Source: Mesoterricola silvestris
GTDB lineage: Bacteria; Acidobacteriota; Holophagae; Holophagales; Holophagaceae
Assembly (NCBI RefSeq): GCF_030295405.1
Contig: NZ_AP027080.1
Coordinates: 1,612,001 to 1,676,000, forward strand
Length of the DNA stretch: 64,000 nt
Reading direction: 5' to 3'
Part shown: positions 1 through 64,000 of the stretch, piece by piece
Numbering within the stretch: position 1 is the stretch's first letter
Layout: each line of letters starts with the position of its first letter
Program-made: the position numbers and the translations under genes
Notes under the pieces: model-generated
Databases searched by the model: none
The model's input: the letters and a program-made list of their open reading frames with translations, nothing else
What the model was told of the DNA's origin: nothing

Positions 1-1105
1 GGGTGGGCCCGGCCCCCATGCCGCCCTCGGGCACCCACGCGAAGGCGTCGGCCTGGGCCAGGCGCACCAGGTCCGCGGAACCCTGGCTGGGCAGGGGGTG
101 GAGGTCCCTCCCCTCCCGGCGGCAGGGGTGGAGCAGGGGCCGGTCCCCGGGGTTGGGCACGGCGGCCGCCAGGCGCCCCTCCTTCCAGGGATCCGGGGCC
201 CGGCGGCCCTGGAGGCCGGCCATGGCCACGGGCAGGAACAGCAGGGCGTTCATGTAGGAGGACACGGGGTTGCCCGGCAGCCCCAGGATGACCCGCCCGT
301 CCAGCAGGGCCGTGAGCATGGGCTTGCCGGGCTTGAGGCGGATCCGGTGGAAGAGGATGCGGGCGCCCATGGCCTCCAGCACCCGGGGGAGGTGGTCCTT
401 GTCCCCGGCCGACACGCCGCCGGAGGTGAGGAGGATCTGCAGGTCCCCCAGGCCCAGGAGGAAGTCCCGCACGGCCTCGGGCCGGTCCGGCAGGGGGGGG
501 AGCCTGCGCACCTCCGCGCCCAGGGCGTGGGCCAGGGCCTCCAGCATGGGGCCGTTGCTGTCCCGGATCTGGTGGGGGGCGGGGTGGGCGGTGATCTCGT
601 CCCCGGTGGGGACGATGCCCACCCGGAGCCGCGCCAGGGGGGGCGTGGGCAGGCCCACCTGGGCCAGGAGCCCCGTGTGGCCGGCCCCGGCCGGGGCGCC
701 CGGGGGAAGCAGGAGGTCCCCCTTCCGGGCCTGGGAGCCCCGGGGGCGCACGTGGGCGCCGGGGAGGGGGGGCGCGGCGGGGGTCAGGCCCTGGGGCCCC
801 TGGACCAGGTCCTCCACGGGCACCACGGCGTCGGCCCCGGGGGGAAGGGCGGCCCCGGTCATGATGCGCACGCAGGTGCCGGGCTCCACCCGGAAGGCGG
901 CGGGGTCGTCCCCGGCGAAGAGGGTCCCCAGCACGCGCCGGGGCGCGGCGCCGTCCTGGCTGCGCAGGGCGGCCCCGTCCATGGAGCTCAGGTCCAGGGC
1001 CGGATCGTCCCGGTCCGCGCGGATCTCCGGGGTCGCGGGGGGCGGAAAGGCGGCGGCCAGGATCCGGAGGGCGTCTTCAAGGGGGAGGAGAGGGGCGGCG
1101 CACAT
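1..1105 (-). CDS. moeA: molybdopterin molybdenumtransferase MoeA, 3' end cut by window edge
   Basis: Cytoplasmic enzyme that inserts molybdate into adenylylated molybdopterin, the last step of Mo-cofactor synthesis. Reading leftwards from the ATG at 1105 gives about 368 residues without a stop. Visible motifs are SSMDG near residue 40, the MPT-binding-like TSGGVSAGD in the middle and GLPGNPVSS further on, in MoeA order. Only the last residues should be missing, as the family is about 400 long. The N-terminal segment before SSMDG is shorter than usual, so domain I is compressed. The gene diverges from the Rel gene across only 37 bases, and no clear Shine-Dalgarno precedes this ATG, so the exact start is uncertain. 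The family call is secure. Confidence 0.88.
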   Translation of the reverse strand, partial: MCAAPLLPLEDALRILAAAFPPPATPEIRADRDDPALDLSSMDGAALRSQDGAAPRRVLGTLFAGDDPAAFRVEPGTCVRIMTGAALPPGADAVVPVEDLVQGPQGLTPAAPPLPGAHVRPRGSQARKGDLLLPPGAPAGAGHTGLLAQVGLPTPPLARLRVGIVPTGDEITAHPAPHQIRDSNGPMLEALAHALGAEVRRLPPLPDRPEAVRDFLLGLGDLQILLTSGGVSAGDKDHLPRVLEAMGARILFHRIRLKPGKPMLTALLDGRVILGLPGNPVSSYMNALLFLPVAMAGLQGRRAPDPWKEGRLAAAVPNPGDRPLLHPCRREGRDLHPLPSQGSADLVRLAQADAFAWVPEGGMGAGPT

Positions 1106-1142
1106 GGTATATATCGTAGTCGAGGGGGAACGGGATAGAGGC

Positions 1143-3344
1143 ATGACAACGCTTGACCTGGACGACGCCTCCCCTGGCGGGGGCTCCTGCCTTACTCTCG
1201 AAGGGGCCTACGACCAGGTCCGCTCCAAGTTCCTCTTCCACCACCCCGACGGCGACACGGCCCTGCTGGACCGGGCCTTCAAGGTCGGCAAGAAGATGCA
1301 CGGCTCCCAGAAGCGCAAGAGCGGGGAACCCTACTTCTTCCACCCCCTGGCCGTGGCGGATTCCCTGGCCGAGTGGCGCCTGGACGCCGTGAGCGTGGCC
1401 TGCGCCATCCTCCACGACACGGTGGAGGACACCCTCATGACCCTCGAGGAGGTGCGCAAGCAGTTCGGGGAGGAGGTGGCCGACATCGTCGACGGCCTCA
1501 CCAAGATGAGCAAGCTCAACTTCACCGACCGCACCCTGCTCAACGCCGAGAACGTGCGCAAGCTCCTGGTGGCCATGGGCAAGGACGTGCGGGTGCTGCT
1601 GGTGAAGCTCGCGGACCGCCTCCACAACATGCGCACCCTGGCCTCCATGCGGGAGGAGAAGCGCCGCCGCATCGCCCGGGAGACCCTGGAGCTGTACGCG
1701 CCCCTCGCCAACCGCCTGGGCATGGGCACCGTGCGCGCCGAGCTGGAGGACCTGGCCTTCGCCAACCTCGAGCCCGAGCGGTTCGCGGAGATGCGCAAGG
1801 CCATCGACCTCAAGCGCAGCAAGAGCGCGCCCATGGTGGAGGAGATCAAGAAGACCCTCCAGTCCGCCCTGCGGGCCCAGGGCATCCACGCCGAGATCCT
1901 CTACCGGGAGAAGCACCTCTACGGCATCTGGAAGAAGATGGGGCTCCAGGAGAAGAGCCTGGACGACATCCACGATTGGCTCGCCTACCGCATCCTCTGC
2001 CCCGACCGGGCCTCGTGCTACACGGCCATGGGCCTCGTGCACGCCCTCTACAAGCCCATCCCCGGGCGCTTCAAGGACTACATCAGCCTGCCCAAGGACA
2101 ACGGGTACCAGAGCATCCACACCAGCGTCCTCATGCCCGGCGGGGACTCCTTCGAGGTGCAGTTCCGCACCCAGGACATGGACGACCACGCCGAAGCCGG
2201 CATCGCCGCCCACTGGACCTACAAGGAAGGCAAGATCGCCAACAAGCAGGAGATAAACCAGGCCTCCTTCCTGCGCCGCATGGTGGAGCTGCACCAGGAG
2301 TCCCGGGACAGCCGGGACCTGGTGGCCAACCTCAAGGGCGAACTCAGCTTCCAGCGCATCCAGGTGTTCACGCCCAAGGGCGACCTGCGCAGCCTGCCCG
2401 AGAACTCCACCCCCATCGACTTCGCCTATTCCATCCACACCGAGGTGGGCCACCACTGCGTGGGCGCCAAGGTCAACGGCCGCATGGTGCCGCTGCGCCA
2501 CGCCCTGCAGAACGGGGACCGGGTGGAGATCTTCACCCGGGCGGACCACAAGCCCAGCCGGGACTGGCTGGGCGTGGTGGTGTCGGCCGGGGCCAAGGCC
2601 AAGATCCAGACCTACATCCGCGAGGAGGAACGGGCCCACGCCGTGCTCATCGGCAAGGAGCGCCTGGAGCGGGAGGCCCGCACCCTGGGCATCCGCCTGG
2701 ACGCGCCCGAGGCCCACCTGGCCCTGGAGGCCCGGCTCAAGGAGCTCAAGATCCCCTCCTGGGACGCCTTCTACGCCCAGGTGGGCTTCAACCGCGTCAC
2801 CTGCCGCAAGCTCCTGGATCCCCTCGTGCCCGAGGCCAGCAGGGCCGCCAAGGAGGAGAAGGTCCCCGAGATCTTCCACGACACGGTGCTGGTGGACGAC
2901 AACGTGGGGATCCTCTACACCCTGGCGGTGTGCTGCAAGCCCATCTGGGGCGACGAGATCGTCGGCTACACCACCCGGGGCCGGGGCATCTCCATCCACC
3001 GGGCCAACTGTCCCCACCTCAGCTCCTCCGCCCCCAACCCGGAGCGCCTGGTGAGCGTGGCCTGGGGCAAGGTCTCCAAGGGGCTCTTCAACACGGAACT
3101 GGTGGTGACCACCGAGGACCGCCCGGGCATGGTGGCCTCCATCTCCAACGCCATCCAGAAGGCCGGCCACAACATGCAGCGGTTCAGCGGCTCCAGCTCC
3201 GAGGAGGGGGGAGGCGTGTTCTACATCGCCCTCCGCGTGAAGGACCGCAACCACATCGTCGAGCTCATGGGCACCATCCGCAGGCTCAAGGGGGTCTTCA
3301 CGGTGGAGCGGGTCAGGGGGTCCTACTTTGGAACCATCAAGTAG
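1143..3344 (+). CDS. bifunctional (p)ppGpp synthetase/hydrolase (RelA/SpoT family)
   Basis: 733-residue stringent-response enzyme that makes and degrades (p)ppGpp. Domains in order: HD hydrolase (FFHPLAVA near 65-72, HDTVEDT at 91-97), synthetase (YREKHLYGIWKKM, then RFKDYISLPK and GYQSIHT), TGS domain (starts near RIQVFTPKGD), a conserved helical/zinc-finger region, and a C-terminal ACT domain (starts near FNTELVVTTEDRPG). An intact HD pair plus the RFKD form of the synthetase loop, rather than the ExDD of monofunctional RelA, points to a bifunctional Rel/SpoT. The ATG at 1143 was chosen because homology starts soon after and AGAGG lies just upstream; the open frame extends much further 5' but runs antisense to moeA. 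The next gene overlaps its 3' end. Confidence 0.95.
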   Translation: MTTLDLDDASPGGGSCLTLEGAYDQVRSKFLFHHPDGDTALLDRAFKVGKKMHGSQKRKSGEPYFFHPLAVADSLAEWRLDAVSVACAILHDTVEDTLMTLEEVRKQFGEEVADIVDGLTKMSKLNFTDRTLLNAENVRKLLVAMGKDVRVLLVKLADRLHNMRTLASMREEKRRRIARETLELYAPLANRLGMGTVRAELEDLAFANLEPERFAEMRKAIDLKRSKSAPMVEEIKKTLQSALRAQGIHAEILYREKHLYGIWKKMGLQEKSLDDIHDWLAYRILCPDRASCYTAMGLVHALYKPIPGRFKDYISLPKDNGYQSIHTSVLMPGGDSFEVQFRTQDMDDHAEAGIAAHWTYKEGKIANKQEINQASFLRRMVELHQESRDSRDLVANLKGELSFQRIQVFTPKGDLRSLPENSTPIDFAYSIHTEVGHHCVGAKVNGRMVPLRHALQNGDRVEIFTRADHKPSRDWLGVVVSAGAKAKIQTYIREEERAHAVLIGKERLEREARTLGIRLDAPEAHLALEARLKELKIPSWDAFYAQVGFNRVTCRKLLDPLVPEASRAAKEEKVPEIFHDTVLVDDNVGILYTLAVCCKPIWGDEIVGYTTRGRGISIHRANCPHLSSSAPNPERLVSVAWGKVSKGLFNTELVVTTEDRPGMVASISNAIQKAGHNMQRFSGSSSEEGGGVFYIALRVKDRNHIVELMGTIRRLKGVFTVERVRGSYFGTIK

Positions 3345-3951
3345 GTGGGTCCCGCCCCCCGGGGGCGAGCCCGTGGCCTGGGCCCGGGTGGAGGAGAGCC
3401 TGCGCGTCGCCCAGCGCTGGCCGGACCCCTTCAAGCTCTCCCCCAGGGCCCCCGAGAGCCCCCGGCGCGCCGCGGTGGCGGTGCTCCTGTGGGGGGACGC
3501 CGCGGGCGCCCGGGAGGTGGTTCTGGTGCGGCGCGGGGCCACGGCCCCCCAGCACCCCGGGGAACTGGCCTTTCCCGGAGGCATGGTGGAGCCCGGGGAC
3601 CGGGACCTCACCGCCACCGCCCGCCGGGAGCTGGAGGAGGAGCTGGGGGTGAAGGACGGCCTCTGGGAGATGGGGTGCTTTCCCGACGGGGTGGCCAAGG
3701 CCCGCACGCGGTTCACGCCGCTCTTCCTGCGCTGGGAGGAGCCCGAGCCCCGGTTCACCCTCAGCTCCGAGATCCAGGACGTCCTCCGCCTTCCCCTGGA
3801 GCCCCTCATGGGCGCCCCCTGGGGGATCCAGCGCCTGGAGCTGCGCGGCCTGGCCCTGGACATCCCGCGGCTGGAGCTGCCCATGGCGCCCCTCTGGGGG
3901 GCCACGGCCTTCGTGCTCAAGGCGTGGCTGGACGTGCTGCGCAACACCTGA
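3328..3951 (+). CDS. NUDIX hydrolase, CoA-pyrophosphatase-like
   Basis: 207 residues. The Nudix box is readable as GGMVEPGD followed by ARRELEEELGV, matching GX5EX7REUXEEXGU. The preceding GELAFPGG resembles the H/QP-G-x-(I/L)-x-FPGG signature of CoA diphosphatases (NudL/YeaB), so cleavage of CoA or a related nucleotide diphosphate is the likeliest reaction. The start used is TTG at 3328, which overlaps the 3' end of the Rel gene by 17 bases and has an AGGGGG about 8 bases upstream; GTG at 3373 or 3388 are alternatives that keep the whole domain. Probably co-transcribed with the Rel gene. Substrate is inferred from the family. Confidence 0.85.
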   Translation: MEPSSRWVPPPGGEPVAWARVEESLRVAQRWPDPFKLSPRAPESPRRAAVAVLLWGDAAGAREVVLVRRGATAPQHPGELAFPGGMVEPGDRDLTATARRELEEELGVKDGLWEMGCFPDGVAKARTRFTPLFLRWEEPEPRFTLSSEIQDVLRLPLEPLMGAPWGIQRLELRGLALDIPRLELPMAPLWGATAFVLKAWLDVLRNT

Positions 3952-4018
3952 GGGGCTGATACCCTGATGGCAGGCCCCGAGCCTGCCCCCTCCACCTCCC
4001 GAACCCACAGGTCCCCCC

Positions 4019-4219
4019 GTGAAATTCCTCAGCAGCCACGTGATCCAGTTCCTCATCATGGGCGTCGGGGTCTCCGTGATCCTGGGCCTGCTCACGCCCA
4101 CGTCCCGGCCCGAGCGCACCCGCCAGAGCATCCTCAAGTACGCCGGGGGCCTGCTGGGCATCGGACTGATCCTCGCGTGGGTGATGTACATCCTGCCCCA
4201 GCATCCCATCCGGTTCTGA
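4019..4219 (+). CDS. small two-helix membrane protein, function unknown
   Basis: 66 residues beginning with GTG. Two hydrophobic segments (about 8-26 and 41-59) are separated by a polar, basic stretch (PTSRPERTRQ), so a hairpin inner-membrane protein is likely. It sits 67 bases after the Nudix gene and 4 bases before the YihY-family gene in the same direction, which suggests an operon and perhaps partnership with the YihY-like protein. No family recognised. Confidence 0.65.
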   Translation: MKFLSSHVIQFLIMGVGVSVILGLLTPTSRPERTRQSILKYAGGLLGIGLILAWVMYILPQHPIRF

Positions 4220-4223
4220 GGGC

Positions 4224-5129
4224 ATGGAGCAGGCGGTCTCGAATTTCCGCTCGAGTCTGGCGAACCAGGCCAATGGCCTGTACGACCGGGCCGCGCGGGC
4301 CTTCCCCCCCTTCGGGAAGGGCGGGGACTTCATCCGGGAGGTGCTGCGGAAGTACCACCATGACGACTGCCTCTCCTACGCCGCCAGCCTCAGCTTCTTC
4401 ATGACCATTTCGCTGATCCCGCTGACGACGCTGTTCTTCAAGCTGCTGGTGCTGATGCTGGGCAGCGGCGCCTACAGCGCCTCCCTGCAGCGGGCCATCG
4501 GGTCCATGTACCCCTACCTGCCCCAGGGCTTCATCGCCGACAGCATCGCCCACAGCCGCAGGATCGGCGGCATCGGCCTGAGCTGGGTGGTGCTGCTGGT
4601 GGGCGCCCACTGGGGCGTGAACCAGCTGGACCGGTCCCTCTCCCACATCTTCGGCCTGCGCATCAAGGTGCACCGCCAGACCCGCAAGCACAACCTGCTG
4701 CGCCGCCTGGGGGTGGTGCTCATGGGCCTGGCCTTCCTGGTGATCCTCCTCACCGCGGGCTTCGAATGGAGCCTCCGGCGCCAGGCCCCGTTCTCCCCCA
4801 TCCTCATGTTCACCTTCCTGCCGCCGTGCCTGGGCCTGCTGCTCATCACCCTCATCCTCCAGCACATCCCCCGCCGCCACGTGAAGTTCCGCCACGCCTT
4901 CCTGGGCGGCGCCGTCACCACCAGCCTCTGGTGGGTGGCCAAGGCCGGCTTCGGCTACTACCTCATCCACACCCCCACCTGGGGCATCCTCTACGGCTCC
5001 CTGGGCAGCCTCATGGCGGCGCTGGTCTTCCTCTACTACAGCTGCGCCATCTTCATGCTCGGCGCGGAAGTGACGGCGGCCTTCTACCGGCACGAAACGG
5101 GGGCGTACGAGGTGGCGAAGGGGCGGTGA
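4224..5129 (+). CDS. YihY/BrkB-family inner membrane protein
   Basis: 301 residues with about six transmembrane segments. The opening of the domain (YAASLSFFMTISLIPL, near 51-66) is typical of the YihY/virulence factor BrkB family, once misannotated as RNase BN. The family occurs widely but its transport or envelope role is not established. The start codon follows the upstream small membrane gene by 4 bases, so the two are almost certainly co-transcribed. Its 3' end abuts the large palindromic repeat at 5131-5560. Confidence 0.85.
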   Translation: MEQAVSNFRSSLANQANGLYDRAARAFPPFGKGGDFIREVLRKYHHDDCLSYAASLSFFMTISLIPLTTLFFKLLVLMLGSGAYSASLQRAIGSMYPYLPQGFIADSIAHSRRIGGIGLSWVVLLVGAHWGVNQLDRSLSHIFGLRIKVHRQTRKHNLLRRLGVVLMGLAFLVILLTAGFEWSLRRQAPFSPILMFTFLPPCLGLLLITLILQHIPRRHVKFRHAFLGGAVTTSLWWVAKAGFGYYLIHTPTWGILYGSLGSLMAALVFLYYSCAIFMLGAEVTAAFYRHETGAYEVAKGR

Positions 5130-5130
5130 T

Positions 5131-5560
5131 CGTGCGTGTCCCGGACGGGCGCCACTGATTCGCTGACGCAGGCAAGCTGCGTCAGCGGAAAGCTCACCGG
5201 ACGGGGGTGAGGGTGGGTGTTGCCACGCTCCGGCTTCGATGGACGATGGGGGGCTGGGGGGGGGCCGGGCTCTCCGGATGGGCCTATGGCCCTTGGACCC
5301 GCTTCGAGTTTCCTGGCGGCGCCATGGGGTCCGCGCCGACGTTGACTGGTTAGCGTCGGCGCGAATCCGTTTCCTGCCGGATCACTTGAAGCGGGCCCAA
5401 GGGCCATAGGCCCAACCGGAAGGCCCTCCCCTCCAGCCTGCCCAAAGGCCCATCGAAGCCGGAGTGTGCGAACACGTCTGCCGCACCCCGGGGCGTGAGC
5501 TCTCCGTCGACGCAGCTTGCCTGCGTCGACGAAACGGGGCGCGAATCCGGGACACGTACG
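5131..5560. repeat. large (about 430 bp) imperfect palindrome between convergent genes
   Basis: Matching inverted segments are nested around a centre near 5346: 5135-5145 with 5546-5556 (11/11), 5161-5187 with 5505-5531 (each also an 11-bp-stem hairpin with a 5-base loop), 5228-5242 with 5450-5464 (15/15), 5279-5302 with 5391-5414 (23/24), and 5332-5341 with 5354-5363 (10/10). Weaker complementarity fills the gaps. It occupies the whole space between the 3' ends of two convergent genes, where it could act as a two-way terminator, but its size is far beyond a normal terminator. It contains no credible gene. Confidence 0.85.
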
Positions 5561-5577
5561 CCTAATTGACCCCGACC

Positions 5578-6735
5578 CTACATATCGTCGAAAAGCGATG
5601 GCTGGAGGACGCGGGTGGTGTCGGCGAGGGGGTAGTCCTTGGCGGGGGAGGGGCGCTCGGGGAGAAGGGGCCGGAGGGGTGGATGTCGGGGGAACCAGCG
5701 GATGGCGGGGGTGGATGGCGGCCAGGAAGGCCTGGACGGCGCCTTCGAGGGGACGGCGGGGACGCGGAGGTGGGCCTCGGCGGGGAGGAGGAGGTCGGCA
5801 AGGGGGCGGGGGAAGGCGCAGCGGGATTCCAGGGAGACGGGGTCCCGGGGGTCCGCGGCCAGGGCGGGGGTGAAGGAGGGGGGGGCGGGGGGGAGGGGCA
5901 GGGCGGCGCGCCAGGGGAGGCCCTCGTTCATGGCCTGGCGGCCCAGGTCGGCGGCGGCGCGGGGGTCGGCGCTCACGCCGGGGTGGATGGGGCAGCGCAG
6001 CGCCTTCTCCAGGTGGGAGGCCAGGTCCCGCACGGCCCGCGCGGCCCGGTCCCAGTCGGCGCCGGAGAGCTGCCACTCCCGGCCCCCCAGGAAGGAGACG
6101 CGCCATCCGGTGCGCCGGCGCTGGAAGGGCAGGGCCATGGGCCAGGCGCCGGCCTCCATGCGCAGGCTGATGGCCTTCTCGGAACGGGCCTGGGCGTCCT
6201 CCAACACCCGGGCCAGGTCCGCGGGGTCCTGGTGCTCCACGGCGCCCAGGGGCAGGATGAGCTCGCCCCAGAGCCAGCCGGGGCTCTCGGTCTCGGCGGC
6301 GGCGCCCTTGCCGGGCAGGGACCAGGAGCCGGATTCCTGGGGGACCCAGCCGATCCAGCCCTGGCGCCAGGCCAGGCCCAGCTCGCCCAGGGGCATGCGG
6401 GGGGCGTGGAAGGCCACCCGGGCCGGTTCCCGGAGGAGGTCGGCGAAGGCCTCGTCCCGCACGTGGACCGTGAGCCCGCGGGTGTGGGTGAGCACCTTCC
6501 ACCAGCCCAGGCGCACCTCGGGGGGGAGGTCCCGGATCCAGTCCACGGGGCCGTCCCACAGGAGGGAGAAGCCCCGGGGCAGGCGCCCCGCGAGATCCGC
6601 CAGCACGCCCAGGGCCTCCCAGGGCGCCGTGGCCACGGAGAAGGACGCGTCCAGGGCGCGCACGCCGCCCCACCCGGCGTAGGGCACGTCGTCGCCGGTG
6701 TGGAGCAGGTAGCCCCGTCCCTCCTGGCGCCTCAC
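5578..6735 (-). CDS. hypothetical protein translationally coupled to thiD
   Basis: 385 residues from a GTG at 6735 that overlaps the thiD stop (GTGA), implying translational coupling. The sequence is soluble-looking, rich in Trp, Arg and Pro, with no signal peptide or membrane segment, and no family is recognised. The first part (LLHTGDDVPYAGWGGVRALD) suggests an ordered domain; the last 60 residues are Pro/Ser-rich and end in QPSLFDDM. QPSLF fits the loose QxxLF pattern used by proteins that bind the DNA sliding clamp, but that is only a short-motif resemblance. Ends 17 bases from the large palindrome. Confidence 0.6.
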   Translation of the reverse strand: MRRQEGRGYLLHTGDDVPYAGWGGVRALDASFSVATAPWEALGVLADLAGRLPRGFSLLWDGPVDWIRDLPPEVRLGWWKVLTHTRGLTVHVRDEAFADLLREPARVAFHAPRMPLGELGLAWRQGWIGWVPQESGSWSLPGKGAAAETESPGWLWGELILPLGAVEHQDPADLARVLEDAQARSEKAISLRMEAGAWPMALPFQRRRTGWRVSFLGGREWQLSGADWDRAARAVRDLASHLEKALRCPIHPGVSADPRAAADLGRQAMNEGLPWRAALPLPPAPPSFTPALAADPRDPVSLESRCAFPRPLADLLLPAEAHLRVPAVPSKAPSRPSWPPSTPAIRWFPRHPPLRPLLPERPSPAKDYPLADTTRVLQPSLFDDM

Positions 6736-7538
6736 GCCCGCCCCCCGGGGGCGAAGCAGGGCCGGCCCTGGCCTCCGGGGCGGGCCCCGGGCTCCCAGGC
6801 GGCCCTCAGGAAGGTTCCCGCCGCCTGGGCCGCGTCCGCGTCCTCCAGGCCCTTCAGGCGGAACCCGAGCCAGGCCGAGGCCAGGGTGCAGCCGGTGCCG
6901 CGGCGGTCGCCGGGAAGGCGGGGGTGGCGGCCCAGGCTGCGGACGCCGCCGGCGGTGACCCAGAAATCCTCCACCTGGTCCAGGGCCCCGTGGCCCCCCT
7001 TGAGCCACACCGCCCCGGCGCCCAGGTCCAGGAGGGGCCGGGCCAGGCGCCCGGGGTCCGCGTCCGTGGGCAGGCCCGCGAGGGCGGCGGCCTCGGGGAG
7101 GTTGGGGGAGACCACCCAGGGTCCGGAGCGGAGCAGGATCCCGGCCATGGCCCGCAGGGCGCCCGGATCGTGGAGGCCCACGCCGGAGGTGGGGGCGAGG
7201 ATGGGGTCCCAGATGCGGGCCGAGGGCCCCTGGGCTTCCAGCCGGATGGTCAGGTCCCGCAGGGTGTCCGGGTCCAGGGCGCACAGGCCCAGCTTCACGC
7301 CCCAGGGGCCCCCCAGGTGGGGCACCAGGGCGTCGAAGGCGGGCAGGGGGTTCCGGGGGGGGCGGATGGCCAGGCACACCCGGCCGTTCTGCACCGTGTC
7401 GGCCGTGCTCAGGGCCATGGGGTGCACCCCCAGGGCCGCCAAGGTCATGACATCCCGCAGGATCCCCGCCCCCGCGGACGGGTCCATGCCGCCGAGGCAC
7501 AGGGCCACGGGCACGGCGGGCGAGGAAGCGTCATTCAC
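6732..7538 (-). CDS. thiD: hydroxymethylpyrimidine/phosphomethylpyrimidine kinase (ThiD-like)
   Basis: 268 residues of the ribokinase-like fold. LGGMDPSAGAGI near the N-terminus corresponds to the GxDPSGGAGI signature of ThiD/PdxK-type kinases, and GTGCTLASA near the C-terminus is the anion-hole and catalytic region (the usual GTGCTxSxA). Expected role: phosphorylation of HMP and HMP-phosphate in thiamine synthesis or salvage. No other thiamine gene is adjacent; the gene lies just downstream of fliN and is coupled to the unknown gene that follows. A pyridoxal-kinase-like specificity cannot be excluded. Confidence 0.85.
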   Translation of the reverse strand: MNDASSPAVPVALCLGGMDPSAGAGILRDVMTLAALGVHPMALSTADTVQNGRVCLAIRPPRNPLPAFDALVPHLGGPWGVKLGLCALDPDTLRDLTIRLEAQGPSARIWDPILAPTSGVGLHDPGALRAMAGILLRSGPWVVSPNLPEAAALAGLPTDADPGRLARPLLDLGAGAVWLKGGHGALDQVEDFWVTAGGVRSLGRHPRLPGDRRGTGCTLASAWLGFRLKGLEDADAAQAAGTFLRAAWEPGARPGGQGRPCFAPGGRA

Positions 7539-7542
7539 CGGA

Positions 7543-7848
7543 TCAGACCTTCCGGTGGGGGTCGATGATCTCCACGATCCGCAGCCCCAGCGAATCCTCC
7601 AGCACCGTCACCTCGCCGCGCATGACGGGGCGGCCCTTGCACAGGACCTCCATGGGCTCGCCGGCGCTCTTCTTCAGCTCCACCAGGGACCCCACGTCCA
7701 GGTCCAGGAGCTCCCGGATGGTCATGGTGGCCGTGCCCAGCTGGATCTCCAGGCGGAACCGGGTGTCGATGAACGGCATGAGCTCCCCGATCACCGTTTC
7801 GAAGGTGAGGACGCGGTCGGTGTCGAGCCTGTCGCTGCGCTTGGCCAT
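7543..7848 (-). CDS. fliN: flagellar motor switch protein FliN
   Basis: 101 residues made almost entirely of the SpoA/FliN C-terminal domain: LEIQLGTATMTIRELLDL, then VGSLVELKK, GEPMEVLCKGRPVMRGEV, ending in RIVEII. This is the C-ring component of the flagellar switch complex and works with FliM and FliG. Normal length for a short FliN. It lies 71 bases downstream of fliL in the same direction, and 4 bases before thiD. No fliM lies between fliL and fliN, unlike the common fliL-fliM-fliN order. Confidence 0.9.
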   Translation of the reverse strand: MAKRSDRLDTDRVLTFETVIGELMPFIDTRFRLEIQLGTATMTIRELLDLDVGSLVELKKSAGEPMEVLCKGRPVMRGEVTVLEDSLGLRIVEIIDPHRKV

Positions 7849-7919
7849 GGGGGTTCCGGGAAGGGGCGGCCGTCAAGAATCGGACGCGGGACGGGGTATC
7901 GGCAACCCCTGTGCCAGTC

Positions 7920-8528
7920 CTACTGCTGGAGGGCCCAGTCGACGATCAGGACGTCCTTGATGGGAGGCTTGACCTTCTTGCCGGTCTTCTTGGCCTTGTC
8001 CAGCTCCTCCTTGGAGTGGCGGTTGGCGAACTTGGTGTTGAGCTTCTCCTTGATCTCCTGGCGGATGGATTCCCGGGTCTCCATGTCCGAGGCGGCTTCC
8101 ACGGTCTTGCCGGAAATGGCCTCCAGGACCATGGAGCGGATGATGCTGTTTTCCGGCGTGGGCTTGTCGCTGGCGGCCAGCTTGCCCAGTTCCTGGTTGC
8201 GGAAGAGGATGTGGATATCGCACTTGAGGAAGGCGTTCTTGCGCCCGTCCAGGTTCACGATGAGGCGGTTGAGGGTCATGACCGGAGGGCCTCCGCCCCC
8301 TTCCTCCCCGCCCTTGGCCGGGGCCTCCTCCTCGTCGTCGTCCTCCTCCTTGGCGGGGCCCGCGGCCTCCCCCTCCTTGGGCGCCGCGCCCTCCTTCTGG
8401 GCGGCGTCCCCGGGCAGGGCCGCGGCGACCTTCTTGGCGCCCAGGGCCTTCCATGCGTAGAATCCGCCCCCGCCCAGGAGCAGCAGGACCACCAGTCCGA
8501 TGCCGCCGAAAATGATCATCTTCTTCAT
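7920..8528 (-). CDS. fliL: flagellar basal body-associated protein FliL
   Basis: 202 residues. A single membrane anchor (about 4-27, following MKKMII) leads to a long acidic/Gly linker with runs of Glu and Asp, then the periplasmic FliL domain (from about 85; LNRLIVNLDG, FLKCDIHILF) ending in DVLIVDWALQQ. FliL associates with the stator and basal body. The ATG at 8528 is preceded by GGGAG with 5-base spacing, which decides it against the upstream in-frame start. The linker is longer and more acidic than in many FliL proteins. Confidence 0.88.
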   Translation of the reverse strand: MKKMIIFGGIGLVVLLLLGGGGFYAWKALGAKKVAAALPGDAAQKEGAAPKEGEAAGPAKEEDDDEEEAPAKGGEEGGGGPPVMTLNRLIVNLDGRKNAFLKCDIHILFRNQELGKLAASDKPTPENSIIRSMVLEAISGKTVEAASDMETRESIRQEIKEKLNTKFANRHSKEELDKAKKTGKKVKPPIKDVLIVDWALQQ

Positions 8529-8577
8529 GAAAACTCCCGATCCGAGGGGCTGCGCCCCATCAAACGCACCTGTCATC

Positions 8578-8585
8578 TTATCGGA
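8578..8585 (-). promoter_or_regulatory. possible flagellar sigma-28-like -10 element upstream of fliL
   Basis: On the minus strand TCCGATAA lies about 50 bases before the fliL start and matches 7 of 8 positions of the sigma-28 -10 box GCCGATAA. No convincing -35 box is found at the expected distance, so this is tentative. Confidence 0.2.
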
Positions 8586-8773
8586 AGGGGGGGCCCTTGC
8601 CCTGAATCTTGGTGCCGGGGGCAGCAATTCCAGGGCCGCGGGGAGCCCCGGCCAGCGGGTCAGGCATTTCCAGGCCCCGATTTCCATGAAAGGGCCCGGC
8701 GGGGGAGGTTTGACCCGTTCGGGGCAAAGGGGACGCTAGCGGTCCCATTTTTGCCCGAATCCCCCCCTGCACC

Positions 8774-8806
8774 CAAAAAACAAGCGGCCCGGTAACCGGG
8801 CCGCTT
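8774..8806 (-). terminator. Rho-independent terminator of the HU gene
   Basis: An 11-bp perfect GC-rich stem (AAGCGGCCCGG with its complement, 8782-8792 and 8796-8806) with a 3-base loop is followed on the minus strand by a T-rich run (8775-8780). It starts 18 bases after the HU stop codon. Confidence 0.85.
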
Positions 8807-8823
8807 GGGGGGATCGGTGAAGC

Positions 8824-9120
8824 CTACTTCTTCTTCTTGCCGCCCTTGCCGTTGACGTCGTCAGCGAGCTTCTTGCCGGGCTTGAACTTGGCGACCTTCT
8901 TGGCGGCGATCTTGATCTTCGCGCCGTCGCGGGGGTTGCGGCCGGTGCGGGGGCCACGGGTGGCGACGGAGAAGGTGCCGAAGCCGACGAGGGTGACCTT
9001 GTCGCCGGCGCGCAGGGCGGCGGAGACGCTGGCGATGATGGTATCCAGGGCGGCGGCGGCCTTGGACTTGTTGATGTCAGCCTTTTCAGCGACGGCGCTG
9101 ATCAGTTCGGCCTTGTTCAT
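8824..9120 (-). CDS. hup: DNA-binding protein HU
   Basis: 98-residue nucleoid protein. MNKAELISAVAEKADINKS is a classic HU N-terminus and GFGTFSVATR plus GRNPRDG form the DNA-binding arm region (consensus GRNPxTG; here RDG). It ends in a lysine/glycine tail (GKGGKKKK), slightly longer than in enteric HU. It is a single-gene unit with its own promoter (9267-9295) and terminator (8774-8806). Confidence 0.95.
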   Translation of the reverse strand: MNKAELISAVAEKADINKSKAAAALDTIIASVSAALRAGDKVTLVGFGTFSVATRGPRTGRNPRDGAKIKIAAKKVAKFKPGKKLADDVNGKGGKKKK

Positions 9121-9266
9121 GAGGAAACCTCCAAAATGGGGACTTGTGTCCCCGGTGAAAGGGAAACGGCGGGGGGGGGATTTGGGGATACCCGCCGGTG
9201 CTCAGTTCTATGGGGTGAATTGCCCTGAAACCCTTATGGATTCTACTCTTCAACTAAACTACCAGC

Positions 9267-9295
9267 AGGTTAGGCCTGCGATTCAAAGGTGTCAA
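9267..9295 (-). promoter_or_regulatory. sigma-70 promoter for the HU gene
   Basis: On the minus strand TTGACA (9295-9290) and TAACCT (9272-9267) are separated by exactly 17 bases. Transcription would begin near 9260, leaving a leader of about 140 bases before the HU ATG. The AT-rich tract upstream (9300-9320) could help polymerase binding. This is the clearest promoter in the window. The rest of the 9121-9472 gap shows no gene. Confidence 0.75.
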
Positions 9296-9472
9296 GGGTT
9301 TCCGGGATTTTTTTTTTGAAGAATGGCGGCAGTGGGACGTCTAGGTGCCGGGACCCCCCCTCGACCCGCCCATACCAACGGTCATAACCCGAGCAGGGAG
9401 TACATATGCTGATTCCATGGGCCTCGGGAAGGGGCGGCGCCCCGAAGGGCGCCCGCAGGGCTAGAATGGTCC

Positions 9473-10273
9473 ATGGCCTATCCCTATTTCCTCCGCTGCG
9501 CCTACGTCGGCACGGGCTTTTCCGGCTTCCAGATCCAGTCCACCCTGCGCAGCGTCCAGGGGGATCTGTGGAAGGCCCTGCGCACCTTCGAGCCCGGGGC
9601 CCCCATGCCCCAGGGCACGGGCCGCACCGACGCCGGCGTCCACGCGAAGGCCCAGGGCGTCCTGGTGCAGCTGGGCAAGGCCTGGGACCCCTACCGGCTC
9701 CTGGCGGCCTTCAACGCCCACCTGGCTCCGGACGTGCGGATCATGGCCGTGCTGCCCGCCCCGGAGGGCTTCTTCCCCCGGGCCCACGCGGTGGCCAAGC
9801 GCTACGTGTACCGCCTGCAGGAGGGCCCCGCCGCGGATCCCTTCCTGCACCAGAGGCGCTGGCACGTGCATGGCGCCCAGGGCCTGGACCGCGCGGCCAT
9901 GGCCGAGGCCTGCGGGCACCTGCGGGGGGTCCACGATTTCTCGAGTTTCCGGCACCAGGAGTGCGCGGCCCTCTCGCCGGTGAAGGAGATCTACGCCATC
10001 CGCATGGAGGGGCAGGGACCGGCCCTGGACCTGGTCTTCGAGGGGAACCGCTTCCTCATGCACATGGTGCGGATCCTCACGGGGACGATCGTGGAGGTGG
10101 GCAAGGGCCGTTTCCGGGCCCAGGACATGCCCGCCGTGCTGGAGGCCCGGGACCGGGCCCGGGCCGGCATCACCGCGCCGCCCCATGGCCTCTACCTGGA
10201 GGAGGTCTGGTACCAGAAGCGCTGGGGCATCCTGGATCCCTCCCCCTGGCCCGAGGAGCCCCCCCGGGACTGA
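9473..10273 (+). CDS. truA: tRNA pseudouridine synthase A
   Basis: 266 residues, normal for TruA, which modifies uridines 38-40 in the tRNA anticodon arm. The catalytic Asp sits in GRTDAGVHA near residue 50; DFSSFR and the FLMHMVRILTGTIVEVG segment near the C-terminal half are also typical. The gene is followed 18 bases later by nadE. No strong Shine-Dalgarno is visible before the ATG, but homology starts immediately (YFLRCAYVGTGFSGFQ). Confidence 0.95.
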   Translation: MAYPYFLRCAYVGTGFSGFQIQSTLRSVQGDLWKALRTFEPGAPMPQGTGRTDAGVHAKAQGVLVQLGKAWDPYRLLAAFNAHLAPDVRIMAVLPAPEGFFPRAHAVAKRYVYRLQEGPAADPFLHQRRWHVHGAQGLDRAAMAEACGHLRGVHDFSSFRHQECAALSPVKEIYAIRMEGQGPALDLVFEGNRFLMHMVRILTGTIVEVGKGRFRAQDMPAVLEARDRARAGITAPPHGLYLEEVWYQKRWGILDPSPWPEEPPRD

Positions 10274-10291
10274 ACGCGCTATTCTCTAAGG

Positions 10292-12004
10292 ATGCGCATC
10301 GCCCTCCTCCAGCTCAACTCCCGCCTGGGCGACCCGGAAGCCAACGGCCTCGCCCTGGAGAACGCCTACCGCGAAGCCCTGGCCCTGGGCGCCGACCTGG
10401 TGCTTTCGGCGGAGATGGCCGTGGGCGGCTACCTGGCCGAGGACCGCCTCTGGGAGGCCGGGCTGCGCCGGGCCGTGACCCGGGAATCGGAGCGGCTGGC
10501 CGGGATCACGGGCCCCGTGCCCCTGGTCTTCGGGACCTGCAGCCCCTCCCCCACGGGCCGGCTCTGGAACGAGTTGTGGTGGTGCCAGGACGGGGGCGTG
10601 CGCACCGTGGCCCGCAAGCGCATCCTGCCGGCCTACGACGTGTTCGACGAAAGCCGCTATTTCGAGGCGGACCCCGGGCGCCAGGCCCTGGTGGACCACC
10701 TGGGCGAACGCGTGGGCCTTTCGGTGTGCGAGGATCTGTGGGCCAACCCCGTGCTGGCCCCGGGACCCATCCTCTATCCCTTCGACCCCATCGCGGACCT
10801 GGCGGAGCAGGGGGCCACCCTCATCCTCAACGCCTCCGCCAGCCCCGGGCACCTGGGCAGCTTCCTTCCCCCGGGCCGGAGCGCGCCCTGGGCGGCGCCC
10901 TCCAAGCTCGCCCTGCGCAAGCGGCTCCTGCAGGGCCACGCCGCGCGGCACGGGGTGGCCATCGCCTACGCGAGCCGGGTGGGCTCGGAAAGCTGGCTCA
11001 CCTTCGACGGCGGTTCGGGCCTGGTGCTGCCCGACGGCACCTGGCAGCGGGACGAATTCTTCCGGGAGGGGGTGGTCATGACCGACACCTCCGCGGCCGG
11101 CTCCCCCTGGCCCGCGGAGCCCGGGGAGGCCCAGTGGCTGCGCCGGGCCCTGGGCACCGGCCTGCGGGAGAACATGGACAAGCAGGGCCTGGAGGCCGCC
11201 GTGGTGGGCCTTTCCGGCGGCATCGACAGCTCCGTGGTGGCGGCCATGGCCGCCGAGAGCCTGGGCCCGGAGCGGGTGCTGGGCATCGCGCTGCCCACCG
11301 CGTACACGAGCCAGGAGAGCCTGGACCTGGCCCGGGAGCAGGCCCGGGTCCTGGGCATCCCCTTCCTGCAGCTGGACGCGGGCCTGCCCTTCGCCGGGGC
11401 CGCCCGGGCCCTGGAGGCCGCCTTCCCCGACCGGAAGTTCGGCCTCACCGACGAGAACTTCCAGAGCCGGTGCCGCGGCATGCTCCTCATGGGCGCCACC
11501 TCGGAACCCGCCGTGCACCGTCTCCTGGGCACCACCCGGGTGGCCGTGCTGAACACCGGCAACAAGAGCGAGGCCGCCACCGGCTACTTCACCCTCTACG
11601 GCGACGGCATCGGGGCCTTCGGCATCCTGGGCGACTGCCTCAAGGCCCGGGTCTTCGCCCTGGCCCGGGAGCTGGGCGACGCCATCCCCGCCGGCGTCCT
11701 GAACCGCCGCCCCACCGCCGAGCTCCGCCCCGACCAGACCGACGAGGCCAGCCTCATGCCCTACGCCCAGCTGGACGCCATCCTGGGCATCCTCCTGGAG
11801 GCCCGGAGGGAGGAGGACCGGGTCCCCGAGGACCTGGCCTGCGCCCTGGAAGGCCCCGCCCTGGACCAGGCCCGCGCCGCCCTCCCCCGCGTCTTCGCCC
11901 TCCTCCGCAATTCCGAATTCAAGCGCCGCCAACTCCCCTTCAGCCTGAAGGTCAGCCCCTGGGCCTTCGGGAGGGGCCGCCGCATTCCGTTGACCGCCAA
12001 ATAA
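10292..12004 (+). CDS. nadE: glutamine-dependent NAD+ synthetase
   Basis: 570 residues in two domains. The N-terminal nitrilase-type amidase supplies ammonia from glutamine; its Glu-Lys-Cys triad is visible as LSAEMA, RKRILPAYDVFDE and SVCEDLW (Cys near 146). The C-terminal N-type ATP pyrophosphatase has the P-loop SGGIDSS near 308 and amidates deamido-NAD+. Length and order match the two-domain NadE. Probably in an operon with truA. Downstream lies a gene-free stretch of repeats. Confidence 0.95.
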   Translation: MRIALLQLNSRLGDPEANGLALENAYREALALGADLVLSAEMAVGGYLAEDRLWEAGLRRAVTRESERLAGITGPVPLVFGTCSPSPTGRLWNELWWCQDGGVRTVARKRILPAYDVFDESRYFEADPGRQALVDHLGERVGLSVCEDLWANPVLAPGPILYPFDPIADLAEQGATLILNASASPGHLGSFLPPGRSAPWAAPSKLALRKRLLQGHAARHGVAIAYASRVGSESWLTFDGGSGLVLPDGTWQRDEFFREGVVMTDTSAAGSPWPAEPGEAQWLRRALGTGLRENMDKQGLEAAVVGLSGGIDSSVVAAMAAESLGPERVLGIALPTAYTSQESLDLAREQARVLGIPFLQLDAGLPFAGAARALEAAFPDRKFGLTDENFQSRCRGMLLMGATSEPAVHRLLGTTRVAVLNTGNKSEAATGYFTLYGDGIGAFGILGDCLKARVFALARELGDAIPAGVLNRRPTAELRPDQTDEASLMPYAQLDAILGILLEARREEDRVPEDLACALEGPALDQARAALPRVFALLRNSEFKRRQLPFSLKVSPWAFGRGRRIPLTAK

Positions 12005-12419
12005 CTGGGGCCTATTCGTAATCTCTGAACAGGGATGGCTTATGTCCGATAGGCTCGGCGCCTGGTGCCTCCAGGCAAAGCTACACGTCGACGCACGATC
12101 CCGTCGTGCTGCGAATGCCAAGCAAAAAGAACGAACGCTGGGTCGCAGAGATCTCGCTGGGGCGCTGGGTGATCAACCTCGTTTGTGAACGACTCGGCTG
12201 ATCCCGCCATCCTTCAGGGCCCAAGCCCGGAAGTCCAGAACGGACCAACTTCGAGCCCCCCATGTTTCCCCATCTTTTTTTCCCAGCGCCCCAGCGAGAT
12301 CCCAGCGCCCCAGCGTTTGATCCTTTCGATGGACCTTCCGATCCGCCCTGGACAATCCGTCCCGCGTCTCGACCCGACAATGATGCAAGCCACAGAACCT
12401 ACAACATTCCGAACACTCC
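12005..12419. repeat. gene-free interval filled with inverted and dispersed repeats
   Basis: No credible gene. It holds small hairpins (12060-12076; 12093-12109), a perfect 19-bp inverted repeat (12151-12169 with 12282-12300), a direct repeat of CCCAGCGCCCCAGCG (12282-12296 and 12301-12315), and two opposed copies of a dispersed unit (12124-12150 plus, 12305-12332 minus) that recurs at 63946-63976. It separates the nadE 3' end from the convergent CBS gene. Confidence 0.75.
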
Positions 12420-12863
12420 CTAGTTCCGGAAATCCGTCCCGACGATGTAGTTCTCCAGGCCCTTGATCGTGATTTCGCGGTCGGCCACGACCTCGGCCAC
12501 CACGTCGCGGATGGAGACGACGCCCACCACCATCTTGCCGTCCATCACCGGGACGTGGCGGATGCCTTTCTCGCTCATGAGGCCCATGACCTCGTCCACG
12601 GAGGTGCGCAGGGCGACGTGGTAGACGGAGGTGGTCATGACGTCGGCCACCTTCAGGTCCATCGCGGTGGGTCCCTTGCGGGCCATGAGCTTGACCACGT
12701 CGCGCTCGGAGAAGACGCCTTCCATGCGCTCGCCGTCCATCACCAGCAGGAAGCCCACCTTCTTCTGCTCCAGGAGGCGAACGGCATCCGCGACCTTGGC
12801 TTCGGCCGAGATGAAGAAGAAGGTGTACCCCTTCGCGTCCAGGATGCGCTTCATGTCGGTCAT
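12420..12863 (-). CDS. CBS-domain pair protein
   Basis: 147 residues consisting of two CBS domains (about 10-65 and 75-130). FSERDVVKLMA closes the first and VSIRDVVAEVV the second. Stand-alone CBS pairs bind adenine nucleotides or similar ligands and act as sensors or regulators; the target here is unknown. The ATG at 12863 has a well-placed GAGGAGA. The neighbour in the same direction upstream is pgi, 97 bases away, with no evident functional link. Confidence 0.85.
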   Translation of the reverse strand: MTDMKRILDAKGYTFFFISAEAKVADAVRLLEQKKVGFLLVMDGERMEGVFSERDVVKLMARKGPTAMDLKVADVMTTSVYHVALRTSVDEVMGLMSEKGIRHVPVMDGKMVVGVVSIRDVVAEVVADREITIKGLENYIVGTDFRN

Positions 12864-12960
12864 ATATTGATCTCCTCAGGATTGGCTAAAGGGTAGACCA
12901 TTGCGCCGATTCGTCAACGGCTGGGAAACATTAAAATGATCGGGTTTGAGGAGGGGGCGG

Positions 12961-14586
12961 TCAGGATTTCGCGGCGGCCCGGAGCCGGCGGATCAGGGCG
13001 TTGGTGGAGCTGTCGTGGGAAAGCTCGGGTTCCCCGGGGGATTCCAGTTCGGGGAGGATGCGCCGGGAGAGCTCCTTGCCCAGTTCCACGCCCCACTGGT
13101 CGAAGGGATTCAGGTTCCACACCGCGCCCTGGGTGAAGACCACGTGCTCGTAGAGGGCCACGAGGCTGCCCAGGACCGCCGGCGTCAGGCGCGGGGCCAG
13201 GATGACGTTGGAGGGGCGGTTGCCTTCGAAGGTCCGGTGGGGCGCGAGCCACGCCGGGGTGCCCTCGGCGGCCACGGCCTCGGGGGTCTTGCCGAAGGCC
13301 AGGGCCTCGGTCTGGGCCAGGACATTGCTGAGCAGCATGGCGTGGTGGCCGCCCAGGGGGTTGAGGGAATTCGCGAAGGCGATGAAGTCGCAGGGGATCA
13401 GGTGGGTGCCCTGGTGGATGAGCTGGTAGAAGGAGTGCTGGCCGTTGGTGCCGGGCTCGCCCCAGAACACGGGGCCGGTGGCGTAGTCCACCCGCGCGCC
13501 CTCCAGGGTCACCGACTTGCCGTTGCTCTCCATGGTCAGCTGCTGGAGGTAGGCCGGGAAGCGGCGCAGGTAGTGGTCGTAGGGCAGCACAGCCACCGTG
13601 CCGGCCCCGAAGAAGTCCGCGTACCAGACCCCCAGCATGCCCAGGAGGACCGGCAGGTTCCGCTCGAAGGGCGCGGTGCGGAAATGCTCGTCCATGGCGT
13701 GGAAGCCGTCCAGGAACTCCCGGTAGCGCTCCGGCCCGATGGCGATCATGGTGGAGAGCCCGATGGCCGAGTCCATGGAGTAGCGGCCCCCCACCCAGTC
13801 CCAGAACCCGAACATGTTGGCGGTGTCGATGCCGAAGGCCGCGACCCGGGCCGCGTCCGTGGACACGGCCACGAAGTGGCTGGCCACGGCCGCCTCGTCC
13901 TTCAGGGCCTCCAGGCACCAGGCCCGGGCGCTGCGGGCGTTGGCCATGGTCTCCTGGGTGGTGAAGGTCTTGCTGGAGATCACGAAGAGCGTGGTGCGGG
14001 GATCCAGGTCCCGCACGGCTTCGGTGAAGTCCGTGGCGTCCACGTTGGAGACGAAGCGGAACTGCAGGTCGCGGGCGGAGTAGGCCCGCAGGGCCTCGTA
14101 GGCCATGGCCGGGCCCAGGTCGGAACCCCCGATGCCGATGTTGACCACCGCCCGGATGGCCTCCCCCGTGAAGCCCTTGCGGGCCCCGGAGCGGATGCCC
14201 CCGGCGAAGGCCGCCATGCGGTCCAGCACCGCGTGGACCCCGGGCACCACGTCCCGGCCGTCCACCTCGATGACGGCGGTCCGGGGGGCCCTCAGGGCCA
14301 CGTGGAGGACGGCGCGGTCCTCGGTGACGTTGATGCGGTCCCCCCGGAACATGGCCGCGATGCGCTCGGCGACGCCCCGCTCCCGGGCCAGGGCCATGAG
14401 GAGCTCCAGGGTCCGGGCCGTGGCGCGGTTCTTGGAGTAGTCGAGGTAGAGGCCCGCGGCCTCGCAGGCCATGGCCTCGCCGCGGCCCGGGTCCTGGGCG
14501 AAGAGGTCCCGGAGGTGGAGGCCCTGGATGTCCCGGTGGTGGTTTTGGAGCGCCTTCCAGGCTGGGGATTGGGTGAGTGGGGTCAT
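12961..14586 (-). CDS. pgi: glucose-6-phosphate isomerase
   Basis: 541 residues; interconverts glucose-6-phosphate and fructose-6-phosphate in glycolysis. [13 protein letters not shown] and SKTFTTQET are sugar-phosphate-binding segments, ESNGKSV near residue 350 contains the catalytic Glu, and GVELGKEL near the C-terminus is a signature of the family. Length is typical of the large (E. coli-like) PGI. The ATG at 14586 was chosen because homology ([11 protein letters not shown]) begins at once. It diverges from the DUF2461 gene. Confidence 0.95.
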
Positions 14587-14661
14587 GGGCGCCTCGCGTT
14601 CTCCCTCCAGATTAGCGGAACCGCGCCCCGTCTGGGATAATGGCCCCCTGGAGGTCCAGGC

Positions 14662-15336
14662 ATGGCGAATCCGTGGTTCACACCGGCCTTCTTCCGGTTC
14701 CTTTCGGAACTGCGGGAGAACAACTCCAGGGAGTGGTTCCAGGACAACCGCTCCCGGTACGAGGAGGAGGTGCGCGATCCCCTCCTGGCCTTCATCCACG
14801 CCTTCGGCGGGCCCCTGCACGGGGTGAGCCCGAACTTCCTGGCCGATCCCCGGCCCAGCGGCGGCTCCATGTTCCGCATCTTCCGGGACACCCGCTTCTC
14901 CCGGGACAAGTCGCCCTACAAGACCAACGTCGGTGCCCAGTTCCGCCACGGGGCCTGCTCCCGGGACGTGCACGCGCCGGGCTTCTACCTGCACCTGGAG
15001 CCCGGAGGATGCTTCGCCAGCGCGGGCCTGTGGCGCCCCGACGGCCCCGCCCTGAAGCGGGTGCGGGACCGCATCGTAAGCCACCCGCGGGAATGGAAGG
15101 CCATCCGGGCCGCGGGGCTGGAGGTGCTGGGGGAGTCCCTGGTGCGGGTGCCCCAGGGCTTCGATCCCGCCAGCCCCCTGGCGGAGGACCTCAAGCTCAA
15201 GGACTTCTACACCCACCAGCCCCTCACCCAGAAGCAGGTGTGCGCCCCGGATTTCCTGGAGGTCTTCACGGAGATCTGCCGGCGCAACGCGCCCCTGCAG
15301 AAATTCCTCACCCGGGCGCTGGACCTGCCCTGGTAG
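14662..15336 (+). CDS. DUF2461 (TIGR02453) family protein
   Basis: 224 residues. The N-terminus ([19 protein letters not shown]) and [17 protein letters not shown] are typical of the DUF2461/TIGR02453 family, found in bacteria and fungi with no settled biochemical function. No signal peptide or membrane segment is seen. It is divergent from pgi across a 75-base gap and lies 57 bases upstream of adhE in the same direction. Confidence 0.85.
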
Positions 15337-15393
15337 ATACCGGCCGATAGAACCATCGGGCCCTCTTCCGCATCCAAGGCGGGGAGGTGAAAC

Positions 15394-17994
15394 ATGCCGG
15401 TGGCAACCATCCAGCAGCTCGACGACCTGGTCGCCCGCGTAAAGGAGGCCCAGGGGCGCTTCGCGGACTTCACCCAGGCCCAGGTGGACCGGATCTTCCG
15501 CCAGGCCGCCCTGGCGGCGGCGGACGCCCGCATCCCCCTGGCCCGCATGGCGGTGGAGGAGACCGGCATGGGCGTCCTGGAGGACAAGGTCATCAAGAAC
15601 CACTTCGCGGCGGAGTACATCTACAACGCCTACAAGGACGAACGGACCTGCGGCACCCTCGCCGAGCAGCCACTGTACGGCACCTGCACGATCGCCGAAC
15701 CCGTGGGCCTCATCTGCGCCATCGTGCCCACCACCAACCCCACGTCCACCGCCATCTTCAAGGCCCTCATCGCCCTCAAGACCCGCAACGGCATCCTCTT
15801 CAGCCCCCACCCCCGGGCCCGGCGCTGCACCTGCGAAGCCGCCCGGCTGGTGTTGGCGGCGGCGGAGGCCGCCGGCGCCCCGCCCGGCATCATCGGGTGG
15901 ATCGACGCCCCCGGCGTGGAGCTGACGGACCACCTCATGCACCACCCGGACGTGAACCTCATCCTGGCCACGGGCGGACCGGGCCTGGTGCGGGCCGCCT
16001 ACGCCTCGGGCAAGCCGGCCATCGGCGTGGGGGCGGGCAACACGCCCGTGGTGGTGGACGAATGCGCCGACATCAAGCGGGCGGTGGCGTCCATCCTCCT
16101 TTCCAAGACCTTCGACAACGGCGTGGTGTGCGCCTCGGAGCAGGCCGTGATCGTGGTCGACGCCGTCTACGACGCGGTGCGCGAGCGGTTCCGGAGCCAC
16201 GGGGGCCACCTCCTGGACCCCGCCCAGTGCGCGGCCGTCAGGGCCGTGCTGCTGGTGGACGGGGTCCTGAACGGGGCGGTGGTGGGGCAGTCCGCCCAGG
16301 CCATCGCGGCCCTGGCCGGGATCCAGGTGCCCGGGGACACCCGGGTGCTCATCGGCGAGGTGGAATCCACGGAGGCCTCCGAGCCCTTCGCCCACGAGAA
16401 GCTCTCGCCCACCCTGGGCCTCTACCGGGCCGCGGATTTCGCCCAGGCCGTGGCCAAGGCCGAGGCCCTGGTGGCCCTGGGGGGCATCGGCCACACCTCG
16501 GTGCTGTACACCGACCAGGACCTCCGGCCCGACCGGGTCGCGCATTTCGGCGCCCGCATGAAGACCGCCCGCATCCTGGTGAACACCCCGGCCTCCCAGG
16601 GGGGCATCGGCGACCTGTACAACTTCAACCTGGCGCCCTCCCTCACCCTGGGCTGCGGGTCCTGGGGCGGCAACTCCGTCTCGGAAAACGTGGGCCCCCG
16701 GCACCTCCTCAACACCAAGACCGTCGCCCGGAGGGCCGAGAACATGCTGTGGTTCAAGCTTCCCCGGAGCATCTACTTCCGGCGGGGATGCCTGCCCTTC
16801 GCCCTGGAGGAGCTGCGGGGGCGGCGGCGCGCGGCCATCGTCACGGACCGCTGGCTCTTCGACCACGGGCGCGTGGACGCCGCCGTCGCCATCCTGAAGG
16901 GCCTGGGCATGGAGGTGGAGGTTTTCCACGAGGTGGAGGCCGATCCCACCCTGGCGGTGGTGCGCCGGGGCGTGGCCATGCTCGCGGCCTTCAAGCCGGA
17001 CGCCATCGTGGCCCTGGGCGGGGGCTCGCCCATGGACGCCGCCAAGATCATGGGCGTGCTGTACGAGCACCCCGAGGTGCAGTTCGAGGACCTGGCCCTG
17101 CGCTTCATGGACATCCGCAAGCGCATCTGCGCCTTCCCGAAGATGGGCGGCACCTGCGTCCTGGTGGCCATCCCCACCACCTCGGGCACCGGTTCCGAGG
17201 TGACCCCCTTCGCCGTCGTCACCGACGAGGCCACGGGCATGAAGTACCCCATCGCGGACTACGAGCTCACCCCCACCCTGGCCATCGTGGACCCCGACCT
17301 GGTCATGGACCTCCCGGGCCCTCTCACCGCCTTCGGGGGCATCGACGCCGTGACCCACGCCCTGGAGGCCTACGTGTCGGTCATGGCCAACGAGTACTCC
17401 GATCCCCAGGCCCTCCAGGCCCTGCGCATGCTAAAGGAGCACCTGCCCGCCGCCTACCTCGAGGGGGCCGCCAACCCCCGGGCCCGGGAGCAGGTGCACA
17501 ACGCCGCCACCATCGCGGGCATCGCCTTCGCCAACGCCTTCCTGGGCGTGGGCCACGCCCTGGCCCACCAGCTGGGGGCCGCCTTCCACCTGGCCCACGG
17601 CCTCTGCAACGCCCTGCTCATCACCAACGTGATCCGCTACAACGCCACGGACACGCCCACCAAGCAGACCGCCTTCAGCCAGTACGACCGGCCCCAGGCC
17701 CGCCACCGCTACGGCGACATCGCCCGGCACCTGGACCTGCCCGGGCGGAACACCGCCGAGCGCATCGAGAGCCTGCTGGCCTGGCTGGAGGACCTCAAGG
17801 CCACCCTGGGCATCCCGGCCTCCATCCGGGAGGCCGGCGTGGAGGAGGCCGCCTTCCTGGCTCGGCTGGACGCCATGGCCGAGGCGGCCTTCGACGACCA
17901 GTGCACCGGCAGCAACCCCCGTTTTCCGCTCCTGGGGGAGCTGCGCCAGGTGCTGCTGGATTCCTTCCATGGCCGGCCCTACCGGGCCGGATAA
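15394..17994 (+). CDS. adhE: bifunctional acetaldehyde-CoA/alcohol dehydrogenase
   Basis: 866 residues. The N-terminal aldehyde dehydrogenase half reduces acetyl-CoA to acetaldehyde (catalytic Cys in GVVCASEQ near 245); the C-terminal iron-dependent alcohol dehydrogenase half reduces acetaldehyde to ethanol ([12 protein letters not shown]; metal-ligand His in [16 protein letters not shown] near 720). Length and domain order are those of AdhE, a spirosome-forming fermentative enzyme, so the host can probably make or use ethanol anaerobically. A GGGGAGGTGAAAC ribosome site precedes the ATG. No Rex-like operator was recognised upstream. Confidence 0.95.
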
Positions 17995-18044
17995 CCGAAC
18001 GAGCTGCCGTGCCGGGTGGCCCGGGGTCCTGGTACCCTGGAACC

Positions 18045-19877
18045 ATGGCCCTTGAATTGCTCGCCCCCGCCCGGAACGCGGACCAGGGAATCCTCGCCCT
18101 CACCTGCGGGGCGGACGCGGTGTACATGGGCGCCGCCCGCTTCGGGGCCCGGCAGGCGGCGGGCTGCGACCGGGCCGACTTCGAGCGCCTGACCCGGGAG
18201 GCCCGGCTCTGGGGGGCCAAGGTATACGCCACCCTCAATACGCTGGTGTACGACGCGGAGCTGGAGGACGCCCGGCGCATGGCCTGGGACCTGTACGAAG
18301 CCGGGGTCGACGCCCTCATCATCCAGGACATGGCCTACCTGGAACTGGACCTGCCCCCGCTGCCCCTGCACGCCAGCACCCAGGCCGTGTGCGACAGCCC
18401 GGCGAAGGTGGCCTTCCTGGCCGGCCAGGGCCTCACCCGGGCCATCCTCGCCCGGGAACTGAGCCTCGCGGAGATCCGGGCCATCCACGCCGCCTCGGAC
18501 ATCGAACTGGAGGGCTTCGTGTACGGGGCCCTGTGCGTGGGCGAAAGCGGCCAGTGCTACCTGAGCGGCTCCATCTGCGGGCGCAGCGGCAACCGGGGCG
18601 AGTGCGCCCAGCCCTGCCGCGCCCCCTGGAACCTGGTGGACGCCTCCGGCCGGGTCCTCCTGCGGGATAAGCACCTGCTGAGCATCAAGGACCTGGACCT
18701 CTCGGACCACCTGGAGGAACTGGCGGAGGCGGGCCTGTCCAGCTTCAAGATCGAAGGCCGGCTCAAGGACGCCGATTACGTGAAGAACGTGGTGAGCCAC
18801 CTGCGGCGCCGCCTGGACGCGGTGCTGGAGCGCCGGCCGGAATGGGCCCGGGCCTCCCTGGGGCGCTGCACCCACGCCTTCGCGCCGGATCCCTCCAAGA
18901 CCTTCCAGCGGGGCCATTCCACGTACCGCCTGGAAGGGGGCCGCCAGTCCATGGGCACCCCGGAAACGGGCAGGCACCTGGGCGAAAGCATCGGCACGGT
19001 GCGGTCCATCCAGGCGGACCGGGTCGTGCTGGACCGCAGGGCCGAGGTGCACCCCGGCGACGGACTGGCCTTCATGGACGGCGCGGCCGCCGCGGGCACG
19101 GTGGTGAACGCCGTGGAGGACCGCCAGATCTTCGTGCAGGACCCCTCCCGCATCCGCCCGGGCACCCAGCTCCACCGCAACCTGGACCTGCACTGGCTCC
19201 GGGCCCTGCGCGGGGCCAAGGTGGAGCGCCGGATCCCCGTGACGGGGCGCCTGGTCTTCCCGGAGGGCGCCGTGACGCTCCGCCTGGAGGACGAGACGGG
19301 CCTTTCGGCCGAAGCCCGCGCCGAGGGTGAGTTCGGCCCCGCCCGGGATCCCGGGGCGGCAACCAAGGCCATGCGCGACGCCCTGGACCGCATGGGGGAC
19401 ACCCCCTTCGCCCTGGCCGCCCTGGAGGCCGAACCGCGCTTCGTGCCCGTGAGCCGGCTCAACGCCCTGCGCAGGGAGGCCACCGCCGCCCTGGCGGAGC
19501 TGCGCCGCGCGCCCCGGCCACGCCAGGCCCCGCGGCCGGCATCACCCGGGGCGCCGCTGCCCGCCGCGGCCCTGGATTTCACCTGGAACGTGGCCAACAA
19601 GGCCGCCCGGGCCTTCTATGAGCGCGCCGGGGCCCGGGTCCTGGAACCCGCCGCCGAACTGCAGGCCGATCTCCGCGGCCGGGTGGTGATGACCACCCGC
19701 CACTGCCTGCGCTTCGAACTGGGCTGGTGCGCCGCCCACCCCAACGCCGAGCCCTGGAGGCGCCTGGCCGAACCCGCCGGCCCCCTGTTCCTGGAGAACG
19801 GCCCCACCCGCCTGGAATGCCGCTTCGATTGCGCCCGGTGCCGCATGGAGCTGGTCCTGCGCGAACAGGCCCCATGA
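18045..19877 (+). CDS. U32-family peptidase-like protein, RlhA-type
   Basis: 610 residues. The N-terminal peptidase U32 barrel starts with ELLAPARNADQGILA and carries the family cysteine cluster (CVGESGQCYLSG, CGRSGNRGECAQPC near 177-190). A central region resembles the collagenase-like DUF3656 part, and the C-terminus has further Cys (CLRFELGWC, CRFDCARC). This layout matches RlhA/YdcP, which is needed for 5-hydroxycytidine in 23S rRNA; a general prephenate-linked tRNA/rRNA hydroxylation role is plausible, proteolysis less so. The stop overlaps the next ATG (ATGA). Confidence 0.85.
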   Translation: MALELLAPARNADQGILALTCGADAVYMGAARFGARQAAGCDRADFERLTREARLWGAKVYATLNTLVYDAELEDARRMAWDLYEAGVDALIIQDMAYLELDLPPLPLHASTQAVCDSPAKVAFLAGQGLTRAILARELSLAEIRAIHAASDIELEGFVYGALCVGESGQCYLSGSICGRSGNRGECAQPCRAPWNLVDASGRVLLRDKHLLSIKDLDLSDHLEELAEAGLSSFKIEGRLKDADYVKNVVSHLRRRLDAVLERRPEWARASLGRCTHAFAPDPSKTFQRGHSTYRLEGGRQSMGTPETGRHLGESIGTVRSIQADRVVLDRRAEVHPGDGLAFMDGAAAAGTVVNAVEDRQIFVQDPSRIRPGTQLHRNLDLHWLRALRGAKVERRIPVTGRLVFPEGAVTLRLEDETGLSAEARAEGEFGPARDPGAATKAMRDALDRMGDTPFALAALEAEPRFVPVSRLNALRREATAALAELRRAPRPRQAPRPASPGAPLPAAALDFTWNVANKAARAFYERAGARVLEPAAELQADLRGRVVMTTRHCLRFELGWCAAHPNAEPWRRLAEPAGPLFLENGPTRLECRFDCARCRMELVLREQAP

Positions 19878-21088
19878 ACCGGGTGTGCGACGTGGTGGTG
19901 GTCGGCGCCGGGCCCGCGGGCCTCGCCGCCGCGGGGCGCGCCGCCATGCTGGGCGCGAAGGTGCTGCTGCTCGAGAAGATGGAAAAGCCCGCCCGCAAGC
20001 TGCGCATCACCGGGAAGGGCCGCTGCAACATCACCAACATGCGCCCCCTGGACGAGCAGCTCTCGGAGATCCACCCCGAGCCCCGCTTCCTGCGCCAGGC
20101 CTTCGGGGCCTTCTTCAACCGCGATCTCATCGCCCTGCTGGAGGCCAACGGCGTCCCCTCCAAGGTCGAGCGCGGGAACCGGGTCTTCCCCGCCAGCGAC
20201 CGCGCCTGGGACGTGGCGGAGGCCCTGGTGGCCTGGGCGAAGGGGCAGGGGGTGGAGATCCTCACCCGCGCCCGGGTGGAGCGCCTCGTGATCGAGGACG
20301 GGGTCTTCCGGGGCCTGGAGTTCACCCAGGGCGGCGCTTCCCACCGGGTGGAGGCGCGCAGCGGCATCGTCGCCACCGGCGGCCTCAGCTACCCCGCCAC
20401 CGGCTCCACCGGCGACGGCCACCGCTTCGCCGAGGCCGCCGGCCACCGCATCGAGCCGCTGCGCCCGGCCCTGGTGGCCCTGCGCACCGACCCCGTGTGC
20501 GCCGCCACGGGCCTGCGCCTGCGCAACGTCCGCCTCACCCTCTGGGTCGACGGGCGCAAGGGCCCCAGCGAATTCGGCGAGGCCGAGTTCACGGACGAGG
20601 GGCTCGATGGTCCCATCGTCCTGAGGCTGAGCCGCCAGGTGGTGGACCACCTCGCCGCGGGGCGCCGGGTGGAGGCCGCCCTGGACCTGAAGCCCGCCCT
20701 GGAGCTGCCCACCCTCGAAGCCAGGCTGGAGCGCGCCTTCCCCTCCGGGGCGCCCCTGCGGGATATCCTGCGTTCCCTCCTGCCGGCGCCCCTGGTGGAC
20801 GTGTTCGCGGAGCGCCTGGGCCCCGCCCCCCGCCGGCAGCAGCTCCTGGCCCTGCTCAAGGACCTGCGCTTCCGGGTGACCGGCCACGGCCCCTGGGAGG
20901 AGGCCATCGTCACCGCCGGCGGCGTCGCCCTCAAGGGCATCGATCCCCGGACCCTGGGCTCGCGCCTGGCGGCGAACCTCCACTTCGCGGGGGAAGTGCT
21001 GGACCTGGACGCGAACACCGGCGGCTACAACCTCCAGATCGCGTTCTCCACGGGCTGGCTGGCGGGGGAAGCCGCGGCGCGGACGTAG
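19874..21088 (+). CDS. NAD(P)/FAD-dependent oxidoreductase, HI0933/YhiN family
   Basis: 404 residues. An N-terminal FAD-binding Rossmann motif (VVVVGAGPAGLAAAG) is followed by KMEKPARKLRITGKGRCNIT, the hallmark of the HI0933/YhiN flavoprotein family. ATGGLSYPATGSTGDG lies in the middle, and GEVLDLDANTGGYNLQ at the end contacts FAD. Physiological substrate is unknown. The ATG overlaps the stop codon of the U32 gene, so the two are translationally coupled. A gene-free gap of about 250 bases with an AT-rich stretch (21197-21217) follows. Confidence 0.9.
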   Translation: MNRVCDVVVVGAGPAGLAAAGRAAMLGAKVLLLEKMEKPARKLRITGKGRCNITNMRPLDEQLSEIHPEPRFLRQAFGAFFNRDLIALLEANGVPSKVERGNRVFPASDRAWDVAEALVAWAKGQGVEILTRARVERLVIEDGVFRGLEFTQGGASHRVEARSGIVATGGLSYPATGSTGDGHRFAEAAGHRIEPLRPALVALRTDPVCAATGLRLRNVRLTLWVDGRKGPSEFGEAEFTDEGLDGPIVLRLSRQVVDHLAAGRRVEAALDLKPALELPTLEARLERAFPSGAPLRDILRSLLPAPLVDVFAERLGPAPRRQQLLALLKDLRFRVTGHGPWEEAIVTAGGVALKGIDPRTLGSRLAANLHFAGEVLDLDANTGGYNLQIAFSTGWLAGEAAART

Positions 21089-21341
21089 GAGCCCTCCACC
21101 ATCGCCGTGCCTGTCCCCGGCGTTCCGCCTGGGCGCGAATCAAGGTTCTCCTCAAGAGACGCGAAGAGAGCCCCCAAACCCTCGGGGGACCAGGTTGAAT
21201 AAATTTTTTATATTGACAGCGCCCCGTTCGATCTGAAATTGAGGTGCGCCAACCCACCCTTAGGGGTGAGTCCCCACCGAATTCATTTTTGAAGAGCCCC
21301 CTGTTCCCCGTTCTAACCGCCGGGACCTGAAAGGAACGTCC

Positions 21342-23120
21342 ATGAAATTTCGAGGCCCCAGGCAGTGGATGGCGAGGAGCCTCGCAGCGGGGCCGATGGT
21401 GCCCCTGGCCTTGGGCCTGCTGCTCGGCCTCGCCTGCGGCGGCGGAGGTCCGAAGCCCGCGGCCGGCACGTTGACGGTAAGCAACCCGCCTCCCGGGAAG
21501 CCCACGCTGCAGTTCATCACGGGAACGGCCACCGCCGGGACGCCCCTGGTCGGCACGGTCACCCTCAAGGACAGTGCCGTCCCGCAGCACGTGCTCACCG
21601 ACGCGTGCGGCGTGGACGGGATCTTCCATTTCCGCACGGAGGGGTTGAAAGCGCCGTTCATGCTGAAAGCGGAAGGCCAGGCCGGGGGTGTCCGGCGCGA
21701 GCTGTATTCGGCGGGCGATAGGAGGGATCTCGATGGCAACCTCAACATCACTCCCTGCACCGATGTGATCGTCGCGCTCGCGGCCCGGATGCCGGCCGCC
21801 GCCATCTTCGAAAAGGGCACCTTTTCGCGGCTCACCCGCACAGACCTGGAGTTCCAGACGGGTGTGCTCCGGATGGCGACGGCGCCGCTCCTGGCGCCCC
21901 TGGGGCTCTGCCCACCCCTGGACTTCCTGCATGACTCGATCCCGGCCGACCACACCGGTTCCGGCGCGCTGCTGGACGTGCTCCAGGCCTCCGGGGCGCG
22001 GGGCCTGCCGGTGGCGACCCTGCGCAATACGGTGAACGGCACGTCGGTGGGCTTTGACCTGGCGACCGGCGCCGTTTCAGGTCAGCTCAGCGACCTTGGC
22101 GTGACCGGGGCCATGGCCGCCTTCCAATCCATCCGCGCCGGCATCAAGCGCCTGGAGGACCTGTCCAGGACCGGCACCCCGCCCACGATGGCGCAGATCA
22201 GCGCACTGGGGTTCTTCGACCCGGGCGGCTTCCTCCAGGATGGCCTTTCGTTTCCGGACTGGGTGGACCGGGATCTGCGGCCCCGGTTGGCCGATGGCCT
22301 GCAGTTTCCGGCCATGACCCTGGTCTCCGTCGACGCCCGAAAGGCGATCGTTCGGTTCCAGACCCTCCCGCCAGCGAGCGGCCATTCCGTCCGGAATCTC
22401 GGCCCGTGGGTCTTCCACCGGGATCCCCTGGCGGAGACCTGGGTCTGCGTGGGGAACCAGCGGGACCTGGACGTCCAGCAGTTCGAGCCGATGGTGCGCT
22501 ACAACGCCTCGGACGCCGTCCAGCCCATCCGGTCCGGCCTGTACCTCCACCTGGAGGACCCCAAAGGTGTGCTGGGGGCCAACGGATATGCGGTGCTCTC
22601 CGGCCCGGGAATCGCCAGCACGCCCTACACTCCCCCCATTTCCGGCGGGGGCGCCTTCGGACTCGGTCCCGGCCACCCGGACCCGTTCCTGGACCTCACC
22701 GAGGAACAGATCCTTGGGATTTCAGCGTCCGATTCCGTCTATTCCCTTGCGCTCTACTCCATGGCCCCCGGCGGGCCGGTCCTCGCGGCAACCTACGAAC
22801 TGCCCCTGGTCACGCCGCCGATCCGCATCGCCGCGCTCAACGCGGCCTCCTTCGCCAACCTGGGTGCTTCCTCCATCACCCGGCCCATCAGGATTCCTGA
22901 CGACTACGTGGCCATCGGTATCGAGGCCGTACTGTGGGATGACAAAGGTCATATCTTCGGCTACTGGGTTGATCTTGGTGTTAATAGTTCCGTTATTACG
23001 GATAGCTATACCATTCCCACCAATCCCATAGCGGATTGGACGATCCTACGCGGGATCGTGAGAATTCAATGCAAGGCTAAATATGCATACAGATTCACAA
23101 TGGTAACCGACTCATTCTGA
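21342..23120 (+). CDS. large lipoprotein, tandem copy 1
   Basis: 592 residues with a lipoprotein signal (hydrophobic stretch ending LGLACGGGG; the Cys would be lipidated). TGTATAGTPLVGTVTLKDS near 60-80 resembles an Ig-like or carboxypeptidase-regulatory repeat of surface proteins. The rest has no recognised family. The neighbouring copy at 23211-25010 is nearly the same until about the last 80 residues, where both sequence and base composition shift (more AT). The start has AAAGGAA upstream, shared with copy 2. Probably an exported, possibly surface-exposed, envelope protein of unknown role. Confidence 0.8.
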   Translation: MKFRGPRQWMARSLAAGPMVPLALGLLLGLACGGGGPKPAAGTLTVSNPPPGKPTLQFITGTATAGTPLVGTVTLKDSAVPQHVLTDACGVDGIFHFRTEGLKAPFMLKAEGQAGGVRRELYSAGDRRDLDGNLNITPCTDVIVALAARMPAAAIFEKGTFSRLTRTDLEFQTGVLRMATAPLLAPLGLCPPLDFLHDSIPADHTGSGALLDVLQASGARGLPVATLRNTVNGTSVGFDLATGAVSGQLSDLGVTGAMAAFQSIRAGIKRLEDLSRTGTPPTMAQISALGFFDPGGFLQDGLSFPDWVDRDLRPRLADGLQFPAMTLVSVDARKAIVRFQTLPPASGHSVRNLGPWVFHRDPLAETWVCVGNQRDLDVQQFEPMVRYNASDAVQPIRSGLYLHLEDPKGVLGANGYAVLSGPGIASTPYTPPISGGGAFGLGPGHPDPFLDLTEEQILGISASDSVYSLALYSMAPGGPVLAATYELPLVTPPIRIAALNAASFANLGASSITRPIRIPDDYVAIGIEAVLWDDKGHIFGYWVDLGVNSSVITDSYTIPTNPIADWTILRGIVRIQCKAKYAYRFTMVTDSF

Positions 23121-23210
23121 CCGAACGATTCCCAAGAACCCGTTCGCAAACCCTTTGGTGAAGTCCATCCTGCTCCCATTCCTATCCGCCGGGACGTAAA
23201 AGGAAATTTC

Positions 23211-25010
23211 ATGAAATTTCGAGACCCCAGGCCATGGTTGGCGAGGAGCCTCGCGACCGCGCCGATGGTACCCCTGGCCTTGGGCCTGGTGCTCAGCCTC
23301 GCCTGCGGCGGCGGAGGTTCGAGGCCCGCGGCCGGCACGATGACGGTGGGCAACCCGCCTCCCGGGAAGCCCACGCCGCCGTCCATCACGGGAACGGCCA
23401 CGGCCGGGACGCCCCTGGTCGGCACGATCACCCTCAAGGACAGTGCCGTCCCGCAGCACGTGCTCACCGCCCCATGCGACGTGGACGGGACCTTCCGTTT
23501 CAACACGGAGGGGTTGAAAGCGCCGTTCATGCTGAAAGCGGAAGGCCAGGCCGGGGGTGTCCGGCGCGAGCTGTATTCGGCGGGCGATAGCTGGGATCTC
23601 GATGGCAAGGTCAACATCACTCCCTGCACCGATGTGATCGTCGCGCTCGCGGCCGGGATGCCGGCCGCCGCCACCTTCGAACAGGGCACCTTTGCACGGC
23701 TCACCCACTCGGTCCTGGAGTTCCAGATGGGCGAGCTCCAACTGGAGACGGCGCCGCTCCTGGCGGCCCTGGGCCTCAGCCCAACCCTGGACTACCTGCA
23801 CGGCTCGATCCCGGCCGACCACACCGGTCCCGGCGCGCTGCTGGACGTGCTCCAGGCCTCCGGGGCGTGGGGCCTGCCGGTGGCGACCCTGCGCAATGCG
23901 GTGAACGGCACCTCTGCGCGCTTCAACCTGGCGACCGGGGTCGTTTCAGGTCAGCTCAGCGGCCTTGGCGTGACCGCGGCCATGGGCGCCTTCCAATCCA
24001 TCCGCGCCGGCATCAAGCGCCTGGAGGACCTGTCCAGGACAGGCACCCCGCCCACGATGGCGCAGATCCGCGAACTGGGGTTCTTCGACCCGGGCGGCTT
24101 CCTCCAGGATGGCCTTTCGTTTCCGGAATGGGTGGACCGGGATCTGCGGCCCCGGTTCGCCGATGGGCTGCCGTTTCCGGCCATGACCCTGGTCTCCGCC
24201 GACGCCCGGAAGGTGATCGTTCGGTTCCAGACCCTCCCGTCAGCCGGCGGCCATTCCGTCCGGAGTCTCGGCCCGTGGGTCTTCCACCGGGATCCCACGG
24301 CGGAGACCTGGGTCTGCGTGGGGAACCAGCGGGACCTGGACGTCCAGCAGTTCGAGCCAATGGTGAGCTACACCCCCTCGGACCCCGTCCAGCCCATCCG
24401 GTCCGGGCTGTACCTCCACCTGGAGGATCCCAAAGGCGTGCTGGGGGCCAACGGATATGCGGTGCTTTCCGGCCCGGGAATCGCCAGCACGCCCTACATT
24501 CCCCCCGTTTCCGGCGCGGGCGCCTTCGAACTCGGCCCCGGCCAGGCGGACCCGTTCCTGGCCGTCACCGAGGACCAGGTCCTTCGGATTCCAGCGTCCG
24601 GTTCCGTCTATGCCCTTGCGCTCTACTCCATGGCCACCGGCGAGCCGGTCCTCGCGGCCACCTACGATCTGCCCCTGGTCACGCCGCCGACTCCCATCGC
24701 CGAGCTCAACCCGGCCTCCTTCGCCACCCTGGGCTCCACCGCCCCAGCGGGCAGCAATTCATCCATCACCCGGCCCATCACCATCCCTGACGACTACGAG
24801 GTCCTCGGCCTTTTGGCCTTCCTGTGGGATGACGAGAGTCATAAGTTCAGCTACCGGGTTAATTATTCGTCTGATGACACCGTTTCCAGGGATAGCTATA
24901 CCATTCCCAGCGATGCCGTTGGAGGCCGGACGTTCTCACACGGCGATGTGAATATCTATTGCAAAAGGCGTAATAGGTACGAACGCAAGATGTTCTTCGA
25001 CGAGTTCTAA
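23211..25010 (+). CDS. large lipoprotein, tandem copy 2
   Basis: 599 residues, lipobox LSLACGGGG. The two start codons are 1,869 bases apart, and the Shine-Dalgarno region is duplicated too, so the whole gene unit was copied in tandem. Most of the protein is nearly the same as copy 1 by eye, with scattered substitutions. The tails differ: after SITRPITIPDDY the residues diverge strongly, sharing only anchors such as DSYTIP and a final acidic/aromatic end (DEF against DSF). The 3' end is AT-rich compared with the body. Function unknown. Confidence 0.8.
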   Translation: MKFRDPRPWLARSLATAPMVPLALGLVLSLACGGGGSRPAAGTMTVGNPPPGKPTPPSITGTATAGTPLVGTITLKDSAVPQHVLTAPCDVDGTFRFNTEGLKAPFMLKAEGQAGGVRRELYSAGDSWDLDGKVNITPCTDVIVALAAGMPAAATFEQGTFARLTHSVLEFQMGELQLETAPLLAALGLSPTLDYLHGSIPADHTGPGALLDVLQASGAWGLPVATLRNAVNGTSARFNLATGVVSGQLSGLGVTAAMGAFQSIRAGIKRLEDLSRTGTPPTMAQIRELGFFDPGGFLQDGLSFPEWVDRDLRPRFADGLPFPAMTLVSADARKVIVRFQTLPSAGGHSVRSLGPWVFHRDPTAETWVCVGNQRDLDVQQFEPMVSYTPSDPVQPIRSGLYLHLEDPKGVLGANGYAVLSGPGIASTPYIPPVSGAGAFELGPGQADPFLAVTEDQVLRIPASGSVYALALYSMATGEPVLAATYDLPLVTPPTPIAELNPASFATLGSTAPAGSNSSITRPITIPDDYEVLGLLAFLWDDESHKFSYRVNYSSDDTVSRDSYTIPSDAVGGRTFSHGDVNIYCKRRNRYERKMFFDEF

Positions 25011-25464
25011 TGGCCCCTGCGGTTTGGACATTCTGGCGGTGACCCGTATTCCCTGCCGGTGGCCGCAGGTCATTGCGTCCGAATCCACGAGGAAGGGGCC
25101 GGCCCATGGGGTTCCGATCCATTGCGCCGACCCACCGGTACCGTCGGCTTCCGGTCCTCGCTGCGCTGCGGGCCGGGTCCTCCGGTTGCCGTAGCTCGGT
25201 TTTGGAGCAGGGGGGGGCTGGAACGAGGCCTGCCCTATCCATCGCCTGGCTCGCCGTGGCTGGCCTGGGCGCCGCCGGCATCTCCGTGGATTTCGACCTG
25301 GCGCCGCCGCCCCATAAATCCAGGGCCAAGCCTCCCGATGGCGGTCTCCATCCCAGGGAAACCCACGCTGCAGACTGATTCCATCCGATCGAGTACCCGG
25401 GGCGAACGCCTGGGACACGTGCGATTACTTGGCCGGGCTCCTGGGCCGGCACCGATGAATGAGC
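25011..25464. other. gene-free interval after the lipoprotein pair
   Basis: No convincing gene. A short stretch near 25358-25376 resembles the early part of the lipoprotein genes (GGGAAACCCACGCTGCAG against GGGAAGCCCACGCTGCAG), but no longer alignment supports a third copy. At 25411-25444 there is a dispersed repeat also found at 28083-28116 (about 26 of 34 identical by eye). Confidence 0.4.
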
Positions 25465-25887
25465 CTATTTTTCCGGGAAGATGAGCTTGCCGTTTGGCAT
25501 GAAGACCATGGCCATGAACCGTTTTCCGGGAGAGGCGTGCGCCTGCCGCCAGCGTTCATAGGTGAAAAGGTCGTCGGTGTAATCGTTCTGCATCGTTTCG
25601 TAGAGGATCAAGTCCCCATCTTGGTTGATCTCCATCCAGGTTTCATAGGAATGATATTCCAGCACGCCCTGATCCCGGCCGACCTGCCAGGTGATTGCCC
25701 CATCGGGGGAGGTGATCCAGGCCTTTCCATCGCCGATCTCGAATATCAAGAGCGGATTGGCGTCGTTTGGGTATTTGCCCTCATTCAGGCGGGTTCGATC
25801 GGGTACCCAGAGCAGATTGGGATCGGCCTGGAGGATGGCCCCGGCCAGGAGCAGGGGGGCCAGCAGGATTCGGATGGGGTTCGGCAT
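25465..25887 (-). CDS. small secreted hypothetical protein
   Basis: 140 residues with an N-terminal signal peptide (RILLAPLLLAGAILQA, cleavage near 20-22). The mature part is polar and aromatic (WVPDRTRLNEGKYPND, YTDDLFTYERWRQAH), with no Cys and no recognised family; it may be a small beta-rich periplasmic protein. It is convergent with the lipoprotein pair and transcribed alone. Confidence 0.6.
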   Translation of the reverse strand: MPNPIRILLAPLLLAGAILQADPNLLWVPDRTRLNEGKYPNDANPLLIFEIGDGKAWITSPDGAITWQVGRDQGVLEYHSYETWMEINQDGDLILYETMQNDYTDDLFTYERWRQAHASPGKRFMAMVFMPNGKLIFPEK

Positions 25888-26182
25888 GCGTCCCTCGTGG
25901 ATGGAGAGGTTGGGGAATGGGCTCCGGGCCGGGGCCTGGGGCCGCGCGGTCGCAGCCCGTAGCGGCGGATTCGGAGTGGGGGACGCCCGGCCCCTCTGGG
26001 CTTAAAGGTCTTTATTTGTGGCTCATTGTCAAGGGCCCGGACGCCTTGGCCGGGCCGGGCGCCCCGGAACCTTCCCCGCGCCCTGGGCATTTCCTCGCCA
26101 AGACCGCCGGAAACCCGCACCAGGCGGATGTGTGCGCCGGAACGGGCCGGCGGTCGCCAACCCCCTCACCAAGGAGAGAACC

Positions 26183-27130
26183 ATGGCCACACCCCCCAAC
26201 GCAACGAGCCTGCTCCACGAGGACCATCAGAGGGCCGAGGACCTGTACCAGAGGCTGGTGCAGGAGCCCTCCCCGGACCGCCAGGAGGACCAGGTCAAGG
26301 AGCTCCTTCAGGCCCTTGAGATCCATTCCTGGATGGAGGAGCGCCTGGTCTACCCGGTCCTGTCGAAGGCCTGCCAGGACGACACCATGGCCCAGCGCCT
26401 GGGCGAGGGGCATGGCGAAATGAAGCGCCTGATCAGCGATTTCCGGCTGAAGGGCGGGCTCCGCGGCCCCGATGGCCGGCGGATCCTGGGCCAGCTCATG
26501 GTCGCCGTGGAGGACCACGTGGCCGACGAGGAGGCGGAAGCCTTCCCGCTGCTGGCCCAGGCCGCCGCGCACAACGAGGAACTGGGCGCCGAACTGGCGA
26601 AGCTCAAGGGACGCATGGAGATGTTCCCGCCCTTCGCCCAGTCCATGGATCTGTCGGTGCCCCTGCAGGTGGCCTACAACCAATGGACCCAGTTCGAGGA
26701 TTTCCCGCGCTTCCTCAGCAACGTCAAGGAGGTGACCCAGGCGGGTCCCACCCGGGTGCAGTGGCGCGCCGAGGCGGCCGGCAAGGACCTGCGGTGGACC
26801 TCCGAGATCTACGAGCAGACGCCCGATTCCCGCATCGCCTGGCGAAGCGTGGAAGGGTCCCTGAACGCCGGCTCGGTGAGCTTCCGGGCCCTGGACGGGG
26901 GTTCCTCGCGGATCCTGGTGGAACTCACCTACGAGCCCCAGGGCGTGATCGAGAACCTCGGCGCCCTGGTGGGCGTCTTCTCCCGGTACGTGGCCTCCAA
27001 CCTCGAGAGCTACAAGGAGTTCATCGAACGCACCCGCGCGGAGAGCGGCGCCTGGCGGGGAAAGGTGTCGGGCAACCCCATGGATGCCCGGAAGAGCGGC
27101 GGGGGGGATGTGCGTCCCGGGGCGCTTTGA
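26183..27130 (+). CDS. hemerythrin (HHE)-SRPBCC fusion protein
   Basis: 315 residues. The N-terminal half (about 5-135) is a hemerythrin HHE helical bundle with metal-ligand candidates in LLHEDHQRAEDLY, HSWMEERLVYP, GHGEMKRL and VEDHVADEEAEAFP. The C-terminal half (about 155-290) is an SRPBCC/polyketide-cyclase-like domain starting DLSVPLQVAYNQWTQFEDFP. HHE proteins bind a di-iron centre and handle oxygen or nitrosative stress; SRPBCC pockets bind hydrophobic ligands. The joint function is unknown. ATG at 26183 follows AAGGAGAG. The tail is low-complexity Gly/Arg. Confidence 0.85.
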   Translation: MATPPNATSLLHEDHQRAEDLYQRLVQEPSPDRQEDQVKELLQALEIHSWMEERLVYPVLSKACQDDTMAQRLGEGHGEMKRLISDFRLKGGLRGPDGRRILGQLMVAVEDHVADEEAEAFPLLAQAAAHNEELGAELAKLKGRMEMFPPFAQSMDLSVPLQVAYNQWTQFEDFPRFLSNVKEVTQAGPTRVQWRAEAAGKDLRWTSEIYEQTPDSRIAWRSVEGSLNAGSVSFRALDGGSSRILVELTYEPQGVIENLGALVGVFSRYVASNLESYKEFIERTRAESGAWRGKVSGNPMDARKSGGGDVRPGAL

Positions 27131-27172
27131 GGGGGTCCCGCGGGCCGGCCGGAGCCGGCCCGCGGGTCCGGG

Positions 27173-27907
27173 TCAGGGGGTGACGGTCATCAGGTTCCTC
27201 ACGCGCCGCACGCCCTTGATGTCGGCCGTGAGCCGTTCCACCAGGGCCTTCTCCGAGGCGTTCCGGGCCTCGCCCCGCACGGTGACGACGCCCCGGTCGG
27301 TCTTCACGTGGGTGGCCAGGACGCGGGTGCCCCGGTGGGCCAGGAGCACCGCCTTCACCTGGGCGGTGACGGAGGCGTCGTCCACCTTCTCGGCCAGGGT
27401 CTTGGGCGGAGGGCCCACCCGCAGGTTGTTCTTCACCTCCCGGACCCCGTCCACGTTGGCCGCGAGATCCTGGGCCAGGCCCTTCTGGGCCGCGCTGCCG
27501 GTCTGGCCCGAGAGGGTGACCACGCCCTCGTGGGCCGTGACCTGGACGGTGGTTTCATCGACGTTGCGGTGGTAGCGCAGGGCCGTCTTCACCTTGGTGG
27601 CCAGCCACAGGTCGGGGGCGGTGCCGGACGCATCGGCCGCCACGACCAGCTTGTTGTCCACGGATTTCACCCCGGGGAAGTCCTGGACGGTCTCTTCCGC
27701 GAGGGTCCGGTGGAATTCGTTGGCCACCGTGCCCGCGAGGCGGACCTCCCCCCCGCTGGAGGACACGTCGATGGCGTCGCCCTTGAGGTGGACGCGGAAG
27801 TTGTACGAGTTGCGGATCGCGGCGGCGATCCGGGCATCGGAGGCGGGATGCGATGCCCCGAGGATCGCGGGGACGAGCATCAGGGTGTGCAAGGGAATCT
27901 TGGGCAT
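27173..27907 (-). CDS. secreted triple-BON-domain protein
   Basis: 244 residues with a signal peptide (PLHTLMLVPAILGAS) and three BON domains in a row (about 26-92, 98-167, 173-242), each ending in a V-x-(N/D)-x-L-x-V type strand (VDNKLVV, VKNNLRV, VRNLMTV). BON proteins (OsmY-like) are periplasmic, bind phospholipid or envelope surfaces and are often stress-induced. ATG at 27907 is favoured over the upstream in-frame ATG by AGGAG at the right distance. It is convergent with the hemerythrin fusion gene. Confidence 0.85.
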   Translation of the reverse strand: MPKIPLHTLMLVPAILGASHPASDARIAAAIRNSYNFRVHLKGDAIDVSSSGGEVRLAGTVANEFHRTLAEETVQDFPGVKSVDNKLVVAADASGTAPDLWLATKVKTALRYHRNVDETTVQVTAHEGVVTLSGQTGSAAQKGLAQDLAANVDGVREVKNNLRVGPPPKTLAEKVDDASVTAQVKAVLLAHRGTRVLATHVKTDRGVVTVRGEARNASEKALVERLTADIKGVRRVRNLMTVTP

Positions 27908-27988
27908 GGCTGCTCCTGGATCCGGACGCGCCGGCACTGTCTCTGTGCCGGCGCCGCGCCATTGGTTCAGGCTAGCCTTGGTCCTGTC

Positions 27989-28065
27989 GACGCAGTGCGT
28001 CCAACCCTCGGCCTCCTCGGCGAAGGTGGAGGCTTTCCGTTGCTGCGGGCTCCGCCCGCAGCAAC
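27989..28065. repeat. intergenic hairpins
   Basis: A perfect GACGCA-G-TGCGTC palindrome (27989-28001) of the kind seen at 5161, 5505 and 63983, followed by a 12-bp stem with a 3-base loop (28039-28050 with 28054-28065, GTTGCTGCGGGC). Neither has a T-run on either strand. The 205-base gap holds no gene. Confidence 0.6.
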
Positions 28066-28112
28066 GATCCGGGGCCGACGTCCGGGACCCGTACGATTTC
28101 GTAGCCGGGATC

Positions 28113-29330
28113 CTAGCGGACGGACTCCAGGGCCTCCATCGCCCGGCCGGCCATTTCGTTCTGGAAGGCGGCGAGTTCGGCCGGGGTGCGGGGCTTCCGG
28201 AGGAACTGATCGGTGCGGTCGAAGATGTCCTTTTCCGCGGCCAGGAGCCTGGGCAGGAATCCCGTGCCTTCCCGGTTGTCGACCTTGGAGATGTTCATGT
28301 ATTCCTGCTTTTCGGGGATGCCGTAGAAGGGGCGCTCGATGCGCTTGATGCGCATCGTCTGGGCCCACAGGGGGGCCTCCTTCTCCCCCTTCCAGAAGGG
28401 CTCGGGGGTGATTCCCGCGTCGGGCCACAGGGGAAGGCCGACGGCCGTCATCGGTTCTCCCGGGAGGATCCACATCATGGCCCGGGAGGCGGGGTCCCCG
28501 GGGTCCTTTCCCACCAGGACGACGGTGCAGGCGGTGTCCCAGCGGTTGATGGTGAACTTGTTGTGGATCCACCGTTCAGGCGCCGCGGGCCCTTCCCGGA
28601 ACTGGGAATGGATCGGCGTGTGGAGGAACACGTGGCCGGTGTCCCGGGCGAAATCCCTGAAGATCATGCGCGGGGAGAGCTTGCCGGCAGGTACCTGCCG
28701 GGCCAGTTCCGTGGCGCGTTCGAAGCGCAGGTAGCCGGCGCCGGCATTCTCCTTGCCGCTCCGGGAGAAGTTCGTGAGCACCATGTAGCTTCCGGGGGCT
28801 TCGCTGGTATCGAACTTCTTGAATCCCTTGCTGTTGGCCTCATAGATGAAGGCCTTGCCGGCGGCGTCGAGCACGCCGAAATTGGCGGTCACGTTCAGTC
28901 CCGGGCCCTTCTCCGCGTTCAGGAGGGCCTCGAAATCCTCGACGGTGGCGCATTTCCGGAGGGCGAGCGCCATGATCACGCCCTCCTGGTTGCCGCCGTC
29001 GCCGACCAGCCCGTCCCGCTTCTGTAAATTGTAGGAGGCGGTGTTCATGATCGCGAAGCCCGCGGTGTTCACGCCGGCCCAGACGATGTGGCCGGAGGGT
29101 TCATCCTTGTCCACGACGGCGATGTAGCTGTGGGGCGCCTCCTGGACGTACACCACGCGGTTGGACAATTCCTTCGTGTCCCGGTTCTTCCAGATGAGCG
29201 GGCGATGGTTTTCCGAGGCCGCGGGCGAGATCACGGCGGCGGTGCAGTCCTGGTCCCCCTGGGCGAGGAGGGTAAGGGCTCCCAGCGCCAGGGCCAGCGT
29301 GATCCTCAAGGGGAATGCGAACGGTTTCAT
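28113..29330 (-). CDS. secreted NTN hydrolase, acyl-CoA:6-APA acyltransferase/C45-like
   Basis: 405 residues. After a signal peptide (ITLALALGALTLLAQ) the mature protein begins close to Cys29 in DCTAAVISPAAS, followed by LIWKNRDT. A Cys followed about 20 residues later by KNRD is the pattern of NTN hydrolases related to penicillin acyltransferase (family C45) and choloylglycine hydrolase (C59), where the Cys becomes the N-terminal nucleophile. Likely cleaves an amide bond in the periplasm; substrate unknown. ATG at 29330 is chosen over 29345 because GGAG is better placed. It is the last gene of an operon with two barrels and a TonB receptor. Confidence 0.7.
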   Translation of the reverse strand: MKPFAFPLRITLALALGALTLLAQGDQDCTAAVISPAASENHRPLIWKNRDTKELSNRVVYVQEAPHSYIAVVDKDEPSGHIVWAGVNTAGFAIMNTASYNLQKRDGLVGDGGNQEGVIMALALRKCATVEDFEALLNAEKGPGLNVTANFGVLDAAGKAFIYEANSKGFKKFDTSEAPGSYMVLTNFSRSGKENAGAGYLRFERATELARQVPAGKLSPRMIFRDFARDTGHVFLHTPIHSQFREGPAAPERWIHNKFTINRWDTACTVVLVGKDPGDPASRAMMWILPGEPMTAVGLPLWPDAGITPEPFWKGEKEAPLWAQTMRIKRIERPFYGIPEKQEYMNISKVDNREGTGFLPRLLAAEKDIFDRTDQFLRKPRTPAELAAFQNEMAGRAMEALESVR

Positions 29331-29357
29331 GGGATGTATCTCCATTGACCCAGGTGG

Positions 29358-29960
29358 CTAGAGCCGGTAGCCGACCATGATGCCTGCATAGACGGGGTTG
29401 TTGGGGTTGATGTTCTGCTTCTTCGCCTGGCTGGACTCCGAGCGCCATTCGGAAGCGGTGAGTTCCAGGCTGGCGAACCAGGTGGAGGTGATCGCCACAT
29501 CGAACCCGGCCCGCCACCCGAGCTTCCATTGCTTGTTGGTCAGGGAATTGGTCTGGCTGAGCGTGCTCTGGCCGATGAAGCTGTGCAGGGCCGGCCCGGT
29601 GCGGAAGGCCACGGGGGTCCCCGCGATCTTCCCCCGGTACCAGACCATGTCCAGGCCGAAGCGCCAGGCGCTGACCGTGTAGTATTCCGGTCCCGTGGCC
29701 GTGGAATCCGCGCCGCTGATGCGGAAGGTGCCCACGTAGGGCACGAGGTCCAGCCCGAGATTCCCGGCGTTGGGCAGGTAGCAGGCCCCTTCGAAGCTGG
29801 GGGCGCTGGCCTTGCCGGTCATGCCGTGGAGCTGGCCCATGGACGTGAGCGCGAGGCCCGCCTTGATCTGGAGATGCGTGGTGTCCTGGCCGAAGACCCG
29901 GGCCGGGAGGAAGGCCGCCAGACCCAGCAGGGCCGCGGTGACGAGCTTTTCCATGTTCAT
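29358..29960 (-). CDS. outer-membrane beta-barrel protein
   Basis: 200 residues: signal peptide (TAALLGLAAFLPARVFGQ), then alternating polar/hydrophobic strands and a C-terminal aromatic/hydrophobic end (GIMVGYRL) as in small eight-strand barrels. No specific family is recognised. It lies 13 bases after the TonB receptor and 27 bases before the NTN-hydrolase gene, so it belongs to the same transcription unit. Confidence 0.75.
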   Translation of the reverse strand: MNMEKLVTAALLGLAAFLPARVFGQDTTHLQIKAGLALTSMGQLHGMTGKASAPSFEGACYLPNAGNLGLDLVPYVGTFRISGADSTATGPEYYTVSAWRFGLDMVWYRGKIAGTPVAFRTGPALHSFIGQSTLSQTNSLTNKQWKLGWRAGFDVAITSTWFASLELTASEWRSESSQAKKQNINPNNPVYAGIMVGYRL

Positions 29961-29973
29961 GTTTTCCCCCTGC

Positions 29974-32900
29974 CTAGAAGCGAAGAATGACGTCGGCCGT
30001 CACGTAGCGCGCTCCGGTCCCATAGCTGGCCGTGCCCCAGGTCTTCGCCTGGCTGCCATCCATGCGGTATCCGTTGTAGATGTCCGCATAGGTCTGGTTG
30101 ACCACGGATCCGGTGTTGCTGTTGGTGGTGTTGCTCAGCGAGTTGCCGTAGTAGTAGGTGCTGCTGCGCCCCGTCACCGTGGACTGGTAGAGGTGGTTGA
30201 AGACGTTGTTGACGCGGATCTGGGTCTCCAGCTCCACCTTGTTCATGAGCGCCACTTTGACGTTGTACTGCAGGTTCCAGTTGTAGGTGTCGGGGGCGGT
30301 GTACCGCCCCCGGCCGTTGGTGTAGATGGGGACGATGGTCGGGATATCGGCGCTGCTCGTGAGGCCGGGCACCATGGAGACCCCGATGGAGGCGCCGGAG
30401 GGACTGGTCGTCACCTTCGAGATGAGGCTTTCGTGGAAGCCCGAGGCGTAGGCCCCCTGAAGGGCGATGTTGGAGGACCACTTGCCCCGGGTCATGGCGT
30501 AGCTGATCTGCAGCCTCGCCGAGTGCTCCACGGAGTTGGGCAGGACGCCCGTGGGACGGAATTGGCTGTCCGTGTAGCCCATGGCCCGGTAGGATTCCCG
30601 GAAGTCGCCGGCGTTGGTGTAGCCCTGGTTGGAGGCCGAGCCGTTATCGTCGTTCCAGAGGTTGTTCCCGACGGTCCGGGCCCAGGTGTAATTGCCTCCC
30701 AGGGTCAGGCTCGGGGAGAGGGGCACCTGGAATTCGTACTCCACGCTCCGGAACATCTTGAATCCGTCCGGATCGTTCTTCAGGGTGCGCAGGTAGCTCT
30801 GCTGGGTGATGGAGGGATCCATCACGTTGTATATCTGGATGGTCTTGGAGATATCCGGTTCGGTGTAGCCCAGGTCCGTGTACTTGCGCTGGATCAGGGT
30901 CAGGCTCCACCAGCCGCCCTGGATGAGGTTGCGGCGGTAGCCGAGGGTCATCTCTGTGTTCAGTTCCGGCTTGAAGCCGGGGTCGATGCGGAAGGACTGG
31001 TGGTTCACGAAGGTGCTGCCCTGGGCCTCGTAGTTGGCCGCGTTGTGGATGGCGGCGTAGTCGACCAGGTAGGGGGAATTGGGGTTGCCGGTGGGGGCGG
31101 TGCCGATCCAGTATTTCTGGGTGGCCTGCTCCAGGCGGGTCACCACGAAATTGCGGTAGCTCCGGCCATTGACCAGCCCCCGGAACTGCCCGAAGGAGAA
31201 ATTGAGGACGCGGGTCTGGTTGCCCAGGAGGTCGTACTTCACCTCGAAGCGGGGCGAAAGCGTCTTGGCGTCGGCCTTCACGCTTTCGGGATCGACGATC
31301 TTCAGGTGGTCGTAGCGGAGGCCCGCCATGACCGACCAGTGGTTGTTCAGGGTCCACAGATCGTTGATGTAGAAGCTGTCGTTGGGACTCCTGACCGTGG
31401 CGGATTCCAGGCCTTCGAGGACCTGCATGCGCGGGACCAGGGCCACGTTCACGTTGCCCGACCCCCCCAGGTTGGCGGCCGTGGCCGCCCTATTGAAGAC
31501 GATGAACTGGCCGCCATAGGCCCCTCCCACCGAGGAGGCGATCTGGCCGGGAATGTAGTACCGGGTCGGGTAGCTGGGGCCGCGGCTGGGCGTGCCCCAG
31601 ATGGGCTCCTGCCTCTCGAAGCCCGCATCGATGATGTGCTGGCCGTGCCAGTCCTTGAAGGCGTTGTAGTTGACCAGGATGCTGCGGATCTTCCGGCTAT
31701 CGGGGGCCGTGTCGGCGGTGCCCCCGTCCAGAACGTAGGTCTTTCCCTGGTTGTACATCGAGATCAGGTTCGTGTTGCTGGCGGAGCCCGAATAGAGGGT
31801 GATCGGGGAATTGGGGCCCGCGAAGTACAGCGAATCGGAGCGGTTGACGCCGTAGCGGATCTCGATGATCTGGTTGTTGCCGAGGAGGCCGTGGTAGGAA
31901 AGGCCGTACAGCTGCTGGAAGAACCGGTCGTTGCCGGAAACGCCCGTCTGGGGATTGGATCCGACGGTGGTGGCGGCCTGGGTCTTGTTGACCTCGGAAT
32001 ACTTGTACTCCACCTGGTGGTTCTCGTTGATCTGGTAGAAGAGGGAGTACTGGTTGAACGTGCTGCCGGAGGTGAAGTACCGCGTCCCGCCCTCCTGGTA
32101 GGTCTCGGCCCGGTAGTTCACGCCGCCGAAGGGCACGTAGCCCCCGCCATTGGCCGTCACCTGGGTGGCCGTGGCGGAGGAGAGCACGTCGGGCGTCAGC
32201 CGGGTGCCGTAGGTGAAGGTCAGCCGGTTGGGGATGATGGGACCCGAGATCGTGATCTCATACGTGCGGTTCAGGCTGTCCACGTAGGCCGGATGGTTGG
32301 TGGCGTTGGGGACCCCGAGGCGGTTGTTGAGGGGGGTGTCGTTGGCCACCCAGGAGCCGTTGACGAAGGATCCGCCGGCCACGTCCCCGCCCTTGGAGAG
32401 CTTGGCCCGGATGGAGCCCTTGAATTCGTTGGAGCCGCGCCGGGTCACCTGGGAGACCAGGCCCGAGGACGTGTTGCCCGTCTTGGCGTTGAGGGGGGAC
32501 TGCACCACGGCGGTGCTCTCGATGAGGTCGCTGAGGGTGAACATGTCCAGCCGGCCGCCGGAGGTGAGGCCGTCATAGGCCGCCATGCCGTCCACCATGT
32601 AGTTGACCCCTTGCTGGCCGCCGCCCCGGATGGAGATGTGGGTCATGTCCGTGCCGGCGACGCCCGGCGCCAGGGTCAGCACGCCGTAGGGATCGGCGCC
32701 CGTGAGGGTGGCGATGGTCTCCTGGCTGAAGGAGGTCTGCATGCCGGTTTCGGTCTTGTCCTTCTGGGTCGTGGAGGTGCCCACCACCTCCACGGTGGCC
32801 CCCTGGACCTTCTGGGCCCCCGCCTGGGAGTTGAGCTTCGCGTCCTGCTTGATGGTGCCGCCGGCCGCGATCCGCAATTCGATCTTCTTGCCGATGTAGC

Positions 32901-33150
32901 CGTCGGCCCAGACGGTGATCACGTAGTTGCCGCCGGGCAGCAGGGAGGCGCGGTACGAGCCGTCGGCCCCGGTCTTGATCACCCGCTCGCCCATGAGGGA
33001 CGCGCCGGTGATGCGGACCGCGGCCCCGGCGATGGGCGCGTTCTTGTCGTCGGTGACGTGGCCCGTGATGGTGGAGGTCACCTCCTGGGCCCCCAGGGCC
33101 GAGGTCGCCAGGAGCATGGCCAGGGTCGTGAATCGGTTTGAAATGCGCAT
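29974..33150 (-). CDS. TonB-dependent receptor with carboxypeptidase-regulatory domain (Oar-like)
   Basis: 1,058 residues from ATG 33150. Order: signal peptide, CarboxypepD_reg-like domain (about 25-110; ITGHVTDDKNAPIAGAAV), plug domain (about 125-235; ISIRGGGQQGVNYMVDG), and a long beta-barrel ending in a terminal Phe (ADVILRF). Such receptors import large or scarce substrates with TonB energy. The ATG at 33150 has GGAGGA at normal spacing, whereas the in-frame ATG at 33156 sits directly on it; both are possible. It is flanked by two barrels and a secreted NTN hydrolase in one operon, so the substrate may be an amide-bearing or peptide-like compound (inference). Confidence 0.92.
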   Translation of the reverse strand: MRISNRFTTLAMLLATSALGAQEVTSTITGHVTDDKNAPIAGAAVRITGASLMGERVIKTGADGSYRASLLPGGNYVITVWADGYIGKKIELRIAAGGTIKQDAKLNSQAGAQKVQGATVEVVGTSTTQKDKTETGMQTSFSQETIATLTGADPYGVLTLAPGVAGTDMTHISIRGGGQQGVNYMVDGMAAYDGLTSGGRLDMFTLSDLIESTAVVQSPLNAKTGNTSSGLVSQVTRRGSNEFKGSIRAKLSKGGDVAGGSFVNGSWVANDTPLNNRLGVPNATNHPAYVDSLNRTYEITISGPIIPNRLTFTYGTRLTPDVLSSATATQVTANGGGYVPFGGVNYRAETYQEGGTRYFTSGSTFNQYSLFYQINENHQVEYKYSEVNKTQAATTVGSNPQTGVSGNDRFFQQLYGLSYHGLLGNNQIIEIRYGVNRSDSLYFAGPNSPITLYSGSASNTNLISMYNQGKTYVLDGGTADTAPDSRKIRSILVNYNAFKDWHGQHIIDAGFERQEPIWGTPSRGPSYPTRYYIPGQIASSVGGAYGGQFIVFNRAATAANLGGSGNVNVALVPRMQVLEGLESATVRSPNDSFYINDLWTLNNHWSVMAGLRYDHLKIVDPESVKADAKTLSPRFEVKYDLLGNQTRVLNFSFGQFRGLVNGRSYRNFVVTRLEQATQKYWIGTAPTGNPNSPYLVDYAAIHNAANYEAQGSTFVNHQSFRIDPGFKPELNTEMTLGYRRNLIQGGWWSLTLIQRKYTDLGYTEPDISKTIQIYNVMDPSITQQSYLRTLKNDPDGFKMFRSVEYEFQVPLSPSLTLGGNYTWARTVGNNLWNDDNGSASNQGYTNAGDFRESYRAMGYTDSQFRPTGVLPNSVEHSARLQISYAMTRGKWSSNIALQGAYASGFHESLISKVTTSPSGASIGVSMVPGLTSSADIPTIVPIYTNGRGRYTAPDTYNWNLQYNVKVALMNKVELETQIRVNNVFNHLYQSTVTGRSSTYYYGNSLSNTTNSNTGSVVNQTYADIYNGYRMDGSQAKTWGTASYGTGARYVTADVILRF

Positions 33151-33178
33151 CTTCATTCCTCCTCTGCCGTTCCGCGGG

Positions 33179-33970
33179 TTAAAGGCTCATTCCGAGACTC
33201 AGTTCGAACGTGAATCCCCGGCGAGTCGTCTGGAGGGTGGCCGGCGCCTGGCCGGTGTAGGTGAAGGGCTGGTACGTGAGGCGGGTATAGCTCACGGACC
33301 GCACATTGAACTCCAGGCGGATTTCATCGGTGAGCCGGGTGGTCACGCCGGCGAAGGCGCCCAGGCCCAGCTTCGTCTTCTGGTTGGTGACCGAGAGGCT
33401 CTCGTAGTAGGGCTTTCCCCCCGCGGCGGGATTGGCGATGCCGGTGAGGGCCGTGGCATTGGTGATGGGATACAGGGTGCCGGAAACCTCTTCAGTGGCC
33501 GTGTAGTCGTCCAGCGCGAGGCCGGCCTGCCAATCCCAGGAGGCGGCGAGCCTGTCCCGGTAGCCGGCCCGGAGATTGAAGCCCTGGAAGCGGTTCTTGC
33601 GCATGTCGGCCGAGCCGTAGGCGCCGGAATTGATGGCGATGCGCACGGGCTGGCCGTTGTAGGTCGTGGAAGGCGCGGCGGGGTTGCAATAGAAGGTGCC
33701 GGAGGTGGGCATCCGGTCGAAATCCTTGCCCGGGAAGTACTCGAAGCCCAGGTCCAGGACCAGCCGCCCCCGGGCCAAGGGCACGGAGGTGCCCAGGGCG
33801 ACGCCCATCATGGCCTGGGTTCCCAGGTCCGTGTAGAGATTGCCCTGGGTGAAGCCGCCCCGGAGCTTGACCTCGAAGTTGGACAGGGCGGATTCCTGGG
33901 CGGCGAGGCGGCCTCCGGCGCCCAGGATGGACAGCAGGAGAAGACCGGCCTGGACAATGCGTTTGGACAT
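33179..33970 (-). CDS. outer-membrane beta-barrel protein, first gene of receptor operon
   Basis: 263 residues. Signal peptide (MSKRIVQAGLLLLSILG, ending in LAAQ), then repeated amphipathic strands (NFEVKLRGGFTQGNLYTD, GRLVLDLGFEYFPG) ending in FTFELSLGMSL, consistent with an outer-membrane barrel. ATG at 33970 is preceded by GGGAGGT; an upstream in-frame ATG adds a basic stretch that would spoil the signal peptide. The stop is 28 bases before the receptor gene. The same layout of barrel plus Oar-like receptor is common in Acidobacteriota, but a specific role is unknown. Confidence 0.75.
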   Translation of the reverse strand: MSKRIVQAGLLLLSILGAGGRLAAQESALSNFEVKLRGGFTQGNLYTDLGTQAMMGVALGTSVPLARGRLVLDLGFEYFPGKDFDRMPTSGTFYCNPAAPSTTYNGQPVRIAINSGAYGSADMRKNRFQGFNLRAGYRDRLAASWDWQAGLALDDYTATEEVSGTLYPITNATALTGIANPAAGGKPYYESLSVTNQKTKLGLGAFAGVTTRLTDEIRLEFNVRSVSYTRLTYQPFTYTGQAPATLQTTRRGFTFELSLGMSL

Positions 33971-34133
33971 GGAACCTCCCATGGGAAAGAGAAAGCGGGC
34001 CTGTCGGCGCGGGCCGAACGAAGGTCTGGAGACGCGCTCCACGGCTCAGGTGCGGGGGGTGCGCGGATTCGCCAGGGTTGTGGATCGGTTGCTGTGGGTC
34101 GTGTAGTATTTAGTCAAGAATAGGTACCGGTTC

Positions 34134-34158
34134 GATTAAATCGGATTAATTCTCCCGG
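34134..34158. promoter_or_regulatory. AT-rich motif upstream of response regulator, candidate operator
   Basis: GATTAAATCGGATTAATTC followed by TCCCGG lies in the gap between divergent units, 84 bases before the regulator gene. It contains a near direct repeat (GATTAA, GGATTAA). A close relative occurs at 37998-38023 before dsbD, suggesting a shared regulator site. The remainder of the 33971-34242 gap shows no gene. Confidence 0.4.
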
Positions 34159-34242
34159 CAGCGCGATGGGCCCGCCGACCCTCCTGGCCCTGTTGCTTAA
34201 GCCACTTGTTTCCATGGGTATCCGCCCGGAGAAGGAAGCAGC

Positions 34243-34938
34243 ATGATGCATCGGATCCTGATCGTGGATGATGACCCGGAGGTGCGGAACGTCCTGGTCA
34301 AGATCCTCCGCAGGGCCGGCCTCGGCGCGACCGTGGCGGAGAACGGGGCCCAGGGGCTCGAGATCCACCGCGCCCAGCCGGCGGACCTCATCATCCTGGA
34401 CCTCATGATGCCGGCCATGGGCGGCTTCGAGGTGCTCCAGGCCCTCCGGCCCCGGGATGAAGTGGCCGTGCTCATCCTCACGGCGGAACGGCAGGAGCGG
34501 AAGCGCCTGGATGGCTTCCGCCTGGGGGCCGACGATTACCTCGTGAAGCCGTTCAGCGGAGAGGAACTGCTGGCCCGCATCCAGGCCATCCTTCGGCGAA
34601 CGACCCGGCACAAGGAACCCGACGCCCTCCACTCCGGCCCCTTCGAATTCGATCGCATGAAGCGGGAGATGAAGCGGGACGGATCCTCGCTGGGGTTGAC
34701 CCACGCCGAGTACAACATCGTGGAGGCCCTGCTCACGCATGCCGGCCACGCCCTTTCCCGCCCGGATCTGATCCGCCTGGCCTGGGCGGAGGGCACCCAC
34801 CCCTCCGAGCGCACCGTCGACGTGCACGTGTTCAGCCTGCGCAAGAAGATCTGCCGGAGCAACGATCCCGGCTGGATCCAGACCTGCGGAAGCGAGGGCT
34901 ACTGCTGGGTGAGCCCCGTCCGGATTCCCCGGCGCTGA
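34243..34938 (+). CDS. OmpR-family response regulator
   Basis: 231 residues. Receiver domain (1-115) with acidic pocket LIVDDD, phospho-acceptor Asp53 in ILDLMMPAMGG and conserved Lys in YLVKPFSG. A C-terminal winged helix (about 130-225; LTHAEYNIVEALLTHAG, ERTVDVHVFSLRKKI) is the OmpR/PhoB DNA-binding domain. The partner kinase starts 12 bases downstream. By position it may control itself, the divergent receptor operon and dsbD. Confidence 0.92.
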   Translation: MMHRILIVDDDPEVRNVLVKILRRAGLGATVAENGAQGLEIHRAQPADLIILDLMMPAMGGFEVLQALRPRDEVAVLILTAERQERKRLDGFRLGADDYLVKPFSGEELLARIQAILRRTTRHKEPDALHSGPFEFDRMKREMKRDGSSLGLTHAEYNIVEALLTHAGHALSRPDLIRLAWAEGTHPSERTVDVHVFSLRKKICRSNDPGWIQTCGSEGYCWVSPVRIPRR

Positions 34939-34950
34939 CCGGGAACGCCC

Positions 34951-37900
34951 ATGCGTCTGCGCCTCCTTCTCCTGGTCATGGGTCTCGTCCTGGATTGGGG
35001 ATGGGCAGCCTCGCCGCGCCCGGTTCCCCCCGGGCGGACCCCCTTCCAGGTCTACGGGCCCAAGGACGGGCTCACGAGCCTGAACGCCGTGGCCCTGGCG
35101 CAGGACCACGAAGGCTTCCTATGGGTCGGCACCCTGAGCGGACTCTACCAGTTCGACGGCGTGCGCTTCCGGTGCTTCGGCCTCCGGGAGGGGCTCCCCG
35201 CCGCGAGCATCGCCGCGCTCCTGGTGGGGCGCGACGGCACCCTGTGGGTGGGGACCCGCCGCAAGGGCCTGGCGCGCCGGAGCGGGGACGGCTTCGAATA
35301 CCTCGGCCCGGGCCAGGGCCTGCCCCGCACCGGCTTCAAGGGCATCGCCCAGGGCGGGGATGGCGGGATCTGGGTGGCCACCTCGGAGGGCCTGTTCCAC
35401 AGCCCCGACGGGCGGACCTTTGCGCCCGTGCCGTCCTGGCCCGGCGGACCCGCCCTCGCGGTCGCGGCCGCCGCGGAAAGCGGCCTGGTGTGGGCCAGCG
35501 GATGCCAGGAGATCCACGCCCTCTCCCTGGGCGGCCTCCGGGTCTCCTATGGGCGGGGGGCCGGCTTCAAGGCCACCGACCTCCTGGCCCTGGCCGTGGA
35601 CCGGTCGGGCAACCTTTGGGTGAGGACCACCCAGGCCCTTTCCTTCCTCTCCCCCCGGAGTTCCCGGTTCCGGAATCCCGCCTGGCCCCTTCCCCCGGCC
35701 CGGAACCCTTCCCTGCATGTGGGGCCTTCGGGCGAGGTCCTGGTGAATTCCGACGAAGGGATCCACCTCCTGCGGGGCGATGGCTCCCGGGGCGTCGAAC
35801 GCGTCATCAAGGCCGACTCCCCCTACTGTTCCCTCGTGGACCAGGAAGGCTCCACCTGGATCGGCAGCCGCCACCTTTCCCGCGCCCTGGGCGGGGGAAC
35901 CTTCGAGGTCTACGCGTCCAGGGACGGCCTCCCCTGCGACCTCATGTGGGGCATCCACCGCAGCGGGGACGGCGCCCTGTGGGTGGCCACCCAGAAAGGG
36001 GTGAGCCGGGCCACCGCCCGGGGGTGGGACCTGCTCCCCGGAACCCGGGGGAAGGACACCCGTTGCCTTTCCACCGGACCGGATGGGGCGTTGTGGATCG
36101 GGCAGCGGGAAGGTCCCCCCCTCCGCCTGGATCCGGCGACCCGGAAGCTGGAGGCCTTCGGGCCCGGCTCCGGCTTCCGGGGCAAGGGCGTCAATGACAT
36201 CCTCGCGGACCGGCGCGGCGGCCTCTGGCTCACCCAGCAGGAAGGTGGGCTCTGCCGGGCCTTCCGGTCGGGCCGCTCCTGGCGCTTCGAGGAGGTCCAG
36301 GTGCCCCGGGGAACCCCCAACGAGAACATGTTCGGGATCGTCCAGGATTCCGCCGGCCGGGTATGGGTGGCGGGGGAATATGGGCTGGCGGTGTTCGACG
36401 GCGCCGCCTGGCGGCGGTACACCCTGGCGGATGGCCTCCGGGACGATGCCCTGTACCAGCTCGCCGCATTGCCCGATGGGCGCATCGCGGTGGCCTACCG
36501 GGAAGCGCTGGGCGCCTCCCTCCTGCGGATCACGGGGGGCCGCCTGGAGGTGGACAGGCACCTGGACAAGGGCACGGGACTCGCCGGGGACCACGTGTAC
36601 CTGCTCGGCGTGGATTCCCGCGAGCGGCTGTGGCTGGGCACCGGGACCGGCGCCTCGGTGCTGGACGGGGACCATCTGGATTCCTTCACCACCGGCAACG
36701 GCCTTGCCGGCGACGATTGCGACGCGCTCTCCTTCCTGGGGGAAGCGGATGGATCCGTGTGGATCGGCAGCAACACGGGCCTGAGCCATTTCCGCACGCC
36801 CACCTCGGTTCCGGCGCTGCCCCCCCCGCGCAGCCTCATCCGGGAGCTGTTCGCCTCCGGCAATCCCGTGGCCTTCGACCCCTCCTCGCGGCTGACGCTG
36901 CCGAGGGACCAGAACACGCTGGATTTCCAGGTGTCGGCGCTGACCTTCCTGAACGCGGCCAACGCGGAGCACGAAGTGCGCCTCCTGGGCCTCGAGAAGG
37001 AATGGCAGCCCCTGCAGGGGCGGAGCGCCCGCTACCCGAGCCTGCCCCCCGGAGCCTATACCTTCATGGTGAGGAGCCGGCGCCCCTGGGGGGACTGGGG
37101 GCCCCCGGCGGCCCTGGTCTTCCAGGTGCTGCCCGCGTGGTGGGAGCGCCCGGGGGTGAGGGCCCTGGCGTGGGCCCTCGCGACGGGGCTGGTGGCCGGC
37201 GTCCTCGCCCTGCGCTTCCGGCTGCTCAAGCGCAGGAACGCGGCCCTCCAGGAGAAGGTGGACGAAGCCACCGCCGAGATCCGCAGCAAGGCCGAGACCC
37301 TGGAGCGGGCCAATCTCCGCCTGTCCCAGAGCAACGAGGACAAGACCCACATGCTGGGCATCGTCGCCCACGATCTCCGGAATCCCCTGCACACCATCCA
37401 GCTCCACGCCGAAATGCTGGCGGGCGAAACCGATGTGAAGGAGCTGGAGGAGGGGTCGGCCGCCATCCAGCGCATCTCCCTCCAGCTGCAGGAAATGATC
37501 CAGCATCTCCTGGACCTGTCCCACCTCGAGGCGGGGGGGATGGGGCTCCAGATGGAATGGGTCGAGCCTCTGCCCCTGGTGGAATCGGTGTTCCACATGT
37601 ACGCCCCGAAAGCGGCCGCCAAGGGCATCCGGTTCGAAATCGAGCCCGGGGCCGGGCTGCCGCCGCTCCGGGCCGACCCCTTCTACCTCCGGGAGGTCCT
37701 GGACAACCTGGTCTCCAACGCCGTCAAGTTCACCCCCCCCGGGCCTCCCGTGCGCAGGGTCCGGGCGGTCCTCGCACCGGGCGTGATCGAGATCCGGGAC
37801 GAGGGCCCCGGCTTCAACGACGAGGACCTGGGCAAGGTGTTCGGCCGCTATACACGGCTGTCCGCGCGGCCCACGGCAGGGGAAAGCAGCACCGGCCTGG

Positions 37901-38004
37901 GCCTGAGCATCGTGAAGGCGATCGTCGAGGCCATGGCGGGCGAAATCGAGCTGGAAAGCGCCCCGGGCCAGGGCTCCACCTTCCGCCTCCGCTGGAAGAT
38001 TTAA
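34951..38004 (+). CDS. beta-propeller sensor histidine kinase
   Basis: 1,017 residues. A signal peptide is followed by a periplasmic two-component-regulator propeller (about 35-620) with repeated units such as EGFLWVGTLSGLYQFDG, GTLWVGTRRKGL and RVWVAGEYGLAVFDG. Then come a Y_Y_Y domain (about 640-720), a transmembrane helix (about 738-755), a short coiled coil, HisKA (phospho-acceptor His near 806 in VAHDLRNPLH) and HATPase (DNLVSNAVKF near 918, DEGPGF, STGLGLSIVKAI). There is no fused receiver or AraC domain, unlike many hybrid propeller kinases; its receiver is the separate upstream gene. Propellers of this type often sense polysaccharides or oligomers; ligand here unknown. Confidence 0.93.
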   Translation: MRLRLLLLVMGLVLDWGWAASPRPVPPGRTPFQVYGPKDGLTSLNAVALAQDHEGFLWVGTLSGLYQFDGVRFRCFGLREGLPAASIAALLVGRDGTLWVGTRRKGLARRSGDGFEYLGPGQGLPRTGFKGIAQGGDGGIWVATSEGLFHSPDGRTFAPVPSWPGGPALAVAAAAESGLVWASGCQEIHALSLGGLRVSYGRGAGFKATDLLALAVDRSGNLWVRTTQALSFLSPRSSRFRNPAWPLPPARNPSLHVGPSGEVLVNSDEGIHLLRGDGSRGVERVIKADSPYCSLVDQEGSTWIGSRHLSRALGGGTFEVYASRDGLPCDLMWGIHRSGDGALWVATQKGVSRATARGWDLLPGTRGKDTRCLSTGPDGALWIGQREGPPLRLDPATRKLEAFGPGSGFRGKGVNDILADRRGGLWLTQQEGGLCRAFRSGRSWRFEEVQVPRGTPNENMFGIVQDSAGRVWVAGEYGLAVFDGAAWRRYTLADGLRDDALYQLAALPDGRIAVAYREALGASLLRITGGRLEVDRHLDKGTGLAGDHVYLLGVDSRERLWLGTGTGASVLDGDHLDSFTTGNGLAGDDCDALSFLGEADGSVWIGSNTGLSHFRTPTSVPALPPPRSLIRELFASGNPVAFDPSSRLTLPRDQNTLDFQVSALTFLNAANAEHEVRLLGLEKEWQPLQGRSARYPSLPPGAYTFMVRSRRPWGDWGPPAALVFQVLPAWWERPGVRALAWALATGLVAGVLALRFRLLKRRNAALQEKVDEATAEIRSKAETLERANLRLSQSNEDKTHMLGIVAHDLRNPLHTIQLHAEMLAGETDVKELEEGSAAIQRISLQLQEMIQHLLDLSHLEAGGMGLQMEWVEPLPLVESVFHMYAPKAAAKGIRFEIEPGAGLPPLRADPFYLREVLDNLVSNAVKFTPPGPPVRRVRAVLAPGVIEIRDEGPGFNDEDLGKVFGRYTRLSARPTAGESSTGLGLSIVKAIVEAMAGEIELESAPGQGSTFRLRWKI

Positions 38005-38023
38005 TCCAAATTAATTCCACCGG
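37998..38023. promoter_or_regulatory. AT-rich motif upstream of dsbD, similar to 34134-34158
   Basis: GATTTAATCCAAATTAATTC followed by CACCGG overlaps the stop codon of the kinase gene, 90 bases before the dsbD ATG. It resembles the site before the response-regulator gene (about 20 of 25 positions with one gap), at nearly the same distance from its start codon. Confidence 0.35.
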
Positions 38024-38113
38024 CCCCTACCTTGGTTGAAGATCCTCCACCCGACTCTTCCCATCGAGGGCAAGCCCTGGGGCCTCCCCCCCACGGAACC
38101 CGCCGGAGAACCC

Positions 38114-39838
38114 ATGCGCCCGCTGAAAGCCCTGTTCCTGATGCTCCTCGTCCAGGCCGCGGCCCTGGCGCAGCCCGCGGACTTCGATCCGGAAAAGAGC
38201 GTGGCGGTGGGGCTCGCCAAGGGCGTGGTCACGGTGACCGCCCCTCCGGGCTCCCACCTGAAGCAGAGCTTCATGCAGGTGGAACTGCAATCCAAGGGGG
38301 GCCGGATCCACCTGGGCCGCATGACCCCTCCCGACGGGAAGGACGATCTGGGGGAAGCCATCTGGCACGGGTCCGTGAGGATTCCCATCACCGGCGAGGG
38401 GCTGAAGGGGCCCGTGGCCCTGGCGGTCACCTACCAGCCCTGTCTCGAGGGGGAAGGCGGCGCCTGTTACCCGCCCACCACCCGGACGCTCCTCGTGAAG
38501 GCCTCCGATATTCCGGAATCCCCGGCCGCCGCGGCGGCAACGGAATCCGCGGCGGCCCCGGAACCCCCCCGGGCCGTGGCCGCGCCGAAGGTCGAGGCGG
38601 TCCCCGGGGCGGCGGTTCCCCGGGAGCCCTCCGGCCCGGGCCTTCCCTGGACCCTGATGCTGGTGTTCCTGGCCGGCATGGGCGCGAGCCTCACGCCCTG
38701 CGTCTATCCGATGATCCCCATCACCCTGGCCATCATCGGCGCCAAGGGCGGGGGCAGGGCCCGCGGCCTCGCCCTTTCCGCCATGCTGGTGCTGGGCATG
38801 GGCCTCACCTACTCGGTGCTGGGCGTCCTCGCCGCCCGGAGCGGGGCGGCCTTCGGCGCCTTCGCCCAGAAACCCGCCTTCCTGATCCCCGTGTCGGTCC
38901 TGTTCACGGCCTTCGCCCTGTCGCTTTTCGGCGCCTTCGAGATCGCCCTTCCGCAGAGCCTTGCCGGCCGGCTCCAGGGGGGCGGCGCCCGGAAGGGCTT
39001 CGGCGGGGCCTTCGTCATGGGCATGGTGCTGGGACCCCTCTCGGCGCCCTGCGTGGGGCCGATCGTGGGCGCCGTGCTGGTGGCGATCGCCCAGAAGGGG
39101 GATGTACTCCTGGGCGGGCTGCAGCTGTTCGTCTTCGCCCTGGGCATGGGGGTGCTCTTCCTGGTGGTGGGCACCTTCGCCGCGGGCCTGCCCCGGAGCG
39201 GCGAGTGGCTGACCCGCTTCAAGCGCGTCATGGGGTTGGTGGTGCTGGCCTTCGCGGCCTGGAACCTCCGGCTCCTGGTGCCCGGGTGGGCGAACCTGGC
39301 GGCGGGGAGCCTGGTGACCCTGGTCGGCGCGGCGACCCTGGGCGCGTTCGAGCCCGCCGGCGGGTTCCTCGCCCAGGTGCGCAAGGCCCTGGCGCTGCTT
39401 CTGCTGGCCTGCGGCCTGCTGCTGGGCCTGCGGTCCCTGGAGGCGGCCCTCCAGGTGGACCTGCTGCCCCGGAGCTCCGCCGCCCCGCCGGTCCAGGATG
39501 CGCACGCCGGCTGGATGGTGCAGGACTACGAAGGCGCGCTCCGCAAGGCCAAGGCGGAAGGGAAGCTGGTGCTGGTGGACATCTACGCCGAGTGGTGCGC
39601 CCAGTGCAAGGAACTGGACGAGGAAACCTGGCCGGACCCGGCGGTGAAGGGCTGGATCGCCCGCAATGCGGTTGCCGTCCGTCTGGACACCGACGGCAAG
39701 CGGAAGGATCTCGCGTCCGCCCTCCGGGTCCAGAGCTACCCCACCGTGATCCTCATGGACGGGGAGGGAAGGGAAGTGCGCAGGCTCCTGGGTTTCCACA
39801 AACCGGAAGGAATGCTCGGCTTCCTGAACAGGGGCTGA
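38114..39838 (+). CDS. dsbD: thiol:disulfide interchange protein DsbD
   Basis: 574 residues. After a signal peptide comes the periplasmic alpha domain with its Cys pair (PCLEGEGGACYPPTT near 120-133). An Ala/Pro linker follows, then a CcdA-like membrane domain of about eight helices with redox Cys in TPCVYPMIP and SAPCVGPIV, and a C-terminal thioredoxin-like gamma domain with AEWCAQCKELDEETW. It carries electrons from cytoplasmic thioredoxin to periplasmic partners. ATG at 38114 has GGAG six bases upstream and begins a good signal peptide. The next gene is a secreted thioredoxin-like protein, a likely client. Confidence 0.92.
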   Translation: MRPLKALFLMLLVQAAALAQPADFDPEKSVAVGLAKGVVTVTAPPGSHLKQSFMQVELQSKGGRIHLGRMTPPDGKDDLGEAIWHGSVRIPITGEGLKGPVALAVTYQPCLEGEGGACYPPTTRTLLVKASDIPESPAAAAATESAAAPEPPRAVAAPKVEAVPGAAVPREPSGPGLPWTLMLVFLAGMGASLTPCVYPMIPITLAIIGAKGGGRARGLALSAMLVLGMGLTYSVLGVLAARSGAAFGAFAQKPAFLIPVSVLFTAFALSLFGAFEIALPQSLAGRLQGGGARKGFGGAFVMGMVLGPLSAPCVGPIVGAVLVAIAQKGDVLLGGLQLFVFALGMGVLFLVVGTFAAGLPRSGEWLTRFKRVMGLVVLAFAAWNLRLLVPGWANLAAGSLVTLVGAATLGAFEPAGGFLAQVRKALALLLLACGLLLGLRSLEAALQVDLLPRSSAAPPVQDAHAGWMVQDYEGALRKAKAEGKLVLVDIYAEWCAQCKELDEETWPDPAVKGWIARNAVAVRLDTDGKRKDLASALRVQSYPTVILMDGEGREVRRLLGFHKPEGMLGFLNRG

Positions 39839-39914
39839 ACCCATCGCGATTCCCGGTCCCGTGGAATCATGAACAACCTAGGAATCCATCCCGCCCTTTC
39901 CCAAAGGAGGCACC

Positions 39915-40385
39915 ATGATCAACGTTTCCGTTCCGACCTGCCTGCTGCTGCTCCCTTGCTTGGCCGCAAGCGCCAATCCCCCTGCCAGCGGGCTCGCCTG
40001 GGGTACGGACCTGGACGCCGGAAAGGCCCTCGCCGCCAAGGAGAAGAAGGACGTGGTGGTCTACTTCACCGGTTCCGCCTGGTGCCCCTTCTGCAAGGTC
40101 CTCCACGCGGAGCTCCTGCCTTCCCGGGCCTTCGCTGATTTCGCGAAGGACAAGGTGCTGGTGATGCTCGACTATCCGCCGATGTCCGGGCGTTCCGAGG
40201 AGAAGATCAAGGCCCAGCCCGGCCTCGCCCGGCTCATGCGGATCAAGGAGCAGTTCGGGGTCAAGCTTTTCCCCACGATGCTGGTCCTGGGCCCGGACGG
40301 GAAGGAGAAGGCCCGAAAGAGCGGCTACCCCAAGGGCAAAGCCCCGGAAGCCTACCTGGCGGAGCTGATGGCGCCGAAATCCTGA
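39915..40385 (+). CDS. periplasmic thioredoxin-like protein (WCPFC)
   Basis: 156 residues: signal peptide (CLLLLPCLAASA), then a thioredoxin fold with active site GSAWCPFCKVLHAELL and cis-Pro region FGVKLFPTMLVLGPDG. An insertion between the active site and the cis-Pro (DYPPMSGRSEEKIKAQPG) is typical of DUF255/Thioredoxin_7-like proteins. Strong AAAGGAGG ribosome site. Probably reduced by the DsbD encoded 76 bases upstream. Substrate unknown. Confidence 0.85.
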   Translation: MINVSVPTCLLLLPCLAASANPPASGLAWGTDLDAGKALAAKEKKDVVVYFTGSAWCPFCKVLHAELLPSRAFADFAKDKVLVMLDYPPMSGRSEEKIKAQPGLARLMRIKEQFGVKLFPTMLVLGPDGKEKARKSGYPKGKAPEAYLAELMAPKS

Positions 40386-40526
40386 TGGTCCCGGTTGAGC
40401 GGGTCCCCGTTCATCCCATCGATCGGCGTTCATCCCGGTTTCCGCAGGGCTGACCCAGAGGTGGGTCGGAGCGCAAGTTCCTTTCGGCTGGCCATGACCG
40501 TCCTGGGGAAGCCGGAAACCGAGATC

Positions 40527-40568
40527 AAAATTTAGTTTCGATAATTTCCGAATTGTATATGATTGTCA
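40527..40568 (+). promoter_or_regulatory. AT-rich promoter/operator region of the first arsR operon
   Basis: An AT-rich stretch in GC-rich surroundings contains the imperfect dyad TTCGATAATTTCCGAA (40538-40553) and a TATATG-like -10 candidate, 45-85 bases before the ArsR gene. Position and composition suggest the self-regulated operator, but the dyad is weak. Confidence 0.35.
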
Positions 40569-40612
40569 TGACGGTCCCTGGCCCTCAGGGCTGCTTGGAA
40601 AGGACGCGGGGC

Positions 40613-40996
40613 ATGACGGACGATCTCAGATCGCTGGTGGAACGGCTGAAGGCGGTCTCGCATCCCTTGCGGATGCGGGTGCTCGGGTTGCTGGGGTCAG
40701 GCGAACTCTGCGTGTGCCAGGTGGCGGAGGCGCTGTCCGTACCCGCCTCCTCGGTGTCGGAGGCCCTGCGGGAGTTGCGCCGGGCGGGGTTCGTGGCGGA
40801 GCGCAAGGAGGGGCGATGGGTTTTCGTGTCGCTTCCGAACCCTCCAACGCTCCTGCTGGCCAGTCTTTTGGTTGAAGTAGAGGCGCTCCCCGAAATCAGC
40901 CGGGATCGCGCCCGGATCGCCGAAGTCAAGGGAATGCCGGTCCAGGAAGTCTGCCGGAAACACCTTTCTGCGGCCGCGGAGGCCTCCCATGGCTGA
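40613..40996 (+). CDS. ArsR-family metalloregulator 1
   Basis: 127 residues, winged helix. ELCVCQVAEAL (Cys33, Cys35) is the ELCVC metal-binding motif of the alpha-3 helix in arsenic/antimony-sensing ArsR repressors; VPASSVSEALRELRRAGF is the recognition region. The ATG at 40613 gives the usual family length and has AAGGA upstream; in-frame ATGs at 40568 and earlier lie in the presumed operator. Its 3' end overlaps the permease gene by 8 bases. Likely represses the seven-gene operon 40613-44300 in the absence of As(III) or a similar thiophilic metal. Confidence 0.88.
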   Translation: MTDDLRSLVERLKAVSHPLRMRVLGLLGSGELCVCQVAEALSVPASSVSEALRELRRAGFVAERKEGRWVFVSLPNPPTLLLASLLVEVEALPEISRDRARIAEVKGMPVQEVCRKHLSAAAEASHG

Positions 40997-42062
40997 GGTC
41001 CGGTGCTGCGAAAACCCCGTGCCCGCCCCCGGGAGGGCCGGATGGTTCCGCCGGGGGGGCTGGTTGTTCCTCGCCCTCCCCCTCTGGGCCCTGGCCTACA
41101 GCGTCATCCAGCGCCTGGCGGGATGGGTCGCCTTCCACCTGTTTGGCCTGGCACCCGGATCGCACCTGGGGGAGGCGGTGGCCTTTTTCCTTTACGATGT
41201 GCCCAAGGTACTGCTCCTCCTCGCCCTCATCGTTTTCGTCGTCACCTTCCTCCAGACCTTCGTGAGCCCGTCCCGGGTGCGGGACGCGCTTTCCAGACGG
41301 AACGCGGGCCTGGGCAACGCCATGGCCTCGCTGTTCGGCATCGTCACACCCTTCTGCTCCTGCTCGGCGGTGCCGCTCTTCATCGGCTTCCTGCGGGCGG
41401 GGGTCCCGCTGGGGGTGACCTTCAGCTTCCTGGTGGCCGCCCCCATGGTCAACGAGGTGGCCCTCGGAATGCTGTTCGCCATGTTCGGGTGGAAGATCGC
41501 CCTCCTCTATGCGGGGACCGGCGTGGCTATCGCCTTTTCCGCAGGGCTGATCCTGGGGCGGCTGCGAATGGAGCGCCACCTCGAGGGGTGGGTCCAGGAC
41601 GCCCTGGGCGCCCCGGCTCTGGGTGAGTCTGGGGAGGAACGCCTCACCCTCTCCAGCCGGATCGATCAGGCCGTCCAGGGGGTGCGGGACATCGTGGGGA
41701 AGGTCTGGCCTTACATCCTGGCGGGCATCAGCGTGGGCGCCTTCATCCATGGGTTCGTGCCCGAGGCCTTCATGGCTGGTTTGCTGGGCAAACAGGCCTG
41801 GTACAGCGTGCCCCTGGCCGTGCTGATCGGCGTGCCCCTGTATTCCAACGCCGCAGGTGTGATGCCCATCGTGGAAGCCCTCCTGGGCAAGGGGGCGGCC
41901 TTGGGTTCCACCCTGGCCTTCATGATGGCCGTCATCGGCCTCTCCCTGCCGGAAATCGTGATCCTGCGCCGGGTGATGCGCCCGCGCCTGATCGGCGCGT
42001 TCGTGGCGGTGGTGGCCCTGGGCATCGTCCTGGTGGGTTATCTCTTCAACGCCATTCTTTAA
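40989..42062 (+). CDS. permease of the ArsP/SO_0444 (DUF318) family
   Basis: 357 residues with about eight to ten membrane helices. TPFCSCSAVPLFIGFLRAG near residue 119-137 is the conserved Cys-rich motif of this permease family, whose known members export trivalent organoarsenicals (ArsP) or are proposed Cu/Zn exporters (SO_0444). GVPLYSNAAGVMPIVEAL repeats the pattern in the second half. An N-terminal CCENP segment and a central cytoplasmic loop are also present. The substrate is inferred from the ArsR gene before it and the ArsM gene nearby; methylarsenite or another soft metal are both possible. Confidence 0.82.
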   Translation: MAEVRCCENPVPAPGRAGWFRRGGWLFLALPLWALAYSVIQRLAGWVAFHLFGLAPGSHLGEAVAFFLYDVPKVLLLLALIVFVVTFLQTFVSPSRVRDALSRRNAGLGNAMASLFGIVTPFCSCSAVPLFIGFLRAGVPLGVTFSFLVAAPMVNEVALGMLFAMFGWKIALLYAGTGVAIAFSAGLILGRLRMERHLEGWVQDALGAPALGESGEERLTLSSRIDQAVQGVRDIVGKVWPYILAGISVGAFIHGFVPEAFMAGLLGKQAWYSVPLAVLIGVPLYSNAAGVMPIVEALLGKGAALGSTLAFMMAVIGLSLPEIVILRRVMRPRLIGAFVAVVALGIVLVGYLFNAIL

Positions 42063-42072
42063 GGAGTCCGAC

Positions 42073-42306
42073 ATGCTCATCGAGGTCTTCGGTCCCGGGT
42101 GCGCCAAATGCGAAACCCTGGTCAAGCACGCCAAGGCCGCCGTGGAACAGGCTGGCGGCGATCACCAGGTGGTCAAGGTTTCCGACTACGCGGTCATGGC
42201 CGCCCGGGGAATCCTCAGCACCCCGGCCCTGGCCCTCGACGGCCAGCTCAAGTTCCAGGGCAAGGTGGCCACCTCGGCGGAGATCCTTGGCCTGCTCCAG
42301 GGCTGA
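42073..42306 (+). CDS. small thioredoxin-fold protein (redox-active disulfide protein 2 type)
   Basis: 77 residues. FGPGCAKCETLVKHAKAAVE carries a CxxC active site and STPALALDGQLKFQGKV the cis-Pro region. No signal peptide, so it acts in the cytoplasm. This mini-thioredoxin type is often encoded beside SO_0444/ArsP-like permeases and is thought to hand electrons or metal to them. It follows the permease by 10 bases with GGAG in the gap. Confidence 0.88.
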   Translation: MLIEVFGPGCAKCETLVKHAKAAVEQAGGDHQVVKVSDYAVMAARGILSTPALALDGQLKFQGKVATSAEILGLLQG

Positions 42307-42352
42307 ACCGCATCCCTATCGTTCACATCATTCCATCCCCAAAGGAGATCCC

Positions 42353-42733
42353 ATGTCCCTCCCGCGCATTGGCGCCCTTGTTCTGGCCGCCTCCGCGGCC
42401 CTCGCCGCCCAGGTGCCCGCCCTGGATCCGGCCGGCCTCACCCAGATCCTGAAGTCGGGTACCTGGGCGGTTATCGAATTCGGCGGCCCCTCCTGCGTTC
42501 CCTGTAAGAAGATGCAGCCCATCCTGGCGGAACTTCAGCAGCAGTTCGGGAACCGGGCCCAGGTGCGCAATTTCTACGTGACGGAGCATCCCAAGGAGGC
42601 CAGGGAGCACAAGGTCATGGCCATGCCCACCCAGGTGGTCTTTGACCCCTCGGGCAAGGAAGTGGCTCGGCACGTCGGGTTTTGGGAAAAGGGGGATTTC
42701 GCGGCCGCGCTCGCCAAAGCCGGCCTGAAATGA
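42353..42733 (+). CDS. exported thioredoxin-like protein
   Basis: 126 residues: signal peptide (GALVLAASAALAAQ) then a thioredoxin fold with GGPSCVPCKKMQPILAEL active site and AMPTQVVFDPSG cis-Pro region. The CVPC dipeptide differs from the CGPC of housekeeping thioredoxin. ATG at 42353 has AAAGGAG. Its stop overlaps the start of the CcdA-like gene (ATGA), so the two are made together; the CcdA-like protein probably re-reduces it. Confidence 0.87.
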   Translation: MSLPRIGALVLAASAALAAQVPALDPAGLTQILKSGTWAVIEFGGPSCVPCKKMQPILAELQQQFGNRAQVRNFYVTEHPKEAREHKVMAMPTQVVFDPSGKEVARHVGFWEKGDFAAALAKAGLK

Positions 42734-43443
42734 CGGCGGGTCTCATCGAACGCCTGGCCGACGCAGTCGCCCAGGCCCCGGCCTACCAGCAGCTCGGGCT
42801 GGTCTTCCTGGGCGGTCTCCTTACCTCCGCCAATCCATGCGTCCTCGTGGCCGCGCCGCTGGTGGTCGGCTTCGCGGGAGGCACCGAGGAGGGACGCCAC
42901 CATCCCATGGTGCTCTCGGGGGTCTTCGTGATGGGCCTTGCCGCCGCCTTCACCGCCCTGGGCCTGATCGCCGCCCTCACGGGGTCCCTCCTGGGTGACA
43001 TCGGCTGGGGCTGGAAGGCCCTGGCGGGATTGGTGCTCCTGGCGGTGGGTCTCCATCTCCTGGGGCTCTATGCCCTTCCGACGGTTTCACACGGGTATCT
43101 GAAACGCTTTCAGGGCGCTGGTCTCCTGGGCGCCTTCGCCCTGGGCGCCCTCACCGGAACCCTCTCCGCGCCCTGCGCCACGCCAGCACTTGCGACCGTG
43201 CTCACCATCGTGGCCTTTCAGAAGAAGATCCTGTGGGGCGGCGTGCTGCTGTTCGCCTATGCCTTGGGGCATGTGCTGCTGTTGTTCCTGGCCGGGGCCT
43301 CGTCGGGTTGGGCGAGCCGGTATGCCCAGAGCCGGCTTTCGCTCGCGTTGGGGCGGGTGCTCCCGAAGGCCATGGGCCTGCTGCTTACCGGTTGCGCCCT
43401 CTGGGTCTTCTGGCTGGCCTGGCAGGCCAGGCAGGCGGCCTGA
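42730..43443 (+). CDS. CcdA/DsbD-like transmembrane electron carrier
   Basis: 237 residues with six helices. The paired redox Cys lie in SANPCVLVAAPL and LSAPCATPALAT, the two positions expected in CcdA. It would pass electrons across the inner membrane to the exported thioredoxin encoded just upstream (4-base overlap). There is no periplasmic or thioredoxin domain, unlike the DsbD at 38114. No cytochrome c assembly gene is adjacent, so a role tied to this metal operon is more likely than cytochrome maturation. Confidence 0.85.
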   Translation: MTAGLIERLADAVAQAPAYQQLGLVFLGGLLTSANPCVLVAAPLVVGFAGGTEEGRHHPMVLSGVFVMGLAAAFTALGLIAALTGSLLGDIGWGWKALAGLVLLAVGLHLLGLYALPTVSHGYLKRFQGAGLLGAFALGALTGTLSAPCATPALATVLTIVAFQKKILWGGVLLFAYALGHVLLLFLAGASSGWASRYAQSRLSLALGRVLPKAMGLLLTGCALWVFWLAWQARQAA

Positions 43444-43444
43444 A

Positions 43445-43915
43445 ATGCCCGGCAGCGCGTGGTGCCTGTTAGGGATTCTGGTGGCCTCAGTCGCGTGGGG
43501 CCAGGCGGGTGTTCCGGCCGGCGCTTGGCGGGTGGAACCCAGCCCCCGGAACCCCTTTCCCGAACTGGATGCCCAGCAGGCCTACGCCACCTTCCGCGGA
43601 GGGGCGCGTTTCGTGGACGCCAGGCTGCCGGAGGATTTCGTCTACGGCCATATCCCCGGCGCCCTGAACCTGCCTCTGCGGGTCACGGACTTCGAAGCAC
43701 GCCTGAAGGCCCTTCTGGCCAGCCCCCAGGGGACCCTGGCGGGCCCCGTGGTGGTCTATTGCAGCGGCTGCTGCAGCACCGATTCCCTGTTCCTGGCCCA
43801 GCGGCTGCTGGAAGCGGGCTTCTCCCAGGTCCAGGTCTTCAAGGACGGCTATCCTGGCTGGGCCCGCGCGGGGTACCCCCGCGCCATGGGCCAGCCCTTT
43901 ACCAACCCGAGGTGA
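43445..43915 (+). CDS. exported rhodanese-like protein
   Basis: 156 residues: signal peptide (CLLGILVASVAWGQ) and one rhodanese domain (ARFVDARLPEDFVYGHIPGA; VVVYCSGCCSTDSLFLA; VFKDGYPGWARAGYP). The catalytic Cys position is kept in YCSGCCS, followed by two extra Cys that could bind metal. The ATG follows the CcdA gene stop by one base. Possible roles are periplasmic sulfur transfer or thiol handling for the permease substrate. Confidence 0.82.
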   Translation: MPGSAWCLLGILVASVAWGQAGVPAGAWRVEPSPRNPFPELDAQQAYATFRGGARFVDARLPEDFVYGHIPGALNLPLRVTDFEARLKALLASPQGTLAGPVVVYCSGCCSTDSLFLAQRLLEAGFSQVQVFKDGYPGWARAGYPRAMGQPFTNPR

Positions 43916-43919
43916 CGTG

Positions 43920-44300
43920 ATGTCCTGTGGCTGTTCTTCCCCCAAGAAGCGCCTGGTCTATGCCTGTTCCGGCGCCGCCAACACTGGCTACCTCGCCGAC
44001 CAGGTGGCGCGCAGGCTCTCCCTCCAGGGTGCGGCGAAAATGACCTGCCTCGCCGGGGTCGGCGCCGCGCTGGATGGTTACCTCCGGGCCGCCGCCGTGG
44101 CGGGACTGAATCTGGTCCTCGACGGCTGTCCCACGGCCTGTGGGCGCAGGGCCTTCGAGCGCTATGAGCTTCCATGCACCCCGGTGGTGCTGACGGAATT
44201 CGGCGTCGAAAAGGGCGCGACCCTGATCGATGAGACGGTGATCTCCCGCGTGGCCGATAGGGTCATGGAGGCCCACCTGACCGACCCAAACCGCTCCTAG
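43920..44300 (+). CDS. DGC-domain putative zinc-binding protein
   Basis: 126 residues, cytoplasmic. The N-terminus is Cys-rich (MSCGCSSPKKRLVYACSG) and LDGCPTACGRR is the DGC motif of a family annotated as putative zinc-binding, often found beside ArsR regulators and thioredoxins. Function not established; metal or arsenic sequestration or a redox role are guesses. A GTG one codon upstream could also start it. It ends the seven-gene operon; the next gene, chrA, is convergent. Confidence 0.82.
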   Translation: MSCGCSSPKKRLVYACSGAANTGYLADQVARRLSLQGAAKMTCLAGVGAALDGYLRAAAVAGLNLVLDGCPTACGRRAFERYELPCTPVVLTEFGVEKGATLIDETVISRVADRVMEAHLTDPNRS

Positions 44301-44320
44301 CCGCGCCTTAACAGGGGGTT

Positions 44321-45472
44321 TCACCGCACAAAGCCGACGGCCCCCGCCAGGGCGCCCAGCCCCAGCACGAAGGCTGGGTGCCAGCGCCAGCGGAGCAGCA
44401 GCGCGAGCGCCAGGATGAAGAGGACGGCCCCCTGCCAGTGCCGGATGGCGCCCGGAGCCAGCAAGGCAGCTGCGCCCAGGATCAGCCCGACCACCACCGG
44501 GGTGAGCCCCGCCAGGAGGTTCTGGGCGAGACGCAGGTCCTTCAGCCGGCCGTAGAAGTGGCTCAGCAGGCCCATCAGCACCAGGGCCGGAGTGAAGAGG
44601 GCCGCCGTCGCCGCCAGGGCCCCCAGCACCCCTTGGACCCGGTAGCCGGCAAAGGTGGCCAGCACGGCGATGGGGCCGGGCGTCAGGTTGCTGATGGCGA
44701 CCCCGTCCAGGAATTCCCGGGGCGTCAGCCACCCCAGCGAGACGACCAGATGCTGGTGGAGGACCGGCACCAGGACGAAACCGCCACCGAAGAACAAGAG
44801 CCCGATTTTCAGGAACAACCACGCCGTGCCCGACAGGGACGTCGCCAGGGGCGCCGCCGCCGGCAATCCGCCAAGGAAGGCAAACGCGGAAAGCCGCCCA
44901 CCCTGGCTGGCCTTCATCCGGGTTTTCCCCGACAGGACGTCCTTGCCGGCCCAGAGCCCCACTGCGGCGCCTGCCGCCAGGGTGGCGAGGCTGCTCACCT
45001 TGAATAACGCCATGGCCAGGGCGAGGGTGGTGAGGAAACCAGCGGGCCAGGATTGGACCGCCTTGCGGCCCATGGACCAGGCAGCACTGAGGATGAGGGC
45101 GATCACCACGGGACCGAGACCCAGCAGGGTCGCCTGCAGGGCTGGCATGGTGTGGAAGGTGAAGTAGAGCCAAGCGAGTAGGGTGACCATGGCCACAGAA
45201 GGAGCCAGAAAGGCGCCGGTGCAGGCCAGGGCCCCGGGCAGTCCGAACCGGCGGTACCCCACAAAGAACGACGTGTTGACGGCGAAGGGCCCCAGGATCT
45301 GGCCCAGCGCCACCCCATGGAGGAATTCTTCCATCTCCATGAACTTGCGCCGTTGGATCAGCTCGGCCTCCAGCAGCGCCACCACCGCCATGCCGCCCCC
45401 GAAGCCAATAGCACCGAGACGGAAAAACAGCAGGGCGTAGCTCCGGAGGGTTGGGGACACGGGCTGATTCAT
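44321..45472 (-). CDS. chrA: chromate transporter ChrA
   Basis: 383 residues, about ten to twelve helices in two homologous halves: FRLGAIGFGGGMAVVALLE in the first, FLKIGLLFFGGGFVLVPVL and ISNLTPGPIAVLATFAGY in the second, the long-chain CHR layout. Members expel chromate from the cytoplasm. The start overlaps the stop of a His-rich mini-ORF, and the fmdE-like gene lies just upstream. It converges with the first arsR operon across a 20-base gap. Confidence 0.92.
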   Translation of the reverse strand: MNQPVSPTLRSYALLFFRLGAIGFGGGMAVVALLEAELIQRRKFMEMEEFLHGVALGQILGPFAVNTSFFVGYRRFGLPGALACTGAFLAPSVAMVTLLAWLYFTFHTMPALQATLLGLGPVVIALILSAAWSMGRKAVQSWPAGFLTTLALAMALFKVSSLATLAAGAAVGLWAGKDVLSGKTRMKASQGGRLSAFAFLGGLPAAAPLATSLSGTAWLFLKIGLLFFGGGFVLVPVLHQHLVVSLGWLTPREFLDGVAISNLTPGPIAVLATFAGYRVQGVLGALAATAALFTPALVLMGLLSHFYGRLKDLRLAQNLLAGLTPVVVGLILGAAALLAPGAIRHWQGAVLFILALALLLRWRWHPAFVLGLGALAGAVGFVR

Positions 45473-45582
45473 GGGTCGATCCGTTCTGGATGGGCGTGGC
45501 CGGTGGCCAGGATGCCGGCGAGGAAGGCCCGGTTCATGGATGGGGGCCCTGCGGCATGGGCGTGGGAATGTTCGTGGTCCAC
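45469..45582 (-). CDS. His-rich mini-ORF, possible leader or transporter remnant
   Basis: 37 codons from a GTG at 45582 (AAAGG upstream), overlapping the chrA start (ATGA). The peptide begins DHEHSHAHAAG and continues NRAFLAGILATG, which recalls the N-terminus of cation-diffusion-facilitator proteins before their first helix, but then stops. It may be a remnant, a translational coupling leader, or chance. Weakly supported. Confidence 0.3.
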   Translation of the reverse strand: MDHEHSHAHAAGPPSMNRAFLAGILATGHAHPERIDP

Positions 45583-45607
45583 GGGGAAACCTTTCAAAGG
45601 GACTTGG

Positions 45608-46234
45608 TCAGACCCCGGCGACCTGGGCTTGGCATTCACAGCAGGGGATGCAGACCTTCTGATCACCATGGATCCGGCCGTAGGATTCGATGACCATGTC
45701 TCCGCAGCCCTCGCACACGAACGTGCTGAACTGCTCCGGCCCCTTCGGGACCACCGGACCCTGCTCCACCGCGCCTACCTTGAGGATCTTCTCCTCGGGA
45801 GCGTTCATGACGTTCTGGATGAGCGGTTCCACCACCTCCTGGGGCACCTGGGAGGCGGGAACCCCCTTGACCCGGTAGTCCTGGAAAAAGGGCGTCTGTC
45901 GGCTGGCGGCCTGGGCCTCCGCCTTCGGCACAACCCGAACCCGGCGGCCCGTGGCGCGCTCCACCAAGGTCAGGCCGAACTTACCGTAGCCGACCTTGCG
46001 GATATTGCCTTTGCCGAAGGTGCAGCCCGTGATCATTTGCACGCCGTCGGCGAAGCAATGGGCGCAGTGGGCGTCACCCAGTTCCAGGATGACTTCGAGC
46101 TGCCCGTCCTTGGCGCGTTCGACGCCCAGGGCGTTGAGGGCGGCGGCACCGGCGCGCAGGCCCAGGGGCATGGCGGGGCAGTGGTGGCCGTGCAGAAGCT
46201 GGCCGGCGGTGAGGAAGTCCTTGGGGTCGATCAT
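45608..46234 (-). CDS. FmdE-family protein with C-terminal zinc ribbon
   Basis: 208 residues. GHHCPAMPLGLRAG near 15-28 and DAHCAHCFADGVQMITGCTFGKGN are typical of the FmdE (formylmethanofuran dehydrogenase subunit E-like) domain. A C-terminal zinc ribbon follows (FVCEGCGDMV, then KVCIPCCECQ). Many bacteria carry FmdE without methanogenesis; roles in Mo/W metabolism or sensing have been proposed but not settled. It lies upstream of chrA and downstream of a Crp-like regulator. ATG at 46234 starts right at the domain. Confidence 0.82.
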   Translation of the reverse strand: MIDPKDFLTAGQLLHGHHCPAMPLGLRAGAAALNALGVERAKDGQLEVILELGDAHCAHCFADGVQMITGCTFGKGNIRKVGYGKFGLTLVERATGRRVRVVPKAEAQAASRQTPFFQDYRVKGVPASQVPQEVVEPLIQNVMNAPEEKILKVGAVEQGPVVPKGPEQFSTFVCEGCGDMVIESYGRIHGDQKVCIPCCECQAQVAGV

Positions 46235-46280
46235 GGGAGTCTCCAGGGAAAGCGGACCGTCCGGTCCGGCTTCCCTAGGA

Positions 46281-47237
46281 TCAAACTTTCGGGTCCCGCG
46301 GGCGTTGACCCCGATCAACGACCGCCGCTTTGCTCCCCAGCCGTCCCAGTTCCTCGGGCTGCAGAACCTGGTAGCGCCGGGGCCGCAGCCGGTGGAGGAT
46401 GCCCAGGTGGACGAGCTGGGCCAGAGTCCGGGACAGGGTCGCCTCGGCCAGCCCCAGGGCCTCCGCGAAAGCCTTGGCGGGCTGGGGGAGGGTAAGCAAA
46501 GGGTAGGCGCCGTCCTTCACCAGGCCCTGGAGGGCCGCGGCCACCCTGGGCAGGGCGCGATGCAGGGAGAGGTGTTCGATGGTATCGAAGGCCTTGCGCA
46601 GGCGCCGGGCCAGGAGCCCGAGCAGGGCCATGGCGATGCGGGGCTCGCGCATGGCGCTGACCAGGTCTTGCCGGATGACATAGCGGATCCTAGTGGCCTC
46701 CAGGGCCTCCACCGTCGCTGGATAGCCGCCCTCGTCGAAGAAGGGCGCGAAGCCCAGGACTTCGCCTGCCCCGAACTGCAGGACCGTCGCGGTCCGCCCA
46801 TCCGCGAGCTGGCGGAAGGCCCGCAACCGGCCCCCTTCCACGCTCACCAACCGGTCGGCCGGATCGCCTTCGTGCCACAGAATCGCGCCCTGGGCGTAGC
46901 TGCGGGACCGCAGCCAGGGAGCCAGCAGGTCGAGAACCTCCTGGGCCGCCGTGGCAAGCGCCAGGGTGGTGTCCGGGTTGGGCAGCGGCTTGGCCAGGGC
47001 AGCTTCTGAAGCGGCACGCCCGGCTTCAGTGAGCCGCAGGGACCGGGCCTGACGGGGTGCCAGCGTCACCAGGCCCTTCCGCTGCATGGCGACCACATGG
47101 TCACGGACGGTGGCGACGGCCCTCCACCCGAAGGTCCCGGCCAGCTCCCGGTAGCTGGGCCGGCGACCATCCTCCTCGGCCAGCCGAAGGTGGCGAAGGA
47201 TGCGAGCCTGTGTGGAGGTGGGCTGGCTGTGGGGCAT
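46281..47237 (-). CDS. LexA-like winged helix fused to Crp/Fnr-type regulator
   Basis: 318 residues. Residues 1-70 resemble the LexA DNA-binding domain (RILRHLRLAEEDGRRPSYRE, then ATVRDHVVAMQRKGLVTL). Residues 105-215 form a cyclic-nucleotide-binding-type beta-roll (GAILWHEGDPADRLVSVEGG, ending GEVLGFAPFFDEGGYPATVE), and 250-305 a Crp-type helix-turn-helix (FAEALGLAEATLSRTLAQLV). No Cys cluster for an Fnr iron-sulfur centre is present. Two DNA-binding domains in one chain are unusual. It likely controls fmdE-chrA or the divergent arsR operon. The start is uncertain: GTG lies one codon upstream and no strong Shine-Dalgarno is seen. Confidence 0.78.
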   Translation of the reverse strand: MPHSQPTSTQARILRHLRLAEEDGRRPSYRELAGTFGWRAVATVRDHVVAMQRKGLVTLAPRQARSLRLTEAGRAASEAALAKPLPNPDTTLALATAAQEVLDLLAPWLRSRSYAQGAILWHEGDPADRLVSVEGGRLRAFRQLADGRTATVLQFGAGEVLGFAPFFDEGGYPATVEALEATRIRYVIRQDLVSAMREPRIAMALLGLLARRLRKAFDTIEHLSLHRALPRVAAALQGLVKDGAYPLLTLPQPAKAFAEALGLAEATLSRTLAQLVHLGILHRLRPRRYQVLQPEELGRLGSKAAVVDRGQRPRDPKV

Positions 47238-47333
47238 CACGAGAAGACTACCATACAGATGTTCGCCCCATCTATCCTGGCGAGGCTCGATCCAAAGCGC
47301 CGCGCTCCGACCAAAAATACCCATTGAAAGTAA

Positions 47334-47353
47334 AATTCTATATTTTTAGAATT
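47334..47353 (+). promoter_or_regulatory. perfect dyad operator of the second arsR operon
   Basis: AATTCTA, six bases TATTTT, then TAGAATT form a perfect 7-bp inverted repeat ending 5 bases before the arsR start. Its AT content stands out from the surroundings. Placement just before an ArsR gene makes self-repression by ArsR the natural reading; it also lies in the gap to the divergent Crp-like gene. Confidence 0.6.
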
Positions 47354-47358
47354 ATCGT

Positions 47359-47682
47359 ATGGATCCTTCCGATTCCCCCCTCGAAGTCCAGGTCTTGCGC
47401 CTGAAGGCGCTCGGTCATGCCACCCGCCTTTCCATCATCCGGCTCGTGGTGCAGGGACCGGTGGAAGGCACCCCGGTGGGGGAACTCCAGGCCCGCCTGG
47501 AAGTGCCCGGCTCCACCCTGAGCCACCACCTGTCCGAACTCACCCAGGCCGGCCTCCTGAAATCCGCCCGCCAAGGAACGACCATCCGCTACGCCGCGCG
47601 TTTCGACCACCTCCGGACCCTCACGAACTACCTGTGGGAGGACTGCTGCGGCTCAGGTCGCCGGGACTCCTGCTGCCCCTGA
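47359..47682 (+). CDS. arsR: ArsR-family metalloregulator 2
   Basis: 107 residues with the ArsR winged helix ([20 protein letters not shown]). There is no ELCVC motif; instead the C-terminus carries Cys clusters ([12 protein letters not shown]), the type of C-terminal As(III) site found in other ArsR groups. It therefore senses through a different site from the regulator at 40613. First gene of arsR-arsM-acr3-rhodanese-arsC; a perfect dyad precedes it. Confidence 0.9.
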
Positions 47683-47693
47683 AAGGAGCCGTC

Positions 47694-48530
47694 ATGACCG
47701 CCTCCAGCCATCCCACCCACTCCTTCGTCCGCAAGGCCTATGGCCGTATCGCCGCCCAGGGCGGCGGCTGCTGCAGTCCCCAGTCCTCCTGTTGCGGGGG
47801 GGGGCGTGCGTCCGACGTGGCCCTTGGGGTGGGTTATTCGGACGCGGAGCTGGCCACGCTGCCCGAGGGGTCGAACCTCGGCCTGTCCTGCGGCAATCCC
47901 ACCGCCCTGGCGGGGCTGGAACCCGGGGAAACGGTCCTGGACCTGGGCAGCGGGGCGGGGCTGGACGTGTTCCTGGCAGCCCAGCGGGTGGGCCCGGCGG
48001 GCCGAGCCATCGGCGTGGACATGACCCCGGAAATGCTGGAGAAGGCCCGGCGCAACGCGGAGACCTTCCGGGAACGCACCGGGCTTTCCAACGTGGAGTT
48101 CCGCGAGGGTCAGATCGAGGCCATTCCCCTGCCGGATGCGACAGTGGACGTGGTCCTGTCCAACTGCGTGCTGAACCTGAGCCCAAACCAGGGCCAGGTC
48201 TGGAAGGAGATCGCACGGGTCCTGAAGCCCGGCGGCCGGGTTTCCATTTCCGACATGGTGCTGCTCAAGCCCCTGCCGGAGGCGGTCCGCGAAAGCGTCG
48301 AGGCGCTGGTGGGCTGCATTGCCGGCGCCGCGTTGCGCGAGGACCTGGAACGCATGATCGCGGAGGCGGGGCTGGTGGACCTGGGCCTCCAGTCCAAGGA
48401 CGGCAACGTGGAGGCCATGCTGCCCAGCGACGACCCCATGACCGGGCACCTCCTGGATCTGCTCCCGGCCGGGACCCGCCCTTCAGACTTCATCGCCAGC
48501 CTCATCATTTCGGCCCGGAAACCCGCCTGA
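47694..48530 (+). CDS. arsM: arsenite S-adenosylmethionine methyltransferase
   Basis: 278 residues. SAM motif I is [16 protein letters not shown] (81-96). The three conserved As(III)-binding Cys are seen as Cys66 (LGLSCGNP), Cys158 ([10 protein letters not shown]) and Cys208 (VGCIAG). An extra N-terminal Cys cluster (CCSPQSSCC, 26-34) is present. It turns arsenite into methylated species, of which methylarsenite is more toxic and must be exported or volatilised. It follows arsR by 11 bases with AAAGGAG. Confidence 0.94.
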
Positions 48531-48544
48531 ATCCGAGGAACCCC

Positions 48545-49621
48545 ATGTCCGAATCCCGACGTCTCTCCTTCCTGGACCGTTACCTGACCCTGTGGATCTT
48601 CCTGGCCATGGGCCTGGGGGTGCTCCTGGGCTTCGCCGCCCCGGGCTTCAACCGGGCCATCAACGCCTGGAACGTGGGCACCACTTCCGTGCCGCTGGCC
48701 ATTGGGCTGATCCTGATGATGTACCCGCCCCTGGCCAAGGTGAAGTACGAAGAACTGCACTTGGTCTTCCGGAACAAGCGGGTGCTCGGGCTTTCCCTCC
48801 TCCAGAACTGGGTGATCGGCCCCCTGCTCATGTTCGGTCTGGCCGTGGCCTTCCTGCGGGACCGGCCAGAATACATGCTGGGACTCATCCTCATCGGCCT
48901 GGCCCGCTGCATCGCCATGGTCATCGTCTGGAACGACCTGGCCAAGGGCGACACGGAATACTGCGCCGGGCTGGTGGCCTTCAACTCCATTTTCCAGGTG
49001 CTGTTCTTCAGCGTGTACGCGTGGTTCTTCGCCACGGTGCTGCCGGCCAAGCTTGGGCTCCAGGGCGCGGTGGTGGCCATCACCATCGGGCAGATCGCAG
49101 AGAGCGTATTCATCTACCTGGGCATCCCCTTCCTGGCGGGCTTCCTGACCCGGTCCATCCTGGGCCGGATCAAGGGTCTGGACTGGTATCACCGGGTGTT
49201 CGTGCCGAAGGTCAGCCCCCTCACCCTGGTCGCCCTCCTGTTCACCATCATCGTGATGTTCAGCCTCAAGGGCGAAACCATCGTGAAGCTGCCTTTGGAT
49301 GTGCTGCGCATCGCAGTGCCCCTGCTCATCTACTTCGTCCTGATGTTCCTGGTCAGCTTCTGGTTGTCGAAAAAGGCGGGGGCGGACTATCCCCAGAGCG
49401 CCACCCTGAGCTTCACCGCCGCCTCCAACAATTTCGAACTGGCCATCGCCGTGGCCGTGGCCACCTTCGGGATCGCCCACGGCGCCGCCTTCGCGGCCGT
49501 CATCGGGCCCCTGGTGGAGGTTCCGGTGCTCATCGGCCTGGTGAGCGTGGCCTTCTGGCTGAAGCGGCGCTGGTTCGCTGGAAGCCCGGAAACCGTGGCG
49601 GGCGCCGGTTGTTGCAAGTAG
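48545..49621 (+). CDS. acr3: arsenite efflux permease, ACR3 type
   Basis: 358 residues, ten helices. [19 protein letters not shown] near 118-136 holds the conserved Cys of helix 4, and [20 protein letters not shown] plus [10 protein letters not shown] are the late helices with the conserved Glu, diagnostic of Acr3 rather than ArsB. Exports arsenite using the proton gradient. The C-terminus ends in CCK. It lies 14 bases after arsM. Confidence 0.94.
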
Positions 49622-49629
49622 GAGGCGAC

Positions 49630-50073
49630 ATGGAGGAGCCCCGGCGTCCCGGCATAGTGGTTCACGGGCTCTGGTTCCTGACCCCGGGCGAGGCCCTGGA
49701 AGCCCTTCGGCAGGGAGCTCTCCTCGTGGATCTGCGCAGCGATGAGCTCATTGAAATGAAGGTGTTTGACGTTTCCGACCTCCTACACATCCCCCATACC
49801 GCCCTCGCCGAGCGTCTTTCGGAACTCCCTACGGATCGCCTGCTGATCCTGGCTGATTCCTCGGGCGTCTATACCCGGGGGGCGGCGGCCACTCTACGCA
49901 CGGCCGGTCTTGAGCACATCGCATGTCTGAATGGGGGAATGCTGGCCTGGGATCAGGCCGGCATGCCTCTGAACACGGATCCGGCAGCGCTCCTCCATGG
50001 GGAATGCGCCTGCGTCATGCGGTCGGGAAGGAACCGGCTCCCCCACCCGACCACTCCCAAGGTGACCCGATGA
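49630..50073 (+). CDS. rhodanese-like protein lacking the catalytic Cys
   Basis: 147 residues with the rhodanese fold: [32 protein letters not shown], and [15 protein letters not shown]. The active-site loop reads [14 protein letters not shown], so Asp or Ser takes the place of the catalytic Cys; sulfur transfer by the usual route is unlikely. A late CAC near the C-terminus supplies the only nearby Cys. GGAGG precedes the ATG, and its stop overlaps the arsC start. Perhaps a scaffold or sensor for ArsC. Confidence 0.78.
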
Positions 50074-50486
50074 CCCCGAATAGCATCCTGTTCCTCTGCG
50101 TGGCCAACAGCGCCCGCTCCCAGATGGCAGAAGGGCTGGCCCGCCAGATGTTCCCATGCGTCAGGATCCAGAGCGCCGGCAGCCGCCCCAGCCAGGTGAA
50201 CCCTTACGCCATCGAGGCCCTGGCAGAGCAGGGGATCGACGCCACACGGCATGTCTCCAAATCCGTCCAGGACATCGACCCCGCTTCCGTGGACCTGGTC
50301 ATCACCCTCTGCGCCGAGGAGGTCTGCCCGCTCTTCCTGGGGCGGGCGGAAAAACTCCACTGGCCCATCCCCGATCCCGCAAGCGACGATCCGGACCTCA
50401 CCCCGGACCAGCTTCGGACACGGTTCCGGGCCGGGCGGGACGAGATCCGGCACCGCCTGGAGCGGCTGAGGGCCGAGCGGTTCTGA
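50070..50486 (+). CDS. arsC: arsenate reductase, thioredoxin-coupled (LMW-PTP type)
   Basis: 138 residues. The P-loop is [14 protein letters not shown] with catalytic Cys10 and Arg16, followed by Cys81 and Cys86 in LCAEEVCP, the disulfide-relay pair of the low-molecular-weight-phosphatase ArsC family. It reduces arsenate to arsenite with thioredoxin, feeding Acr3 and ArsM. Overlaps the rhodanese gene by four bases; last gene of the operon. Confidence 0.94.
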
Positions 50487-50535
50487 ATGACCTGTTCCTC
50501 CGGCGGCCGACACCCGTTGCCGACGTCGCTGAGCC

Positions 50536-50555
50536 GGTTCCCGGGAAGGGGAACC
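50536..50555 (+). terminator. weak hairpin after arsC
   Basis: GGTTCCC (50536-50542) pairs with GGGAACC (50549-50555) around a 6-base loop, 50 bases after the arsC stop. There is no T-run, so termination is only suggested. The 50487-50747 gap holds no recognisable gene. Confidence 0.3.
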
Positions 50556-50747
50556 CGGAGGCCCTTCCCGGCACCCCCTGATCATGCGGGAGGGCGGGAT
50601 CTGGGGTCTGCCCGGACCAAAGAAGCCGGCAAGACCCCTTTGCTGTCCCTCGCTGGGTTGGTCGATCTGAACGCGAAACGGGACGGGCCCGTCGTGAGGG
50701 GGAAATGAAGAACCCGGAAACGGATCCTTTGCTGGCTCGGAGATCGT

Positions 50748-50833
50748 TGGTGCCGGCGGTCGGGGTCGAACCGACACTCACTTGCGTGAAACAGATTTTG
50801 AGTCTGTCGCGTCTGCCATTTCGCCACGCCGGC
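50748..50833 (-). tRNA. tRNA-Leu (anticodon CAA)
   Basis: 86 nucleotides including an encoded CCA. The acceptor stem GCCGGCG pairs with CGCCGGC. The anticodon stem ACAGA/TCTGT holds loop CTCAAAA, giving anticodon CAA. There is a long variable arm (TCAC-GCAA-GTGA) as expected for class II leucine tRNA, and a T-arm with GGTTCGACCCC. Confidence 0.95.
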
Positions 50834-50846
50834 GGGCGTTCCCTCC

Positions 50847-50852
50847 AATATA
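50847..50852 (-). promoter_or_regulatory. -10 element of tRNA-Leu
   Basis: TATATT on the minus strand lies 14 bases upstream of the tRNA 5' end, the spacing expected if transcription begins about 7 bases before the mature tRNA. The -35 region is poor. Confidence 0.4.
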
Positions 50853-50946
50853 GCGGGAATGAGGGCCGGAGCCCAGGGCCGGGAGGGGCGGAATGTGATA
50901 ACCTCGACCATCCGACTGATCGCATTTTTCCATTTACGGGGAAGTC

Positions 50947-52163
50947 ATGCCGCGTCTACGCACCTGGGTGTTCATGGGTATCGGTTCGCTGGGGGTGCTG
51001 TCCACCCTGGGTTGGGCGGCCCTGCGGGGCGGCTCCGCCGCGCCTGAATTCACCACGGAGCCCGTGAAGCGGCAGGCCCTGCGGGACAGCGTCACGGCCA
51101 ACGGGGAGGTGCAGGCCAAGACCCGGGTCAACGTGGGGGTGCAGGTGACGGCGGCCATCAAGGAGCTCCACGTCGCCGACGGCCAGTGGGTGAAGGCCGG
51201 GGACCTGCTGGTGACCCTGGACCAGGAGCGCTACCGCCAGGCCCTGAACCAGGCGGAGATGGGCCTGCGCATGGCGCGCAAGGACCTGGAGATCGCCCTG
51301 GCCACCTTCTCCAAGCAGGACCAGACCTTCCTGCGCCAGGAGCGCCTCAACCGGGCCGGGCTCACCTCCCTCGAGGAATTCCAGCAGGTGAAGCTGGCCC
51401 GGGACACCGCGGCCACCACCCTGGAACGGGCCCGGGTGGCGGTGCAGCAATCCGAGGCCCAGGCCGCCATCGCCCAGGACGATCTGAGCAAGACCGTCAT
51501 TCGCGCCACCATGGCCGGCCAGGTCACGGGCCTCAAGGCCGAGAAGGGCGAGACCGCCATCGCCGGCACCACCAACCTGGCCGGGGCCGTGATGATGGTC
51601 ATCTCGGACCTGTCGGAGATGATGGCCGAGATCCGCGTGGGCGAACTGGACGTGGTGAAGGTGGCCGTGGGCCAGCCCGCGGAGGTCACCGTGGACGCGC
51701 TGCCCGGCAAGGTCTTCCAGGGCAAGGTGCTCACCGTGGCCAGCAGCACCGACCGCCCCACGGGCTCGAGCACCTCCAATTCCCAGGAAGCCCAGAGCTA
51801 CAAGGTGCGCATCCTCCTGGACGGCACCCCCAAGGAGCGGGCCGCGCTGAGGCCCGGCATGAGCGCCCGGGTCGCGGTCCTCACCGCCGAGCACAAGGAC
51901 GTCCTCTCCGTGTCCCTGGCGGCCATCCAGGACCGGGAGGCCGGGGCCGGGGGCCTGGGGCTCCTCACCGGCAGCCGCAGCGTCGTGTTCGTGGTCAAGG
52001 ACGGCAGGGCCGAGGAGCGGAACATCTCCACGGGCCTCACCACCCGGCGCGCCGCGGAGGTGCTCTCCGGGCTCCGGGAGGGGGAGGTGGTCATCTCCGG
52101 CCCGGCCAAGCAGCTCGCCACCCTCGCCGCCGGCGCCGCCGTGAAGCTCCAGAAGGGCAAGCC

Positions 52164-52167
<4 letters not shown>
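50947..52167 (+). CDS. MacA/HlyD-type efflux periplasmic adaptor
   Basis: 406 residues. A single N-terminal membrane anchor (about 8-28) is followed by a membrane-fusion layout: barrel-sandwich half (TRVNVGVQVTAAIKELHVAD, GQWVKAGDLLVTLD), a helical hairpin (about 95-165), the second half (ATMAGQVTGLKAEKGE), beta-barrel and membrane-proximal domains. It would bridge the inner-membrane permease encoded next to an outer-membrane channel. Its stop overlaps the permease GTG. No outer-membrane factor lies nearby. Confidence 0.88.
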
Positions 52168-53426
<1,259 letters not shown>

Positions 53427-53441
<15 letters not shown>

Positions 53442-53933
53442 CTTCCCCGGCACCCGCGTGGCCATGAGGTGCCCGATGGCCACGGCGGCGGCGTCGGCGG
53501 CGTCGGTCTGGAGAGGCTCCTTGAGGCTCAGGAGGACCATGACCATGCGTCCCACCTGGGTCTTGTCGGCCCAGCCGTAGCCGCTGACGGCCTTCTTCAC
53601 CTGCATGGGGTTGTAGTCGCCCACGGGCAGGCCGTGGAGGCCCGCGGTGAGGAGGATGCCGCCGCGGATCTGGCCCAGCTTGATGGCGGTGGCGGCGTTC
53701 TTCTCCACGAAGGGGGATTCCACGGCCATGAAGTGGGGGCCGGTGCGCGCGATGACCTCGGCGAGCTTGCGGTGGATGCCCAGGATGCGCTGGTCGAAGT
53801 CGGCGCCCCGGGGGGAGCGGATGACCCCGGCCTCCACCAGCTCCAGGCGGGAGCCGCACCGGGACACCACGGCGTAGCCGCAGGCCAAGGAGCCGGGGTC
53901 CACCCCCAGGCAGATGGAGACCGGGACCGCCAC
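53427..53933 (-). CDS. ruvC: crossover junction endodeoxyribonuclease RuvC
   Basis: 168 residues, normal length. Acidic catalytic residues are visible in GVDPGSLACGYAV, AVESPFVEKN and TDAADAAAVAIGH. Resolves Holliday junctions made during recombination. Start is GTG at 53933, three bases after the stop of the upstream RNase R family gene, so the two are likely co-transcribed. The 3' end overlaps the convergent permease gene by 15 bases. No ruvA or ruvB is in the window. Confidence 0.92.
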
Positions 53934-53936
53934 GGG

Positions 53937-56228
53937 CTAGCCCTTCTTGCGCCGGGCGGGGCCGCGGACGCTGCCCTTGGGGGGCTTGGAGCGCGCGGGG
54001 GCCCCGCCGGGGCGGCCGGGGCGCACGTAGGGCCGGGAGCCCCCGGGGCGGCCCTTGGGGTCGGGGACCGCGGCCTGGCGCACGGATTTCGGCGGCCGGC
54101 CCCGGGGGGGGGCCGGCTCCACGAAATCCGCTTCCCGCAGGTGGGCGGGGGCGGCCAGGCTGGGCACGAAGGTCACGGGCTTGCCCTTGCCGTCCTTGGC
54201 CTTGGCTTCCACCACCCAGGCCGAGACCCGGCGCAGGTCCTCGTCCACCCCGGTGATCTCCACCTTCACGGGGTCGCCGATGGTGAGCACGACGCCGGAT
54301 CCGGCCGTGGAGGCCTTGGTGCGGTTCTCGTCCACGGTGAAGGCGCCGCCCAGCGCGCCCAGGGGGACGCCCACCTCCACGAAGGGGCTGTCCAGGCGCA
54401 CGAAGGCCGCCTTGAGGGAGAAGCCCTGGATGCGCCCGTCGTAGCGGTGCCCGATGCGGGTGCGCATGAGCAGGCAGGTCTTCCACCGGTCGTTCTCGCG
54501 CTCGGCTTCGGTGGCGCCCTGCTCGGTGTCGCTGCACTGCTTGGCCACCACGGCCAGGATGCTGGCGAGGCCGTCGGGCAGGGGCTTCTTCTGGAGCACC
54601 TTGCGCAGCTCCCGGTGGACCATGAGATCCGGGTAGCGGCGGATGGGGCTGGTGAAGTGCAGGTAGTCCTGGAGGGCCAGGCCCGAATGGCCGATGTTGT
54701 CGACGCTGTACTCGGCCTTCTTGAGGCTGCGCACCAGGAGGGTGTTGAGCATGGCCTCCAGGGGCCCGCCGCGGATCTTGTCCAGCATGGCGTTGAGGAC
54801 CTCGGGGGTGGCCGGATCGTAGGGGCGCAGGAGCCCGAAGGCCGAGGCCACCTCCTTGAAGGCCTCCAGCTTGAGGGGATCGGGCACGTCGTGGACCCGG
54901 TAGATGGTGGCGATCTTCCTGCGGGTGAAGAAGGTGGCCACGGCCTCGTTGGCCAGCAGCATGAACTCCTCGATCATGCGGTGGGCGTCGTGGTGGGCGT
55001 AGCGGCGGGCATCCACGGGGCGCCCGTCCTCGCCGAAGACGAATTCCGTCTCGTCCGTGTCCAGGTTCAGGGCCCCGCGGCCCAGGCGCTTCTCCGTGAG
55101 GGAGCGCGAAACGCGCAGGGCCTCGTCCAGCATCTCCGCCACGTCCCGGCCCATGTCCATGCGCCGGGCCTGGGCGCTGTCGATGCAGGCCTCCTTCACC
55201 TGGTCGTAGGTGAGGCGCCTGCGGGAGCGGATGACGGATTCGGAAAGGCGGGTCTCCCGCACCCGGAGCTGCTCGTCCAGGGTGATCCAGGCGGTCATGG
55301 TCAGGCGGTCCACCCCCTCCCGCAGGCTGCACAGCTCGCCCGAAAGGCGCTCGGGGAGCATGGGGATGCACTGGTCCGGGAAGTACACCGACGTGCCGCG
55401 CAGGAGGGCCTCCTTGTCCAGGGGGCCGCCCTCGGCCACGTAGTGGCTCACGTCGGCGATGTGCACGCCCAGGAGCCAGCCCCCGTCCTCGCTGTCAGGA
55501 AGGGCCTCCAGGCTGATGGCGTCGTCGAAGTCCTTGGCCGTGGGCGGGTCCACCGTGACCGTGAGGAGCTCGCGCAGGTCCTCGCGCCCCTGGATCCAGG
55601 CCTCGGGGATGGAGGTGGGGAAGGGGGCCAGTTCCTCCATGACCGCGTCCGGGAATTCGGTGCGCAGGTTGAAGAGGGCGGCGGTGAGCTTGTTCTCGAT
55701 GCGCAGGTCGGTGGGCCGGCCCAGGCGGGCCTTCACCACGCCCTTGATCTGCTGGGCGCCGGGATCGGGATCCAGGAGGACGCTCACAAGATCCCCGTCC
55801 CCCGCCAGGTCCGTGGGGGGGACGCTGACGATCTGGGAGAGCCGGGGCTCCAGGGGAATGGCGCGCCACCCCCATTCCTGCTTCTGCAGGTGGGCCGGGA
55901 TGGGGTCGGGGTTGCGGGCCAGGACCCGCACCACCTTCGCCTTGGGCCGGCCGTCGTACGTGGTGCCCGTGATCTCGGCCTGGACCCGGTCGCCGTGGAT
56001 GGCGCCGTGCCCCTCCCGCCAGTCCACGAGCAGGTCCAGGCGCTGGCCGCGCGTGGCGCCCAGGGGGCGCAGGAAGCCGCTGGTGCCCTCGGGGTGTCCG
56101 AGGTAGGTGGCCTCGAAGGTCTCGGAAACCCGCGCCGCCGACCCCCTCGCGGGGGGCTGCGGGCGGTCGGGACGGGGGGGGCGGGGGGAGAAGGAGCGGG
56201 GCGGGCCTTGATTTTTGCGATGTGCCAT
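53937..56228 (-). CDS. rnr: ribonuclease R family exoribonuclease
   Basis: 763 residues. After a basic, proline-rich N-terminus come cold-shock-like RNA-binding domains (about 35-210), the RNB catalytic domain (TVDPPTAKDFDDAISLE near 230, DVSHYVAEGG, HFTSPIRRYPDLMVHR) and a C-terminal S1-like domain (about 580-665) with a long Lys/Arg/Pro tail. Degrades structured RNA 3' to 5'. The VacB/RNase II distinction favours RNase R because of length and the basic tail. Upstream lies a hairpin that may end the preceding transcript. Confidence 0.9.
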   Translation of the reverse strand: MAHRKNQGPPRSFSPRPPRPDRPQPPARGSAARVSETFEATYLGHPEGTSGFLRPLGATRGQRLDLLVDWREGHGAIHGDRVQAEITGTTYDGRPKAKVVRVLARNPDPIPAHLQKQEWGWRAIPLEPRLSQIVSVPPTDLAGDGDLVSVLLDPDPGAQQIKGVVKARLGRPTDLRIENKLTAALFNLRTEFPDAVMEELAPFPTSIPEAWIQGREDLRELLTVTVDPPTAKDFDDAISLEALPDSEDGGWLLGVHIADVSHYVAEGGPLDKEALLRGTSVYFPDQCIPMLPERLSGELCSLREGVDRLTMTAWITLDEQLRVRETRLSESVIRSRRRLTYDQVKEACIDSAQARRMDMGRDVAEMLDEALRVSRSLTEKRLGRGALNLDTDETEFVFGEDGRPVDARRYAHHDAHRMIEEFMLLANEAVATFFTRRKIATIYRVHDVPDPLKLEAFKEVASAFGLLRPYDPATPEVLNAMLDKIRGGPLEAMLNTLLVRSLKKAEYSVDNIGHSGLALQDYLHFTSPIRRYPDLMVHRELRKVLQKKPLPDGLASILAVVAKQCSDTEQGATEAERENDRWKTCLLMRTRIGHRYDGRIQGFSLKAAFVRLDSPFVEVGVPLGALGGAFTVDENRTKASTAGSGVVLTIGDPVKVEITGVDEDLRRVSAWVVEAKAKDGKGKPVTFVPSLAAPAHLREADFVEPAPPRGRPPKSVRQAAVPDPKGRPGGSRPYVRPGRPGGAPARSKPPKGSVRGPARRKKG

Positions 56229-56245
56229 TCTTCAAGCCTAACACT

Positions 56246-56281
56246 TGGGGCCACCCGGGCGAGGTCGCCAGGGTGGCCCCA
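56246..56281 (-). terminator. hairpin between coiled-coil protein gene and the RNase R family gene
   Basis: An 11-bp perfect stem (TGGGGCCACCC, 56246-56256, with 56271-56281) and a 14-base loop begins 16 bases after the stop of the 56297-57178 gene. No T-run follows, so it could be a weak terminator or an RNA-stability structure. Confidence 0.4.
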
Positions 56282-56296
56282 GGGGTTCGGGAAGGG

Positions 56297-57178
56297 CTAT
56301 CGCTTCTTCTTGGCGGGGGCGGCCTTTTCCGGCACCGCCCGGCCCAGGGCCACGTCCAGCGCGTTCTGGACTTTGTGGTTGTCGGGGGCCAGCACCTTCA
56401 GGCGGTGCAGGAAGGCGATCCGGTCGGCCTTCTCGGCGAAGGAATCCAGGTAGGCCTTGCTGGAGGCCACGGCCTCGGCCCACTTGTCCTTGTCGCCGGG
56501 GTGGCCCTTGTAGGTGTCGATGTCGGCCTGCTGGTCCTTGATCTTCTTGGCCTGGAGGTCGACGAACTTCTGGAAGTCGTCCACGTTGCGGGTGGCCAGG
56601 TCCAGGTCGTACTGGAAGAACTGGCTCCACTTCTCGCCGTCGGCCTTCTCCTTCTCCCAGCCCTTCACCTGCGCCATGGTGCCTTCCTCGTAGTCCTCGA
56701 GCTTGGTCTTGGCCTTGAGGAGGCGGATGGCGTCGGCGTTCTTGTTCATGAGCTCCTGGTAGGCGTCGGCCTTCTTCTTCCAGTAGTCCCGCTGCTCGGT
56801 GAGGCCCTCCTTGCCGCTGGCCACGTTCTCCTTGGCGGTGTCCAGGGCCTTGTTCAGGTACTCCAGGCCCTTCTCCCACTGGCCGTTGTTGTCGGCGGCC
56901 TGGAAGGCCAGGAAGTACACCTGGCAGAGGTCCGCGTAGGTGCGGGTGCTGAGGTGCAGGTTGTTGACGCTGGACTTGTCGAAAGCGGGCTTGGCGGCCG
57001 GGATGAGGGCCTCGGCCCGGGCCTGGGCCTGGGCGTAGTCGAACGCATCGTTAAGCTTCTTGATCTCAGGCCTTTCCGCGGCAAGGCGCTGGCCGAGGGT
57101 CGCCGGGGCGGCGGGCGCCTGGGCGATGAGCGCCGGGGCGGCGAGGAGCGTTAGGACCAGGCTGGTGTGGGTGCGCAT
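56297..57178 (-). CDS. secreted helical (TPR-like) hypothetical protein
   Basis: 293 residues from ATG 57178 (another in-frame ATG is at 57196). A signal peptide (SLVLTLLAAPALIAQ) is followed by an almost wholly helical, charged protein. It includes TPR-like stretches (GQWEKGLEYLNKALDTAKE, and NHKVQNALDVALGRA at the end) and ends in a Lys-rich tail. Probably a periplasmic protein-protein interaction or stress protein; no specific family. Isolated gene between two leftward neighbours. Confidence 0.7.
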   Translation of the reverse strand: MRTHTSLVLTLLAAPALIAQAPAAPATLGQRLAAERPEIKKLNDAFDYAQAQARAEALIPAAKPAFDKSSVNNLHLSTRTYADLCQVYFLAFQAADNNGQWEKGLEYLNKALDTAKENVASGKEGLTEQRDYWKKKADAYQELMNKNADAIRLLKAKTKLEDYEEGTMAQVKGWEKEKADGEKWSQFFQYDLDLATRNVDDFQKFVDLQAKKIKDQQADIDTYKGHPGDKDKWAEAVASSKAYLDSFAEKADRIAFLHRLKVLAPDNHKVQNALDVALGRAVPEKAAPAKKKR

Positions 57179-57266
57179 GTGGGTATGCCCTCTCATGGTT
57201 CTTTCAATTGTCAGGCCGAGGGGGCTTTTTTGCAAAGGTGGAAAGCTATGACCAAATGCGCAAGCT

Positions 57267-58175
57267 TCAGCGCCGCACCAGGAGCGCCCGGGCCATGGCC
57301 CCGTGCATCCGCCCCAGGCCCAGGGCCAGGTGGAGGGTCCCGGCCAGGCCCAGGATGCCCCCCAGGGGCAGGAGCACCTCCACCCAGATGGGGAGGGTGT
57401 ACTCCTGGCTGAAGCTGACGATGATCGGCTCGTGGAAAATCCAGTGGGCCAGGGGGGCGGCCACCAGCGCCAGGCTGAATGTGATCCCCAGGAGGGCGAA
57501 GGTGAAGCTGAGGATCCCCAGGGGCAGGTGGAGGACCAGGTATACGAGGCACTTCCAGGTGTAGGAATCCACGAAGAGCCCCTTGAGGCGGTCCACCCAG
57601 GTCTTCCCTTCGGGGAGGAGGGGGGGCCGCCGGGGCATGCGCACGTCCAGCATTGCCTCCACCAGGCGCCCCTCCCCCAGGCCCAGGGCCCGCACGGAGC
57701 CCAGGAACAGCACCAGGAGCGGCAGGCCGATGATGAGGATCAGGAACCCCAGGGAAAGGCAGAGCCCCGTCACCGCCCAGGTGAAGTAGAGGACGCCCGT
57801 GAACATGGCCATGAGGAGGTACACCAGGGAGGTGTAGGCCCGGGGGTCCAGGAACACCCCGAAGAAGGACGGCCAGGGGCGGGCCGGGGGGGGCTCCTCC
57901 CCGGGTTCGGCCGCTTCCGGGGCCGGGGCCAGGACCTCGGCCACCACCCGCTCCCGCTGGCGGTAGGTCTCGGCCCGGTCCTCCGGGGCGCCCAGGGAGG
58001 CCAGGATCCGGGCCACGGCCTCGGGTCCCGAGAGCATGGGCTCCGCCCAGGCCAGGCGTTCCCGCTCCCTGCGGAACTTCGCCTCGGTTTCGGCCAGGGC
58101 GTCCTGCACCAGGGCGGGGTCGCTGCCGGCCATGGCCATGTGAAGGGACTGGAGGTAGGTTCGGATCTCGGACAC
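57267..58175 (-). CDS. membrane protein with HAAS-like N-terminus and 'Sensor' domain
   Basis: 302 residues starting at GTG 58175 with AGGAG upstream. The N-terminal region (SEIRTYLQSLHMAMAGSDPA) resembles the HAAS/DUF1700 helical signalling domain. A Pro/Glu linker is followed by four to five membrane helices (LVYLLMAMFTGVLYFTWAV, LGFLILIIGLPLLVLFLGSV), as in the putative sensor domain placed before some histidine kinases, here without a kinase. Function unknown. Divergent from the glycosyltransferase gene. Confidence 0.7.
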   Translation of the reverse strand: MSEIRTYLQSLHMAMAGSDPALVQDALAETEAKFRRERERLAWAEPMLSGPEAVARILASLGAPEDRAETYRQRERVVAEVLAPAPEAAEPGEEPPPARPWPSFFGVFLDPRAYTSLVYLLMAMFTGVLYFTWAVTGLCLSLGFLILIIGLPLLVLFLGSVRALGLGEGRLVEAMLDVRMPRRPPLLPEGKTWVDRLKGLFVDSYTWKCLVYLVLHLPLGILSFTFALLGITFSLALVAAPLAHWIFHEPIIVSFSQEYTLPIWVEVLLPLGGILGLAGTLHLALGLGRMHGAMARALLVRR

Positions 58176-58303
58176 GGCTGCTCCTGGGGGCTCTGGAACC
58201 AGGGTAAGGCTTCGCCCCTCCGCCGTCGCCCCGGGAATCGGCCACCGGGAAGGCCCCACCGGTGAGCATCCGCCCGGGACCGGCAGGTAGTAGAATCGCC
58301 CCC

Positions 58304-59278
58304 ATGCGCATCGTACTGCTCCGCCTTTCAGCCCTGGGGGACGTGCTCCGGGTCCTGCCCGCCTGGGCCAACCTGGGCCGGGCCTTCCCCGGCGCGCGTT
58401 TCCAGGCCGTGGTGGAGGACCGCCATGCCTTCCTCCTGGCGCCCATGCCCTGGCTGGAACCGGTGGTGGTGCGCCGGAGCCGCCTGGCCAACCCCCTCTC
58501 CGCCCTGGGGGAATTGCGGCGGGTGGCCGGGGAACTGCGCGGGGCGGACGCGTCCCTGGACTTCCACGGCATCCTGAAATCCGCCCTGGCGCCGTGGATG
58601 GCGGACCTGCCCGAGCGCTGGGGGGACGGCCTCGCCCGGGAGGGGGCGCGGTTCCTCCAGACCCGGCCCCTGCCGTTCCGCCGCCAGACCCGCTACGCCC
58701 AGGCCCTGGGCCTGGCCGGCGCCTTCGGCCTGGACCGGGGCGTCGCCGGCCTGGGGGAATTCCACCCCGCCCTGGCCGACGCCCCCCTGCCGGACCCGGG
58801 CCCGGTGTGGGCCGGGGACGGGAGGCCCCGGACCGTCCTGGTGCCCGGGGCCTCCCGGCGGGGCGCCATCAAGCGCTGGCCCCTGCGCCACTGGATCGCC
58901 CTGGCGGAGCGCCTCAAGGGCCGCCACCAGCTGCGCTGGTCCCTGGGCCCCGAGGAGGAGGACCTGCGGTCCTGGCTCCCCGCCGCCACCGGCGTGGAGG
59001 CGCTGCCCCCCCTGGGCCTGTGGCACTTGGCCGCCGCCCTGCGCCAGGCCGACCGGGTCGTGGCCCCCGACACCGGCCTGCTGCACCTGGCCGTGGTCCT
59101 GGGCGTGCAGGCCGTGGGCATCTACGGCGGCTCGGACCCCGTGGTGGCCGGGCTCCCGGAGGGCGCCGGCACCGTCCTGCGCACTGGCATCGAATGCTCC
59201 CCCTGCCGGGAGCGGAACTGTCAGCGCCGCCAGTGCCTGGAGGAACTGGAGCCGGATTTGGTGGCCGCCGCGCTCTAG
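58304..59278 (+). CDS. glycosyltransferase family 9 (heptosyltransferase-like)
   Basis: 324 residues. MRIVLLRLSALGDVLRVLPA is the GT9 N-terminus, VPGASRRGAIKRWPLRHWIALAE without its first residues is the donor-binding loop, and PDTGLLHLAVVLGVQAVG near the end is the ADP-heptose-binding signature. It adds heptose or a related sugar to the lipopolysaccharide inner core at the cytoplasmic face. A C-terminal Cys set (ECSPCRERNCQRRQC) is typical of this family. Single gene; a palindromic repeat follows. Confidence 0.88.
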   Translation: MRIVLLRLSALGDVLRVLPAWANLGRAFPGARFQAVVEDRHAFLLAPMPWLEPVVVRRSRLANPLSALGELRRVAGELRGADASLDFHGILKSALAPWMADLPERWGDGLAREGARFLQTRPLPFRRQTRYAQALGLAGAFGLDRGVAGLGEFHPALADAPLPDPGPVWAGDGRPRTVLVPGASRRGAIKRWPLRHWIALAERLKGRHQLRWSLGPEEEDLRSWLPAATGVEALPPLGLWHLAAALRQADRVVAPDTGLLHLAVVLGVQAVGIYGGSDPVVAGLPEGAGTVLRTGIECSPCRERNCQRRQCLEELEPDLVAAAL

Positions 59279-59305
59279 CCCCCCCCCAGCGATCACGGCC
59301 GCTGA

Positions 59306-59456
59306 TCCCCTTCATCCTGTTCATCCGATTTCATCCCTGTTCCAGCAGGGCCAGAGCAGGGATGGGACGGCGCATGCGGATCCGCGACGCGCCGCCCCAC
59401 CTCATCGCTGGCCCTGCGGGAACAGGGATATGACGGGATGAACAGGATGAAGGGGA
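59306..59456. repeat. palindrome with 68-base arms
   Basis: Arms 59306-59373 and 59389-59456 are inverted copies (outer 21 bases identical, roughly 50 or more of 68 overall) around a 15-base centre. The outer part reads TCCCCTTCATCCTGTTCATC, a motif also seen in intergenic repeats of many environmental bacteria. The gap between the GT9 gene and the convergent cysS (59279-59525) holds nothing else. Confidence 0.85.
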
Positions 59457-59525
59457 TGAAAGAGGGGGTGACCTCGATAGCCTTCCGTTGCTGAAGGGCC
59501 GGCCCTCAGCGATGAACCGGGGCGG

Positions 59526-60977
59526 CTAGGCCTTCCTCCAGCCTACGGTGCCGTCCTTGCGGTCTTCCAGGAGGATGCCCATGCCCTTGAGCTGGTCCCG
59601 CACGCGGTCGGACTCCGCCCAGTCCTTGGCGGCCTTGGCGGCCCTGCGGCGCTCGATGAGGGCCTCCACCTCGGCGTCCAGGGAGGCCTCCTCCTCGTGG
59701 GGCCAGCAGGCGAAGACGGCGTTGGTCTCGTCCAGGAAGGCCAGCACCGCGTCCCGCTCCTCCCGGGTGAGGGCCACCCGGTCGTCCTGGGCGTTGATGT
59801 CGGTGATGAGGGTGAAGAGGGCCGCAAGGGCCTCGGGGGCGTTGAGGTCGTCGGCCATGCCGGCCCAGAAGCCCTCCCGGGCCTGGGCCACCCGCGCCAC
59901 GGGATCCAGGGCCTCCTTCATGGCGCCCTGGCCGGCCTGGGCGCCGTCGCCCTCCATGCGCTTGCGGAACTGGCGGATGCGCCGCAGGGCGTTCTCGGCG
60001 CCCTTGAGGCCCTCGAAGGAGAAGTTCAGGACCTTGCGGTAGTGGTTGGACTGGATCGTGAACCGGAACGTGGCGGGGTCGTAGCCCTTGGCCACCAGGT
60101 CGCGCAGCGTGTAGAAGTTGCCCAGGCTCTTGGACATCTTCTCGTTCTCCACCAGGAGGAACTCCCCGTGCACCCAGGTGTTGACCCAGCGGTGCCCCAG
60201 GCTGCCTTCGCTCTGGGCGATCTCGTTCTCGTGGTGGGGGAACACCAGGTCCACGCCGCCGCTGTGGATGTCCACCCGGGGGCCCAGGAGCTCGATGCCC
60301 ATGGCCGAGCACTCGATGTGCCAGCCCGGCCTGCCGGGGCCCCAGGGGCTCTGCCACCAGGGCTCGCCCTCCTTGGCGGCCTTCCAGAGCACGAAGTCCT
60401 GGACGGCGTCCCGCTCGTACTCGTCGGCGTCCACGGAGGTCCCCGCCTTCATGCCTTCGCGGTCCAGGTGGGCCAGGCACCCGTAGTGGGGCAGCCCGGC
60501 GATGCGGTAGTACACGGAGCCGTCCCGCACGTAGGCCAGGCCCCGCTCCTCCAGGCTGCGGATGAGGGCGATCATCTGGGGGATGTAGGCGGTGGCCCGG
60601 GGCGTGTACGTGGGGGGGATGACCCGCAGGGCCCCCAGGTCGTCCAGGAAGGCCTGGGTGTAGAGGGCGGTGAGCTCGGCCATGGCCGCGTGGCGGGCCT
60701 CGTTGCCGGCGTCTGGGGCCAGGCCCTTCTGGGAGTCGCGGATGATCTTGTCCTCGACGTCCGTGATGTTCATGCAGTGGCGCACCTGGTAGCCCGCGGC
60801 CAGGAAGGTGCGCTTCAGGAGGTCCTGGAAGAGGAAGGTCCTCAGGTTGCCGATGTGGGCGAAGTTGTAGACCGTGGGCCCGCAGGTGTACATGGTGACC
60901 ACCCCCGGCGCCAGGGGCTCCACCGGTTCCACCTTCCGGGTCAGGGTGTTGTGGAGGGAGATCGGCTTGAGGCTCAT
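59526..60977 (-). CDS. cysS: cysteine--tRNA ligase
   Basis: 483 residues. The HIGH-like motif lies in CGPTVYNFAHIGNLRTF (Cys is also a zinc ligand), further zinc ligands in HIECSAM and HHENE, and the KMSKS loop is EKMSKSLGNF. The C-terminal helical DALR-type domain (about 330-450) ends in an anticodon-binding tail. Length and order match CysS. A YbgC-like thioesterase gene lies 9 bases upstream in the same direction. Confidence 0.96.
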   Translation of the reverse strand: MSLKPISLHNTLTRKVEPVEPLAPGVVTMYTCGPTVYNFAHIGNLRTFLFQDLLKRTFLAAGYQVRHCMNITDVEDKIIRDSQKGLAPDAGNEARHAAMAELTALYTQAFLDDLGALRVIPPTYTPRATAYIPQMIALIRSLEERGLAYVRDGSVYYRIAGLPHYGCLAHLDREGMKAGTSVDADEYERDAVQDFVLWKAAKEGEPWWQSPWGPGRPGWHIECSAMGIELLGPRVDIHSGGVDLVFPHHENEIAQSEGSLGHRWVNTWVHGEFLLVENEKMSKSLGNFYTLRDLVAKGYDPATFRFTIQSNHYRKVLNFSFEGLKGAENALRRIRQFRKRMEGDGAQAGQGAMKEALDPVARVAQAREGFWAGMADDLNAPEALAALFTLITDINAQDDRVALTREERDAVLAFLDETNAVFACWPHEEEASLDAEVEALIERRRAAKAAKDWAESDRVRDQLKGMGILLEDRKDGTVGWRKA

Positions 60978-60986
60978 GGGCCCAGT

Positions 60987-61388
60987 TTATAGGGCGGACG
61001 CCACCAGGGCCAGCATCCCGTCGGGGAGGGTGCGGTTCCGGCCGTCGGGACCCGTGACCAGGTGGAGGGTCTCGCCCTGGGCGAGGCGCACGCCGTCGCG
61101 GGTGACCTCGTAGGCGAACACCAGCTTCCTTCGGCTGGCCTCCTTCACGCGGGTGGTGACGGTGACCAGTTCGTCGTACCGGGCCGGAGCCCGGTACGTG
61201 ATCTGGATCCCGCTCACCGAGAGCCGCACCCCCTGGGCCTCCCACCGGGTGTAGCCGTCGCCCAGCTGCCGGAGCAGGTCGGAGCGGCCCAGCTCCATCC
61301 ACACGGGGTACACCGCGTGGTGGACGATGCCCATGGCATCGGTTTCGGCGTATCGCACGCGGATGAGGGTCTCGGACGTTATGGGCAT
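60987..61388 (-). CDS. acyl-CoA thioesterase, YbgC/4-hydroxybenzoyl-CoA type
   Basis: 133 residues with a hot-dog fold. VRYAETDAMGIVHHAVYPVW contains the catalytic Asp and the tyrosine/histidine pattern of the YbgC-FadM type. The segment ITYRAPARYDELVTVTTRV supports the fold. Substrate chain length unknown. Its stop is 9 bases before cysS, and the next upstream gene starts 4 bases from its ATG side, so these form one leftward unit. Confidence 0.88.
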   Translation of the reverse strand: MPITSETLIRVRYAETDAMGIVHHAVYPVWMELGRSDLLRQLGDGYTRWEAQGVRLSVSGIQITYRAPARYDELVTVTTRVKEASRRKLVFAYEVTRDGVRLAQGETLHLVTGPDGRNRTLPDGMLALVASAL

Positions 61389-61392
61389 CCCG

Positions 61393-61731
61393 TCATTGTA
61401 GGGTGATCTTCACCAGGTCGCCCCGGTCGGTGGTGAGTTCCAGCAGAAGATCCCCCGCCTTGGCGGTTTCCAGCAGCGACATGAGCTGGTCCACCTTGAA
61501 ATCCCGGCGGGTCTTGCCGTTGACCTTCACCTCGCTGGAATTGGCCATTTCCAGGACACCCTTGGCCAGGGAGATGGGCATGCGGACGTGCACCTCCTTG
61601 GGGCCGTCCTCCTTCATGTGGCCGATGGGCGTCTTGCTGACGACGTCGACGAGGATGAACTTCGGGGCCTGGGCCAGGGCGGTGCCGGCCAGGAGGGTGG
61701 AGAGAGCGAGCGAAGCGAACACACGGTTCAT
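61393..61731 (-). CDS. small secreted hypothetical protein
   Basis: 112 residues with a signal peptide (FASLALSTLLAGTALAQ). The mature part (PKFILVDVVSKTPIGHMKED, then a helix ending SLLETAKAGDLLLELTTDRG) has no Cys and no recognised family. ATG at 61731 is preceded by GGAGG; the upstream in-frame start would destroy the signal peptide. It lies just upstream of the thioesterase gene (4-base gap). Confidence 0.7.
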   Translation of the reverse strand: MNRVFASLALSTLLAGTALAQAPKFILVDVVSKTPIGHMKEDGPKEVHVRMPISLAKGVLEMANSSEVKVNGKTRRDFKVDQLMSLLETAKAGDLLLELTTDRGDLVKITLQ

Positions 61732-61847
61732 AGGGCCTCCGGGAAGGGGACGGTTGGGTTGTGGCCGGTCGAAGGGGGTTACGGGCGGGTTCCCCTTCCG
61801 GTTAGGCCGCCCTTGCCGTAAGGTGGGACTCACCTGAGGAGGTCCCC

Positions 61848-62261
61848 ATGAAGCTGCTCCTGATCCCGTTCCTCGTCGCCGGCACGCTCCTCGCCAAGGA
61901 CGTGAAGTGGGAAACCAACCTCGCCGCCGCCCAGGCCCGGGCCCGGAAGGAGCACAAGGTCATCTTCATGGACGTGTGGACCGAGTGGTGCGGCTGGTGC
62001 ATCAAGCTCCAGCGGGACACCTTCCCCTCGCCCCAGGCCCAGGAGGCCCTGGCCAAGGTGGTCCCCCTCAGCCTCAAGACCCAATTCAAGGACGGCTCCC
62101 CCACCGCCGATAAGGGCATCGAGCAAACGTACAAGGTCGAGGGCTTCCCGGCCCTCTTCATCCTGGACGAGAACGGGAAGGTCCTTTCGCAGCAGCCCGG
62201 CTACCTTCCCGCGGCACCCTTCGCGGAATGGATCAACAAGTCGGCTAGTTCAAAGAAATAA
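61848..62261 (+). CDS. exported thioredoxin-like protein (WCGWC)
   Basis: 137 residues: a signal peptide (LLLIPFLVAGTLLA), then a thioredoxin fold with VWTEWCGWCIKLQRDTF and EGFPALFILDENG as the cis-Pro region. This Thioredoxin_7/DUF255-like type resembles the C-terminal domain of DsbD. A strong GAGGAGG ribosome site precedes it. The next lipoprotein gene follows by 11 bases, so they may be expressed together. Confidence 0.85.
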   Translation: MKLLLIPFLVAGTLLAKDVKWETNLAAAQARARKEHKVIFMDVWTEWCGWCIKLQRDTFPSPQAQEALAKVVPLSLKTQFKDGSPTADKGIEQTYKVEGFPALFILDENGKVLSQQPGYLPAAPFAEWINKSASSKK

Positions 62262-62272
62262 AAGGAGGGGTC

Positions 62273-63031
62273 ATGGGGATCCGCATGCTGGTGGCCTCCG
62301 TGGGGATCGCCGCCCTGGTGGGGTGCGCCACGGAGTCCAAGCTCGACACGAACACCTCGGACACCGAAGCCATCAAGGAATCCCCCGCGGGGATCTCGGT
62401 TTTCGGGTTCACGGACGTGCTCACGACCCTGCCCGGGGTCCTGGGCGGCGCCTACCCGGCCTGCGTCACCCCCACGGTGAACGGCTCCACCGCCACCCTG
62501 GCCCTGGCGGGGTGCAGGTCGGCCAGCGGGGGGACCCTCGCCGGCACCCTGACCCTGGCCGACGCCCTGTCGGGGTCCACCCACACCTACACCGAGACCT
62601 TCGGATCCCTGGTGAACACCCGCAGTTCCACCGCCCAGTGGGTGTACTCCGGCAGCCTCACGGCGACGGTGAACGGCGCGGCCGGCACCCTGACCGCGAA
62701 CCCGGGCTTCAAGATCACCGTCACGGACACGGCCACCCCGGCCAACAGCAAGGCCTGGACCTTCACCTGCGGCCTGTCCAGCACCACCACCTCCACGGGG
62801 TTCAGCCTCTCGGGCAGCTTCGCGGTGGCCACCGCGGCCGGAGACAGCGTCAGCATCCAGATCGACCCCGCCTCGCCCCTCACCTGGGTCAAGGGCGGCG
62901 CGTACCCCGTGACCGGCAAGCTGGTCATCCAGGACAACCGCACCTCGGGCACGGCCACCCGCGAAACCGTGACGGCCCTCTTCGACCACGGCACGGTCAC
63001 CATCAACGGCGGCGTCATCACGCTCGGATAG
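62273..63031 (+). CDS. lipoprotein, function unknown
   Basis: 252 residues with a lipobox (VGIAALVGCA; Cys about 18). The mature part is Thr/Ser/Gly-rich and beta-predicted (TVNGSTATLALAGC, SGSLTATVNGAAG), with three further Cys. No family recognised; probably an outer-membrane or surface lipoprotein. It sits between the thioredoxin gene and an outer-membrane protein gene, same direction. Confidence 0.7.
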   Translation: MGIRMLVASVGIAALVGCATESKLDTNTSDTEAIKESPAGISVFGFTDVLTTLPGVLGGAYPACVTPTVNGSTATLALAGCRSASGGTLAGTLTLADALSGSTHTYTETFGSLVNTRSSTAQWVYSGSLTATVNGAAGTLTANPGFKITVTDTATPANSKAWTFTCGLSSTTTSTGFSLSGSFAVATAAGDSVSIQIDPASPLTWVKGGAYPVTGKLVIQDNRTSGTATRETVTALFDHGTVTINGGVITLG

Positions 63032-63047
63032 CTCCCAGGGAGGTCAC

Positions 63048-63821
63048 ATGCGGACTCTGGTCCTTTCGGCAGCCATGGCGGCGTCGCTGCCCGCCCTCGC
63101 CCAGGCCCCCGGCGCCTGGTACCTGGACCTGCACCGGGTGGCGCCGACCCTGGAGGGGAACTACACCGGCATGCAGGACGGCAAGCCGGTCAATTTCGAT
63201 ATCGTCAAGGATCTGGCCCTGGCCAAGGACGGCGCGAAGGTGGGGGTGGGCCTGGAATACCAGGGGCCCCGCTTCGGCCTCGAGCTTGCCGTGGAATCCC
63301 AGGACTACCTGGGGTCCAATCTGATCACGCGGGATGTCACCATTTCCGGCCAGACCTGGAACGCCCAGGCCACCGTGGCCACCTCCGTGAAGGTGACCAA
63401 CTACACCGGGAACTGGACCATCCGGTTCATGCGGACGCCCGGCTTCTGGATCGGCGTGGATCTGGGGGTGCGCGGCACCGCCCTGGATCTCAAGGCCACC
63501 GGAACGAGCTACCTGACAGGCCTCACCTCCCAGGCCTCCTTCAAGTCGGGCCTCCCCATGCCCCAGCTGGGCCCTTCGGTGGGGTACTACGGCCTGGAGG
63601 GCCGGTTGGTCCTCCGGGGCTACTACCACTACCTGGGCTACAAGGGCGCCACGTACCGGAACGCCGGGGCCGACGCGCGCTTCTTCCCCCTCCCCTGGCT
63701 TGGCGTTCGGGTCTTCACCGCGTCGGAGTCCTGGAAGGTGCCCACGGACAGCATCTCCAAGGACCTGGCCATCGAGCTGGACCGGACGGGCACGGGCTTT
63801 GGGCTTGTGCTGAAGTTCTAG
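63048..63821 (+). CDS. outer-membrane beta-barrel protein
   Basis: 257 residues: signal peptide (LSAAMAASLPALAQ), then alternating strands (VGVGLEYQGPRFGLELAVE, NWTIRFMRTPGFWIGVDLG) and a terminal aromatic residue (GFGLVLKF). Consistent with a barrel of about ten strands; family not identified. It follows the lipoprotein gene by 16 bases, suggesting a lipoprotein-barrel pair. Confidence 0.75.
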   Translation: MRTLVLSAAMAASLPALAQAPGAWYLDLHRVAPTLEGNYTGMQDGKPVNFDIVKDLALAKDGAKVGVGLEYQGPRFGLELAVESQDYLGSNLITRDVTISGQTWNAQATVATSVKVTNYTGNWTIRFMRTPGFWIGVDLGVRGTALDLKATGTSYLTGLTSQASFKSGLPMPQLGPSVGYYGLEGRLVLRGYYHYLGYKGATYRNAGADARFFPLPWLGVRVFTASESWKVPTDSISKDLAIELDRTGTGFGLVLKF

Positions 63822-63945
63822 CCCGACATTCCGACCCATCCGGTCCTGCAAAGCACCAGGACGTTTTCGGCACCTTATTGGCCCAATGTCTGCACCGTCG
63901 TGGGGATGAAGCCCGGAACGGCTTGTCCCGAGCGGGTCGGAAGAC

Positions 63946-63995
63946 CCATCGAAAAGAATAAACGCTGGGGCGCAGAGGACGAGACGCACTGCGTC
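63946..63995. repeat. dispersed intergenic repeat near the right edge
   Basis: 63946-63976 is a copy of the unit found twice at 12124-12332 (25 of 28 shared with the minus-strand copy at 12305-12332). It is followed by the GACGCA-C-TGCGTC palindrome at 63983-63995, related to those at 5161, 5505 and 27989. It probably continues beyond the window. No gene follows 63821. Confidence 0.7.
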
Positions 63996-64000
63996 GAGTC

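Follow-up and report, generated by a model that had tools for sequence, protein, structure and literature searches.

A 430-nt palindrome between convergent genes of Mesoterricola silvestris belongs to a dispersed repeat family at gene 3′ ends and is probably derived from a CTAG-targeting transposon

Introduction

Repeat elements of the MITE, RUP, NEMIS and REP kinds are already known (PMC2229807, PMC10969869, PMC1525189). A REP is a palindromic unit of 21-65 nt (PMC1525189). The RUP of Streptococcus pneumoniae, 107 bp long, has been proposed to be a MITE of IS630-Spn1 with a TA target, and the Correia/NEMIS elements of Neisseria (107-155 bp) are dispersed inverted repeats whose transcripts have been proposed as RNase III targets (both PMC2229807). 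Insertion sequences of the IS630/Tc1-mariner group, such as ISY100, use TA as their target (PMC2170065); a preference of IS630 for CTAG is named in the title of Tenzen and Ohtsubo 1991, as cited in PMC2170065.

Here we analyze a 430-nt quasi-palindrome (positions 5131-5560) within a 64,000-nt stretch of Mesoterricola silvestris DNA (herein the window; NZ_AP027080.1, positions 1,612,001 to 1,676,000). The repeat family that it represents (herein family A) resembles REP/BIME in that its extragenic palindromes are enriched between convergent genes, but it is ten times longer, has a different anatomy and has relatives containing relics of DDE transposases. With RUP it shares an intergenic location, many copies, the lack of a protein and, probably, DDE-transposon-type ends and a TA-containing target; unlike the 107-bp RUP, it has ~212-nt arms with covarying hairpins of their own, and its placement follows CTAG at stop codons. 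Correia/NEMIS are likewise dispersed inverted-repeat elements, but family A is three to four times longer and of different sequence. A literature search, with most subscription papers outside its reach, returned no description of family A or its arms, and none that places GxxExxY proteins in transposons.

Results

The palindrome comprises five nested pairs of inverted segments (5131-5153/5538-5560, 5159-5206/5486-5533, 5217-5251/5441-5475, 5259-5309/5384-5434 and 5327-5346/5349-5368) that are 80-84% complementary and share one centre near 5346-5348, much as a first-pass annotation of the window had described. The predicted fold of its + strand has an energy of -346.6 kcal/mol, compared with -212.5 ± 6.2 kcal/mol for shuffled sequences (z = -21.7). 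The outermost units had been taken for hairpins in themselves, and each indeed contains one (herein H1; 5161-5187 and 5505-5531). The claim that the element fills the gap between the two genes exactly is nearly right: 430 of the 448 nt between the stop codons (TGA 5127-5129; TAG 5580-5578, minus strand) are palindromic, and the remaining 18 nt correspond to a terminal segment on the right. The features of the locus are as follows; the window copy is locus L054, and window coordinates of the arms equal L054 coordinates plus 2624.

4224..5129, + strand: left convergent gene, BrkB/YihY family membrane protein, stop TGA (ORF; Pfam PF03631, E = 2.7e-37)
5131..5577, no strand: whole palindromic element of family A, with 5560-5577 as the terminal segment probably reaching the right-hand TAG stop
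5134..5345, + strand: left arm, one unit (profile positions 2-212; nhmmer with the arm profile, E = 4e-51)
5161..5187, + strand: local hairpin H1 of the left arm, 11-bp stem (97.8% paired; two-sided changes in 7 of 11 pairs)
5217..5242, + strand: conserved inner block GTGTTGCCACGCTCCGGCTTCGATGG of the left arm (this and the next two blocks are kept among copies and at most weakly coupled between arms)
5267..5289, + strand: conserved inner block GGGCTCTCCGGATGGGCCTATGG of the left arm
5333..5345, + strand: conserved inner block GCGCCGACGTTGA of the left arm, adjoining the centre
5346..5349, no strand: central loop, 4 nt (4-87 nt in other copies of this genome; 741 nt, with a transposase relic, in locus L087 of the sister genome G005)
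5350..5557, - strand: right arm, the left-arm unit placed head-to-head (nhmmer with the arm profile, E = 8e-49)
5505..5531, - strand: local hairpin H1 of the right arm, 11-bp stem (95.3% paired; two-sided changes in 5 of 11 pairs)
5578..6735, - strand: right convergent gene, uncharacterised, TAG stop 5580-5578 (ORF without Pfam match; start approximate)

Because the right-hand 18 nt (5560-5577) can be aligned with the terminal segment of full-length relatives, the element probably extends up to the right-hand stop codon. On this side the arm passes into the 18-nt segment and then directly into the TAG stop of the right gene, and GTAG + 18 nt + GTACGTGTCCC in the window is the counterpart of CTAG + 18 nt + ATACGTGTCCC in copy L086 of G005. 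A clean target duplication is absent at the window copy, which has TGA on the left and GTAG on the right.

A DNA search of the window's own genome (herein G000; a single contig of 4.99 Mb) gave 104 matching pieces that resolve into 40 loci (L045-L084). A divergent subfamily contributes additional loci, and family A thus comprises at least 40 loci, or ~50 when divergent subfamilies are counted; the first-pass annotation had proposed such a search and would have given up its reading had there been no second copy. Self-complement alignment identifies 22 of the loci as full palindromes of 420-526 bp, in which two ~212-nt arms stand head-to-head, and the others are degenerate, one-armed, or mini palindromes of 85-91 bp consisting of the ends only. 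The H1 motif, with up to two mismatches, occurs 63 times in the genome, compared with no occurrence of a reversed control pattern. Two earlier suggestions are supported by these data: a mobile unit, by the many copies and by presence and absence between species (see below), and two head-to-head copies of one element, by the inverted ~212-nt arms and by solo arms at L060, L065, L071 and L076. At L076 (2499-3623), ~470 nt containing a short gene separate a full element from a further single arm, and this arm borders directly on the following 3′ end. Weaker members of family A are found in three other genomes of the genus; outside it, there was no match among 35 family- and class-level relatives, and the palindrome has no match in a plasmid collection.

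Long palindromes are difficult to assemble, and an assembly or foldback artefact would be one way to obtain such a sequence. It is refuted by arms that differ at ~25% of positions, by copies that differ mutually and by relatives in independent genomes, and we regard its probability as negligible.

Within G000, 35 of the 40 copies lie no more than 27 nt from a stop codon and 23 lie between convergent genes (7 of 47 neighbouring gene pairs in the window are convergent), figures that are approximate because the automatic codon-usage gene caller missed some genes. Between co-directional neighbours, the element abuts the stop of the upstream gene and leaves at least ~60 nt before the next start. 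The description "REP/BIME-like" holds for location only. Extragenic palindromes between convergent genes are indeed what REPs are (PMC1525189), but a REP measures 21-65 nt (PMC1525189), about a tenth of the 430 nt of the window element or the 420-526 nt of the full palindromes, and the ~212-nt arms are transposon-like. Membership of REP/BIME was rejected on size; relatives of the window element, moreover, hold DDE and not Y1 transposases, and it is very improbable that these are REP/BIME-type repeats mobilised by a RAYT (Y1 transposase).

The tetranucleotide CTAG is rare in the window: 17 sites are observed, compared with 184 expected from base composition (~11-fold depletion) and 63 expected from trinucleotides. 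Nine of the 17 coincide with stop codons, which make up ~0.3% of the sequence. Stops that abut elements are more often TAG (34/50 vs 45/120 elsewhere, p = 4e-4) and more often part of CTAG (22/50 vs 21/120, p = 5e-4). YTAR within 25 nt on both sides is found for only 7 of 39 copies, with a shuffle mean of 1.1, and in the full-length copies L085 and L086 of G005 each side has a CTAG that stands exactly 19 nt beyond the arm. Since the genome avoids CTAG except at TAG stops, a transposon that targets CTAG would insert at 3′ ends, and the location of an element exactly between converging gene ends would follow from insertion at a site that is kept almost only at stop codons.

Searches of five sister species with the flanking sequences of eight copies allowed six orthologous sites to be compared. 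At four of the six there is an empty gap of ~50-110 nt in a sister species (G001 at L046 and L054; G004 at L046; G002 at L049 and L058). In the L058 gap of G002, a single CTAG is shared by the overlapping stop codons of the two convergent genes. Elsewhere the site holds foreign genes, a 763-bp palindrome of an unrelated kind (G001, L045 site), a mini version of family A with an IS630/GxxExxY unit after it (G005, L046 site) or a different subfamily of family A (G002, L055 site). The empty sites indicate that the element comes and goes. Deletion of the element could in principle account for the empty gaps; given how varied the occupants are, these gaps have more likely received insertions repeatedly.

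An alignment of the arms (219 columns) shows 96 columns conserved at ≥90% and 51 at ≤60%, with conserved blocks alternating with variable spacers. The pairing of H1 is kept by compensatory changes: 96.5% of cells are paired, and 66 cells carry two-sided changes, compared with 14.9 ± 4.2 in shuffles, affecting 12 of the 22 pairs; the signal is destroyed when the pairing partner is slid. Pairing between arms has 56 two-sided cells in the outer helix (30.5 ± 3.8 expected from shuffles) and is weakly supported in the inner part. Likewise, over the outer 90 nt an arm is closer to its partner in the same element than to arms of other elements (z = 3.9 to 8.6), an effect that falls to z = 2.4 in the next block and shows no excess beyond. 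The H1 covariation and outer-helix coupling therefore favour a form with an outer helix and one hairpin per arm, and evolutionary support for the rod-like minimum-energy fold of the whole element is partial. Global RNA folding of copies with their flanks was uninformative in this G+C-rich DNA, and self-complement alignment was used instead. Rfam yielded nothing credible (mir-629, below threshold at 37 bits vs 72, is a generic long-hairpin match). Changes between arms that are compatible with G·U pairing show a strong strand bias per element (L063 32:3, L053 2:23, L055 21:3, L080 20:3); the bias is unrelated to loop orientation, and an element-intrinsic orientation or stranded RNA was dropped as its explanation.

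The likeness of outer arms within elements would also be expected if each palindrome had arisen independently where it stands, through template switching during replication between convergent genes, and some copies of a parallel family in sister species (family B, below) have direct partial-arm copies and a gene-end piece on both sides. As the sole origin this is refuted by ~50 copies of one sequence family over 212 nt, and we give it very little credence; template switching could well act as a polisher of the arms.

H1 covariation and inner-block conservation show that the arms are under constraint, and the blocks within arms are conserved beyond the needs of a dead relic, which counts against reading them as one. 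This constraint may come from transposition, with the blocks as putative transposase sites, or from use as a 3′-end structure. In either transcript the element would fold into a very stable structure, and the host could maintain it by selection as a bidirectional 3′-end structure, in which the transcribed, hairpin-rich arms would terminate or block transcription, or stabilise the RNA, for both convergent genes. Stabilisation of mRNA ends and cleavage by RNase III, both raised in the first-pass annotation, would be possible fates of so long a hairpin. Placement at 3′ ends throughout, the covarying H1 stems, the coupling of the outer ~90 nt and the conserved inner blocks between variable spacers are all consistent with this; yet placement is already accounted for by CTAG targeting, the inner arms are uncoupled within elements, and the same gaps in sister species manage without the element. 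The pattern of an intrinsic terminator (stem-loop followed by a T-run) gave no sites in window positions 4900-5800; by pattern, with no T-run, the element is not a terminator of this type. Selective maintenance for such a host function is thus possible but rather unlikely as the explanation; a transposon origin and a present host function are compatible (exaptation).

Family B, in the sister genome G001, has ~20 loci: palindromes with ~260-nt arms that lie at 3′ ends, 10 of the 20 between convergent genes. Of 43 arm ends, 17 have CTAG at exactly 9 nt, and at many of the rest a single change would produce it. In G002 (C14), a transposase of the IS630 type (DDE_3) lies together with a GxxExxY gene between 269-bp arms that are 92% identical, and the element is bounded by CTAG at two convergent TAG stops. 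Transposase relics are present inside G001 palindromes, and one palindrome there contains a complete GxxExxY gene. Family B thus consists of a long-armed IS630-type transposon and its gene-less derivatives; it is inserted at CTAG and differs from IS630 insertion sequences in its ~269-bp hairpin-rich arms and internal GxxExxY (PD-(D/E)XK) gene. Near their ends, families A and B have a common core, CGTGTCCCGnnCCTTCGT, with 16 of 18 positions matching (as good in 6 of 2000 shuffles; post hoc), and the arms show no homology beyond these 18 nt. By analogy, family A may be the counterpart of family B with another transposase.

GxxExxY genes (PF13366/TIGR04256) occur inside giant palindromic IS630-type elements at L148, L178, L144 and L223 (G001, G002). 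Eight nearly identical copies in G005 (L146, L150, L153, L157, L159, L161, L164 and L166) each adjoin a ~147-bp palindrome, seven with an adjacent full-length IS630-type transposase; their near identity points to recent spread. G001 has more than 40 such genes or fragments (L152, L156, L160, L162, L165, L168, L170 and ~30 further places), many flanked by CGCGGAG-rich 53-bp inverted repeats with identical flanks, resembling another amplified family. At L178, L179, L180 and L175 of G001, family-B palindromes have extra direct copies of a truncated arm with a gene 3′-end piece, CTCAAGCGCCTCCTGACCCAGCT; at L178 the truncated-arm copies flank the palindrome on both sides, as if it had grown by template switching.

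For family A, locus L087 of G005 has CTAG-bounded arms (219 bp), with one inverted terminal sequence common to both sides, that enclose a 157-codon relic of a DDE_5 transposase, which we take to be of the IS701 type. Full-length DDE_5 elements of G005 are likewise located at CTAG; unlike family A with its 210-nt arms, they have short terminal repeats of ~20-37 bp. This one relic in one sister genome may mark the transposase of family A, or it may be a nested insertion into the loop. In G000, neither a DDE_3 (IS630-type) transposase nor a relative of the L087 transposase was detected, so the mobiliser is absent or unrecognised there, and the copies look like fossils or rely on something unrecognised. 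A tblastx search of G000 loops for remnants of transposase coding sequence gave only composition-driven noise, and none of the six GxxExxY genes of G000 lies at a family-A element. An origin as an IS630-derived MITE was examined in its own right: TAG/CTAG stops are enriched, the ends share only the 18-nt core with family B, and no IS630 was detected in G000.

Discussion

The window element is probably MITE-like and non-autonomous, derived from a DDE transposon that targeted CTAG, and its hairpin-bearing arms are unusually long (~210 nt). It has the terminal inverted repeats, multiple dispersed copies and lack of coding capacity of a MITE, and both occupied and empty orthologous sites exist. 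Several findings count against this reading: no mobiliser was detected in G000, the transposase link of family A comes from one relic that may be a nested insertion, YTAR flanks only 7 of 39 copies on both sides, the window copy has no clean target duplication, and blocks within the arms are better conserved than a dead relic would require. Repetition, placement, variable occupancy, enrichment at CTAG/TAG stops and covariation in H1 and the outer helix are features of the sequences themselves; from these we infer that a DDE_5 (IS701-type) transposase mobilised the family, and also the sequence of steps given next. Ancestors of family A would have inserted at CTAG, which in this G+C-rich genome is left at TAG stops, above all at the shared ends of convergent genes, and insertions would consequently abut 3′ ends. 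Target duplication on insertion would leave a TAG stop on both sides; the window copy would have retained the right-hand TAG, while its left end would have eroded and now reads TGA.

We offer, as a speculative and on balance doubtful extension, that these families represent a class of bacterial transposons in which ~210-270-nt arms of conserved local hairpins serve as insulators. Insertion into the shared CTAG of overlapping convergent stops would regenerate both stops, give both host genes a structured 3′ end and block read-through into the element, and unrelated transposases (DDE_5; IS630-type with a GxxExxY PD-(D/E)XK protein) would have adopted the same solution in one genus.

The analysis supplies a concrete reason for palindromic repeats between convergent genes: the target is a tetranucleotide confined by selection to stop codons, and harmful insertions need not merely have been purged. 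It shows that giant palindromes (0.4-1.8 kb) can persist as multi-copy families in bacterial chromosomes, and, for this genus, it locates the GxxExxY proteins, which are widespread but uncharacterised, within IS630-type transposons. The system allows a direct test of whether transposon arms turn into 3′-end structures of host mRNAs.

Follow-up and report, generated by a model that had tools for sequence, protein, structure and literature searches.

Six neighbouring genes in Mesoterricola silvestris: a possible unit for sensing, importing and hydrolysing acidic peptides or amides

Do six adjoining genes in the chromosome of Mesoterricola silvestris, a member of the Holophagaceae (Acidobacteriota), work together, and if so, on what kind of compound? 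The genes lie within a 64-kb stretch of DNA (hereafter the window) that spans positions 1,612,001-1,676,000 of a single-contig genome of 5.0 Mb. The original prediction for this locus described a barrel, an Oar-like TonB receptor, a second barrel and an NTN hydrolase, divergent from an OmpR-type regulator and a propeller kinase. Open reading frames and Pfam matches agree with that description, and all six genes are confirmed at the following coordinates, with likelier starts given for two of them.

28113-29345, minus strand: hydrolase, a putatively secreted cysteine N-terminal-nucleophile (Ntn) enzyme, C45/PF03417 by sequence and with a C69-dipeptidase-like predicted fold; likelier start 29330, hence 28113..29330
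29358-29960, minus strand: BB2, a small outer-membrane barrel of the OMP_b-brl kind
29974-33156, minus strand: receptor, Oar-like and TonB-dependent, with CarboxypepD_reg, Plug, TonB barrel and OMP_b-brl_4 domains
33179-34042, minus strand: BB1, a small secreted protein, probably an outer-membrane barrel, and the first gene of the operon; likelier start 33970, hence 33179..33970
34131..34156, plus strand: predicted regulator-binding site, a direct repeat RTTAA-N5-RTTAA with a 10-bp period
34243-34938, plus strand: regulator, an OmpR/PhoB-type response regulator (Response_reg and Trans_reg_C)
34951-38004, plus strand: kinase, a propeller sensor histidine kinase (Reg_prop, Y_Y_Y, HisKA and HATPase_c)

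The minus-strand genes are transcribed in the order BB1, receptor, BB2, hydrolase. Regulator and kinase are divergent from them and separated from each other by 12 bp, and the intergenic gaps within both units are 12-27 bp. Taking 33970 as the start of BB1, 272 bp (33971-34242) separate it from the regulator. The minus-strand genes are two modules, a BB1-receptor-BB2 cassette and a putatively secreted cysteine Ntn hydrolase. The locus is made of parts of known kinds, put together from modules exchanged among related genomes. The original prediction had looked to related genomes for conservation of the complete six-gene layout. None was found: among 77 genomes of the family, several of them fragmented, the layout is complete in this one only.

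The tie between the regulator and the operon was followed through its relatives. The regulator combines a receiver with a winged-helix Trans_reg_C domain, both over the Pfam cut-offs, which places it in the OmpR/PhoB group. Its four nearest relatives in the 77 genomes (G064, 67%; G044, 63%; G046, 63%; G009, 53%) are all divergent from a BB1 gene by coordinates. Kinase orthologues (61-68%) accompany the regulator orthologues of G044, G046 and G064 (in the last as pieces on two contigs), where they face the regulator, unlike the arrangement in the window. The presence of BB2 cannot be judged in these three genomes, as their contigs stop inside or just past the receptor. Two further regulators (46-47%) are located after BB2 in cassettes L139 and L146. 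Modules have been swapped, yet the regulator retains its BB1 partner.

Between BB1 and the regulator, the window contains GATTAAATCGGATTAATT and three related loci (L148, L153 and L154) contain GGTTAAAGCCTGTTAAAT; in both sequences, RTTAA is directly repeated with a 10-bp period. A weight matrix built from three non-redundant sites of relatives, the window site excluded, finds its best site in the 64-kb window at 34131, with a score of 21.9 against 10.6 for the next; over 145 kb sampled elsewhere in this genome, no site scores above 14.6. The pattern GRTTAANNYNNRTTAADT, widened to fit all operator sites seen, has 18 matches in the 77 genomes, and the window site is the sole match in its own genome. 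Nine of the 18, all in these loci, belong to the four genomes that have orthologues of both regulator and kinase (own genome 1, G044 3, G046 3, G064 2), and the remaining nine are spread over nine of the other 73 genomes. The reversed pattern gives 10 matches in nine genomes. Because GRTTAANNYNNRTTAADT was derived from the sites themselves, the evidence it provides is its scarcity elsewhere only. The pattern is absent from the corresponding region of G009, the genome with the 53% regulator. By eye and post hoc, GTTACA occurs twice in that region, 10 bp apart.

Further copies of the repeat connect this regulator with amidases. In L148 and L153, they lie ahead, in the direction of transcription, of a short secreted C45 hydrolase (67.2 bits against PF03417 in L153) and an FGase-like gene. 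This hydrolase belongs to another subfamily than that of the window. In L155, a copy precedes the FGase-like (N-formylglutamate-amidohydrolase-like) gene and none precedes the hydrolase. All three loci have a racemase-like gene, and L148 and L153 also have a symporter of the GltP/DctA type (Glu/Asp/dicarboxylate). What emerges is one putative regulator-operator pair that appears tied, in two settings, both to a unit of BB1 and receptor and to a C45-type amidase that is secreted; the settings differ in receptor and in hydrolase subfamily. This recurrence is the strongest single argument for cooperation among the six genes. The proposed link between regulator and operon is well supported by the divergent BB1 of the four nearest relatives and by the conserved intergenic repeat; the shared operator thereby sustains the link that had been predicted.

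The cassette recurs independently of this regulator. BB1 is probably an outer-membrane barrel, to judge from a signal-like stretch at its N-terminus, a C-terminal strand and a weak match to Opacity (0.0043, below the Pfam cut-off); its profile of 16 members finds nothing at E <= 0.1 among solved structures. BB2 as a single sequence is likewise below the cut-off (OMP_b-brl, 0.0085), and 16 of the 17 members of its family match OMP_b-brl PF13505 at E <= 0.01 (best 6.9e-13). Its single-sequence structure prediction is poor (pLDDT 31.7), and the match of its profile to OmpA (0.042) is too weak for use. The receptor ends in F. Across the 77 family genomes, own included, relatives of BB1 are present in 35 and of BB2 in 17 (E <= 0.001 for each), and receptors in 34 (E <= 1e-60). 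Forty loci selected for matching one of BB1, receptor or BB2 were fetched, and gene calling found 33 complete, co-directional cassettes in 31 of them. Genes were called with our own script under two training schemes, each of which mis-framed some loci; the self-trained calls were wrong even in the window, and the combined run was used instead.

The genes beside these cassettes, with cargo domains scanned in one representative per setting, are varied. One setting holds GH109, DUF3472 and ROK, along with an epimerase, a nucleotidyltransferase and an APH-type kinase; a second, found in the own genome too (L140), holds SIS, PfkB, an aldolase and GatZ. Others carry an arabinofuranosidase with GH127, a GH3 or an amidohydrolase, and another an asparaginase-family protein with a seryl-tRNA synthetase close by. 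The neighbouring catabolic genes span GalNAc, arabinan, GH3 and asparaginase-like types. Because these neighbours differ, the cassette looks like an import module whose cargo can be exchanged. This agrees with the sense-and-import unit of the original prediction, with an amidase-type enzyme where sister cassettes have sugar enzymes.

What, then, does the hydrolase do? It matches PF03417 (AAT/C45) with 31.7 bits against a cut-off of 23.2, and scores below the cut-off of the NCBIfam C45 model NF040521 (55.1 against 85). Family C69 is absent from its Pfam and NCBIfam matches at E <= 0.01. The predicted nucleophile is Cys29, counted from the start at 29330. An alignment of 41 hydrolase sequences has invariant columns that include C29, R50, D51, N96, N187 and R229, which we take to correspond to the catalytic residues known from bile salt and penicillin V hydrolases. 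Of 80 named relatives fetched, 53 were examined: 52 have Cys...WKNRD or a close form, and the 53rd has Cys with YKHRD. By eye, the Cys is mostly preceded by a hydrophobic, signal-like stretch, and the chosen start leaves just 12 residues ahead of it in L168, L180 and L191. Some called starts were wrong, downstream of the Cys (for example, L039, L044, L063, L067, L071 and L073), and the hydrolase of L069 is absent from the gene calls. The window enzyme also reads by eye as secreted, with a hydrophobic N-terminus ahead of its nucleophile.

Its AlphaFold model (pLDDT 93.8) is closest to the C69 cysteine dipeptidase 5iau (VIA-align: Z 33.2, rmsd 3.2, 344 residues, 13% identity). Residue Cys29 superposes on residue 9 of 5iau, a Cys according to the title of the C9A mutant. 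Next come 3gvz (Z 23.1), isopenicillin N acyltransferase (21.9), penicillin V acylase (19.6), NAAA (19.4) and bile salt hydrolase (18.7). The sequence profile of the hydrolase has a sole match among solved structures, again 3gvz (1.3e-6). The modelled fold indicates an amide or peptide hydrolase without telling which. Given the fold and the conserved residues, the protein is likely to be an active cysteine amidase or dipeptidase.

Clues to the substrate come from the company that the hydrolase keeps. A first scan of genome contigs with one sequence returned no relatives; another single scan returned 440, of which the best 80 were retained. Acidobacteriota account for most of these best 80 of 440, and Bacteroidales, Ignavibacteria, Calditrichota and others for the rest; the named records of 53-54% identity are from uncultured Holophagaceae. 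Within the family, the hydrolase is found in 7 of the 77 genomes, own included, at 8 places (E <= 1e-10), and among a sample of 396 genomes from the phylum, 49 have it (E <= 1e-30). One family genome, G045, has two copies of an operon with receptor, cyanophycinase (TIGR02069), M14 peptidase, beta-aspartyl-peptidase (TIGR01975), hydrolase, YfcC-like transporter and M28 peptidase; in the first copy, cyanophycinase and beta-aspartyl-peptidase are both above cut-offs. A short contig of G043 has the middle part of the same order, hydrolase homologue included.

Among the 80 named loci (the best of 440), cyanophycinase is present in six, 1.9 to 9.7 kb from the hydrolase: two from one genome, three from other Acidobacteriota and one from a Bacteroidales genome. 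None of the 40 cassette loci has it, an imperfect control, as these all come from one bacterial family. An M14 peptidase is present in 7 of the same best 80, once fused to the hydrolase (L199), and a receptor also in 7 of these 80. In the family as a whole, cyanophycinase is found in 6 of 7 genomes with the hydrolase and 33 of 70 without it, which is a non-significant difference (Fisher p 0.11). That the window unit acts directly on cyanophycin was considered and set aside, because the own genome's cyanophycin operon is distant and lacks the hydrolase. That operon lies at about 3.81 Mb, some 2.2 Mb from the window unit, with the genome's single cyanophycinase match at 3,809,754. Likewise, G018 has a full cyanophycin operon without the hydrolase.

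The modules also separate. The original prediction had regarded related genomes that carry the operon without the two-component genes as evidence against it, and this is in part what we find. Neither BB1 nor BB2 was found in any of 40 hydrolase neighbourhoods, and the cassette of G053 has neither the window-type hydrolase nor the window-type kinase adjoining, yet the regulator keeps its BB1. Further, among the genes called in 120 neighbourhoods, none has a match to the kinase's propeller part at E <= 1e-6. The kinase core is matched by 11 called genes in the neighbourhoods of hydrolase copies, with an OmpR-type pair nearby in one genome (L070 = L211).

We tentatively favour a unit that senses, imports and hydrolyses aspartyl or glutamyl peptides or amides, a reading that falls somewhat short of an even chance. 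The machinery is well supported and the substrate is only inferred. The propeller kinase would sense a periplasmic signal and phosphorylate the OmpR-type regulator, which would bind the direct repeat between its own gene and BB1 and control transcription in both directions. We consider this regulatory step probable, with a conserved footprint in the DNA. The barrel-receptor-barrel cassette would then move the compound over the outer membrane with TonB energy, a role that its family and the catabolic cargo of its sister cassettes make quite likely. In the periplasm, the hydrolase, with its predicted nucleophile Cys a few residues after the presumed signal peptide, would cleave an amide or peptide bond, and general transporters may take in the products. 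The proposed preference for acidic amino acids draws on the hydrolase being found with cyanophycinase, beta-aspartyl-peptidase and M14, the regulator with FGase-like and racemase-like genes and a symporter, and the nearest receptor with an asparaginase-like protein. Since none of these lines is direct, we propose this substrate class with reserve. The non-significant co-occurrence with cyanophycinase across the family lowers our confidence in the whole reading.

The same unit might instead serve general peptides or N-acyl amino acids with no acidic preference, the hydrolase being a broad periplasmic dipeptidase or aminoacylase. The C69 dipeptidase-like fold would suit such an enzyme, as would the wide occurrence of its family, whose members often lack recognisable pathway neighbours; in most of the named loci (best 80 of 440), none of the peptide-degradation genes searched for is present. 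We think this rather unlikely, given the aspartyl and glutamyl enzymes found repeatedly near the hydrolase, the regulator and the nearest receptor. A less probable alternative is that the cassette imports an amino sugar or glycopeptide, from which the hydrolase takes off an N-acyl or peptide part. In a midpoint-rooted tree, the window receptor pairs with that of G053, its closest orthologue (51% identity; support 1.0), and this pair is grouped with sugar-type cassettes (0.99), a clade with GalNAc, arabinan, GH3 and GH63-type members. That position, and the sugar enzymes carried by sister cassettes, keep a glycan substrate alive. The operon itself, however, has no sugar enzyme, and the G053 cassette is followed instead by a 193-residue unknown protein and then an asparaginase-family protein, which scores below the cut-offs of both asparaginase types; we regard the amino-sugar reading as distinctly unlikely.

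An amide-bearing substrate was part of the original prediction and still fits, whereas its bile-salt-like or beta-lactam-like examples, rejected here as first choice, are very improbable. The Ntn fold is common to penicillin V acylase and bile salt hydrolase, but the C69 dipeptidase is much closer (Z 33.2 against 19.6 and 18.7), PF02275 (C59/CBAH; bile salt and penicillin V hydrolases) has no match in the whole genome, hydrolase included, and the acidobacterial family is environmental. That two divergent units merely adjoin by chance, as a full layout in 1 of 77 family genomes might suggest, is equally improbable against a shared operator and a divergent BB1 partner in relatives.

Bacteroidota use Sus-type utilisation loci, which combine SusC/SusD with hybrid two-component regulators. 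The window resembles these in a receptor operon that adjoins a propeller sensor, in the carboxypeptidase-like N-terminal domain of its receptor and in sister cassettes with exchangeable catabolic cargo. It differs in that no operon protein has a SusD-family match in Pfam, two small barrel-type proteins being present instead, and in having an amidase in place of a glycosidase. Further, unlike hybrid systems, the kinase protein is without receiver or HTH, both of which are in the separate regulator gene. The cassette could represent a Sus-like import system of Holophagaceae that works without a SusD-like partner and has cargo interchangeable from sugar catabolism to amidases, and it comes with a concrete predicted operator for testing.

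The hydrolase also stands apart from its structural relatives. It shares its fold and the register of its Cys with the C69 dipeptidase of Lactobacillus farciminis (5iau), from which it differs in its low identity, the lack of a C69 sequence match and its apparent secretion. With the C45 acyl-CoA:isopenicillin N acyltransferase (2x1c), it shares the PF03417 match and the Ntn fold. The fungal acyltransferase has a long pro-part ahead of its Cys, whereas the Cys of the window enzyme directly follows a signal-like stretch. Unlike 2x1c, the window enzyme has an extra C-terminal part in common with the C69 enzyme (aligned range to 405 versus 307).

Our literature search found no paper that we recognised as describing this operon, and none on Oar-like receptors in Acidobacteria. 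A cyanophycin utilisation locus, as outlined in the available part of PMC10206079, comprises cyanophycinase, isoaspartyl dipeptidase and a transporter. The window unit has neither of these two enzymes, nor an adjoining catabolic transporter, racemase or peptidase gene; its likeness to such loci lies in the close hydrolase homologues of G045 and G043. The same text reports M14 or AstE-type proteins as isoaspartyl dipeptidases for cyanophycin dipeptides, says that those of Firmicutes and Bacteroidota remain undiscovered, leaving the last-step enzyme missing in some phyla, and does not contain the term 'C45' in that part. Two other papers note a receptor gene adjoining a cyanophycinase gene in Citromicrobium (PMC3400609) and predict cyanophycin use by marine Acidobacteriota (PMC8528874).

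A large and little-characterised family of secreted C45-type hydrolases is here tentatively linked to acidic-amino-acid polymers such as cyanophycin. We speculate that this C45/C69-like family, with its 440 relatives from one scan, might consist of periplasmic dipeptidases not yet recognised as such, which would act on isopeptides of the beta-aspartyl (cyanophycin-type) or another acidic kind. It might perhaps also supply the isoaspartyl dipeptidase that PMC10206079 describes as undiscovered in Bacteroidota. Holophagaceae would use it either as part of a cyanophycin operon or, in the window, following a separate outer-membrane cassette with a dedicated sensor. We offer this as a long shot, and the non-significant family-wide co-occurrence lowers its standing too.

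Two minor observations concern the repeat and the hydrolase family. The looser pattern RTTAANNNNNRTTAAN matches 12 times in the own genome, at 10 places, and another of these is at the end of the kinase gene; this second repeat, at 38001, was considered as a control site for the DsbD gene and set aside, as it points away from DsbD and misfits the narrower pattern. Besides the M14 fusion, hydrolases of this family are found fused to TPR domains, or to BPL_N and HEAT domains.

The secreted Cys Ntn hydrolase is also found fused to other domains, in the following fetched loci:

L199:4568-6649, hydrolase fused to an M14 peptidase domain
L180:10043-12334, hydrolase fused to BPL_N and HEAT domains
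L194:1691-4039, hydrolase fused to BPL_N and HEAT domains
L186:9192-11210, hydrolase fused to TPR repeats

The window's own genome (G000) carries a cyanophycin operon at G000:C1:3806865-3814540 (L261:6865-14540), which encodes a receptor, a cyanophycinase, an M14 peptidase and a beta-aspartyl-peptidase. Next in this operon, at the position that the hydrolase and a YfcC-like transporter hold in relatives, stands a LysA-like PLP decarboxylase, which scores under the LysA cut-off.

Other enzyme genes accompany the cassette of the Oar-like TonB receptor and its two small barrel-type proteins, BB1 and BB2, at loci elsewhere. Downstream of one cassette, a few genes on, L139:16722-18268 holds a gene of the Asp/Glu racemase family and one that is C92 amidase-like; the regulator of that cassette is related at 46% to the OmpR/PhoB-type regulator in the window. 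In another group of cassettes (L126, L129, L135 and L124:1480-2751), BB2 is directly followed by a seryl-tRNA synthetase-family gene, an assignment taken from a scan of the L129 copy, and an asparaginase-family gene lies nearby or on the opposite side.

Within the window, two adjacent and mutually related genes occupy 21396-25010, encoding 574 and 556 residues according to our own gene caller. The second, read as 23211-25010, matched no Pfam family at E <= 0.01. To the right of the propeller sensor kinase gene, the genes at 38036-50486 resemble by eye an island of thioredoxin/DsbD and arsenic type, with ArsR-like, permease and ArsC-like genes; the Pfam scan covered the DsbD-like gene alone. 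A second repeat, of the loose operator type, lies on the minus strand where the kinase gene ends (38001-38015) and is oriented away from the next gene, which is the DsbD-like one.
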